In this document: positions 1 through 38,580 of the stretch, one piece after another
Layout: each line of letters opens with the position of its first letter
Numbering within the stretch: position 1 is the first letter of the stretch
From: Marinosulfonomonas sp.
GTDB taxonomy: Bacteria; Pseudomonadota; Alphaproteobacteria; Rhodobacterales; Rhodobacteraceae
Direction of reading: 5' to 3'
Length of the DNA: 38,580 nucleotides
Assembly (NCBI GenBank): GCA_022712735.1
Contig: JAFLKA010000098.1
Location: 1 to 38,580, forward strand
Notes under the pieces: model-generated
Seen by the model: only the letters and a program-made list of their open reading frames with translations
The model's database searches: none
Told to the model about the DNA's origin: nothing
Program-made: the position numbers and the translations under genes

Positions 1-356
1 AGGTCACGGTGCAATTGCCGAATATGGTTTTCGCTCACTGCTATGTCTGCCCAAGAGGCAAAGACCATTTCCATAACGTCTGCGTATCCCGCGACCTCTT
101 GTTCATCACGGGTATCAAAGGATTTGATTTCTAAGTTAGACAGCAGCTTCTGAACATCTTGGTCCGATAGTTTGCTGCCTTCAATACGCGTCGAAGATCC
201 GATGCTTTCTATCGTTGCAACACGTCTCAATGCAGATAAACGTTCAGGCGCAAGGGTGCCTAGTGCGCGCCAGGCCCCTTTGAATTCATCAATTTCTGAT
301 ATCCGGGAAAGGATTTTTGGCGTTATGATAAGGTTGGATATATTGAACATACCCAT
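1..356 (-). CDS. Fic family protein, N-terminal part (cut by window edge)
   Basis: Fic enzymes usually transfer AMP or another nucleotide moiety to target proteins. Only the N-terminal ~118 residues are here; the catalytic HPFxxGNGR loop would lie beyond the window. The reading frame is open on the minus strand to base 1. It shows a typical Fic N-terminal helical region with the motif STRIEGSKLS, which fits the (S/T)xxxE(G/N) inhibitory motif of self-inhibited class II Fic proteins, followed by EVAGYADVMEM and ENHIRQLHRDL. Possible ATG starts lie at 368, 356 and 350; 356 is given, but none has a clear ribosome binding site. The gene stands apart from the hydrolase gene by a 420-base gap. The family call rests on motif recognition. 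Activity cannot be judged without the catalytic half. Confidence 0.8.
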   Translation of the reverse strand, partial: MGMFNISNLIITPKILSRISEIDEFKGAWRALGTLAPERLSALRRVATIESIGSSTRIEGSKLSDQDVQKLLSNLEIKSFDTRDEQEVAGYADVMEMVFASWADIAVSENHIRQLHRD

Positions 357-410
357 AATAACACCCATTAACACCCAATAGTCAACCCATTTACTTACCC
401 ATTAACACCC
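351..410 (-). promoter_or_regulatory. Repeat-rich promoter region of the Fic gene
   Basis: On the minus strand the 14-mer GGGTGTTAATGGGT occurs twice (410-397 and 376-363), with shorter GGGT-type matches at 390-384 and 358-351. Between the two full copies lies a -35-like TTGACT (385-380). A -10-like TATTAT (360-355) or TGTTAT (63-58 of the same hundred, i.e. 363-358) overlaps the first possible start codons. If this promoter is real, the transcript would begin near the ATG at 350 and be leaderless or nearly so. The paired repeats around the -35 look like an operator. This is inference from sequence pattern only. Confidence 0.4.
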
Positions 411-619
411 GTTCTGTAGCGTTGGCCGACTGTACTTGGAGTTTGTTTCGGCTGAGTGCGGAATGGCACTTTAAGGCTTCTTTCCGTACAGCCGCCGTTT
501 GATCAAAACACAGCGAAGGTCAGCAAGGAGCCCAAAGTGACAAATGCTGCACCATGCATATTTTAACAGAATGGGCGGATTGCAGACCTTCGCTGCGATC
601 AACACCAACGGCGGCAATG

Positions 620-667
620 CGCAGCCTTTGCAAAGTTGCGTGTCCGGCCCATTCCGGACCTTGGTTG
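620..667. repeat. Dispersed intergenic repeat, copy 1 (partial)
   Basis: The 420-base gap between the Fic and hydrolase genes holds no convincing gene. The block CTTTGCAAAGTT followed by CGGCCCA and ACCTTGG matches the block at 20998-21036 in the same order and with nearly the same spacing. Nearby, around 525-550, the minus strand carries a CTTTGGGCTCC segment that resembles the CTTTGGGGCTGG core of the copies at 20930 and 36422. I read it as a degraded copy of a dispersed repeat family. Open frames across it are not credible genes. Confidence 0.5.
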
Positions 668-776
668 CAAGTGCGAATGTTGTAACAAAAATACAAAAGC
701 TGACATTGGCAACGTTATCTCTGCATTTATGTTCAATTGGTTCTTTGAACTCACTCCAAAACATCGACTAAGGCGA

Positions 777-2435
777 TCAAATCGGTGACGCATTGAAGTT
801 GGAGAAACGTAGCTTGAGACGTTTTGTATCTTCTTCGCTCCAGCCTTTTGGTTGGGTGACTTTGAGCCATGCGTCGATATAGCCCGCTGGAGCATAAGTA
901 TGCCCGTATCCCGGCGGTACACTGGTGGCCAACGGGAGGTCAAAGCCGACTTGTAGAAACGTTACCAGCGGATACCATTCGAAATAGGGCGAAACATCCG
1001 ACCCGTGTTCCCCGTCCTTTTCGCCAAGCCAATCAGGGCGATTAAACGCCAAATCTGTTGAGAAGAATACCATCGGGTCGCTGGCATGTTGCAGGTAGAT
1101 AATGCGTAATGAGCCCCACTCTGCAGTTTCAGCAGGGCCAAAACCGTCCTTTGTCATAAAACGTATCAGACTTCCATTGCCAACCTTGGGACGCCAATAA
1201 GGAGAGTTTGGATTGCGCCCCTTGGTAACATCTGCCCAGATCGTGCTGGCAAATGGCGGGCCACTCCAAAGCGCGCCATCAATCGGGTCGGCCAGCAACT
1301 TGGTGATGTCAGCAGACGCCTCAGAACCAAGCGCCCCGAGGCTCAGGCCAAATAAATACAATTTCGGGCGCGTTTCGTGGGGCAATTTTGTCCAATATTT
1401 GAACACTTCATCAAACAAGGCTTTGGCTGCGCGGCGTGAACGATCAGGATCAACGATTAGCGACAGCCAGCTGGGCACATAGGAATATTGCATCGAGATG
1501 ATTGATACGTCGCCTTGATGAATGAACGCCAGAGGCTGAACAAAAGCGGGATCAAGCCACCCGGTGCCCGTTGCGGTGGCCACAACAAGGGTCGAGCGTT
1601 CAAACCCTCCTGATCGGATCAAATCCTCAACAGCGATCGCAGCGCGTTGCTTAAAATTTTCACCGGTATCAAAGCCTGCATAGACCCGAATGGGTTGCAG
1701 TGCAGGCCGTCCGGTGAATTCCGCTATTTCAGCTTGATCCGGTCCACTGGTCAAAAACCGCTTGCCATTGCGGCCAATATCACCCCACGAAATGACAGAA
1801 TTTGGATTACCAGAACTGGTACTTAGTTGCGGTTGAGAAACCCCATCATCTTGCACACGATCCATTGTCGCAAACATTTTATCCATGGAATTCAGGCTGG
1901 TTTGCACAAGGAAGCCATTCACCAGGGTGGCGACAAGAATGAACGCAATCAATGACCCCAGTGCAATCGAAATACGTCGTGGAAACACACGATTGATCTG
2001 CCGGATAATTTTTTTGCCTAACTTGATCAGTGCCCGCACGATAAAAATCAAGACAATCGCCGTTATCAACGCGATCAATGCAACACGAACAGGATAACCT
2101 GATGTGATTGGCGCCATTTCCATTAGTTCACGAATGGAATTTTGCCACAACGTCATCCTGTTGAGAGTGTAGAGCGAGAGGAGCCCCAAAAGGATTGAAA
2201 ATGGCCAGGAGACCTGTGTTCGAAATTTTGGGGGCAATTCCTTGATCTCGAGAAACCGCCAAATAAAGAGCGCGACGATCCCAACCCCGTATCCAACACC
2301 CAATAAAACACCCGACAGGATGCCCTGTACCATGGGTGGGCGTGGTAACATTGAAGGTGTCAAAGAAGCGCAAAAAAACAGCAAGGCCACCAACAACCCA
2401 ACGATTGAAAATGAATTTGCAAAATTCCTGATCAT
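777..2435 (-). CDS. Membrane-anchored alpha/beta-hydrolase family protein
   Basis: This 552-residue protein has an N-terminal membrane region of about five hydrophobic segments (residues ~8-25, 38-60, 78-95, 115-135, 155-180) and then a large soluble domain. The layout fits the two-part Abhydrolase_9 family (formerly DUF2319; N-terminal membrane part plus C-terminal hydrolase domain). The C-terminal domain has a nucleophile elbow GLSLGALG with Ser365 as likely nucleophile, and HASDPM and YGHTYAP segments that may supply the acid and histidine. Substrate is unknown; an esterase or lipase-like role is inferred. The ATG at 2435 has a strong AAGGAGG ribosome binding site. It is the last gene of a run of minus-strand genes, 156 bases after the porin. 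Confidence 0.8.
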   Translation of the reverse strand: MIRNFANSFSIVGLLVALLFFCASLTPSMLPRPPMVQGILSGVLLGVGYGVGIVALFIWRFLEIKELPPKFRTQVSWPFSILLGLLSLYTLNRMTLWQNSIRELMEMAPITSGYPVRVALIALITAIVLIFIVRALIKLGKKIIRQINRVFPRRISIALGSLIAFILVATLVNGFLVQTSLNSMDKMFATMDRVQDDGVSQPQLSTSSGNPNSVISWGDIGRNGKRFLTSGPDQAEIAEFTGRPALQPIRVYAGFDTGENFKQRAAIAVEDLIRSGGFERSTLVVATATGTGWLDPAFVQPLAFIHQGDVSIISMQYSYVPSWLSLIVDPDRSRRAAKALFDEVFKYWTKLPHETRPKLYLFGLSLGALGSEASADITKLLADPIDGALWSGPPFASTIWADVTKGRNPNSPYWRPKVGNGSLIRFMTKDGFGPAETAEWGSLRIIYLQHASDPMVFFSTDLAFNRPDWLGEKDGEHGSDVSPYFEWYPLVTFLQVGFDLPLATSVPPGYGHTYAPAGYIDAWLKVTQPKGWSEEDTKRLKLRFSNFNASPI

Positions 2436-2591
2436 ATTTACCTCCTTGAAACAGATGCCATTAAATCGTGCGCCACCATAGGCAAGACCCGCAAAACTCT
2501 TGGGTTGGTTTTAATCCTTAAATTCGTCTTTCATTTTTCTATGATACTTGCACCGCCATGAATTCCATTCGGTTGCACGATGTGAAGTGAC

Positions 2592-3572
2592 CTAAAAAGT
2601 TTTGACAACACGCAGGCGAGCTTGGTTGAAATCTGGACCAAACACGACTTCCGGACGGATAGACAGTCTCCAGCCAGGTTCCCAGCGTGCACCGATACCA
2701 ACGCGCTCTGCATCGGCAAAGTCTGCGTCAGTATATCCAGTCCAAATCGATAGGTTACCGTTGATTTTATAAACCACATCTGCCCCCCATTCCCATCCAA
2801 CAGCGGGAGAGCCATCGCCAATTACATAATTTTCGCTGCCATTGTCTCCGGAATACCAGGCCTTGAGCGATATGTCGTCATCTGCATCAAATTCGATAGA
2901 TGCTTTCCAGACAAGCGCGCTTGCTGCGCTGTTGTAAAGTATTGTGCCCGCGAGACGTGCCCTGTCACCCTGGTAGGATACTCCCACATAAGGATCAATT
3001 GAACTTTCATCAGAAATCCCTGATTCTGGTGAGAATGTAGTATCCTGAATGCCAACGGTAGTTGAAAAGTCGTTGCCGGAGAAAGTGTAATGGAGATAGG
3101 CGGCCCTATCGAGAGAGAAATGGGCAAGATAAGAAGCTTTCTGCCAGCCATTATCATGGTGTTCAGTAAAAAATGTCGGCGCGTAACCTATTTGCAGGCC
3201 GCCCAAACTAAGGAATACACGATCGGACGTGTTGATCACGCCATCAACACCATCAAATTTGATGAACCGATGACTAAAATACGCTTGAAACTCGCCATAG
3301 TCAGTTTCAATGCGAGCATGGAAGCCCAGATCGGCGATCGCACGGGTGGTCACCTTAGAGGTACCTGCAGTTTTGGTGGCGAAACTTTCAACGCGAACCT
3401 CCCCGTTGAATTTCAGGCGGGTTCCGGTGCCGAGAAGATTAAAAAATCCGTTACCATAAGTGTCGCAGATACTTGCAGATTCCACAGGCTCTGCAATTTG
3501 GGCACTTGCTCCCGGGGCCATGACCGCAAACGCAGTCAATGTAGCTGTTAAACCAATAAGAATACGGCTCAT
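2592..3572 (-). CDS. Outer-membrane porin, alphaproteobacterial type
   Basis: This is a predicted outer-membrane beta-barrel channel for small solutes. The start at 3572 gives a 326-residue precursor with a clean signal peptide (MSRILIGLTATLTAF through the ASA-Q cleavage site). A TTG six codons upstream is possible but less likely. The mature sequence has alternating polar and aromatic strands, many Gly/Asp turns, a KFNGEVRVES first strand near the N terminus and a C-terminal strand ending in Phe (RLRVVKTF), as expected for BAM-dependent barrel assembly. It resembles the Porin_2 family, though at 326 residues it is at the short end. It may feed substrates to the neighbouring SDR and cyclase; this is inferred from position only. 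Confidence 0.75.
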   Translation of the reverse strand: MSRILIGLTATLTAFAVMAPGASAQIAEPVESASICDTYGNGFFNLLGTGTRLKFNGEVRVESFATKTAGTSKVTTRAIADLGFHARIETDYGEFQAYFSHRFIKFDGVDGVINTSDRVFLSLGGLQIGYAPTFFTEHHDNGWQKASYLAHFSLDRAAYLHYTFSGNDFSTTVGIQDTTFSPESGISDESSIDPYVGVSYQGDRARLAGTILYNSAASALVWKASIEFDADDDISLKAWYSGDNGSENYVIGDGSPAVGWEWGADVVYKINGNLSIWTGYTDADFADAERVGIGARWEPGWRLSIRPEVVFGPDFNQARLRVVKTF

Positions 3573-3677
3573 TTTATTTACTGATCTCAAGGTTTAATCC
3601 CCGTTAGGCACAATTAATAATTATCGCCCGATATAGAGCGCTAGTGCGATTATTTTACAAAAATACGTTCGCATTTT

Positions 3678-4457
3678 TCAAAATTGATCGGGGCGCATCT
3701 GTGCATCTTGTCCACAATCGACAAACAAAACAGCGCCCGAGACATAACGTGATGCTGGGTCTAACATAAATAATATGGTATCCGCGATCATCTCTGGCGT
3801 GGCCGTCTTACCTGAAGGGTTCACCTTTTTAAAATCAAGCATAGTTGCAGCGAAATCTTTTTCGCTGAGACCATCCATCACCTTGTCTGCCATTGGTGTT
3901 TCAGTAAAGCCTGGCACTACAACATTCATTCTTACACCTCCTGAGCGCATAAACTCAGAACTTTTGCGACGAACCCAGCGAATTAGAGCGTTCTTTGCGC
4001 CTCCATACGCACTGTGATCATCCAGTTTCTCAACAAGAGCTAAGGACTTCTCTTCATCACCCAGCAAAAGGGTTTGAATGTACTCCTCATCTAGACCAGG
4101 CAGCGTTGCATTGAGAGAACCTACTGCCACAATGGCCCCCTTTTTTTTGGCTACCTGATCCACGAGTCCCTCTATGAGTACTGTCGATCCGAAGAAATTG
4201 ACTTGGCTCATTAGGGAAAGTGGTTTTGCCACAGGAGACACACCGGCACAAGGAATGAACCCATCTAGACCTTCGGGAGCCATTTCTTTGATACCTTCAA
4301 TCGCACTTTCACGACCCTCTGTGGTGGATAAATCTGCATTGATATCGGCATCGTGCAGATCTACCACAAAGACCCTGTCACCGCGCGCGCACAGTTTTTC
4401 CTTCAGGGCAGCGCCAATACCTGTTGCTCCGCCAGTTATTGCATACGTCTTAGCCAT
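3678..4457 (-). CDS. SDR oxidoreductase, 3-alpha-hydroxysteroid dehydrogenase-like
   Basis: This is a cytoplasmic NAD(P)-dependent short-chain dehydrogenase of 259 residues, the normal length for classical SDRs. The Rossmann nucleotide motif TGGATGIG is at residues 8-15, and CAGVS at 70-74 replaces the usual NAG motif. Catalytic residues are Asn87, Ser114, Tyr151 and Lys155 (YGGAK). The N-terminal layout, the VNFFGST segment and the C terminus QMRPDQF recall the Comamonas 3-alpha-hydroxysteroid dehydrogenase/coniferyl alcohol dehydrogenase group, whose members end in a similar MRPTQF. The exact substrate is not determined; a cyclic or aromatic alcohol/ketone is a reasonable guess. A terminator separates it from the upstream cyclase gene, so it probably has its own promoter in 4458-4510. 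Confidence 0.85.
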   Translation of the reverse strand: MAKTYAITGGATGIGAALKEKLCARGDRVFVVDLHDADINADLSTTEGRESAIEGIKEMAPEGLDGFIPCAGVSPVAKPLSLMSQVNFFGSTVLIEGLVDQVAKKKGAIVAVGSLNATLPGLDEEYIQTLLLGDEEKSLALVEKLDDHSAYGGAKNALIRWVRRKSSEFMRSGGVRMNVVVPGFTETPMADKVMDGLSEKDFAATMLDFKKVNPSGKTATPEMIADTILFMLDPASRYVSGAVLFVDCGQDAQMRPDQF

Positions 4458-4509
4458 AAGATTTCCTTCTTTTTCTTGAACATGAAGTGCAGGTGCTGAA
4501 AGTCCGGTA

Positions 4510-4539
4510 GAAAATCTCTAGCGGCCAGGACGCTAGAGA
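4510..4539 (-). terminator. Rho-independent terminator after the cyclase gene
   Basis: A perfect 9-bp inverted repeat, TCTCTAGCG / CGCTAGAGA with a 7-base loop, spans 4515-4539. Read on the minus strand it is followed by TTTTC. It lies 34 bases past the cyclase stop codon and before the SDR start, so it should end the cyclase transcript. Confidence 0.7.
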
Positions 4540-4572
4540 GTGCTACAATCGACGCTGCCTTTTTACCTGAAT

Positions 4573-5400
4573 CTATACCATCGCAATTATTCGCGCCGGC
4601 CCGCCAGTGCCGCCTTTGTGCTTCATTGCGCCCACAACAATTGTCGCGCCGCTGGCAGGAACCTTATCGAGATTGGCAATATTTTCGATGCCAAATCTTC
4701 CAGTTGGCAACCAAGCATGGTGGGTGGGAAGATACGAGTGTGGGGCAATGCCCTGATCAAGCGAAAAGGTGTCGGACGCTATCGACATGGCTTTTGTTTC
4801 TTCTATCAACATTTTTGCGGTTTCCACATGGAAGCCGGGGAAGTGATGTAATTTTCCGTCAAATCCACGGTATTCTTCTGGGTTGTTCCACTTTGCCGCC
4901 CAACCGGAATGCATCGCAACACATGCGTTATCTGGTACGGGGCCGTATTTGGCGATCCACGCTTTCAAGTCGTCCGGTGTCACCATCGTATCTGGATCAC
5001 CTTCGGCACGCGCAACGATATCAATCACACAAAGCGGTGCAACAAGGTTTTCAACCGGAATTTCGTCAATCGTGAACCCGTCCGCTGCAACGTGTGCACC
5101 TGCATCCACATGGGTGCCTATGTGTTCAGCAAACGCAAGTTTGAACATACCAGAGCCGTGTTCCGGGACATTGGCCACCTCCTCCATGGCAAACCACTTT
5201 CCGCCAAGATACGTGGGGACACTTTCGTGAAGGGTATGAGTCAAATCTACTAACTGATTATGACCCTGCGCCATTGCCACAGACGGGCTGGTCATGGCTG
5301 CGGCGGCGGCACCGACACCGGTTGCAGCCGCTGTTTTGAAAAAAGAACGCCGCGACAGCATTTTTTTCTTAATCGCATTAATTGTATGGTTACTATACAT
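4573..5400 (-). CDS. Tat-exported cyclase-family metal-dependent hydrolase
   Basis: This protein belongs to the cyclase/kynurenine-formamidase-like family (Cyclase, PF04199), whose members hydrolyse amides or lactams such as N-formylkynurenine or isatin using Mn or Zn. The metal motif HIGTHVDAGAH (residues 93-103) matches HxGTHxDxxxH. Further conserved segments are SDTFSLDQG and the late HHAWLPTG. The N terminus carries a twin-arginine signal (SRRSFFK at 16-22) followed by an alanine-rich hydrophobic stretch and an AMAQ cleavage site, so the folded, metal-loaded enzyme should act in the periplasm. The ATG at 5400 has AGAGGAAA just upstream; the Met at codon 14 is an alternative. It follows the AraC gene by only 39 bases, which suggests co-transcription. 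Confidence 0.85.
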   Translation of the reverse strand: MYSNHTINAIKKKMLSRRSFFKTAAATGVGAAAAAMTSPSVAMAQGHNQLVDLTHTLHESVPTYLGGKWFAMEEVANVPEHGSGMFKLAFAEHIGTHVDAGAHVAADGFTIDEIPVENLVAPLCVIDIVARAEGDPDTMVTPDDLKAWIAKYGPVPDNACVAMHSGWAAKWNNPEEYRGFDGKLHHFPGFHVETAKMLIEETKAMSIASDTFSLDQGIAPHSYLPTHHAWLPTGRFGIENIANLDKVPASGATIVVGAMKHKGGTGGPARIIAMV

Positions 5401-5439
5401 GAGTATTTCCTCTTAATTTTCGCTTTTAACCACCCATTG

Positions 5440-6357
5440 CTAACGTGCAATCTGGCCAACAACCTCAAGCGCAGCGGTTTTCCTGAGTTTACCGGGTGTG
5501 AAACCAAGTTGGCGTTTGAATGTGTGGATCATATGGGACTGGTCATAATACCCACATGCAGCAGCGATGCCCGCAAAGCTCTCTTTGCTTTCCGTGATTA
5601 GAGTTCTGGCCCGAAATACACGGCGTTCGATTATGTATTTCTTTGCGGACATGCCGAATGCGGTCTTAAATGCTGACTGAAAATCAGCTAGCGGTAAATC
5701 AAACGATCCGGAAAGTTCCCCAAGGAGGGTTTGATCGTCCAGATTTGTTTCAATAAAATCTGCGACCTGTAGCATTTCGTCCTCGCACAGACGTGGTGCA
5801 TCTTGTTCGGGCAGTCTCCGCACCCGTCGCAAGATTGACCCCAAAATCACAAATGCGGTGCCCTCAATCAGCAGCCGACTGTGAGCCCCTTCATGGCCCA
5901 ACTCGCCCCAGATTGTTCTCATGGCTTGCGAACAGTCTGGTTCCATCAGGCTTTCCGTGAGTCGTGGCGAGATTTGCCTTTGGTATTCATGAAAATCCAT
6001 CTGGGTGCATTTGGCGAAAAAACTATCCGGGATGCTAACGCCAAGAAGGTTGAGCGGCTTGTGGAACACGATCTCGGTCAGCGACCATGGCGCGACGATA
6101 ATGACACCATTGGGGCCGATACAACATCGGTTGGTTTTTCCCAGCACTTTAATATCAGCAGACAGCGATTCCGATGTTGTATTCTGAATCATTACAATCT
6201 CGCCCTTGGGGGAACATATCAATCGCCCCTTGGGTTGTTTGATCTGCATGGCACAAACTGTGGTTTCTGGATCCACTCGATACTCTTGAACCCGACCGAT
6301 GTTTTTGTCCGCCCGATACCAGTTTTCTGAGGGGATTTTGGCCCTGATCCTATTCAT
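5440..6357 (-). CDS. AraC family transcriptional regulator (first)
   Basis: This regulator of 305 residues has an N-terminal ligand-binding region of the AraC-binding-like type and a C-terminal double helix-turn-helix (about residues 205-295). The second recognition segment contains IAAACGYYDQSHMIHTFKR, close to the AraC signature. The ATG at 6357 has GGTGGAG seven bases upstream; an upstream GTG at 6414 lacks a comparable site, so the shorter form is chosen. It is followed within 39 bases by the cyclase gene and so probably controls the catabolic locus and itself. The effector is unknown, but a product or substrate of the cyclase or SDR is likely. Confidence 0.85.
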   Translation of the reverse strand: MNRIRAKIPSENWYRADKNIGRVQEYRVDPETTVCAMQIKQPKGRLICSPKGEIVMIQNTTSESLSADIKVLGKTNRCCIGPNGVIIVAPWSLTEIVFHKPLNLLGVSIPDSFFAKCTQMDFHEYQRQISPRLTESLMEPDCSQAMRTIWGELGHEGAHSRLLIEGTAFVILGSILRRVRRLPEQDAPRLCEDEMLQVADFIETNLDDQTLLGELSGSFDLPLADFQSAFKTAFGMSAKKYIIERRVFRARTLITESKESFAGIAAACGYYDQSHMIHTFKRQLGFTPGKLRKTAALEVVGQIAR

Positions 6358-6526
6358 GACCAGACTCCACCAAATTGCTGTGGCGACGGGAAAACCACCA
6401 ATGGAAATTAACACTCTCAGCAGGCTCGGTGTTGTTCATTCGCATAAAAGTTTACTCCAGTAACTTGCACGAATCATGGGCTCGACGCGCCCCGATGACT
6501 GCATATTACCGACTGCCCCTGCCGTG

Positions 6527-6565
6527 TTTTTGGCATCTGGTGCCGATTTTTTGACATATGCCGCC
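6527..6565. promoter_or_regulatory. Direct repeat, possible AraC-family half-sites
   Basis: Two similar segments, TTTTTGGCATCTGGTGCCG (6527-6545) and TTTTTTGACATATGCCGCC (6547-6565), place GGCAT and GACAT exactly 21 bp apart, two helical turns. Such spacing is typical of direct half-sites bound by AraC-family proteins. The site lies 170-209 bases upstream of the first AraC gene and downstream of the second, so it could serve either regulator in controlling the 6357 promoter. No other gene lies in 6358-6674. Confidence 0.35.
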
Positions 6566-6674
6566 AAAGCATCTTGCCGATCACTAGGAGGGTGGATGGC
6601 GCAATGCGTGGGCAGCCAAAGGCTTGGCCGCACGGCCAGAGCGCAGATGCAGTGTAAATGTGACAAGCTGTGTT

Positions 6675-7682
6675 TTACCCCGCCGCTTTGCGGTGTTGGT
6701 TCGGGGATATGCCCTGCCATCGCTGGAAGGCGCGGCTAAAAGACGAAACATCGGCATAGCCGAGGGAAAATGAAATGTCCGAAATCGATTTATTCCCCTG
6801 CTCCAGCATGGTCAGAGCAGAGCAACACCGCACATCTTCAACTAAACCTGAATACTCAATTCCCTGAGACTTGAGGCGCCGCTGTAGCGTACGAGTGCTG
6901 TATCCAAGTTGCTCAGACACCTTCTCAATCTGAACTGTATTCGCTTCTAGGCCCTGCTTGATCTCAGCGGTCACAACCGATTTCAAATTGTGCCATTGAG
7001 GCCATTTCCCTGATTGTTTGGTGAGGTGATCCTCTAGTATCTGGCATAGATCTGGGTCGTGATTTGTAAGAGGTGTGCGGGCCGTTCCATTGGTAAATTC
7101 CAACCCGTCGAATTCATGGTCAAACAGAATTGGTGCCCGAAAATACTGTTTCAGCCGATTGATGTTTTGCGGTTGTGGTCTTCGCAGATAAACTTTCAAC
7201 GGGTCCCATCCTGATCGATGCGTTTGCCTGATCCAGCGAACGTAGAATGCCAGTTGCGCCTCGGTCACAAGGCTTAAATCCTGACCGTCAGCATCCAAAA
7301 AATCCAGAGTCAGCAGATTTGTATGACCAAGTGACCGGACCCGAGCCAGGGTTGCCTGCTGGATGCAACGGGTAAAGGACGACACAAACGCAATGCCCTC
7401 CCCAATCGTCTTGGAATAATAAAGGCGCAGTCCAAACGCGCCATACTTGCGGACATCTGCCCTTTGCCCCATTTGCAATCCGAAATGGGGGTCTTGCAAT
7501 TCCTCTGCGGCCAAATTTAACAACGATGTGTAGTCGCGCAAACTGATCGTGGCATCGGGCGAGTCCAGCGTTGATATATCCAGCCCAAGTTGTTGAAAAA
7601 GCGCCTTTGCGTCGCCCCCCATTTCCTTGAACACCGTTGAAGCCGAGTGCATAATGCAGATGTTTGCAATAGGCCGCCTCAT
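6675..7682 (-). CDS. AraC family regulator with arabinose-binding-like N-terminal domain
   Basis: This 335-residue protein fits the OruR/ArgR-like AraC group, with an N-terminal Arabinose_bd domain (PF12625, about residues 15-195) and a C-terminal HTH_18 domain. HTH landmarks are VSEQLGYSTRTLQRRLKSQG and ISFSLGYADVSSFSRAFQRWQG, the latter very close to the AraC signature. The ATG at 7682 has GGAG eight bases upstream; a longer TTG-started frame to 7754 is less likely. It diverges from the TolB/TPR gene at 7970, with a perfect palindrome between them. Its target is probably the minus-strand locus downstream or an unlinked pathway; no inducer can be named from sequence. Confidence 0.85.
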   Translation of the reverse strand: MRRPIANICIMHSASTVFKEMGGDAKALFQQLGLDISTLDSPDATISLRDYTSLLNLAAEELQDPHFGLQMGQRADVRKYGAFGLRLYYSKTIGEGIAFVSSFTRCIQQATLARVRSLGHTNLLTLDFLDADGQDLSLVTEAQLAFYVRWIRQTHRSGWDPLKVYLRRPQPQNINRLKQYFRAPILFDHEFDGLEFTNGTARTPLTNHDPDLCQILEDHLTKQSGKWPQWHNLKSVVTAEIKQGLEANTVQIEKVSEQLGYSTRTLQRRLKSQGIEYSGLVEDVRCCSALTMLEQGNKSISDISFSLGYADVSSFSRAFQRWQGISPNQHRKAAG

Positions 7683-7840
7683 ATGTCGCGCTCCAAAAAA
7701 GGACTCCTTGCCAGCCGGTTTAGCGGAAGTGTTTGACGCCCCCTTTGCCAACAATATTCAAGCACCGACCGCACTACTCATGCGCTCGGAATTTCTATGC
7801 TTTATCGGTCAGTTGTCAGGATGAAACTGCATGGGGCTAG

Positions 7841-7877
7841 CCAAGTCACGTTAATCTATGTTATTAACGTGACTTGG
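7841..7877. promoter_or_regulatory. Perfect 15-bp inverted repeat between divergent regulators
   Basis: CCAAGTCACGTTAAT (7841-7855) is followed by a 7-base spacer and its exact reverse complement (7863-7877). No T-tract follows on either strand, and the site lies between two outward-facing genes (ATGs at 7682 and 7970). It therefore looks like an operator for a dimeric regulator rather than a terminator. The protein that binds it is unknown. Confidence 0.55.
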
Positions 7878-7969
7878 TATTGATCATGTTCTCTCGCTAA
7901 TTTCAGACCTAACTATCTGGGAAGGAATTAAAAATCTGCGTGGGAATAATCTGGAGATGATAAATCCCA

Positions 7970-9592
7970 ATGGGTAAGCCGACAAAACTTGATGTTAACG
8001 ATCAACTGAACAGAATACTTGGTAGCGAGGGATTCTCTGCGGCTAAACGGTTGTCCGATTTCCTGGAGTTCATCGTTTCTGAAACACTTGAAGGGCGCGC
8101 TGCCACATTGCAGGCATACCCCATCGCGCTGGAAGTTTTTGGCAGGGGCCCCAATTTTGATCCGCAGTCAGACTCGATTATCCGGGTTCAGGCAGGACAG
8201 CTTAGACTACGCCTTGAGGAATTCTACGCTCAGTCCGGGCACAGCGATCCGGTTCTGATACGGGTCCCCAAGGGGGGATACGTTCCAACATTTACCCACC
8301 AAGAGGTGCCGGCAACAATCAAAACGACGGTAGCTGAAGTTGGAGATTCCACACCATCCATTATCGTTTTGCCGTTTAACAATCTGAGTGGGGATACCAG
8401 CAAGGACTATTTCAGCCTTGGCCTGACAGAAGACATCATTGCGGCGCTGTCCTGCTTTCCGGACGTGAAGTTATACGCGCGAAATTTGACTTCCACAAAG
8501 CGTAGTTTGGATGCCGACACTATTGCGCTTGCGACAGACCTCAATGTTCGGTTCCTGCTCGAAGGCAGCGTTCGGCATGGGTGCAATGGGCTGCGAATTT
8601 CTGTGCGGCTTGCGGAGGTTGAGACCCGCAAGATACTTTGGAACAAGGCCTATGACAGAGGCCCGGTCGCGGCAGATATTTTTGACGTCGAGAACGAAAT
8701 TGCTGTTAGTGTTGCCGCAGAGATTGCTGGCCCCTCTGGTGACATCACAAAGCACGACCTCCTTAAGGCTAGCCGCAGACCGCCTGAAAACATGAGCGCT
8801 TATGATGCCGTGCTTCGCGCATATGCCTATCGTCGCAATCCCAATAGCAAAGAACATGGGGAAGTAACGACACTGTTGAAAGCTGCCATTAAAAGTGAAC
8901 CGAATTACTCTGAGGCTGCAATGATGCTGTCCCAGATGTACTTGGACCAAGGGCGTATGTTGTTTAATATTGAAACAACGGTGGAAGATGCCGTTGATCG
9001 GGCGATAGAGCTTGCAAAGCTGGCGATAAAACTCGCCCCGAAAAATTCGGTCGCCTGGCACTTGTTATCTTTGGCTTATTTCCAAATACGAGCGTATCCA
9101 CTCGGTCAACAGGCTGCGGAGCGTTCGCTCTCGCTGAGTCCAAATCACCCGGATACGCTGGCGGATTTCGGATTTCAGTTGTGGTCAATGGGGCAGCGCG
9201 AGCGCGGACTTGAAATGGTCGCGAAGGCTTTGTCTCTCACACCTTTTCCACCCGGAATATACTATACTTCTTATGTACAGGAAGAATATCTTAATGGCCG
9301 CGACGAACAAGCATTGCGATACGCGCTAAAGCTTGGAGCCGATGATCTCTTTTGGAAGTATATTCTCCTGGCTGCTATCTACGGACAATTGGGCCAGGCA
9401 GGCGATGCCTGTGATGCCCTCAACAAAGTTAATCAACTCAATCCGGCATTTGGACAGTTAGCAATTGGAGTGATGGAAGACTGGCCATTCCCACCTGCCT
9501 TCACAGCCCGCCTGATTGATGGATTGAAAAAGGCTGGCTACAAATTTTCAATTGACGCCAAGGTCATGAAGCAATTTGTATCCGAGCGGTAG
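7970..9592 (+). CDS. TolB-like/TPR protein with N-terminal regulator-like domain
   Basis: This 540-residue protein has three parts. Residues ~8-110 match a domain common in alphaproteobacterial TPR and cyclase-like proteins (FxxSxRLxxFLxxIVxxTLxGR, then FDPQSDSIIRVQAGQLRLRLEEFY and RVPKGGYVPTF). This domain has been viewed as a winged-helix or signalling module, but its role is not settled. Residues ~128-255 are a TolB-like N-terminal domain (IIVLPFNNLSGD, DYFSLGLTEDIIAAL). Residues ~275-490 are tetratricopeptide repeats. No cyclase catalytic domain and no transmembrane segment is evident, so it is likely soluble. It lies 90 bases before the arginine-deiminase-like gene, whose promoter carries the TACAAT boxes. 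A role as the activator of that regulon is plausible but unproven. Confidence 0.7.
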   Translation: MGKPTKLDVNDQLNRILGSEGFSAAKRLSDFLEFIVSETLEGRAATLQAYPIALEVFGRGPNFDPQSDSIIRVQAGQLRLRLEEFYAQSGHSDPVLIRVPKGGYVPTFTHQEVPATIKTTVAEVGDSTPSIIVLPFNNLSGDTSKDYFSLGLTEDIIAALSCFPDVKLYARNLTSTKRSLDADTIALATDLNVRFLLEGSVRHGCNGLRISVRLAEVETRKILWNKAYDRGPVAADIFDVENEIAVSVAAEIAGPSGDITKHDLLKASRRPPENMSAYDAVLRAYAYRRNPNSKEHGEVTTLLKAAIKSEPNYSEAAMMLSQMYLDQGRMLFNIETTVEDAVDRAIELAKLAIKLAPKNSVAWHLLSLAYFQIRAYPLGQQAAERSLSLSPNHPDTLADFGFQLWSMGQRERGLEMVAKALSLTPFPPGIYYTSYVQEEYLNGRDEQALRYALKLGADDLFWKYILLAAIYGQLGQAGDACDALNKVNQLNPAFGQLAIGVMEDWPFPPAFTARLIDGLKKAGYKFSIDAKVMKQFVSER

Positions 9593-9601
9593 CGCCGTTT
9601 T

Positions 9602-9652
9602 TACAATTCCTCGCACGCACTACAATATTCAGAATATCTGTATGCCTATACT
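9602..9652 (+). promoter_or_regulatory. TACAAT-N13-TACAAT box promoter of the deiminase-like gene
   Basis: TACAAT at 9602-9607 and again at 9621-9626 are 19 bp apart, followed after exactly 20 bases by a -10-like TATACT (9647-9652). The predicted transcript start is near 9659, about 24 bases before the ATG at 9683. The same arrangement in the same orientation precedes two other transcription units in this window (11956-12006 and 19254-19304). The second box sits where an activator would touch RNA polymerase near -35. Confidence 0.6.
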
Positions 9653-9682
9653 AAGCGCATGCACTATTGATGGAATTACGAC

Positions 9683-10912
9683 ATGAATAAATTTGGTGTA
9701 TATTCCGAGGTTGGCAGATTGCGCAAAGTCATGATTTGCCGTCCCGGCCTTGCGCACACTAGGCTAACGCCCCGAAATATGGCTGCCCTGCACTACGAGG
9801 ATCAGCCATGGGTTTATCAGGCCCGCATTGATCATGCGGATTTTCAGATGAAGCTGGAGGAACGGGGCGTCGAGGTTCTGGAATTCCACACGGCCCTAGA
9901 AGAAACCGTTAAAAACGCTGAAGCGCGCCAATGGCTACTGGACCGGATAATTACAGAGAACCACGTCGGCACCGGTATGCTGCACGAGTTGCGGGCCTGC
10001 CTGGACGAAATGGACGCGGAAGCTCTCAGCAACTATCTGATCGGCGGGATTGCCGTTGATGAGCTGCCCTTCAAGATTTCAGAGAATCTCAAAACTTATC
10101 TTGGCGAGACAGAGTTTGTGATCCCACCGCTGCCGGGCATGCAGTTCATGCGCGATAGCAGCAGCTGGATCTATGGCGGTGTCATCCTTAACCCAATGTC
10201 CAGCACGGCGCGCAAGCCCGAGACGTTGCTGGTGACAGCCGTTTACAGGTTTCATCCCGATTTTAAGGAACAAGGCTATGAGACTTGGTGGGGTGACCCG
10301 AGTTTCGAGCATGGGTTGGCTACGATCGAGGGCGGTGATGTCATGCCATTGGGAAAAGGGATTGTCCTGATTGGTGTGGGAAAACACACTAGCCAGCAGG
10401 CCGTGGGACAGTTGGCAAAGGCACTGTTCGCCAAAGGTGCTGCCGAACGCATCATATCGTGTCAGTTGCCACCGGCCGAGACCGGTTCACATCTGAGCAA
10501 GATATTCAGCCTTTGCGACCGGGATATTGCAACCGCCAACGTTGCGGCCTGTAATAGAATCAATTGCGTCAGCCTGCGCCCTAGTAACCGAGAGGGGAAG
10601 ATTGATTTTCACATTGAATCCAAACATTTTTTCGATGTTGTGGCCGAATGCCTTGGCATCAAGAAACTCACTATTGTTCCCACCGGTGAAGACGGTTTCA
10701 ACAAACAGCGAGAGCAGTGGGACGACGGTAACAATGTCGTTGCAATCGAGCCGGGTGTTGTCGTGGCCTATGACCGGAATACCTATACCAACACTCTTTT
10801 GCGCAGCGCGGGATTGGAAGTGATTACAATTTCGGGTTCTGAACTCGGGCGCACGCACTCTGGTGGGCATAGCATGACATGTCCGATCTGGCGCGACGCT
10901 ATAGACTTTTAG
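9683..10912 (+). CDS. Arginine deiminase-like protein
   Basis: Arginine deiminase converts arginine to citrulline and ammonia in the cytoplasm and can raise internal pH. The 409-residue length is normal for ArcA. Conserved features are FMRDSS (Asp158), EGGD (Glu216, Asp219), His270, [19 protein letters not shown] and a C-terminal GGHSMTCP with the nucleophile Cys400. One key position is altered: the usual HLD around the catalytic histidine is HLS here (Ser272), so the second catalytic Asp (Asp280 in the Pseudomonas enzyme) is missing. No arcB, arcC or arcD lies nearby. It may be a deiminase with altered kinetics or specificity, or another amidino-group-modifying enzyme. Its promoter carries the TACAAT boxes. 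The ribosome binding site is weak. Confidence 0.8.
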
Positions 10913-10935
10913 GGGCTGCTCCAGCTGAGAGCTGA

Positions 10936-10954
10936 ACCTTACGCCAAGTAAGGT
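10936..10954 (+). terminator. Weak hairpin after the deiminase-like gene
   Basis: ACCTTAC / GTAAGGT form a perfect 7-bp stem with a 5-base loop, 24 bases past the stop codon. There is no T-tract, so it may be a weak or Rho-assisted end or a 3' stabilising hairpin. The rest of the gap to 11171 shows nothing recognisable. Confidence 0.35.
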
Positions 10955-11171
10955 AATTCATCGCTGTTTCGGCCAACTATGCTCGCTAGAAATGCGGCAA
11001 TGAGCCCCTCCAAGGGGTGAGGTGCGTACGGCTAGCTCTGGTGAGCAGTCCAGATAGATCTGAGCCTTTGCTCTGGTTAAAGAAGGGCCGCCAACTTGAC
11101 GATACCGGCAGGCCCCTCACACTAACAGGAATATAGAAAGAAGGCATCAGGTTCACTAAACCTAATGGCGG

Positions 11172-11468
11172 CTATACGCCAGCCATCGCATCAACCGCCA
11201 ACATTTCGGGGTTTTCGGTGCAGAGCGCATCGAAAGCAACGACAGTAGCGACTATACCCTGACCCGAAAACTCCGAGGAACCCGCTTCGCCGTTTTTATA
11301 CCCGATCAGCATTGCGGTGACAAAATTTGCGTCGTCGTCAGGCAAAGTAATAACATCCCAGCAGCTCATTTCCTTGAGATCGAAGGGATCAGAACTTGGG
11401 GTTTCTTGTGCGTTTAGCGGCAATGCCAGCAAAGCTGTACCGGCAAGAATTTTGATTAATTTTAGCAT
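11172..11468 (-). CDS. HdeA/HdeB-like periplasmic protein
   Basis: This is a 98-residue secreted protein with an N-terminal signal peptide (about residues 1-20, cleavage after LNA). The mature part begins with DPFDLKEMSCWDVITLPDDD, which fits the HdeA family pattern. It has exactly two cysteines (Cys36 and Cys83), 47 residues apart, almost the spacing of the disulfide in E. coli HdeA (48). HdeA is an acid-activated periplasmic chaperone. Alphaproteobacterial relatives are poorly studied, so the acid role is inferred. It follows the glycine-zipper gene by 29 bases and probably shares its transcript and TACAAT-box promoter. Confidence 0.75.
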   Translation of the reverse strand: MLKLIKILAGTALLALPLNAQETPSSDPFDLKEMSCWDVITLPDDDANFVTAMLIGYKNGEAGSSEFSGQGIVATVVAFDALCTENPEMLAVDAMAGV

Positions 11469-11497
11469 GTTGTAGCTCCTAATTGTTGCGAAACAGC

Positions 11498-11857
11498 TTA
11501 GCGATTGCGCATACAGTGTTCGTATTCGTTTCGGTATATCCGCGCCTTGCGATTATTCCCGCGATTGGCGTTCGAAATGCCGCCAAACACGAGCCCAATG
11601 CCAGCCGCCCGTTTGCGATCACGACGGCTCCCGCCAAGAATGCCGCTAATGATTGCTCCGCCAATCGCACCGTTGATGGCCCCACCGACTACATTACCCG
11701 AACGACCGCGATAGCCGCTCAGATCTTTAGCACGTTCCTTGCAATAAGCGCGATAGCCTTGCGCCTCGGCTGATGTCGACAGCAGTATTTGTGATGGCAC
11801 GAGAAACGATGCCAGCACTATTCCAGTCATCAAGCGACTTGATTTACGTTGAGTCAT
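11498..11857 (-). CDS. Small exported glycine-zipper protein
   Basis: The start at 11857 (GGGAGACACT just upstream) gives a 119-residue protein; a longer open frame to 12034 has no good start signal. It has a signal peptide (residues ~10-32, ending SAEA) and a glycine-zipper stretch at 54-76 with Gly in a GxxxG-like pattern. An Arg-rich segment (SRRDRKRAAG) comes next, then a second Gly-rich stretch, and the C terminus is YEHCMRNR. Two cysteines (39 and 115) could form a disulfide. Glycine-zipper proteins sit in or near the outer membrane, but no specific function is known for this one. It heads the operon with the HdeA-like gene. Confidence 0.75.
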   Translation of the reverse strand: MTQRKSSRLMTGIVLASFLVPSQILLSTSAEAQGYRAYCKERAKDLSGYRGRSGNVVGGAINGAIGGAIISGILGGSRRDRKRAAGIGLVFGGISNANRGNNRKARIYRNEYEHCMRNR

Positions 11858-11955
11858 AGTGTCTCCCTTCGAAAGTTTCAGTTCTTTTTTGTAGCGCAAA
11901 CTGCTTCCTCCTCTTTTGTTATAATTGGGTTCTGACGCAAAATTTTTGAAGCCTG

Positions 11956-12006
11956 ATTTAACCCCTCGGTGGGAGGGAAGTATTGTAAATGCATTGTAGA
12001 ATTGTA
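11956..12006 (-). promoter_or_regulatory. TACAAT-box promoter of the glycine-zipper/HdeA-like operon
   Basis: On the minus strand TACAAT occurs at 12006-12001, 11998-11993 and 11987-11982. The outer two are 19 bp apart, as at 9602 and 19280. After exactly 20 bases comes a -10-like TTAAAT (11961-11956). The bases after the second outer box (ACTT) equal those at the RND promoter. The third, inner box is specific to this site. It implies a 5' leader of about 90 bases before the ATG at 11857. Confidence 0.6.
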
Positions 12007-12070
12007 GAATTGAATTGGTGCTGTTCAGCTCCAAGCGTTCATTAGCCGTCAGAAATTGAGGAAGACGTCT

Positions 12071-13141
12071 TTAATCGTCACAGCTTACTTGCGCCGACTG
12101 AATGCAAGGCGCAGGAGAGCTCTCCCCAGCGTTTTTCAGCCGGTTAATATCTGCGATCAGTGTCGGGGATGTTGCTAATGCAAAATGGTTGAACTTGTCT
12201 CCATCAGTAAACTCTGACAAATCAACGATGTCGATTTCGTCACTATTGATTTTCGAGATATCCATATTATCACCCAGGCGCACATTCCCCCCCGCTATCA
12301 AGCGCATGAGCCCCAAGGCTTTGTCTTCCTTTGAGCCAAGAATGACAAAAGGCTGTGGCAATGGGTTAATATCGGCAATCTGACTGTTGAAAACATCGAT
12401 ATCAATATCCGGTGACAGCAAAAGTACCAATGCAATTTTCGATCTGATCCTCGGATTCCCGTCCCGATATATCTGCCGCAGCGCTTCCAACAACACTTCC
12501 GTGCCAAGCGAATGCGCGACCAGGGTAATTTCCTGGGCGTTTGAATCTGCCAATAATTCCAGCAACTCCTCTAACCCGTTGCGGGCAAATAGCGCACTAT
12601 CGCGATCATAAGCATAAAACTTAAGGCGAGCAGCCGAGGGCCAAGAATAAAGCACAGCCGGGACCTCGGAATTATAGTCTGACTTAAGCTGCGCTATCCG
12701 ATAGAGTGCCTCAGCATAATTGGTGTTAAAGCCATGCACAAATACAGTGACCTCGCGCTTGCCATTCTGGTTGATTGCCCCCGGAGACATGATTGCCCGG
12801 TTCAGGCGCGATTTGAAATCAGCGGCCGGTATTAATATGTTTTCGCGCACGATTGCGAAATCCGTTTCGGGGTCAATATCGCCTTTTGGCCATTCTATCT
12901 TGCCCGCCTCATGGGTCGGCGGAATGGAAATATCATAGGTGCCTAAACTCAGGTCAGATGATCGTCCTGTCCCGAAGGTGGCATTTGGCTCGGGCGTACG
13001 ACTGGTCGCAACAAAGACCTGTTCGACGTTTTGAGCCACTTGCGGTGTCGAAAGAAAACCAAGCTCGCCACGTGGCCCTGCACAGGCGCTGGCCAGCGCT
13101 ATCATCACAATCGCAACAGTCTGAACCTTGAAGAATTTCAT
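12071..13141 (-). CDS. DUF900-family alpha/beta-hydrolase lipoprotein
   Basis: This is a predicted lipoprotein with lipobox LASA-C (Cys20 is the lipidation site). The 356-residue protein matches the DUF900 (PF05990) alpha/beta-hydrolase family: VFVATSRTP near residue 42, the oxyanion segment FVHGFNTN at 134-141, the nucleophile elbow AHSLGTE with Ser211, the acid region LLLSPDIDID near 240 and NHFALA near 320. Substrate is unknown; an envelope esterase or peptidase-like role is inferred. Its ATG overlaps the K+ channel stop codon (ATGA), so translation is probably coupled. It is the last gene of the RND operon. Confidence 0.85.
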   Translation of the reverse strand: MKFFKVQTVAIVMIALASACAGPRGELGFLSTPQVAQNVEQVFVATSRTPEPNATFGTGRSSDLSLGTYDISIPPTHEAGKIEWPKGDIDPETDFAIVRENILIPAADFKSRLNRAIMSPGAINQNGKREVTVFVHGFNTNYAEALYRIAQLKSDYNSEVPAVLYSWPSAARLKFYAYDRDSALFARNGLEELLELLADSNAQEITLVAHSLGTEVLLEALRQIYRDGNPRIRSKIALVLLLSPDIDIDVFNSQIADINPLPQPFVILGSKEDKALGLMRLIAGGNVRLGDNMDISKINSDEIDIVDLSEFTDGDKFNHFALATSPTLIADINRLKNAGESSPAPCIQSAQVSCDD

Positions 13142-13560
13142 GACGAGTCCTTTAAAAGTTCAGAAAAATAGCCAACCAGAAACGCAGTGCTGATCCCGAA
13201 GACCAACACACCGGTGACAGATTCGATAGCTGCGAAAATGCGCAGGTCACTGCCGAGCACAATATCGCCATAGCCAAGCGTGGTATACGTGACCATTGAA
13301 AAATACAGCGAGTCGGCAAAATCCGGCAAGGCCCCGAGAGCCCAATAGCTGCCGGCCCAGAAATAGAACTGCACAACGTGGGAAAACAATATGCCCAGAA
13401 AAATCAAAATGGTAAGTTTGAAATATTTATTGCTCTGGAGCTGCGGTTTTTCGGCATAGGATTTAATTCTCTTCACCAGTTCGATCAGGATAAAAATGTG
13501 CCAAGTGGCGCAAAGACACAAGATTCCACTGGCCAGAAATATTTGCGCCAGCACTCCCAT
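13138..13560 (-). CDS. Small ion channel, K+ selective (Ion_trans_2 type)
   Basis: This 140-residue membrane protein has three hydrophobic segments (about residues 4-28, 48-68 and 108-132) and a pore loop between the second and third. The pore loop carries TTLGYGD at 93-99, the classical potassium selectivity filter. There is no regulatory RCK domain, so gating is unknown. The protein should form a tetrameric inner-membrane K+ channel. It starts 9 bases after the outer-membrane factor gene and overlaps the DUF900 gene by 4 bases, placing a K+ channel inside an efflux operon. Confidence 0.85.
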   Translation of the reverse strand: MGVLAQIFLASGILCLCATWHIFILIELVKRIKSYAEKPQLQSNKYFKLTILIFLGILFSHVVQFYFWAGSYWALGALPDFADSLYFSMVTYTTLGYGDIVLGSDLRIFAAIESVTGVLVFGISTAFLVGYFSELLKDSS

Positions 13561-13569
13561 CAGTCCGGC

Positions 13570-14988
13570 CTAATTGGTTACCGGCTGAACAACCGGCACA
13601 GTCATCCCCCAATCTCCACCAAGTGCAACGTTCAAATCGACAATCTGGTCAAGCCTTTCACGGTTCAGAGTTTGGTAATTGCTATTGAGCGAGAACACTT
13701 TTTGCTCAATCTGCAAAACATCCTGTAGTTCCACTTCGCCCGCCTGATAGCTAATCCGAATAAGACGCAGAGCCTCGCGGGCCTGCCCACGGGCGCGCTC
13801 CACAGCATTGTGGCGGCCACTTAGGACACGGCCCTGATCCAGTTGCTGCTCGACCTCTTGAAAAGCAGTCAAAGCCGCCGTCGCATAGGCTTGCACGGCT
13901 TGCTGCTGTTTCAGGGTCGCATCTTCGACTTTAGCCTTTAAGGAACCTGCGTTGAAAATCGGTGTGAGGATGTTTCCTGCGATGCTCCAGCCCAGATTGC
14001 CAGAATTCAAGACGTTCCCCAATGACGCAGAGCTGCCCTTCGCAGAGGCCGATAGGTTAAAAGCCGGAAGCCGCGCGGCCTGGGCCTGATTGATCCCTTC
14101 AAATGCAGCTGCGACTTTTCGTTCCGCTGACAACAAATCCGGGCGGCGTTCCAGCAAGGACGAAGGCAGGCCTGCTTTTGGTTGGCGTGGGATGCGCGGA
14201 AAAGATTTGCGCAGGCTCAGATCGGCGCTTGGATAGCGCCCAAGTAAAACCTGCAGCCCACGTTCTGCAGTGCGTATTTGCCCGCGTGTTTTGATTAAGG
14301 TTCCCTCGGCAACGGCCAAATCCGAATTGATCAGAGATATGTCCTTGTTCGAGGATAAACCCGCATCGACCTGCGCACGCACAACCGTTTGCAAGCCAGC
14401 CAATGAATTGCGCACCAGTTGTGCCACCCATGCTTGTTGGCGCGCCTCAAGTGCGGCGAAATAGGCTTTGGCTACACTACCCGCAATCGAGAGCTGCGAG
14501 TAATGCAGATCGGCCTGCGCGACATCGCGCTGAAACAAGGCGGCACGACGTCCTGAACTTAAGCGCCCCCAGACATCAACTTCCCATTGGGCTTGCAGGC
14601 CAGCTGTAATCGCTCCCGCAGGCCCTGCTGTGCCCACAACATCGGATCGTCCCGCCCCAAAAGTGCCGTCCAGCGATGGATAACGCGATGCGTTGGCCTG
14701 AATGATGAACGCATTGGCCCGTTTGACGTTCAGCGCGGCGGATTTCAGATCGTGATTATGCGCGATGGCCTCATTCACCAGTCGGGTCAGCACCGGATCA
14801 TTAAAGGCAGAAAGCCAGCCGTTCAGAACCGGTCCCGAAAGATTTGCGGCCCGCCATGTCGTGGGCACTTTGCCAACTTCGACTTTTGTCTGAACACTGG
14901 ATTGCTGCAAAGCATCTATCACCGGCGCGCAGGCAGTCGACAAAAGCAGCGCCAGAATGGCGGCGGATTTAGGGAAGGCAAGGGTCAT
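13570..14988 (-). CDS. RND efflux outer-membrane lipoprotein (NodT/OprM type)
   Basis: This is the outer-membrane factor of a tripartite efflux pump, forming the TolC-like exit duct. The 472-residue length is typical. The N terminus is a lipoprotein signal (LSTA-C, Cys20), and two homologous OEP repeats follow. Landmarks are GWLSAFNDPVLTRLVNEA, SRYPSLDGTFGAGRS, ERRPDLLSAER and AYATAALTAFQEVE. Its ATG shares one base with the pump stop codon (TAATG), so it is translationally coupled to the pump. Confidence 0.92.
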   Translation of the reverse strand: MTLAFPKSAAILALLLSTACAPVIDALQQSSVQTKVEVGKVPTTWRAANLSGPVLNGWLSAFNDPVLTRLVNEAIAHNHDLKSAALNVKRANAFIIQANASRYPSLDGTFGAGRSDVVGTAGPAGAITAGLQAQWEVDVWGRLSSGRRAALFQRDVAQADLHYSQLSIAGSVAKAYFAALEARQQAWVAQLVRNSLAGLQTVVRAQVDAGLSSNKDISLINSDLAVAEGTLIKTRGQIRTAERGLQVLLGRYPSADLSLRKSFPRIPRQPKAGLPSSLLERRPDLLSAERKVAAAFEGINQAQAARLPAFNLSASAKGSSASLGNVLNSGNLGWSIAGNILTPIFNAGSLKAKVEDATLKQQQAVQAYATAALTAFQEVEQQLDQGRVLSGRHNAVERARGQAREALRLIRISYQAGEVELQDVLQIEQKVFSLNSNYQTLNRERLDQIVDLNVALGGDWGMTVPVVQPVTN

Positions 14989-17900
14989 TAAACGATCTCC
15001 CTTTCAGAAGTTTTGATGCGGAAGAATATAGCATAGAGCGCCGGGATAACGACCAGCGTCAGAACTGTTGCAAAGCTAAGCCCAAAGATAAGCACCACCG
15101 CAAGTGATCTGAAAAATGCGTCCGTTAGCAATGGGAATACCCCCATAACGGTGGTTATTGATCCTAACATAACCGGACTTAGTCGGCTGGCAGCAGAATC
15201 GACAATCGCGTCAAACCGCGGGATGCCATCGGCAATTTTCTGATCCATTTGGTCAACCAGAACAATGGCGTTTTTAAGCATCAAACCAGACAGGGACAAC
15301 ACCCCGATGATCGCCATAAATTCAAGCGGCGTGCCCATCACCAGCAATCCGAACACAACCCCGATGATCGACAGCGGCAGTGTCAGGAAAATCAACACGG
15401 GCTGGCGAATGGCGTTGAACAACATCATTACCACCAGCACCATTGCCGCAATCCCCATTGGCAGCGCCGAGGCCAGACTACCATTGGCTTCCTGGCTGTC
15501 GCCAAATTCGCCTTTCCATGTCAGCTTGTATCCCGCTGGCAAGGGGATCGCCTCGATTTGCGGACGCAGACGTTTGAACAGATCACCTGACAGGATATTG
15601 GGACCGGGGTCGGTTTTTGCCGTAATCGCCAAAACCTTGTTGACCCGCAGCAATTTACCATCGCGCCATTCCGTTTTGAATCCGTCAACCAACTGGCGCA
15701 GGGGAATAGCTTCGCCCGAAACGCTGCTGGTCACCTGAATAGTACCGATCGAATCTACTCCTAGCCGCTCCTTGTCGGGGGCGCGCTCAATTATCGGGAT
15801 CAGCAGGTCGCCTTCGCGGAATACTCCGACAGTCCGCCCTGTGAAGTTCACATTCAAAGCGGCCGAGACATCTTCCCGTGTGACGCCCATACGCCGGGCG
15901 CGGGATTCATTCAGGATTGGCACAATCACGCTGCTGGGCTGACGCCAGTCATCCTTGGTGGAAATTGTGTCAGGGTCATTGGCCATGATGGTCTTGGCTT
16001 GCTGCGCAATATCCCGCAGCACGGCCGGGTCTGGCCCGGAAAATCTGGCGGCGATTTTTGAGCCACCACCTGGCCCAAGCTGAAAGCGCCAGACCTTGGC
16101 TTGAGCATCAGGGAAGTTGGCGGCGATATAAGACTGGATTTCGGGCATCAAGCCGTCAATCATTTTATAGTCTTCGACTTTGATCAAAAACTGGCCATAA
16201 GAGGAGTTTGGCGATTCCGGTTCATAAACCAGCATAAAGCGAAATGTTCCGCCACCAATCAGTGTATTGACAGTGGTCACGCCTTCAATGGTTTCCAGCT
16301 TTTCCTCGATGGTGATCATATCTGCTTTGGTCTGATCAAGGCTACTGCCTTGGGGCAGCCAGTAATCCACAACAATCAGCGGCGCGGTCGACGCCGGAAA
16401 GAAGCCGGGTTTAACATATGCAAACCCGACGACTGAAACCGCAAACAGCCCGACCATGGCGGCAATAACCAGGTATCGGGTTTTGATGACACCTCTGATA
16501 AAGCTTTTGTAGGCCCTGATAAATGCGCCATCGGGTTTGGGTTCCACCGCTTCGCCAGTGCTTTCCTTGAACAGTATGACGCTGAAAAGCGGGGCAAGGG
16601 TCACACCGAACAACCAACTGAATGACAGGGATATCAGGATCACCCAGAACAAATGGCCAGTATATTCGGCGGTCGATCCCGGTGCCAAACCAATCGGCGC
16701 AAAGGCAATGATACCAACAATTGTGCCACCAATCAGCGGCAACCATGTCTGGCTGACAGTCTCGATTGCAATGTCGATCCGGCGTTTGCCCTGCCGGACC
16801 CCAATCAGTATCGCATCCACAACAACAATGGCGTTGTCCACCAGCATCCCCAACGCGATAATCAACGCACCCAGAGAAATACGGTGCATCGGAATGCCTA
16901 CCAATTGCATCACAGCCAGCGTTGCGGCAATGGTGATCAGCAGCACACCGCCAATGACGATAGATGTTCTTATCCCCATGAAAAGGGTCAGGACCACAAG
17001 CACAATCAACACCGCTAATCCCACGTTTACAGCAAAATCGTTGACAGCAAACTCGACGATCGCGCCCTGATTATAATAGTCATGGACCTCCAAACCGATC
17101 GGGCGTTCGCTTTCCATAGCCTCTATCTTTTCTGAGATCAGCTTGCCAACGCGCACAACATTTTCGGTTGTCACCACCGAAACCCCCAGGCCGATTGCCG
17201 GACGGCCATCATACCGCATCAGCATGGATGGCGGGTCTTGATACCCGCGTGTCACCGTCGCAATGTCGCGCAAGCGAATGACACGGCCCTCGGAGCCAAC
17301 CGAAACCACTGTATCTTCCAGATCGGCAATGGTTTCCTGGGTCGGTGGCAGTTGCACAATCAGACGCCGGTTGCCCAGAGCCACAGACCCTGATGGGGTT
17401 ACCGAAGTCTGTTTGGTCAACTGGTCGAAAATCTGGTCAATCGAGGCACCGGTTGCCGCAATCTGTTTCTGTGACAATTCAATGTAAATCGCTTCGGGTA
17501 CATTGCCTTGAATTGCGACCTTGCCAACCCCGCCGATGGTCAGCAGTTCGGTTTTGAGCGTCTTGGCGTAGTCAAGCATTTCTCGCTGGCTAAAGCCTTC
17601 GCTGGTGATCGCGTAATAGATGCCAAAAACATCGCCGAAATCGGAATTGACAAAGGGCTGGCCCGCGTCCGGCGGCATTTTCCCGCCCGCTTCGCTCACT
17701 TTGTTGCGCAGCTTGGTCCAGATGCCCGCCAGCGCCGCCTTGTCAGGTGAAAACGCATATTTGATTTCGACCAGAATAATCGACAAGCCTGCCGTCGATG
17801 TCGAGAGAATTTCCTTGACCTCGGGCATCTGCTGGATCGCGGATTCAATTTTATCCGTGACCTCGTTGGCCACTTCCAGCGGGGTAGCACCGGGGTATTG

Positions 17901-18053
17901 GGTGACAATCTGGGCAATCCGGATGGTAAAATCAGGGTCTTCCAGACGGGGCATGGTCTCATAGGCGGTCCATCCGCCGAACAGGCAGATTAGAATGACA
18001 ATCGTGCTAATCAGGCGGTTTTTAATGGCGAGTGCAGCGAGATTCATGTTCAT
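14988..18053 (-). CDS. RND efflux pump permease (AcrB/HAE type)
   Basis: This is the inner-membrane proton-driven pump of the tripartite system, 1021 residues from the ATG at 18053, the normal RND length; an upstream start at 18068 is less likely. It has an N-terminal TM helix, a PDFTIRIAQI and YPGATPLEVANEVTDKIE porter start, and the TM4 segment LGMLVDNAIVVVDA, where AcrB has the Asp407/Asp408 proton relay. The second half repeats with FGLLVMGTPLEFMAIIGVLSL and LKNAIVLVDQMD. Only one Asp is seen in the TM4 motif (VDN in place of VDD), as in many HAE relatives. The substrate is unknown. It starts 4 bases after the adaptor stop codon. Confidence 0.92.
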   Translation of the reverse strand: MNMNLAALAIKNRLISTIVILICLFGGWTAYETMPRLEDPDFTIRIAQIVTQYPGATPLEVANEVTDKIESAIQQMPEVKEILSTSTAGLSIILVEIKYAFSPDKAALAGIWTKLRNKVSEAGGKMPPDAGQPFVNSDFGDVFGIYYAITSEGFSQREMLDYAKTLKTELLTIGGVGKVAIQGNVPEAIYIELSQKQIAATGASIDQIFDQLTKQTSVTPSGSVALGNRRLIVQLPPTQETIADLEDTVVSVGSEGRVIRLRDIATVTRGYQDPPSMLMRYDGRPAIGLGVSVVTTENVVRVGKLISEKIEAMESERPIGLEVHDYYNQGAIVEFAVNDFAVNVGLAVLIVLVVLTLFMGIRTSIVIGGVLLITIAATLAVMQLVGIPMHRISLGALIIALGMLVDNAIVVVDAILIGVRQGKRRIDIAIETVSQTWLPLIGGTIVGIIAFAPIGLAPGSTAEYTGHLFWVILISLSFSWLFGVTLAPLFSVILFKESTGEAVEPKPDGAFIRAYKSFIRGVIKTRYLVIAAMVGLFAVSVVGFAYVKPGFFPASTAPLIVVDYWLPQGSSLDQTKADMITIEEKLETIEGVTTVNTLIGGGTFRFMLVYEPESPNSSYGQFLIKVEDYKMIDGLMPEIQSYIAANFPDAQAKVWRFQLGPGGGSKIAARFSGPDPAVLRDIAQQAKTIMANDPDTISTKDDWRQPSSVIVPILNESRARRMGVTREDVSAALNVNFTGRTVGVFREGDLLIPIIERAPDKERLGVDSIGTIQVTSSVSGEAIPLRQLVDGFKTEWRDGKLLRVNKVLAITAKTDPGPNILSGDLFKRLRPQIEAIPLPAGYKLTWKGEFGDSQEANGSLASALPMGIAAMVLVVMMLFNAIRQPVLIFLTLPLSIIGVVFGLLVMGTPLEFMAIIGVLSLSGLMLKNAIVLVDQMDQKIADGIPRFDAIVDSAASRLSPVMLGSITTVMGVFPLLTDAFFRSLAVVLIFGLSFATVLTLVVIPALYAIFFRIKTSEREIV

Positions 18054-18057
18054 GTCC

Positions 18058-19125
18058 CTAGTCCTCAAACCGGCGGATCGTCATGCCGTCATGCAGGTAT
18101 GATGCTCCTGCACCAACGATGGTGTCTCCGGCCCCGATGCCGGATGCCACAATTATTTCTTCCCCGATAGAATCGGCGAGCGTAACTTTGGTTTTGGAAA
18201 CCTTCATCGTCGCGGCGTCGACCTTCCAGACATATGTATCGGTGCCATCATGCAAGATCGCCGAGACCGGAACCCGTATCGTCAACACCTTGGCCGCGTC
18301 ACCTGTCCTGCGCAGCTTTGCGTGCAATTCGCCCGTCATCCCCCCCAGAACAATAAGCCCGTCAGGCACCTGAAAACTATATTTTATCTCATATGTCTGA
18401 CTTGCAGGGTCGGCCTCGGGTGCAATTTTATTGAATGTTACTGGGATGCTTATCAAAGGGGCCACATCCAGAATAATCAAAGTGTCTTCCGCCTTGATAC
18501 TGGCCGAGCTGGCGATCATCTGAGCCGGCACATTCACAACCGCTTCAAAATTTGAAACGTTTTGAATGGTGACGACCGCTGTCGATGATGAAATCGTCTG
18601 GAACTGAGCCACATTCACCTGAGAGATAATGCCATCAAACGGGGCAAAAAGGGTTGCATGCCCCAACTGGGTTTTTGCCTCCTCAACCGTTAACAGCGCT
18701 TGATCGCGCGTTGATTTGCGCTCATCAAAAACAGTTTGCGCGATGGCCTTTTGCGCCACCAGTGTTTCCGCCCGCTTGAATTCGATTTGCGCATTTTCAT
18801 ATTGCGCTTGCGCCTGCGCGAGGGTGTTTTTCAGCGTGGCAGTATCAAGTTGCGCAATCAGGTCACCCTTGGCAACCGTCTGACCTGCGATTACCGGCAG
18901 GGAATTGAGCGTGCCGCCGACCAGCATCGTCAGATCGGCTGTGATGCTTGGCTCGATGATTGTGGGCAGTTTGAGGTTTATTACCGGATCAACTGCAACG
19001 ATATCAATCAGTTTGGCAGGGCGTATCGGGGCGCTGGATTCTTGCGAAACCGAAGGGCTGGCAGCCGTTAACGCCACCGATGTAATTGCAATCAACAAGC
19101 TCGATCGCCCGATCCCTAGAAACAT
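18058..19125 (-). CDS. RND efflux periplasmic adaptor (membrane fusion protein)
   Basis: This is the adaptor that links pump and outer-membrane duct. The ATG at 19125 has AAGGAG six bases upstream and gives 355 residues with a signal peptide (SSLLIAITSVALTAASP). The upstream part of the open frame is 5' leader. The first half-lipoyl segment (LPVIAGQTVAKGDLIAQLD) leads into a coiled-coil hairpin (about 100-160, AQAQYENAQIEFKRAETLVAQ). The second lipoyl half (LFAPFDGIISQVNV), the beta-barrel and membrane-proximal domains follow. It is the first gene of a five-gene operon controlled from the TACAAT-box promoter at 19254-19304. Confidence 0.9.
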   Translation of the reverse strand: MFLGIGRSSLLIAITSVALTAASPSVSQESSAPIRPAKLIDIVAVDPVINLKLPTIIEPSITADLTMLVGGTLNSLPVIAGQTVAKGDLIAQLDTATLKNTLAQAQAQYENAQIEFKRAETLVAQKAIAQTVFDERKSTRDQALLTVEEAKTQLGHATLFAPFDGIISQVNVAQFQTISSSTAVVTIQNVSNFEAVVNVPAQMIASSASIKAEDTLIILDVAPLISIPVTFNKIAPEADPASQTYEIKYSFQVPDGLIVLGGMTGELHAKLRRTGDAAKVLTIRVPVSAILHDGTDTYVWKVDAATMKVSKTKVTLADSIGEEIIVASGIGAGDTIVGAGASYLHDGMTIRRFED

Positions 19126-19253
19126 GTCATTCTCCTTAATAGTCCACTGACTCACGCCAAACTGGGCCAGATCGATGGCTGCCCCATACCCATTTGGAAA
19201 TACCGAGCCCAAATAATTGTGAGTTATTCGAGATGAGCAAATCTTGATATTCA

Positions 19254-19304
19254 TAAATGGCGAAATGAGCGTTGTAAGTATTGTAGGGCTACATGCGGAT
19301 TGTA
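19254..19304 (-). promoter_or_regulatory. TACAAT-box promoter of the RND operon
   Basis: Minus-strand TACAAT at 19304-19299 and 19285-19280 are 19 bp apart, and the second is followed by ACTT. A related TTACAAC lies just beyond (19277-19271). After 20-22 bases comes a weak -10-like element (CATTTA or TTTATG, around 19259-19252). The geometry matches the sites at 9602 and 11982. The remaining gap to gltS (to 19588) shows no further gene; the gltS promoter must lie there but is not obvious. Confidence 0.55.
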
Positions 19305-19588
19305 AAAAATGATGGCCGCAAATGATGTCAAAACCTAAACTAAAATAGCCGTCAGGTCGGATCATGCCTGACAGGGCGGCAGATCATCTCGCGGCAATAC
19401 GACCCCGCGCGAATTTTTCCAATACAGCGAAATTGATACATCGTAAGATTTACCTCACGCCATCTGCTTGCATGCCCTTGCGTGGATGGAAAACCGAACT
19501 GTTAGCACGAGAAAATTACGTGAGTTATTCCTGATTATGGTTTCTTCTTCTTTTCTCACCAATAGACCACAAACTGGGAAAAAATATT

Positions 19589-20800
19589 ATGATCCCCGAA
19601 ATTGAAATTCCTGCATTTCTAGCTGTGACGCTGGGTTTTATCGTCTTTTTCCTTGGGGCGTTTTTAACCCGTAAGGTGGCTTTCCTAAAAAACTACAACA
19701 TACCTGAACCGGTTTCAGGCGGTGTCGCAGTAGCCATCTGCACGTGGCTATACTTTGTAATGACGGGCACACAGATTACCTTTGATTTGGCTGTGCGGGA
19801 CTACCTGTTGGTTGTTTTCTTTTCTACAATCGGACTGAATGCGCGGATTGCTGATTTGTTTCGTGGCGGGCGGTTACTGTTCATCCTTTTGATCCTGACG
19901 CTGGTCTTTATGCTGCTGCAAAACATCGTCGCTTTGATCGGGGTTACTTTGTTCGATCTGCCTGCAACGATCGCTGTGCTGCTTGGATCGGCTTCCCTCA
20001 TCGGGGGCCACGGAACCGCCATTGCCTGGGGCCCCAGGGTCGAGGAAATTTCCGCATTTTCCGGCGCGGCGGAACTTGGTATTGCTTCGGCCACGCTTGG
20101 CCTGGTTTGCGCGGCCCTGATTGGTGGCCCAATTGCCAAACGTCTGATCGACAGAAATCATCTAAAAGCCGATGAAGATGCGGCCCCTATTGTCGGTCTT
20201 GAATATTCCGAACAGGATGCCGCAGAAAATCAGGTTAACCAGATCAGCCTGATGCGGGGAATGCTCGCCGCCCATATCGCGGTTTTCCTTGGGTTCATTG
20301 CCCATGAGGTTATTGGGAATATGGGAATTAAACTCCCGCTTTTTGTGCCCTGCCTTTTGGTTGGTATTGTCATGTCAAATACGGTTCCGTATTTATTGCC
20401 AAAACTGACTTGGCCTGCTGGCAGCCGTGGTCTTGCGGTGATTTCTGATTACTGTCTGTCGGTGTTTCTGGCGATGTCATTGATGAGCATGAAACTCTGG
20501 TCACTGGCTGAACTTGGCGGGCCTATCGTGATCATTCTCGCGTTGCAGGTTTTAATGACCGTTTTATTTATATCATTCGTCGTCTTTCGTGTGATCGGTA
20601 GCAGCTATCAGGCTGCGGTATTGAGTGCCGGGTTCGCCGGGTTCGCGCTTGGCGCAACGCCAACAGCTATCGCCAATATGTCATCTGTGGCCAAGCGTTA
20701 CGGCCCGGCTCCCCTTGCCTTTATTATACTTCCACTGGTTTCGGCATTTTTTGTGGATTTGGCCAATGCTTTCATCATTCAGTTTTTCGTTGGGCTTTAG
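19589..20800 (+). CDS. gltS: Sodium/glutamate symporter GltS
   Basis: GltS imports glutamate with Na+ across the inner membrane. The 403-residue length equals that of the E. coli protein (401). It has about ten hydrophobic helices in two inverted halves. Family landmarks are NIPEPVSGGVAVAI near residue 36, FFSTIGLNAR near 75, SLIGGHGTAIAWGP near 130 with the conserved pore loop GGHGT, and the second-half loop FALGATPTAIANM near 350. Glutamate import can support pH homeostasis through decarboxylation or osmoregulation, though no glutamate decarboxylase is seen here. It is divergent from the RND operon and stands alone. Confidence 0.92.
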   Translation: MIPEIEIPAFLAVTLGFIVFFLGAFLTRKVAFLKNYNIPEPVSGGVAVAICTWLYFVMTGTQITFDLAVRDYLLVVFFSTIGLNARIADLFRGGRLLFILLILTLVFMLLQNIVALIGVTLFDLPATIAVLLGSASLIGGHGTAIAWGPRVEEISAFSGAAELGIASATLGLVCAALIGGPIAKRLIDRNHLKADEDAAPIVGLEYSEQDAAENQVNQISLMRGMLAAHIAVFLGFIAHEVIGNMGIKLPLFVPCLLVGIVMSNTVPYLLPKLTWPAGSRGLAVISDYCLSVFLAMSLMSMKLWSLAELGGPIVIILALQVLMTVLFISFVVFRVIGSSYQAAVLSAGFAGFALGATPTAIANMSSVAKRYGPAPLAFIILPLVSAFFVDLANAFIIQFFVGL

Positions 20801-21664
20801 GGCTCAAATCAATGTCAATCAAAGCTCCATCGACAATTCGAGCACCAATGTCTGCTTTGGAGAAGTATGAACCGCAAAGTTTATTTGAGTGGATGACCGC
20901 TTCCCGCCCGTTCTGTCGATGCGGCATGTCCGCTTTGGGGCTGGGAGCCGTCATTCAACGTTCGGTGTTCGGACGGCAGTTTTGCGCAGATAGTGTACTT
21001 TGCAAAGTTTGGCGAACGGCCCAATGCCGACCTTGGCCAACTACCAAATCGCGGCAACGCGGCTTTCGCATTGCGGACATTCATAACCAAGCAGAAACAG
21101 CGGAGATTCCAAGTTTTCGCCAAATGTTGCGGTCAGAATAGCATAAAAGGAGTTGCAGAATTTTTTGATCTCCAAAAGAATAGGCAACGTCGTACGAGGC
21201 AATCCGGCACCCGGAGCGTCGGTTTTCGCAATGGTTTCACACTCGGCAAACCCCTGCCAATCTGATTGGCGGATTGGAGCCGATCTCAAAGCGGAAAGGG
21301 CGTGAATTATTGACGCACCCTCCTTGAGTTTCATGACAAAGGGACACAGATCTGACGTATGTGCTTTAACCCCAGCGATGTTTGCAGAAATTACCGCACT
21401 ACGCCAGCAGTATGAAGCCGTGCTGGCGCGAACAGGGATGTGATGGCCTCAGCGAGAAGAAAAGAAAGAGCGGCTCCTGAAGTCAGGGGGTGGAGTTTTT
21501 AAAAATCAGGCAGCAACGATGTAAATAATGACGTGGCTGTGTGGAAAGACAGAATTGCCTCTACTGGCTAAACGTGTAGTATTCCTACGAAGCAGAAGTG
21601 ATATCCATCACCTGATCAAAGGATTATCAATAATTCTCATATGTCCTTCATCAAAGGTATCCTG
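20801..21664. other. Long intergenic region with a repeat copy and a short ORF
   Basis: This gap between gltS and psiE holds no full gene that I can support. It contains a dispersed-repeat copy (20930-21036). It also has a 36-codon frame, 21333-21443 (+), ending EAVLARTGM, which may be the tail of a decayed gene. A hairpin-like CTCCT...AGGGG with a following T5 tract near 21472-21502 is a weak candidate terminator. The promoter of the downstream operon should lie in its last 150 bases. No clear FNR-like site was found there. Confidence 0.4.
20930..21036. repeat. Dispersed intergenic repeat, copy 2
   Basis: This copy has three segments shared with the others. TCCGCTTTGGGGCTGG followed by a CATTC end (20930-20956) and GGACGGCAGTTTTG (20971-20984) recur at 36422-36520. 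CTTTGCAAAGTT, CGGCCCA and ACCTTGG (20998-21036) recur at 620-667. The repeat has no gene and seems to be a mosaic or degraded element. Confidence 0.6.
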
Positions 21665-22192
21665 ATGGTAGATAGCAACGAACCACTTATCGAAAAGCTG
21701 CAGGTTATTATTCATTGGGCGGTGCGCACATTGGCCATACTTATGGTGTTTGTAATCATCATGGGCGTTGTCGATGTAGCGTGGACCTTATACGGCAGAT
21801 TGGTCTCCCCTCCTAACTACATCCTGACCATCAATGATATGCTGGCGACCTTCGGGGCATTTATGGCGGTGCTTATTGCCATCGAAATATTCATCAACAT
21901 CACAGTCTATCTGCGCGAGGATGCCATCCATGTCAAAATCGTCATGGCCACGGCGCTTATGGCCATTGCCCGAAAGGTGATTATTCTTGATCTTGAAAAG
22001 ACCGGGCCTGAATATCTCTGGGGTATTGCTGCGGTGGTTTTTGCTGTCTCGATCGGCTACTGGTTGGTGCTCACCTTGCCACGTTTTGACCTTACATCAA
22101 CGTCAAAAGTGCCGAGGGTGGATAAACAGCCTCATACTAAAACTGCGACGCCGAAGCAAAGAAAAGGTGGCGACAAGCCTTCTGGTGATTAG
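21665..22192 (+). CDS. PsiE family inner-membrane protein
   Basis: This 175-residue membrane protein has about four hydrophobic helices (residues ~20-45, 60-85, 95-115 and 125-150) and a basic C-terminal tail. The sequence pattern (DMLATFGAFMAVLIAIEIF, YLREDAIHVKIVMATALMAIARKVI) fits the phosphate-starvation-inducible PsiE family (PF06146). Biochemical function is unknown; in E. coli psiE responds to phosphate starvation. The ATG at 21665 has AAAGG seven bases upstream and is preferred to the ATG at 21641. It heads the operon, 9 bases before the P-type ATPase gene. Confidence 0.8.
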   Translation: MVDSNEPLIEKLQVIIHWAVRTLAILMVFVIIMGVVDVAWTLYGRLVSPPNYILTINDMLATFGAFMAVLIAIEIFINITVYLREDAIHVKIVMATALMAIARKVIILDLEKTGPEYLWGIAAVVFAVSIGYWLVLTLPRFDLTSTSKVPRVDKQPHTKTATPKQRKGGDKPSGD

Positions 22193-22201
22193 AGGTGACT
22201 G

Positions 22202-24922
22202 ATGGGTAAAGCCCTAGAAGAGCCGCCTTGGCATCATTTGCACGGCGAAAAAGCTCTGGCTCTGCTTGATACGGATTTGAACACAGGGTTGGATATTGCC
22301 GAGGTAGAAAATCGCCTCCACAAATATGGACCCAATGCGTTGAAAACCCGAAAGGGCAAAGGGCCGTTGCGGCGGTTTCTGGAACAGTTCAATCAGGCGC
22401 TTGTCTATATTCTACTGGTGGCGGTGATCATCAAACTGGCCCTTGGTGCTTATGTTGATGCCGGGGTTATTTTTGGCGTGGTGCTGCTCAATTCCGGCAT
22501 CGGATTTTTGCAGGAAAACAAGGCGTTGTCGGCCCTGAATGCGCTATCGCGTGCCCTGACAGCAGAGGCAGGCGTGCTGCGATCGGGCAAAAAGCATCGC
22601 CTTGATGCCACCAAACTAGTGCCAGGAGATATCGTATTGCTGGCATCGGGCGACAAGGTGCCGGCGGATATGCGCCTGTTGCGCAGCCGCAATCTGCAAA
22701 TCGACGAAAGCACCCTGACCGGAGAATCGGTGCCGATCGAGAAGCGGTTGGGGGAATTGGAGCCGGACATGCCTTTGGCCGACCGGACCAACATGGCCTA
22801 CTCAACAACACTGGTGACTTATGGAACCGCAACGGGCGTGGTGATCGCAACCGGGGACGCGACCGAAATCGGCCGCATCTCGGGTCTGATTGCAAGCGCC
22901 AATGTACTGGAAACACCGCTCACACTCAAAATCGCGCATTTTTCGCATCTGTTGCTTTACGCCATTCTTGGCTTGGCACTCGCCACGTTTCTTGTTGGCC
23001 TGTGGCATGGTGACAGTTGGGTTGATCTGTTTTTGGCGGCGGTGGCCTTGTCGGTTGCTATGATCCCCGAAGGCCTACCGGCGGTGCTGACCATTACACT
23101 GGCCATCGGGGTGGCACGCATGGCGAAACGGGGCGCCATCATCCGCCGCCTGCCTGCCGTTGAAACGCTGGGCAGCACCACGGTTATCTGCTCCGACAAA
23201 ACCGGCACCCTGACCCGCAACGAGATGACCGTACAACAGCTTTGGGTTAGCGGGGATACCTACGATATCAGCGGTATCGGCTATGCGCCGGACGGCGACA
23301 TCCGGCAAGCAGGCGAGCCCGTAGCAATAGACGACAATACCGCCCTTAACGAGTTGCTGCGCGCGGGTCTGCTGTGCAACGATTCCGGCCTGACATTAGG
23401 CGACAACGGTTGGGTGATCGAAGGAGACCCCACCGAAGGCGCGTTGCTGGTTGCCGCACAGAAAGCGGGACTTGAGCCACGTCGCGAGTCGGAGCAATTC
23501 CCACGGCTTGATGCGATCCCGTTTGAAAGCCAACACCAGTATATGGCGACGTTGCACGGGGGTGATACTCCCGTGATCTATCTGAAAGGGTCGATCGAGA
23601 GCGTGCTGGAACGCAGCGCCATGATGTTTGGGAAAGATGGGCAAAGCAAGCCGCTGGATCGTGATCTGGCGCTTGCCCAAGTTGACAGGCTCGCCGGACA
23701 GGGACAGCGCGTTCTGGCGTTTGCACGCATAACCCCACCGCTCGGCACGACCGGGATTGATCACAGCGATGTCTCTGCCGGGCTAATCTTCCTTGGCTTG
23801 CAGGGCATGATTGATCCGCCTAGGAAAGAGGCTATCTCGGCGGTAGCCGCCTGTCATAGCGCCGGTATCCGCGTCAAGATGATCACCGGCGATCATGCGG
23901 TTACGGCTGCCGCCATTGCGGCCCAGATCGGGCTGGACGGGGTCGGGGTATCCGGTCAAGCCCCGAAGGTGTTGAACGGCCGTGATCTGGAGGCGATGAA
24001 TGCCGCAGAACTGGGTCGGGCCGCGGCTGAAACCTCGGTTTTTGCCCGGGTCTCGCCGGAACAGAAACTGCGGCTGGTCAAGGCCTTGCAGACCCACGGT
24101 GAAATCGTGGCGATGACCGGCGACGGAGTTAACGACGCCCCCGCCTTGCGCCGTGCCAACATCGGCGTGGCCATGGGCATCACTGGCACCGAGGTTTCAA
24201 AAGAGGCAGCCGACATGGTGCTTACGGACGACAATTTCGCCACCATCGAAGTCGCCGTGGAGGAGGGGCGCGGTGTCCTTGATAATCTGATCAAGTTTCT
24301 CATCTGGGTCTTGCCCACCAGCGCCGGTGAGGGATTGGTAATCATGACTGCGGTTGTATTGGGCGTAGCTCTTCCGATTTTACCAGTCCAAGCCTTGTGG
24401 ATCAATACAACCACAACGGTTCTGCTTGGCCTGACACTGGCCTTCGAGCCGCGTGATCCGCAGATCATGCGGCGTCTGCCACGCCCACAAAACGCGGCCA
24501 TCCTAAACGGCGAGATGGTTTTTCGTATTATTATGGTCGCGCTGCTGTTACTGGCCGGAAGTTTTGGCTTGTTTGAATGGGCTTTGCAGCACGGTGCCAG
24601 TCAGGCCGAAGCCCGCACCATTGCAGTCAATGCCATTGCCATTGGGCAAACCTTCTACCTGCTCAATTGCCGGTCGCTGCGGTTTTCGATCATTCATATA
24701 GGGTTGTTTAGTAACATGTGGATATGGGGCGGGATTGCCGCCATGATCATTGCACAACTGGCGTTCACCTATGCACCGGTAATGAACCAATTGTTCCACA
24801 CAGCCCCGATTGGTATAATGGACTGGATGCAAATTCTAGCTGTCGGGTTGGTGATCTATATAGTTGTAGGTGTGGAAAAGGCGTATCGTCGGAAAAAGGA
24901 AAACGGGAAAGAATTACTATGA
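22202..24922 (+). CDS. Cation-transporting P-type ATPase (P2-like)
   Basis: This 906-residue ion pump has the full P-type layout: N-terminal cation-ATPase domain (~1-70), paired TM1-2, actuator with LTGESVP near 178-184, TM4 motif PEGLPA, phosphorylation motif SDKTGTLTRN with Asp332, hinge GDGVNDAPAL near 640 and C-terminal helices. It belongs to the P-ATPase IC/P2A-like group. The TM6 site differs from Ca2+ pumps: the usual NLVTDGxPA Asp is absent and the segment reads WINTTTTVLLGL followed by AFEP. Calcium transport should therefore not be assumed, and the ion is unknown. The stop overlaps the next ATG by 4 bases. Confidence 0.9.
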   Translation: MGKALEEPPWHHLHGEKALALLDTDLNTGLDIAEVENRLHKYGPNALKTRKGKGPLRRFLEQFNQALVYILLVAVIIKLALGAYVDAGVIFGVVLLNSGIGFLQENKALSALNALSRALTAEAGVLRSGKKHRLDATKLVPGDIVLLASGDKVPADMRLLRSRNLQIDESTLTGESVPIEKRLGELEPDMPLADRTNMAYSTTLVTYGTATGVVIATGDATEIGRISGLIASANVLETPLTLKIAHFSHLLLYAILGLALATFLVGLWHGDSWVDLFLAAVALSVAMIPEGLPAVLTITLAIGVARMAKRGAIIRRLPAVETLGSTTVICSDKTGTLTRNEMTVQQLWVSGDTYDISGIGYAPDGDIRQAGEPVAIDDNTALNELLRAGLLCNDSGLTLGDNGWVIEGDPTEGALLVAAQKAGLEPRRESEQFPRLDAIPFESQHQYMATLHGGDTPVIYLKGSIESVLERSAMMFGKDGQSKPLDRDLALAQVDRLAGQGQRVLAFARITPPLGTTGIDHSDVSAGLIFLGLQGMIDPPRKEAISAVAACHSAGIRVKMITGDHAVTAAAIAAQIGLDGVGVSGQAPKVLNGRDLEAMNAAELGRAAAETSVFARVSPEQKLRLVKALQTHGEIVAMTGDGVNDAPALRRANIGVAMGITGTEVSKEAADMVLTDDNFATIEVAVEEGRGVLDNLIKFLIWVLPTSAGEGLVIMTAVVLGVALPILPVQALWINTTTTVLLGLTLAFEPRDPQIMRRLPRPQNAAILNGEMVFRIIMVALLLLAGSFGLFEWALQHGASQAEARTIAVNAIAIGQTFYLLNCRSLRFSIIHIGLFSNMWIWGGIAAMIIAQLAFTYAPVMNQLFHTAPIGIMDWMQILAVGLVIYIVVGVEKAYRRKKENGKELL

Positions 24923-25959
24923 AATGGTCCTGGAAAATCGCCCGCATCGCCAACATTGATGTTTATGTCCATGCCACGTTTTTCATTCTGATTGCATGGA
25001 TTGGCCTGAGTTACTGGCAGGCAGAAGGCACCCTGACCGCTGTTGCAAGCGGCGTTGGTTTTATTCTGACATTGTTCGCCTGCGTGGTGGCCCATGAATA
25101 CGGCCACGCGCTGATGGCGCGCCGGTATGGTATCCGCACCAAACATATCACCCTGTTGCCAATCGGTGGCGTTGCCATGCTGGAGAGTATGCCCGAGAAC
25201 CCCAAGCACGAAATCGCCGTAGCGCTGGCAGGTCCGGCCGTCAATGTTGCGATTGCGATTGTCCTTTGGCTGTGGCTGAGCATCAGTAACACGCTGGTGC
25301 CAATAGAGCAGCTTGACCTGACCGGCGGCCCATTTCTGGAACGCATTCTGGTGATCAACATCATTCTGGCGGTGTTCAACATGCTACCTGCCTTTCCGAT
25401 GGATGGCGGGCGGGTGCTGCGGGCGGCGCTGGCGCTGCTGATGGGTTTGATTGGATTGCTCTATAACCCTTTCCTGTTGTTCATTGCCTTCTTTGTGTGG
25501 ATTGGTGCCTCGGCCGAGGCCGGGATGGAACAGGTTAAATCGGTTCTGTCAGGTTCTGATATCAGGCACGCGATGTTGACAGATTATCAGAGCTTGTCAC
25601 CGGGAGACCCGCTGTCACGGGCGATTGATCTGACCATGGCGGGCAGTCAGACCGATTTTCCGGTGCTGGAAGGCGGCGTGATGGTCGGTGTGCTGGGGCA
25701 GGCTGATTTGTTGAAAGGCTTGAACGCACAGGGCGAATATTCTCCGGTCAGCGGCTGGATGAAACAGGGCGTTCAGAGTGCCGAAATAAACGAGCCACTG
25801 GAGTCGGCGATGGAACGGTTGCAGAGCTGCAATTGCCGGTTGATCTCGGTCATGGACGCGGGCCGGATTGTCGGCATCATCAACCTCGATAATATCATGG
25901 AGCTTGTCAGGATTCAGTCTGCCCTGATGGTCCAAAGCCGGAGTAATCTAGCCAAGTAA
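24919..25959 (+). CDS. Site-2 protease (M50 family) with CBS domains
   Basis: This is an intramembrane zinc metalloprotease of 346 residues. The active site is HEYGHA (His59, Glu60, His63) in the second helix and NMLPAFPMDGGR (Asp162) in the later helix. Two C-terminal CBS repeats (about 225-340) may bind nucleotides and regulate it. This matches the SpoIVFB/Rip3-type subgroup. It probably cleaves a membrane-bound regulator or small protein; no anti-sigma factor gene is seen nearby. The ATG at 24919 overlaps the ATPase stop (ATGA), so the two are coupled; a longer frame start at 24718 lies inside the ATPase gene and is rejected. Confidence 0.9.
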   Translation: MKWSWKIARIANIDVYVHATFFILIAWIGLSYWQAEGTLTAVASGVGFILTLFACVVAHEYGHALMARRYGIRTKHITLLPIGGVAMLESMPENPKHEIAVALAGPAVNVAIAIVLWLWLSISNTLVPIEQLDLTGGPFLERILVINIILAVFNMLPAFPMDGGRVLRAALALLMGLIGLLYNPFLLFIAFFVWIGASAEAGMEQVKSVLSGSDIRHAMLTDYQSLSPGDPLSRAIDLTMAGSQTDFPVLEGGVMVGVLGQADLLKGLNAQGEYSPVSGWMKQGVQSAEINEPLESAMERLQSCNCRLISVMDAGRIVGIINLDNIMELVRIQSALMVQSRSNLAK

Positions 25960-25972
25960 GGAGGCCATAGCC

Positions 25973-27292
25973 ATGCGGAACTTGGTATCCGCGGTTTTCT
26001 GGATCGGTCTATACCTGATCGCCGTGCTGGCCCCGTTGCTGGCCTTGAAAATAGGCGAGGTGCCGCCCGGCTCGGGGTTCTGGTGGGATTTTTCCATGGG
26101 GCTGGGATTTGCCGCGATGTCGATGATGGGCATCCAGTTTTTCCTGACTGCCCGTTTCAAGCGTGCCACGGCTCCGTTTGGCGTCGATATCATCTACTAT
26201 TTCCACCGTTATCTGGCCGTCATTGCCCTTGCTCTGGTCTACCTGCATTACGGCATTATCTACATCAAAAATCCAGCTGCACTGGGCGTGCTGAACCCGC
26301 TGCAGGCCGAGTGGTATATGACAGCCGGGCGGGCTGCGTTGGGGCTGTTCACCTTGTTGGTCATCACCTCGCTGTGGCGCAAACAGCTTCGCATCCACTA
26401 TGACGAATGGCGCATGGTGCATATTGTGCTGGCAGTATGCGCGGTCACGCTGGCGATGGCGCATATTGTCGGGGTTGGCTATTACATCAATGCCGCCGCC
26501 AAGTGGTGGTTTTGGGTGGCCTATACGCTGATCTGGGTCTGGCTGATTGTCTATATTCGTGTGGTCAAACCATGGATGATGCACAAACGCCCCTATCACG
26601 TGACCGAATTGCGCGAGGAACGCGGCGACAGCTGGACACTGGTGCTGGAACCGCAGGGGCATGCGGGGATGCGGTTCAAGCCCGGCCAGTTTGCATGGCT
26701 GACATTGCGCCAATCCCCATGGCACGTCAAAGAGCATCCGTTTTCGTTTTCCTCCAGCGCCGAGGTGACGGACCGACTGGAATTCACCATCAAGGAGCTT
26801 GGTGATTTTACCAGCACAATCAAGAATACCAAAATCGGCCAGATCGCCTATCTGGACGGACCTTACGGCACCTTTAGTGTTGATCGTCATCGACATGCAC
26901 CAGGGTTTGTCTTTGTGGCGGGGGGCGTCGGGGCTGCACCGATGCTTGCCATGTTGCGCACGCTGGCGGATCGGCAGGACAAGCGGCCACTGTGGTTCCT
27001 CTATGGTAACAACACCTGGGACGAGGTGATCTTTCGCGAAGAGCTGGACCAGCTGAAGGCGCGCCTTGATCTGCACCTGATCCATGTGCTGGATCAGCCA
27101 CCCGAGGGCTGGGAGGGCGAGACAGGGTTCATCACACAAGAAATGCTGGAGCGGGTGCTGCCGGACGGTGCGGCAAAACTCACCTATTTTTTGTGCGGGC
27201 CTGAGCCGATGACCAATGCGGTGCAGCGCGGGCTGCATGCGATGCGGGTGCCGATGGGCAAAGTGCACTTTGAAATTTTCGATATGGTTTAG
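25973..27292 (+). CDS. Ferric-reductase-like transmembrane flavocytochrome (NOX/FRE fold)
   Basis: This 439-residue protein has six predicted N-terminal helices and a C-terminal ferredoxin-reductase module. His pairs His78/His92 and His150/His164, each 14 residues apart in two helices, match the bis-histidine di-heme pattern of NOX/FRE proteins. The FAD site HPFSFSSS is at 255-262, the nucleotide site GGVGAAPM at 317-324 and CGPEPM at 408-413. Known relatives pass electrons from cytoplasmic NAD(P)H through FAD and two b hemes to the outer face of the membrane. Its neighbour encodes a 12-heme cytochrome, an obvious candidate acceptor. The start has AAGGAGG upstream. It lies 13 bases after the protease gene. 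Confidence 0.88.
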   Translation: MRNLVSAVFWIGLYLIAVLAPLLALKIGEVPPGSGFWWDFSMGLGFAAMSMMGIQFFLTARFKRATAPFGVDIIYYFHRYLAVIALALVYLHYGIIYIKNPAALGVLNPLQAEWYMTAGRAALGLFTLLVITSLWRKQLRIHYDEWRMVHIVLAVCAVTLAMAHIVGVGYYINAAAKWWFWVAYTLIWVWLIVYIRVVKPWMMHKRPYHVTELREERGDSWTLVLEPQGHAGMRFKPGQFAWLTLRQSPWHVKEHPFSFSSSAEVTDRLEFTIKELGDFTSTIKNTKIGQIAYLDGPYGTFSVDRHRHAPGFVFVAGGVGAAPMLAMLRTLADRQDKRPLWFLYGNNTWDEVIFREELDQLKARLDLHLIHVLDQPPEGWEGETGFITQEMLERVLPDGAAKLTYFLCGPEPMTNAVQRGLHAMRVPMGKVHFEIFDMV

Positions 27293-27301
27293 GAGGGTAA
27301 T

Positions 27302-28942
27302 ATGCGCGAAATTTGGGCCAGACGGATCGCGTTCCTGACCGGATTGGCGGTGCTGTTTTTGACCGTGGTGTTTGCCGCGCTCCAGAACCCGGTTGAAACC
27401 ACAGGCAGTGGTGCGGACAGTGGTGATGTGCCCTTGCCTGCCGATACGGTTGTCGCTGTGGCGCTTGACGCAGAATGTATCGAGGCCGGCAAGCTGGTCT
27501 ATCAAAATAAGGGCTGTGCAAGGTGTCATTCGATTGGCGGGCAAGGCAACCCTCGCAACCCGTTGGATGGTGTCGGAGCCAAGCATAGCAGCGAGACCAT
27601 GGCCGACTGGATCATCGGTGCCGAAAGTTTGCGCGGTGTGCTGCCTGACCGCGCCATTGTGCAAAAACAGACCTATAAAGTGCTGGCCCAAGAACAGTTG
27701 CGTGTTTTGTCAATCTATATGCAGAGCCTGCGACCTGATGGCGATGCGCCGTCCATGCCTGTTGAGGAGCCGGAGGTGATGCTGACGGACGAGGATGGCA
27801 CCTGCCTGACCTGCCACACCAATGCGGGCAATTTGATGCAGGTGGTCAAGCCTGCCGAAGCCCCGCCCGAGGATGGCTGCGCTGCCGCGCCCTCGCGCCC
27901 GCCATTCCTGAATGCTTTTGTGAATGCCGCGTTCACTGACACCACCCATGGCGAACTTGGCTGCACCGGCTGCCACGGCGGGGATGCCACGACCGATGAT
28001 AAAACGGTGGCGCATGGCGGCATGCTGGATGCCGAGGCAGGATGCGTTGATTGCCACGCCGATATCACCAAACTGCATTCAACCAGTCTGCACGGCACAT
28101 TGAATGGCATGTCGCATGCGCTGGAATTGCGCAGCGGGCCTGAGAATTTTCACAAGCTCGACACTGTTTGGCACAATGATTGTGCCTCGTGCCATGCCTC
28201 TTGTTCCGACTGCCACGTAACCCTGCCCGGTGCGGTTGGCGGCGGACTGTTGCGTGGTCACGAGTTTTTCAAGACCCCACCGATGGAAGACACCTGTGCT
28301 GTTTGTCACGGCACCCGCGCCGGGGCCGAGTATCTGGGTAAATGGGGCGGTGTTGAGCCGGACGTGCATCATCAGGCGGGCATGCATTGCATTGATTGTC
28401 ACACCAACGACATGCACGGCGATGGCACGCTTTACACCAGCCGCTGGGATGTTGCGGGCCGCTCCCAATGCACCGATTGCCACGAGGACTTACCCAACGA
28501 TAGTGTTGAGGCACATATGGCCGAGCATGATGACATGAGTTGCCAGACTTGTCACAGCCAGCCCTACCAGAACTGTTTCAGTTGCCACGCGGGGCTGGAG
28601 GACGGCGCATTTTTCCGCAAGGCCGACCACAAGGGGCTAGATTTCAAGATCGGGCGCAACACTGTGACGGGCTATCCTTACAGCATCGTTCCCTTACGCA
28701 ACAATCCGGTTTCACGCGACGGGTTTGCCTATTTTGGCGAAAACCTGTTGCCGCATTTTGATGAGTATCCCACCTGGAAAACCGCCGCCCCACACAACAT
28801 CCAGCGGATAACCCCGCAAAACGAAACATGCGCGAATTGTCACGGTAACGCGGACTTATTTTTGCTGGAAGAATACTTAGATGAATTAGGATCAGAGGCC
28901 AATAAATCGGTGATCATTCCGCCAGCCCGCACGCTTGAATAA
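27302..28942 (+). CDS. Membrane-anchored dodecaheme cytochrome c
   Basis: This 546-residue protein has an N-terminal membrane anchor (~9-27) and twelve CXXCH heme c sites, with first cysteines at residues 72, 168, 221, 248, 294, 301, 332, 363, 390, 414, 425 and 510. Residues ~50-145 form a mono-heme cytochrome c-like domain (GKLVYQNKGCARCHSIGGQG), and the rest is a multiheme region rich in CxxCH and distal His. There is no outer-membrane lipidation signal, so it is probably periplasmic and anchored in the inner membrane. The electron acceptor is unknown. It follows the flavocytochrome gene by 9 bases with a strong AGGAGGG site, implying joint production and probably electron transfer between them. 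Confidence 0.92.
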   Translation: MREIWARRIAFLTGLAVLFLTVVFAALQNPVETTGSGADSGDVPLPADTVVAVALDAECIEAGKLVYQNKGCARCHSIGGQGNPRNPLDGVGAKHSSETMADWIIGAESLRGVLPDRAIVQKQTYKVLAQEQLRVLSIYMQSLRPDGDAPSMPVEEPEVMLTDEDGTCLTCHTNAGNLMQVVKPAEAPPEDGCAAAPSRPPFLNAFVNAAFTDTTHGELGCTGCHGGDATTDDKTVAHGGMLDAEAGCVDCHADITKLHSTSLHGTLNGMSHALELRSGPENFHKLDTVWHNDCASCHASCSDCHVTLPGAVGGGLLRGHEFFKTPPMEDTCAVCHGTRAGAEYLGKWGGVEPDVHHQAGMHCIDCHTNDMHGDGTLYTSRWDVAGRSQCTDCHEDLPNDSVEAHMAEHDDMSCQTCHSQPYQNCFSCHAGLEDGAFFRKADHKGLDFKIGRNTVTGYPYSIVPLRNNPVSRDGFAYFGENLLPHFDEYPTWKTAAPHNIQRITPQNETCANCHGNADLFLLEEYLDELGSEANKSVIIPPARTLE

Positions 28943-29018
28943 AGAGCGGTGCAGGGGCGATACTGAGAAGGTGGTTAATGATCCTCAGAATCAACCCTTC
29001 AACCATAGGAGAAACACA

Positions 29019-29516
29019 ATGATCGCAATCAAAACTCTAAAAAAGTCGGCCATGATCGGCATGGCAACCTTGATGATTGGTGCAGGTGGCGCAATGGCAG
29101 ACAGCCATGCGTTTCAGCCAGACGCCGAATTTTTGACCACTTGGCAGCAAACCTATGACGGCCTGCGCGACATGTCCCCGAAGTGGGGCAAGCAGGGCGT
29201 GGATGCTTTCAAGGCCTTGCAAGACGCGGGCGTTCCCGTGCTATTTCTCGATATTCGCACGGCGAGTGAATGGCAAGACGGGGTGATAGAAGGAGCGCTG
29301 CTGATCAACCTGAATGCTTTACCAACCGAAGCAAGCCTCGCCCAATTGCCTGATGATCGCAACACGATTATAGCCGTCTATTGCAAGGCTGGCCATCGCT
29401 CGACTTTGGCCATGACGATGCTGCATCAACTTGGCTACAAAAACGCGATCAGTATGTCAGGTGGGATGGTTGATTGGCAGAAGGCCAACTACCCCGTTGT
29501 GGCTGCGCAAAAATAA
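29019..29516 (+). CDS. Periplasmic rhodanese-like sulfurtransferase
   Basis: This 165-residue secreted single-domain rhodanese starts at 29019 with GGAG nine bases upstream. The signal peptide ends at AMA-DS (residue 27). The rhodanese fold shows FLDIRTASEW near 77 and the active loop YCKAGHRST with catalytic Cys122. Rhodaneses move sulfane sulfur, for example from thiosulfate or polysulfide. A periplasmic one beside a multiheme cytochrome hints at sulfur compounds as substrates or signals, but this is inference. It lies 76 bases past the cytochrome gene and may still be in the operon. Confidence 0.88.
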   Translation: MIAIKTLKKSAMIGMATLMIGAGGAMADSHAFQPDAEFLTTWQQTYDGLRDMSPKWGKQGVDAFKALQDAGVPVLFLDIRTASEWQDGVIEGALLINLNALPTEASLAQLPDDRNTIIAVYCKAGHRSTLAMTMLHQLGYKNAISMSGGMVDWQKANYPVVAAQK

Positions 29517-29623
29517 ATCATCAAAGCAGTTAGCATTCGGTTGTGGGAAAAACGCTGCATGCGTCAAAGCGGTATTAAACAATTCGCCCGCGTATATTGC
29601 GCTGGCGAATAATCTGATGTGGA

Positions 29624-31027
29624 ATGAAGAGAATGAATGACGACCCAAATCCCACCCCCAAATCAGGTATATTCAATGCCCGGTGGGAAAAGAATTTCGA
29701 TAGAATTCTGACACCATTTGAAGAGTTCATTCATCGTCAAACCACCAGTGGATTACTTCTGATGGTGAGTGCGATCATTGCCCTGATATTGGCCAATGGC
29801 CCCTTGGCAGAGGCCTATTTTGATTTTGTGCATACTTATGCCAGTGTCGGCTTTGGCGAATGGAAGTTGAAAATGACCGTTCACCACTGGATCAACGATG
29901 GTCTGATGGTGTTGTTTTTCTTTGTGGTTGGTCTGGAACTTAAACGCGAGTTTCTGGTTGGTGAACTCGCCAAACCGCGTAATGCTGTTCTTCCCATTGC
30001 TGCTGCAATCGGCGGCATGGTTGTGCCTGCACTGATTTATTTCGCGATCAATCCAACTGGCGATGCAGCGGCGGGCTGGGGCATCCCAATGGCCACCGAT
30101 ATCGCCTTTGCCGTTGGTGCCTTGGCTTTGCTGGCAAGCAGGGTGCCCAAAGGCCTGATCACTTTTCTGGTGGCACTGGCTATTGTTGATGATCTGGGTG
30201 CTGTGATAGTGATCGCGGCTTTCTATACCGAAACCATCGCGCTTGGTCCTTTGGCGCTCGCAGCGGGCTTGTTTACAATGCTTGTGGTGTTGAACCTGAT
30301 CGGAATTCGAAATGCCGTTCCCTATTTCATAATCGCTGCCTTCTTGTGGTATGCGCTGTTATTATCGGGCGTACACGCCACACTTGCCGGAATACTGGGG
30401 GCGATGACTGTTCCTGCCATTCCAAAATACAATCCCGAGCGATTTAGCGAACAGGTCGAGGAACTGCTGGGCCGGTTTAGAACCAGTCATCAAAGCCACC
30501 CCGACCAAAGCACCCTGACCAATGTTGAATTGCGCGCTATCGTGCAGAAACTGGGGAATACCGTGTATTGGGTTCAGGCTCCCTTGCAGCGGCTGGAACA
30601 CGGATGGCATATGCCGGTGGCCTATCTGGTGATCCCGGTCTTTGCCTTGGCAAATGCGGGCATTCCAATGGAATTTGGGACGTTTGGCGAGACCATGTCG
30701 CATCCGGTTGTTCTGGGTGTGTCCTTTGGCCTGATACTGGGTAAGTTTATCGGTATTACCGGAGCCAGTTGGCTGGTGCTGAAACTGGGTGTGGCGGACC
30801 TGCCCAAAGATACCCGCTTTACCCAGATCGCCGGGGTTTCGTTTCTTGCCGGGATTGGCTTTACCATGTCGATCTTTGTTGCCCAGCTTGGGTTTGCAGA
30901 AAACGGCAATCTGTTGCTGATGGCCAAGACGGGTATTCTTATCGCTTCCCTGTTTTCGGGTTTGACCGGCTTCATCTGGCTTTATTTGGTTAGCAAACCA
31001 AAAGCAGAGAATACGGATGCCAAGTAA
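29624..31027 (+). CDS. nhaA: Na+/H+ antiporter NhaA
   Basis: NhaA exchanges 2 H+ for 1 Na+ across the inner membrane and controls pH and sodium. The 467-residue protein is longer than E. coli NhaA (388), with an extended N terminus and a hydrophilic insert around residues 268-305. Conserved features are the ion-binding pair Asp189/Asp190 in AIVDDLGAV, FFFVVGLELKRE near 98-110 and ATDIAFAVG near 157-165. Start codons at 29624 and 29633 are both possible, without a clear ribosome site. The 107-base gap after the rhodanese leaves open whether it belongs to that operon. Confidence 0.9.
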   Translation: MKRMNDDPNPTPKSGIFNARWEKNFDRILTPFEEFIHRQTTSGLLLMVSAIIALILANGPLAEAYFDFVHTYASVGFGEWKLKMTVHHWINDGLMVLFFFVVGLELKREFLVGELAKPRNAVLPIAAAIGGMVVPALIYFAINPTGDAAAGWGIPMATDIAFAVGALALLASRVPKGLITFLVALAIVDDLGAVIVIAAFYTETIALGPLALAAGLFTMLVVLNLIGIRNAVPYFIIAAFLWYALLLSGVHATLAGILGAMTVPAIPKYNPERFSEQVEELLGRFRTSHQSHPDQSTLTNVELRAIVQKLGNTVYWVQAPLQRLEHGWHMPVAYLVIPVFALANAGIPMEFGTFGETMSHPVVLGVSFGLILGKFIGITGASWLVLKLGVADLPKDTRFTQIAGVSFLAGIGFTMSIFVAQLGFAENGNLLLMAKTGILIASLFSGLTGFIWLYLVSKPKAENTDAK

Positions 31028-31036
31028 AAACAATGG

Positions 31037-31180
31037 TTGATAATGCTCTGCCGTTGGGTCGTATCGCGACATTGGTTGCCGCCCCTGGCCCTTCCTCAGG
31101 GTGCGGGTATTGCGGGCGCGTTGGCCGTAACGGTGATTGCTGCCATGTTGTGGATCACCGATGCCTTGCCATTGCCCCCC
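31037..31180 (+). pseudogene. Remnant of an SLC13/DASS-type transporter gene
   Basis: The plus strand encodes WLPPLALPQGAG followed by LAVTVIAAMLWITDALPLP, which matches the N-terminal region of SLC13 (divalent anion:Na+ symporter) proteins, where the pattern is LAVTxxxAxWWITEALPLP. The match stops near 31180, where an opposite-strand fragment of another transporter begins, so the rest of the gene is gone. Non-functional. Confidence 0.55.
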
Positions 31181-31422
31181 GTTTCAAATGCACTGATTGC
31201 GTCCCCTTGGCCACCGCGGCCAACCGCCACCTCAGTGATCATCAACGGAACACCGATAAAAAACACAAAGGTCAAATAAATGAAAAGGAAAGCCACGCCG
31301 CCATTCTCGCCCGCGACATATGAGAAGCGCCAGATATTGCCGAGCCCCACCGCACCACCAATGGTTGCCAGCACGAAACCATAGCGGCTGCTCCATTGTT
31401 CGTTCGGTGCTCTAAATTTATC
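31181..31422 (-). pseudogene. Remnant of a neurotransmitter:sodium symporter (SNF) gene
   Basis: On the minus strand the frame reads KFRAPNEQWSSRYGFVLATI, then GGAVGLGNIWRFSYVAGENG and later LMITEVAVGRGGQGDAISAFE. This is the unmistakable N-terminal region (TM1-TM2) of bacterial NSS/SNF transporters such as LeuT homologues. No in-frame ATG was found at the front. The match ends at about 31181, where the SLC13-like fragment on the other strand begins. About 80 of about 450 residues remain. Confidence 0.75.
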
Positions 31423-31558
31423 TGCTTTCTGTTGCCACGATGTGTAAACGGCTCATAAGCGGTTTTCCTACGATTTCCGGCGTCCATTGTTTGCCCGTTG
31501 CCTGCCAAAATGCTATAATAAGCCCATCTGATTTAGTGCCTTCAAGAGAGGAAAAACC

Positions 31559-32524
31559 ATGAAACGATTTCGGAATATTCTCTTCGTAAAAAGCGACTGT
31601 AATGACACGATCGCATTCGCACAGGCGGTGGATCTGGCTGCCCAAAACAATGCCGGGCTGACGTTGGTCAAGACGATTGGGGAAATCCGGGAGTCGATAT
31701 ATGGCGCTCCCGAAGAAATGTTAAAAACACTTGAGCGGGAAATCCTTGCAAGTTGCAAAGAGTCATTGGAGCACCTTGCAAAACCCCATCATCAATCCGT
31801 TCAAATCCAGATTAAGATTCTGGAGGGAATTCCGTTTATCTCAATAATCCAGGACGTTCTTCAAAACGACTTTGATCTGGTTATCAAATCCGCCGAGGGT
31901 GGCTATGGGCCTGTGGCACGCCTGTTTGGTTCTGCCGATATGCACCTGCTTAGAAAATGCCCCTGTCCGGTCTGGTTGATAAAACCGGACCAGCTAGAAA
32001 CAATAGGCCGGATAGTTGCTGCCGTTGATTTTGATGAATTCAGTGATGTGGATATAAACAAAGACCTTAACCGGCAGATACTGGAGATGTCGCTGTCTCT
32101 TGCACAGCGAGAGAGGGCAGAATTACATATTGTCCACGCCTGGAATGCCGTTGGGGAGAGTGCCCTTGGTGGTGTGCGGTCTGGCCTTAAGAAGGAAGAA
32201 GTGGCGGAATATGTCGCCGAAATTGAAGCCTCGCAGAAGCGCCATCTGTCCGGGTTGTTGGAGCAAGCCAGAGGCTGGGTTGGTCAAGCCGTATTTGACG
32301 CCGTTAAACCGAAAACGCACGCAATCAAGGGCATCGCACAAGAGGTGGTTGCTGAATTAACGCGCACGCTTGCCGCTGATCTTCTGGTCATGGGGACGGT
32401 CGGACGAACCGGCATTCCCGGATTCATTATCGGCAATACCGCTGAAACCATTCTTGGTGGAATTGATTGCTCGGTATTGGCTGTTAAACCCGCCGGTTAT
32501 GTTAGCCCGGTTAAGTTGCAATAA
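31559..32524 (+). CDS. Tandem universal stress protein (UspE-like)
   Basis: This 321-residue protein has two Usp domains (about 1-145 and 150-310), as in UspE. The second domain has the nucleotide-binding pattern MGTVGRTGIPGFIIGNT, fitting G-2x-G-9x-G-(S/T). The first lacks this pattern and shows KSAEGGYGPVARLFG instead. GAGAGGAAAAACC precedes the ATG. Usp proteins act in the cytoplasm under starvation, redox or low-oxygen stress. It is the first of four usp genes here. The region upstream holds transporter remnants, so its promoter must lie in the last ~130 bases. Confidence 0.9.
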   Translation: MKRFRNILFVKSDCNDTIAFAQAVDLAAQNNAGLTLVKTIGEIRESIYGAPEEMLKTLEREILASCKESLEHLAKPHHQSVQIQIKILEGIPFISIIQDVLQNDFDLVIKSAEGGYGPVARLFGSADMHLLRKCPCPVWLIKPDQLETIGRIVAAVDFDEFSDVDINKDLNRQILEMSLSLAQRERAELHIVHAWNAVGESALGGVRSGLKKEEVAEYVAEIEASQKRHLSGLLEQARGWVGQAVFDAVKPKTHAIKGIAQEVVAELTRTLAADLLVMGTVGRTGIPGFIIGNTAETILGGIDCSVLAVKPAGYVSPVKLQ

Positions 32525-32541
32525 TCGGAGAAAGCAAAGCG

Positions 32542-32607
32542 ATGGCCATGCGGATTTTGACTACCTTCGCAATCACCGAAGGGCACACAAGAAATTGCAT
32601 GCCATGA
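32542..32607 (+). pseudogene. Possible truncated flavodoxin-domain remnant
   Basis: An ATG-started frame directly after the usp gene reads MAMRILTTFAITEGHTRN and then stops. This is like the start of flavodoxin-domain proteins (beta strand followed by a TxEGxTxK phosphate-binding loop). After a frame change the sequence continues as KLHAMTIFDQ. I read it as a frameshifted, shortened remnant; chance similarity cannot be excluded at this length. Confidence 0.35.
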
Positions 32608-32700
32608 CGATATTTGATCAGATCACGGTTCTATTTATTGAGGTCACCTGCGACTTTGTTGCCATTTGAAACGCGAGATTCCTGAACCTACATGCATAGT

Positions 32701-32714
32701 ATGACCTGCATCAA
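32701..32714. promoter_or_regulatory. FNR-like site upstream of usp-DUF808 genes
   Basis: ATGAC-CTGC-ATCAA matches the FNR/FnrL consensus TTGAT-N4-ATCAA at 8 of 10 fixed positions. It lies 56 bases before the usp start at 32770, a position suited to activation. It implies induction at low oxygen. Confidence 0.5.
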
Positions 32715-32769
32715 GGATGGTGCGGGAAAATTGTTTAACCTGAACACATCAGGAAATCAGGAGATGACC

Positions 32770-33177
32770 ATGTACAAACATATTCTAGTTGCGGTTGCTT
32801 TCGATGAAGATGATGAACCGGAAAAACCGATTGCAGCGGCACAGGCGCTGGTGGATGAAGGCGCGCGGGTGACAGTTTTGCACGTCAAACCTGCGGTGCC
32901 AAGCTATGCGATGTCCTACATCCCTTCGGATTATCTGTTGGAGTTGAATGGGGCGATCCTGAGCCGACTTGAAAAAATAGCGGAACAATTTGAAAACGGC
33001 GCGGGCGTTCTGATCGAGGGACATTCAGGTCGCACCATTGTGGAGTGGGCCGACGAAAACGAAGTAGATTGCATCATCATCGCGTCACACCGCCCCGGGC
33101 TACAGGGCTATCTGATTGGCAGCACAGCGACGCGGGTCGTACGCCATGCGAATTGTTCGGTGATTGTGGTTCGTTGA
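32770..33177 (+). CDS. Universal stress protein, single domain
   Basis: The start at 32770 (AGGAGATGACC upstream) gives 135 residues beginning MYKHILVAVAFDED, a usual Usp start; a longer frame from 32692 covers the FNR-like site and is rejected. It is a single Usp domain ending VVRHANCSVIVVR. The nucleotide motif is partly kept (ASHRPGLQGYLIGST), lacking the first glycine of the G-2x-G pattern. It is followed 70 bases later by the DUF808 gene and probably shares its transcript and the FNR-like promoter. Confidence 0.88.
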   Translation: MYKHILVAVAFDEDDEPEKPIAAAQALVDEGARVTVLHVKPAVPSYAMSYIPSDYLLELNGAILSRLEKIAEQFENGAGVLIEGHSGRTIVEWADENEVDCIIIASHRPGLQGYLIGSTATRVVRHANCSVIVVR

Positions 33178-33247
33178 TCTGTGGCACGCAAAAAGTGAAA
33201 CAAGATTGCCTTGTGGCCATTGGTCTAACCACAGGAAAAGAAAAGTA

Positions 33248-34192
33248 ATGAGTGGTCTGTTAGCCTTACTTGATGATGTCGCTGCAATCGCCAAAGTGGC
33301 GGCGGCCTCAGTCGATGATGTCGTCGCCCAGGCCGCAAAAGCGGGGACAAAAGCGGCGGGTGCGGTGATTGATGATGCGGCAGTAACGCCAAAATATGTG
33401 CATGGTTTCAAGGCCGAGCGCGAGTTGCCCATTGTCTGGCAGATTGCCAAGGGATCAATAAAAAACAAACTGCTGGTACTGCTGCCCGCCGGGCTGTTGC
33501 TGTCCTCATTCGCGCCGTGGGCGATCATGCCCTTGCTGATGTTTGGCGGTGCCTATCTGTGCTTTGAAGGTGCCGAGAAGATCGCGCATCTTTTCATTCT
33601 CCATGACGCGGCCCACGCCGACATGGAGCAAGAAATCGACGACCCCGCACATCTGGAGGAGGCAAAAGTGGCGGGGGCGATCAAAACCGATTTTATCCTG
33701 TCTGCCGAGATTATGGCCATTGCGCTTGCCGCCATTCCAAAGGGATCAATCTGGATGGAAGCCGCAACGCTTGCCGTTGTCGCAATCGGCATTACGGTCA
33801 TGGTTTATGGTGGTGTTGCGTTGATCGTAAAAGCGGATGACGTGGGGCTGCATATGGCGGATCGCGGGCGACTGGGGCTGACGCGCAGCCTTGGGCGCGG
33901 GATTGTAAAAGGCATGCCCGGGTTTTTGAAAGTGCTGACGGCTGTCGGCACAGCAGCGATGCTATGGGTTGGCGGATCGATCGTAATTCACGGGCTTGAA
34001 TCCCTTGGATTTGGCTGGCTGGAACACCATATAAAAGATTGGGCGCAGGTAATTTCAAGCATGGTCCCTCAGGCCGAGGCATCCGTTAATTGGTTTACCA
34101 AAGCCGCGATGGACGGTGTGATCGGACTGGCAATCGGGTTAGCTATAATACCGCTTGTGAAATCCGTGACCACAATGCGCAAACTGGTTTGA
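33248..34192 (+). CDS. DUF808 family inner-membrane protein (YedI-like)
   Basis: This 314-residue protein matches the DUF808/YedI family: the N terminus MSGLLALLDDVAAIAKVAAA, then ASVDDVVAQAAKAGTKAAG, AVTPKYVHGF and the helix-rich remainder. About six hydrophobic helices lie between residues ~75 and 305. The function is unknown; E. coli YedI is a conserved inner-membrane protein of unknown role. The ATG at 33248 has AGGAAAAG upstream. Linkage to an FNR-like promoter and usp genes suggests a stress or low-oxygen role. Confidence 0.88.
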   Translation: MSGLLALLDDVAAIAKVAAASVDDVVAQAAKAGTKAAGAVIDDAAVTPKYVHGFKAERELPIVWQIAKGSIKNKLLVLLPAGLLLSSFAPWAIMPLLMFGGAYLCFEGAEKIAHLFILHDAAHADMEQEIDDPAHLEEAKVAGAIKTDFILSAEIMAIALAAIPKGSIWMEAATLAVVAIGITVMVYGGVALIVKADDVGLHMADRGRLGLTRSLGRGIVKGMPGFLKVLTAVGTAAMLWVGGSIVIHGLESLGFGWLEHHIKDWAQVISSMVPQAEASVNWFTKAAMDGVIGLAIGLAIIPLVKSVTTMRKLV

Positions 34193-34208
34193 GACAGCAC
34201 AAATCGGG

Positions 34209-34222
34209 TTGACGCAGATCAG
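34209..34222. promoter_or_regulatory. FNR-like site upstream of the third usp gene
   Basis: TTGAC-GCAG-ATCAG matches TTGAT-N4-ATCAA at 8 of 10 positions and keeps the common TTGAC half-site. It lies 55 bases before the ATG at 34277, almost the same distance as the site before 32770. A -10-like TAATAT lies at 34236-34241 and TTAGAC near 34243. Confidence 0.5.
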
Positions 34223-34276
34223 CGCTAAATTCTTCTAATATGTTAGACTTGGCATCGTAATAGGAAAGGAAAGAGA

Positions 34277-35131
34277 ATGGGACGCAGGACACATCTTGTT
34301 GTTGTCGATACTTTTTGTTCAACCGAGGAAGTCACATCAGTACTTCAGGCTTTATCCTCGGATTCCACCCATATGGCTGTGTTGGTTCTGGGGCTGGCAC
34401 CGGAAATGCCTATTAGCACATATAGTGCATCTTCTTACGGTGCATACGCTATTCCTGCGGCTTGGCAGGAAGGATACAACACGCAGAATAAAGCAACCGC
34501 TGCCAGAGCCGAAGATGTGGAGAAAATATTGCAGGATGCGGGTATTGCTGGTGATGTAGTAACGGCATTTTGCGAGATGCCAAAAATCGAGGAAGCGGTC
34601 GCTGCGCGGGCCACGTTGTGCGATTTGGCAATTCTGTCAGGGCAGGTACTCACATCCGAGGATATCCTACAGCAAGCCCTTGATGGGATATTGTTCCGCT
34701 CACCTGTTGCTGGCGTGGTCAACAATACGGGCCAGCTATTCACCGGCAATGCCAAACACCCGTTCATTGCCTGGAGCGGTGATTTGCCCGCGACCCGCGC
34801 TGTTCATCATGCGCTGCCGTTCTTGCGGGAAGCCGAAGAAGTAACTGTTGCGCTGTTTGATCCCCTCATGCGGGAACATGCCGATGGTGACAATCCGGGA
34901 TCGGATGTTGCTGCTTGGCTCAGTCGACACGGATGCAAGGTGAATGTTCAGCAGTATCCAAGTGGTGGCAAGGAAATTGGTGATTGTATCGTTGAGCGGG
35001 CTACCGAGGTCGGATCGGATCTTGTTGTCATGGGGGCCTACGGGCATTCAAGATTGCGCCAACGGATATTTGGTGGCACAACGCGAACGCTGCTTGAACA
35101 AGCCAAACTGCCAGTGCTGTTTGCCCATTGA
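34277..35131 (+). CDS. Tandem universal stress protein, divergent first domain
   Basis: This 284-residue protein has a divergent N-terminal Usp-like half (begins RRTHLVVVDTF) and a better conserved C-terminal half. The latter carries the nucleotide motif MGAYGHSRLRQRIFGGTTRTLL (given here as key residues: Gly-x2-Gly-x9-Gly-Thr near 258-275). Such proteins are common in alphaproteobacteria beside FNR-controlled genes. AAAGGAAAGAG precedes the ATG. The gene has its own FNR-like site and is followed by the fourth usp gene after 81 bases. Confidence 0.85.
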   Translation: MGRRTHLVVVDTFCSTEEVTSVLQALSSDSTHMAVLVLGLAPEMPISTYSASSYGAYAIPAAWQEGYNTQNKATAARAEDVEKILQDAGIAGDVVTAFCEMPKIEEAVAARATLCDLAILSGQVLTSEDILQQALDGILFRSPVAGVVNNTGQLFTGNAKHPFIAWSGDLPATRAVHHALPFLREAEEVTVALFDPLMREHADGDNPGSDVAAWLSRHGCKVNVQQYPSGGKEIGDCIVERATEVGSDLVVMGAYGHSRLRQRIFGGTTRTLLEQAKLPVLFAH

Positions 35132-35212
35132 GCAACTCTGGGTTCCCGTACGTCCGAGCACGCCGTATTCGCAGCAATAAAGCATAAAACCCAAACGATG
35201 AGGGCATATCAC

Positions 35213-36043
35213 ATGCAAAAAATTCTATTCGCAACCGACCTGGACGCAAGATCTGATCGCGCGTTGGACCGAGCCTTGATGATCTCAACCGCGCTTAATG
35301 CAGAATTGCATATCCTGCATGTCGTTGAAAAAACATGGCCGCGCGGTGCCGAGAAAACTGCGTTTACAGAAATTGAAAACCTGGTTGCAATAAGCCAGAA
35401 AATCCATCGCACTTCAAATGAGAGCCAAGTGATGGCACCTGAAATCAAAGTCATTCGTGGCAAACCGGCAAAAGAAATCGTTAAGGAAATCAGGTCAACT
35501 GATCCCGATCTGGTTATCATGGGGCGTGGCAAAGATTTTACGATTGAGAAAATCATTATCGGGACAACGGTTGAAAAGGTTATTGCCAAATCAGACAAAC
35601 CTATTCTTGTGGTAAAAACACGACCAAAGGCGGCCTATGAAACATGTCTGGTGGCCTTCGATAATTCCACCGGATCACGTTCTGCTTTGGAAACGACGCT
35701 TCAAACCGCACCGGAAGCGAACCTGATTATTCTAAATGCCGCTGAAAATCTTCGTGGTCAAAGCGATGAGCTTGGCGGTATCGAAGATTTGATACATGGC
35801 CATTCATCAAAGATCATTGAGGAAACAATAACGGCGGATCAAAAAAATCCCGTCCTTCAAGTGTTGGTTGATAGAGGAGCTGCAACTGACGTCATCTTGA
35901 CACGAGTGGCGGAAATCAAACCTGATCTGGTGGCTTGTGGCAGGACGGGAAAAACAGGTTTGAAATCCCTGTTGCCCGGCAGCACCGCCCAAGTACTCCT
36001 TGGGCATCTGACATGTGACGTTTTGCTTGCAGGGGTCAAATAG
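35213..36043 (+). CDS. Tandem universal stress protein with two nucleotide sites
   Basis: The start at 35213 (GAGGG eight bases upstream) gives 276 residues starting MQKILFATDLDARSDRALDRA, shortened here by choice of start from a longer frame at 35198. Both Usp domains keep a binding loop: MGRGKDFTIEKIIIGTT near 105 and CGRTGKTGLKSLLPGST near 245. It probably follows the third usp gene on one transcript. It is the last gene before a 1-kb noncoding stretch. Confidence 0.88.
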   Translation: MQKILFATDLDARSDRALDRALMISTALNAELHILHVVEKTWPRGAEKTAFTEIENLVAISQKIHRTSNESQVMAPEIKVIRGKPAKEIVKEIRSTDPDLVIMGRGKDFTIEKIIIGTTVEKVIAKSDKPILVVKTRPKAAYETCLVAFDNSTGSRSALETTLQTAPEANLIILNAAENLRGQSDELGGIEDLIHGHSSKIIEETITADQKNPVLQVLVDRGAATDVILTRVAEIKPDLVACGRTGKTGLKSLLPGSTAQVLLGHLTCDVLLAGVK

Positions 36044-36421
36044 TGCCCGATAAATCAATGCGGGCGCGTGGTGACCAAATCAACGGGTCTGTGACATGAA
36101 CAGTTTCGGCAGTTTTTCCGGCAGGCTTTCGAACTTATTTATTATAGGATAAGTGTTACGCCGAGGATGTTAAGAATTCCGTGTCAGGATCATTAGTTAA
36201 ATATCCTACACATCATCTGGTTCTGTCACAAAGTTTATCGCAGTTCATATCTGACTTAGTATTGCCATAAGTTAACCCGGCATTGTGGTGTCTGGATGGC
36301 GTCCGTTTTCAGCCCTTGCTGACTGAAACCGATCAGAATGGCTGCTTTCCAGCAATACATGCTTAAGATTTAGCACCCGTAGCGAAGGTCCACTGCCCGC
36401 CCTAGGTGTTGAATGGGCGAG

Positions 36422-36520
36422 TCCGCTTTGGGGCTGGAAGCAGCCATTCGCCGCAAAACTCACCAACAGCAGCAAAGGGCCGATGTTCCATCTGGCATCA
36501 ATAATCGAACGGCAGTTTTG
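36422..36520. repeat. Dispersed intergenic repeat, copy 3
   Basis: TCCGCTTTGGGGCTGG (36422-36437), the following CATTCG segment and GAACGGCAGTTTTG (36507-36520) match copy 2 in the same order. The distance between the two shared segments is larger here (about 85 instead of 41 bases), indicating an insertion or deletion. Confidence 0.6.
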
Positions 36521-36807
36521 TCCCGCATTTCAGCCGTTGCGGCAGCTTGCGGCAAATGGCTGCTTTCTCAAACTAGAGTTTATGAGACAGCTTGGATGAC
36601 GCCTAAAACATTCCCAAACCTTACACTTAAGCCGTTTCACATACAAAGCCTCACAAAGGGGTGTTGACGAAACACTTAGGGAGTCATTCGGTACTCAGCC
36701 GGAACAGCCCCCTCGGGCACAACGCATATTTATCGACTGGCTTAGATTTATTGTTTGCCAAATTAAAATAACAGCAAAAGTTTAGCGGCCTTGCGAGAGA
36801 AGAGCTA

Positions 36808-36824
36808 AGGACCCGCTGGGTCCT
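36808..36824. promoter_or_regulatory. Short perfect inverted repeat before the DUF3768/ParB genes
   Basis: AGGACCC-GCT-GGGTCCT is a perfect 7-bp inverted repeat with a 3-base centre. GGGTCCTCG recurs 34 bases downstream (from 36854). It could be an operator, a partition (parS-like) site or a hairpin; no T-tract follows. Only the symmetry is certain. Confidence 0.35.
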
Positions 36825-36921
36825 CGCGCCCGCAACAGAAATAGACGGGGCCGGGTCCTCGGCTTTGCCTGCGGGCCGCACCAAACCCCCATCGATTTAC
36901 AGTTGCAGTTGCTACCCCCGA

Positions 36922-36946
36922 CGCTTCGCCAGCGGGTCAGGTTTTA
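36922..36946 (+). repeat. Leader motif copy 1 (hairpin plus CAGGTTTTAGA)
   Basis: CGCTTCGCCAGCG can form a small hairpin and is followed by GGT and CAGGTTTTAGA. A second copy lies at 37425-37447 ahead of the ParB-like gene. This one precedes the DUF3768 gene by 88 bases. Confidence 0.45.
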
Positions 36947-37033
36947 GAGACGACGCCCTAAAGGGCTTTGCTCAAAACCAGAACCAAAAAGGGCAACAGA
37001 CCCTAGCGGTTCCACCACATTGGAGAAGCAAGC

Positions 37034-37414
37034 ATGACCGATAAGGAAGAACCGATCGTTGAGGAACAAGCACGGCTGGCCGAAATGATCGCCATCGCCG
37101 AGCAGAATGATCTCTTTCGCCAGAAACCAACTCTGAATGAAGCCAGTGGCCGCTGGGTTTACACCGCAGCTATCAATGCGGAAGGCCCCGCCTTCCTTGA
37201 GGACTGCGTAAAGGCCGTTGGTGAATACAGCGATTTCACCGAGGACAATGATCCATTCGGCACCCATGAAATGGGCTTTATGACCGTTCAGGGCAAAGCC
37301 GTTTGGTGGAAGATCGATCTCTTTGATCAAGCCTATAACATGGGTTCCCCAAATCCCTCTGCATTGGTTGAGACGCGGCGTGTCCTAACCATCCTATTCC
37401 CCGACGATTATTAA
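37034..37414 (+). CDS. DUF3768 domain-containing protein
   Basis: This 126-residue soluble protein contains the DUF3768 pattern: AIAEQNDLFRQ near 20, GRWVYTAAI, FTEDNDPFGTHEMGFM near 75-92, VWWKIDLFD near 97 and a C-terminal TRRVLTILFPDDY. Function is unknown. In alphaproteobacteria these genes are typical of plasmids and integrated elements, beside ParB-like and DNA-processing genes, as here. GGAGAAGCAAGC precedes the ATG. It is 76 bases before the ParB-like gene. Confidence 0.85.
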   Translation: MTDKEEPIVEEQARLAEMIAIAEQNDLFRQKPTLNEASGRWVYTAAINAEGPAFLEDCVKAVGEYSDFTEDNDPFGTHEMGFMTVQGKAVWWKIDLFDQAYNMGSPNPSALVETRRVLTILFPDDY

Positions 37415-37424
37415 TCTCAGCCCT

Positions 37425-37447
37425 CCGCTTCAGGCGGCAGGTTTTAG
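37425..37447 (+). repeat. Leader motif copy 2 (hairpin plus CAGGTTTTAGA)
   Basis: CCGCTTCAGGCGG can form a 4-bp hairpin and is followed directly by CAGGTTTTAGA. It lies between the DUF3768 stop codon and the ParB-like ATG, 44 bases before the latter, and resembles 36922-36946. It might be a weak terminator or a shared regulatory leader. Confidence 0.45.
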
Positions 37448-37490
37448 AATTCAACCAACACATGGCCCATGTGGCCAAAGGAGATATCCA

Positions 37491-38580
37491 ATGACCAAGC
37501 AAAGCACAATCACCGCAGCACAGGACATGCCAGTTATCGAGTATCTGGCACTTGCCGATCTCACCCTGTCCGATTTGAACCCACGCAAAGACGTAAGTGA
37601 GGAAGGCATCGCCCTGCTTGCCGATAGCCTTGTTACTTGCGGCCTTATTCAGAACCTTGCAGGGATCATGGATGCCAAAGGCAATGTTGCCATTGTGGCA
37701 GGCGGTCGTCGTCTTCGCGCACTGGCCATTGCAGTAAAGACCCGTCCCGATCTTGGCGTGGTTCCTGTGCAGATCGCAAAGAACGCAGCCGTTGCCCTGC
37801 AATGGGCCAATGCCGAAAACACCGCCCGTGTTGACCTCGACCCCGTGGACGAAATCCGCGCTTACGGCAAGATGATGGCGCAAGACCGTGATGTGGGTAA
37901 AATCTCGCAAGCCTTTGGTGTGACCGAAGCCCATGTGCGCCGTCGCCTTGCTCTTGCTGGCCTCCCTGCCCCCGTGCTGGATGCGCTCAAATCTGGCGAG
38001 ATCAGCATGGGGCTGGCGCAAGCTTTTACCGTCAGCAGCAATGAGGCGCTGATCTTGGAAGTGCTGAAGGATGCGATCAACGGCTATATGAATGAATACA
38101 CCGTCAAGAACCGTCTGAACCCGCAAAGCATCGATAGCGAAAGCCGCGAGGCCACCTTTGTAGGGTTGGAAGCCTATGAAGCAGAGGGCGGCACCATCAC
38201 CCGCGATCTGTTTGAGGATGAGGTTTTACTTCACAACCCAGATATCATTGAGCGCTTGTTTGGCGAGAAGCTGCAAGCCGCTGCCGCTGCCTTCAAAGAG
38301 GCCGAGGGCTGGGCATGGGTGACGTTTTCCGAAGAAAGTTCGCTGTATTGGTATGAATTGCAGGAGCAGAATGGCTTTGCCCGTGTCTACAAGGGCGAAG
38401 GAGTTTTAGACGAAGAGCAGGTCGCACGGCATGATATTCTGCGGGAACTCTATGATCGCGACACCCTTGAAGAAAAAGAAAGGATCGAGCTGGCCGCGCT
38501 GGAAGCTATTGTTGAAGGGGATTACATCTCCGCTCAGAAAGCCATTGCGGGGGCCATCGTCTATGTCGATCACAGCGGGG
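37491..38580 (+). CDS. ParB/RepB/Spo0J family protein, N-terminal part (cut by window edge)
   Basis: This is a DNA-binding partition-type protein, open to the window end (363 codons seen). Box I is DLNPRKDVSEEGIALLADS near 27-45, with GLIQNLAGI. The nucleotide-binding box II reads AGGRRLRAL near 80, where canonical ParB has GERRxRA. NTARVDLDPVDEIRAY near 125 and a helix-turn-helix (GKISQAFGVTEAHVRRRLALAGLP, near 143-165) follow. The family of long ParB-like proteins beside DUF3768 is common on alphaproteobacterial plasmids; they are not the ParA-linked chromosomal ParB. No parA is seen before it. GGAGATATCCA precedes the ATG at 37491. Confidence 0.88.
   Translation, partial: MTKQSTITAAQDMPVIEYLALADLTLSDLNPRKDVSEEGIALLADSLVTCGLIQNLAGIMDAKGNVAIVAGGRRLRALAIAVKTRPDLGVVPVQIAKNAAVALQWANAENTARVDLDPVDEIRAYGKMMAQDRDVGKISQAFGVTEAHVRRRLALAGLPAPVLDALKSGEISMGLAQAFTVSSNEALILEVLKDAINGYMNEYTVKNRLNPQSIDSESREATFVGLEAYEAEGGTITRDLFEDEVLLHNPDIIERLFGEKLQAAAAAFKEAEGWAWVTFSEESSLYWYELQEQNGFARVYKGEGVLDEEQVARHDILRELYDRDTLEEKERIELAALEAIVEGDYISAQKAIAGAIVYVDHSG

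Follow-up and report, generated by a model that had tools for sequence, protein, structure and literature searches.

A paired TACAAT element beside a CadC-like regulator gene as the candidate operator of a small local regulon

CadC is the ToxR-like, acid-sensing activator of cadBA in E. coli. As described in an excerpt of one study, it binds a head-to-head TTAxxxxT pair far upstream of its promoter, within -153 to -113 (PMC5430869). In the 38,580-nt stretch analyzed here (the window), a gene for a predicted CadC-like regulator directly precedes the first of three TACAAT pairs; these are direct repeats near the -35, in contrast to the distant sites of CadC. Other described systems resemble this arrangement in other ways. 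HilA and EilA are activators with a winged helix and TPRs, in the same order as the corresponding parts of the regulator. OmpR/PhoB boxes are hexamer-type direct repeats bound by winged helices and usually lie 10-11 bp apart; the repeats here share the hexamer form but have a spacing of 19. The AraC family is characterized by direct repeats two turns apart at the -35; in its class II sites the half-sites, each holding two contact boxes, usually have a period of about 21, and the proximal one lies over the -35.

The original prediction described TACAAT-N13-TACAAT, 19 bp start to start, at three transcription units, and we re-found exact matches at all three. Site 1 (TACAAT at 9602-9607 and 9621-9626, forward strand) lies upstream of arcA, 9 bp past the point where the regulator gene stops. 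Site 2 (12006-12001 and 11987-11982, reverse strand) precedes a glycine-rich/HdeA-like gene pair and contains an additional third TACAAT at 11998-11993 on the same strand. Site 3 (19304-19299 and 19285-19280, reverse strand) precedes genes for an RND periplasmic adaptor (MFP), an RND permease, an outer membrane efflux protein (OMF), a K+ channel-like protein and a DUF900 protein. Each pair is intergenic and directed at the next gene (3/3 sites), and all three copies fall inside 10 kb. As had been claimed, the window holds no other exact pair; it also holds none at one mismatch. A-Y-T directly follows the second box at 3 of 3 sites. All six boxes follow a pyrimidine, which is little informative because the same holds for 6 of the 10 TACAAT that lie outside these sites. 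An Rfam search of the window returned no match. The original prediction knew of no described alphaproteobacterial box of this form, and we recognized none among the open-licence PMC papers listed.

The pair occurs in the window above chance. Markov-simulated windows averaged 0 to 0.005 exact pairs, and when 20 upstream regions were simulated and read toward the gene, three regions with a pair were reached in 0 of 1800 runs and two in 20 of 1800. A look-elsewhere simulation of the whole window, admitting any hexamer at any spacing of 7-40, reached three pairs in 1 of 60 runs, which leaves some room for three unrelated A+T-rich matches. Given the 0/1800 obtained for upstream regions and the A-Y-T common to all sites, we consider such a coincidence very improbable. 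Degenerate copies are not in excess, since pairs allowing three mismatches number 21 against 25.6 expected in the window; a single two-mismatch pair lies at 560-584 on the reverse strand.

A constant -10 hexamer 20 bp after the pair, also part of the original prediction, did not hold up. The hexamers at +20 score 5/6, 4/6 and 2/6 against TATAAT, so that only one of three is clear: TATACT after site 1 (9647-9652, forward), TTAAAT after site 2 (11956-11961, reverse; weak and without A2) and CATTTA after site 3. At +20 to +22 the hexamers of site 3 reach at most 3/6, and its best candidate is TATGAA (4/6) at +24. What survives is the exact pairs, their position and their above-chance status, and with them the idea of a cis-element shared by a local gene set, but not the fixed -10 at 20 bp.

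A consensus scan also detected a weak sigma-70-like pair, TTTACA-18-AATAYT, that partly overlaps the boxes of sites 1 and 3 (TTTACA-18-AATATT at 9600-9629 and TTTACA-18-AATACT at 19306-19277). Together with the constant A-Y-T after the second box and the lack of a good downstream -10 at site 3, this would fit an operator that overlaps the core promoter, with the three units kept off by a bound protein that a signal would release. However, these core-promoter matches arise from the boxes themselves and are expected by chance (shuffle means of 0.6 and 1.1 per region). Site 2 would read TCTACA, the scan match there being solely on the opposite strand, and sigma contacts do not account for the invariant AT that follows TACA or the TAC ahead of AAT. 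Repression of this kind is in our judgment unlikely.

The genes under the boxes form three targets. Target 1 is arcA, encoding arginine deiminase (9683-10912, forward). Target 2 comprises a small glycine-rich protein (11498-11860, reverse), which was called a glycine zipper by eye (PF13441 scores only 10.6 bits against a cut-off of 28.9), and an HdeA-like small protein (11172-11468, reverse; PF06411 E 4.5e-4, 20.9 bits, cut-off 22). Target 3 begins with the MFP gene (18058-19125) and continues on the reverse strand with the RND permease (14988-18053), the OMF (13570-14988), the K+ channel-like protein (Ion_trans_2; 13138-13560) and the DUF900 alpha/beta hydrolase (12071-13141). Divergent from target 3 is the gene for a GltS sodium/glutamate symporter (19589-20800, forward), which belongs to the conserved module.

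The candidate regulator (7970-9592, forward) consists of an N-terminal domain of about 110 residues followed by TolB-like and TPR parts. Its C-terminal part is predicted to have the CadC-type sensor fold, a beta-rich subdomain plus a helical bundle, although six TPR chains precede the first CadC entry in Foldseek's own ranking. The N-terminal domain stands where CadC has its winged helix, and each of the two proteins has as a neighbor a gene for amino-acid catabolism with a link to acid resistance (arcA in the window, cadBA in E. coli). Unlike CadC, the regulator has no transmembrane helix between the DNA-binding and sensor parts by Kyte-Doolittle analysis (maximal 19-residue mean of 1.13, whereas the relatives P0007 and P0008 reach 2.5 and 3.0). 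Because it lacks a hydrophobic segment, we take it to be cytoplasmic.

A second difference from CadC is that Pfam does not recognize the N-terminal domain, with no match to any model including PF00486. Comparison of the domain with PF00486 N-termini by hhalign was not significant, and a deeper alignment gave a weak in-register match (probability 8.4% at best; P 0.004 or 0.056 depending on direction). In the full model, the order of helices and strands fits a PF00486-type winged helix, with a predicted recognition helix at residues 70-88 that includes RVQAGQLRLRL. A single-sequence model of the domain was poor (pLDDT 58), disagreed with the full model in placing strands at 52-58 and 69-73, and matched no structure among the families covered by VIA-align. 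The recognition helix is shared by the regulators P0002, P0003 and P0004, and its letters gave a raw six-frame match in L071. The HilA/EilA model NF009037 matches residues 124-467 weakly (27.2 bits, cut-off 589) and leaves the N-terminal domain uncovered; this match may reflect TPRs alone, as it is outscored by general models of TPRs (PilW, 40.9 bits).

We tentatively favor, at somewhat less than even confidence, the reading that the TACAAT pair serves a small local regulon as its operator, most likely bound by a dimer of the CadC-like 7970-9592 protein that switches on a stress set. One DNA-binding domain of this cluster-encoded one-component regulator would contact each box. The second box of the arcA site lies at the -35 region or immediately above it, so that the regulator, once bound, would bring RNA polymerase to promoters without a good -35. 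The targets switched on would be arginine deiminase, yielding ammonia and, through the ADI route, ATP; the two small proteins, one of them HdeA-like; and the RND/K+ channel/DUF900 operon. The soluble CadC-type part would probably sense acid, or else some other stress in the cytoplasm, and the earlier guess of acid or envelope stress gains from this predicted fold. If this is true, CadC-type sensing has left the membrane and become cytoplasmic, and a concrete box beside a concrete member of a regulator family offers a testable target. Somewhat less likely again is a soluble CadC-like class whose undescribed DNA-binding domain (ending K-G-G-Y-V-P) reads hexamer repeats 19-20 bp apart. In this lineage such a class would wire arginine deiminase, RND efflux, K+ flux and small secreted proteins into one acid- or energy-stress switch, with box and recognition helix co-evolving.

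Two AraC-family genes, AraC1 (5440-6414) and AraC2 (6675-7754), lie on the reverse strand in the same cluster, and an inverted repeat, CCAAGTCACGTTAA-N9-TTAACGTGACTTGG (7841-7877), lies between AraC2 and the regulator gene; its core, ACGTTA-N11-TAACGT, recurs in the matching intergenic region of G468. AraC2, which carries PF12625 plus an AraC HTH, is a rival binder: two direct boxes about two helical turns apart beside the -35 could be its half-sites, as in AraC/XylS class II. Genome G468 lends weight to this reading, as both relatives there (38-39% and 31-32%) lie in the same cluster, and AraC2 is as closely tied to that cluster as the regulator. One relative is divergent from the arc operon, so that the one-mismatch pair found there falls in their shared intergenic region. 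An AraC2-type relative at E <= 1e-40 occurred in 1 of 215 genomes of G468's order, with at most nine candidates scored in each genome. However, the period here is 19 rather than the usual 21, and the half-site spans about 6-8 bp. By eye, most of the six half-sites have only about one more position in common past each box, and therefore a second contact 10 bp on is not visible. Moreover, no AraC2 match turned up in the stretches of G449 examined, although that genome has the regulator, RND, MFP, K+ channel, DUF900 and GltS. Binding by AraC2 is thus possible but rather unlikely. Direct repeats of the LytTR type were a further candidate; no LytTR was found among the 20 window proteins scanned with Pfam.

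Returning to the CadC-like regulator, we compared its neighborhood and the box across genomes. The shared regulon of the original prediction is supported as a common element of a local gene set with a partly kept neighborhood, but the exact box is absent at 80 of 80 arcA loci, mostly not close relatives, from a profile search of genome contigs with an arcA alignment, and from syntenic G468 and G449. In two other genomes, MFP, RND, K+ channel and, once, DUF900 adjoin a homologue of the regulator gene, and one of them has arcA further along the same contig. The syntenic stretches L180 and L186 gave no match to the OMF, arcA, HdeA-like or glycine-rich proteins; a small gene in L180 (16838-17164) that looked HdeA-like by eye found no support from Pfam or BLASTP. 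RND relatives at 57-59% identity (L112-L114) come with MFP and without matches to the regulator, K+ channel, OMF, DUF900 or GltS, and plasmid operons of Croceicoccus and Aurantiacibacter hold MFP, RND and OMF only.

The G468 arc operon has a degenerate 20-bp version of the pair with one mismatch. The degenerate pattern was drawn up after this site was known, and 1 of 11 oriented upstream regions there matches it. Degenerate pairs (<=2 mismatches, spacing 18-20) number four in L180 and six in L191-L196; one of them, the G468 arc site, has a single mismatch. No preference for 19-bp repeats was seen near regulator homologues (rhizobial, Azospirillum and others; one survey covered 23 upstream regions, exclusive of members such as L180). 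At 12 homologue loci, four intergenic hexamer repeats had spacing 19, versus 3 to 30 at the other spacings of 9-24.

All window copies being confined to 10 kb also bears on whether a chromosomal regulator from outside the window binds the boxes, with the cluster regulators as bystanders. The window spans 38.6 kb only, which leaves space for such a protein. Yet a conserved global element should recur, and the exact pair stays at background: across the 292 genomes of one order it occurs 13 times, each time in a different genome (29 for a reversed-pattern control), and across the 385 genomes of one class 54 times, spread over 42 genomes (63 for the control). Here the order of G006 and G468 was taken as Rhodobacterales and the class of G003 as Alphaproteobacteria. 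We regard an outside regulator as quite improbable.

The family of the 7970-9592 regulator is large, with 44 matched stretches in genome G019 alone, many spanning the TolB-like/TPR part only; 52 family members were collected. Where listed relatives carry a name, it is usually adenylate cyclase, TolB-like, TPR, kinase or hypothetical protein, and we recognized no binding site for the family among the open-licence PMC papers listed. The profile search of genome contigs yielded no regulator relative. In the class sample, 4 of 385 genomes had one at E <= 1e-60 (best 33-36% identical, best three candidates per genome scored). The regulator lies near arcA at 4 of the 80 arcA loci (L043, L046, L049 and L060), three of them rhizobial. 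Adjacency of DUF900 and the regulator across genomes is suggestive only: 2 of 12 DUF900 matches in nine genomes fall within 6 kb of a regulator match, and on S. meliloti pSymA a DUF900 gene (33% identical) directly adjoins a regulator match.

Three exact TACAAT-N13-TACAAT pairs stand where the original prediction placed them, at 9602-9626 (+), 11982-12006 (-) and 19280-19304 (-). The absence of further matching pairs in the window was also borne out. The best other copy has two mismatches (TGCAAT-N13-TAAAAT, 560-584, -) and ranks second by score after the exact pairs; three-mismatch copies are not in excess within the window. Of all hexamer-spacing combinations in 20 upstream regions, together 3,414 bp long, the sole one common to more than one region was TACAAT with a spacing of 19. 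Three regions shared it, whereas simulated upstream regions (n = 1800) reached a maximum of two. We judge the proposed cis-element, common to the members of a small local regulon, to be real. Exact pairs numbered 13 in 292 genomes of the order we take to be Rhodobacterales (reversed control, 29); for the class taken as Alphaproteobacteria the count was 54 among 385 genomes (control, 63), with at most four in one genome (G224, 1.5 Mb). Because these counts are at background, the box is not a general element of either group. The 560-584 copy lies ~190 bp upstream of an ORF truncated by the window start (3-374, -), and site 2 holds a third TACAAT between its boxes (11993-11998, -), 8 and 11 bp away from them.

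In our gene list, 29 genes cover 82% of the 38.6-kb window. Site 1 precedes arcA, encoding arginine deiminase (9683-10912, +; PF02274, E = 1.4e-108), which scores 475 bits against NF002381 (cut-off 414) and 417 bits against TIGR01078, below that model's stricter cut-off of 489; its nearest named relatives, from Ruegeria and Tateyamaria, are ~67% identical. Site 2 faces genes for HdeA-like and glycine-rich small proteins (11172-11860, -), the former slightly below the Pfam cut-off. Site 3 faces MFP-RND-OMF-K+ channel-DUF900 genes running leftwards from 19125 (-), divergent from GltS. Judged by family, the arginine deiminase, HdeA-like, efflux and K+ channel genes, together with a CadC-like sensor, would suit a response to acid or low energy. 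A stress-type island at 21641-36043 encodes PsiE, M50 protease, rhodanese and DUF808 proteins (by Pfam), NhaA (by separate search) and, by eye, cation-ATPase-like, multihaem-like and universal-stress-like proteins.

The predicted -10 element at +20 is convincing at arcA only (TATACT); site 2 has TTAAAT, site 3 has no -10 there, and the constant rule fails across the three sites. Weak TTTACA-18-AATAYT matches partly overlap the boxes at sites 1 and 3, at about the rate expected by chance. On sequence, a bound protein might either activate from the -35 side or block a promoter inside the boxes.

Next to arcA lies a TolB-like/TPR protein (7970-9592, +), the CadC-like candidate regulator, preceded by AraC1 (5440-6414, -) and AraC2 (6675-7754, -). 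With the TPR protein alone as bait (E <= 1e-50, up to four candidates scored per genome), 12 of the 292 genomes gave matches; G019 (5.4 Mb) has 44 stretches matching the family, a large expansion. Each of the 12 was examined over 18-19 kb of surrounding sequence, searched with 28 window proteins. Ten held no other window genes, bar DUF900 in one (L185), and two held the module. The G468 stretch (L180) encodes relatives of AraC2 (31% identity), regulator (34%), K+ channel (40%), MFP (27%), RND (48%), GltS (73%) and AraC1 (35%); that of G449 (L186), of K+ channel (30%), MFP (24%), RND (40-52%, two pieces), DUF900 (26%), GltS (65-71%, two pieces) and regulator (30%). Farther along the G468 contig are a second AraC2 relative (38%), a DcuC-type carrier, an amino-acid permease, arcA (64%), arcB- and arcC-like genes, V-type ATPase genes, an Abhydrolase_9 relative (52%) and DUF900 (39%). 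Most of the genes downstream of the boxes are thus part of a module that accompanies the regulator. The V-type ATPase genes (L192, 7870-15267) lie beyond the arc genes and may couple ADI-derived ATP to proton export.

Conservation of the exact pair upstream of orthologues did not emerge: genome scans of G468 and G449 found none, only a degenerate copy at the G468 arc operon. This intergenic site, TTACAAT-N14-TCCAAT, is oriented towards the operon and differs from the window pair by one mismatch and a spacer one base longer. TMCAAT-N13/14-TMCAAT, a pattern drawn up only after this site was known, matches twice in the entire G468 genome, the arc site included, and nowhere in G449. Simulations of the arc region produced such a pair in 14-28 of 3000 cases on the same strand and 23-43 of 3000 on either, and one of 11 oriented upstream regions examined in G468 has one. 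Given these rates, the near-box may be a conserved site; after correction it hints at conservation but does not prove it.

The predicted recognition helix RVQAGQLRLRL is identical (11/11) in the G468 and window regulators, although the whole proteins are merely 34% alike. It recurs in the relatives P0003 and P0004, with H for Q in P0002, and differs in nine other loci read of the 12 (L181 and L188 left out) and in the other 33 of 37 relatives read. Mainly because helix and near-box are co-conserved, we tentatively prefer the CadC-like neighbour to AraC2 as the putative binder of the boxes. Our doubt stems chiefly from AraC2, whose relative stands divergent from the G468 arc operon and which belongs to the module there. 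However, AraC2 has no match in the G449 stretches examined, where regulator and module genes occur, and it ranks next, as a rather unlikely binder. With the CadC-like protein as binder, what is new here would be a local regulon combining a soluble CadC-like regulator with a direct repeat of uncommon period (19 bp).

The intergenic region that separates AraC2 from the regulator contains an inverted repeat (7841-7877; 14 bp per arm), probably an operator through which the regulator genes are themselves controlled. The core of this repeat, ACGTTA-N11-TAACGT, is shared with the corresponding G468 intergenic region (L180, 8152) and occurs nowhere else among 191 sequences scanned (2.46 Mb), counting L172 and L180 as one place; this would argue that the two clusters are orthologous. 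A conserved stretch like CTGTARYYTACGTVGTAWA can be seen by eye ahead of a regulator homologue in three Sinorhizobium and Rhizobium loci (L136, L137, L138). The divergent genes that it faces in S. meliloti include DUF2092 and DUF1254; there, the end of the regulator is followed after 9 bp by the start of a DUF900 hydrolase.
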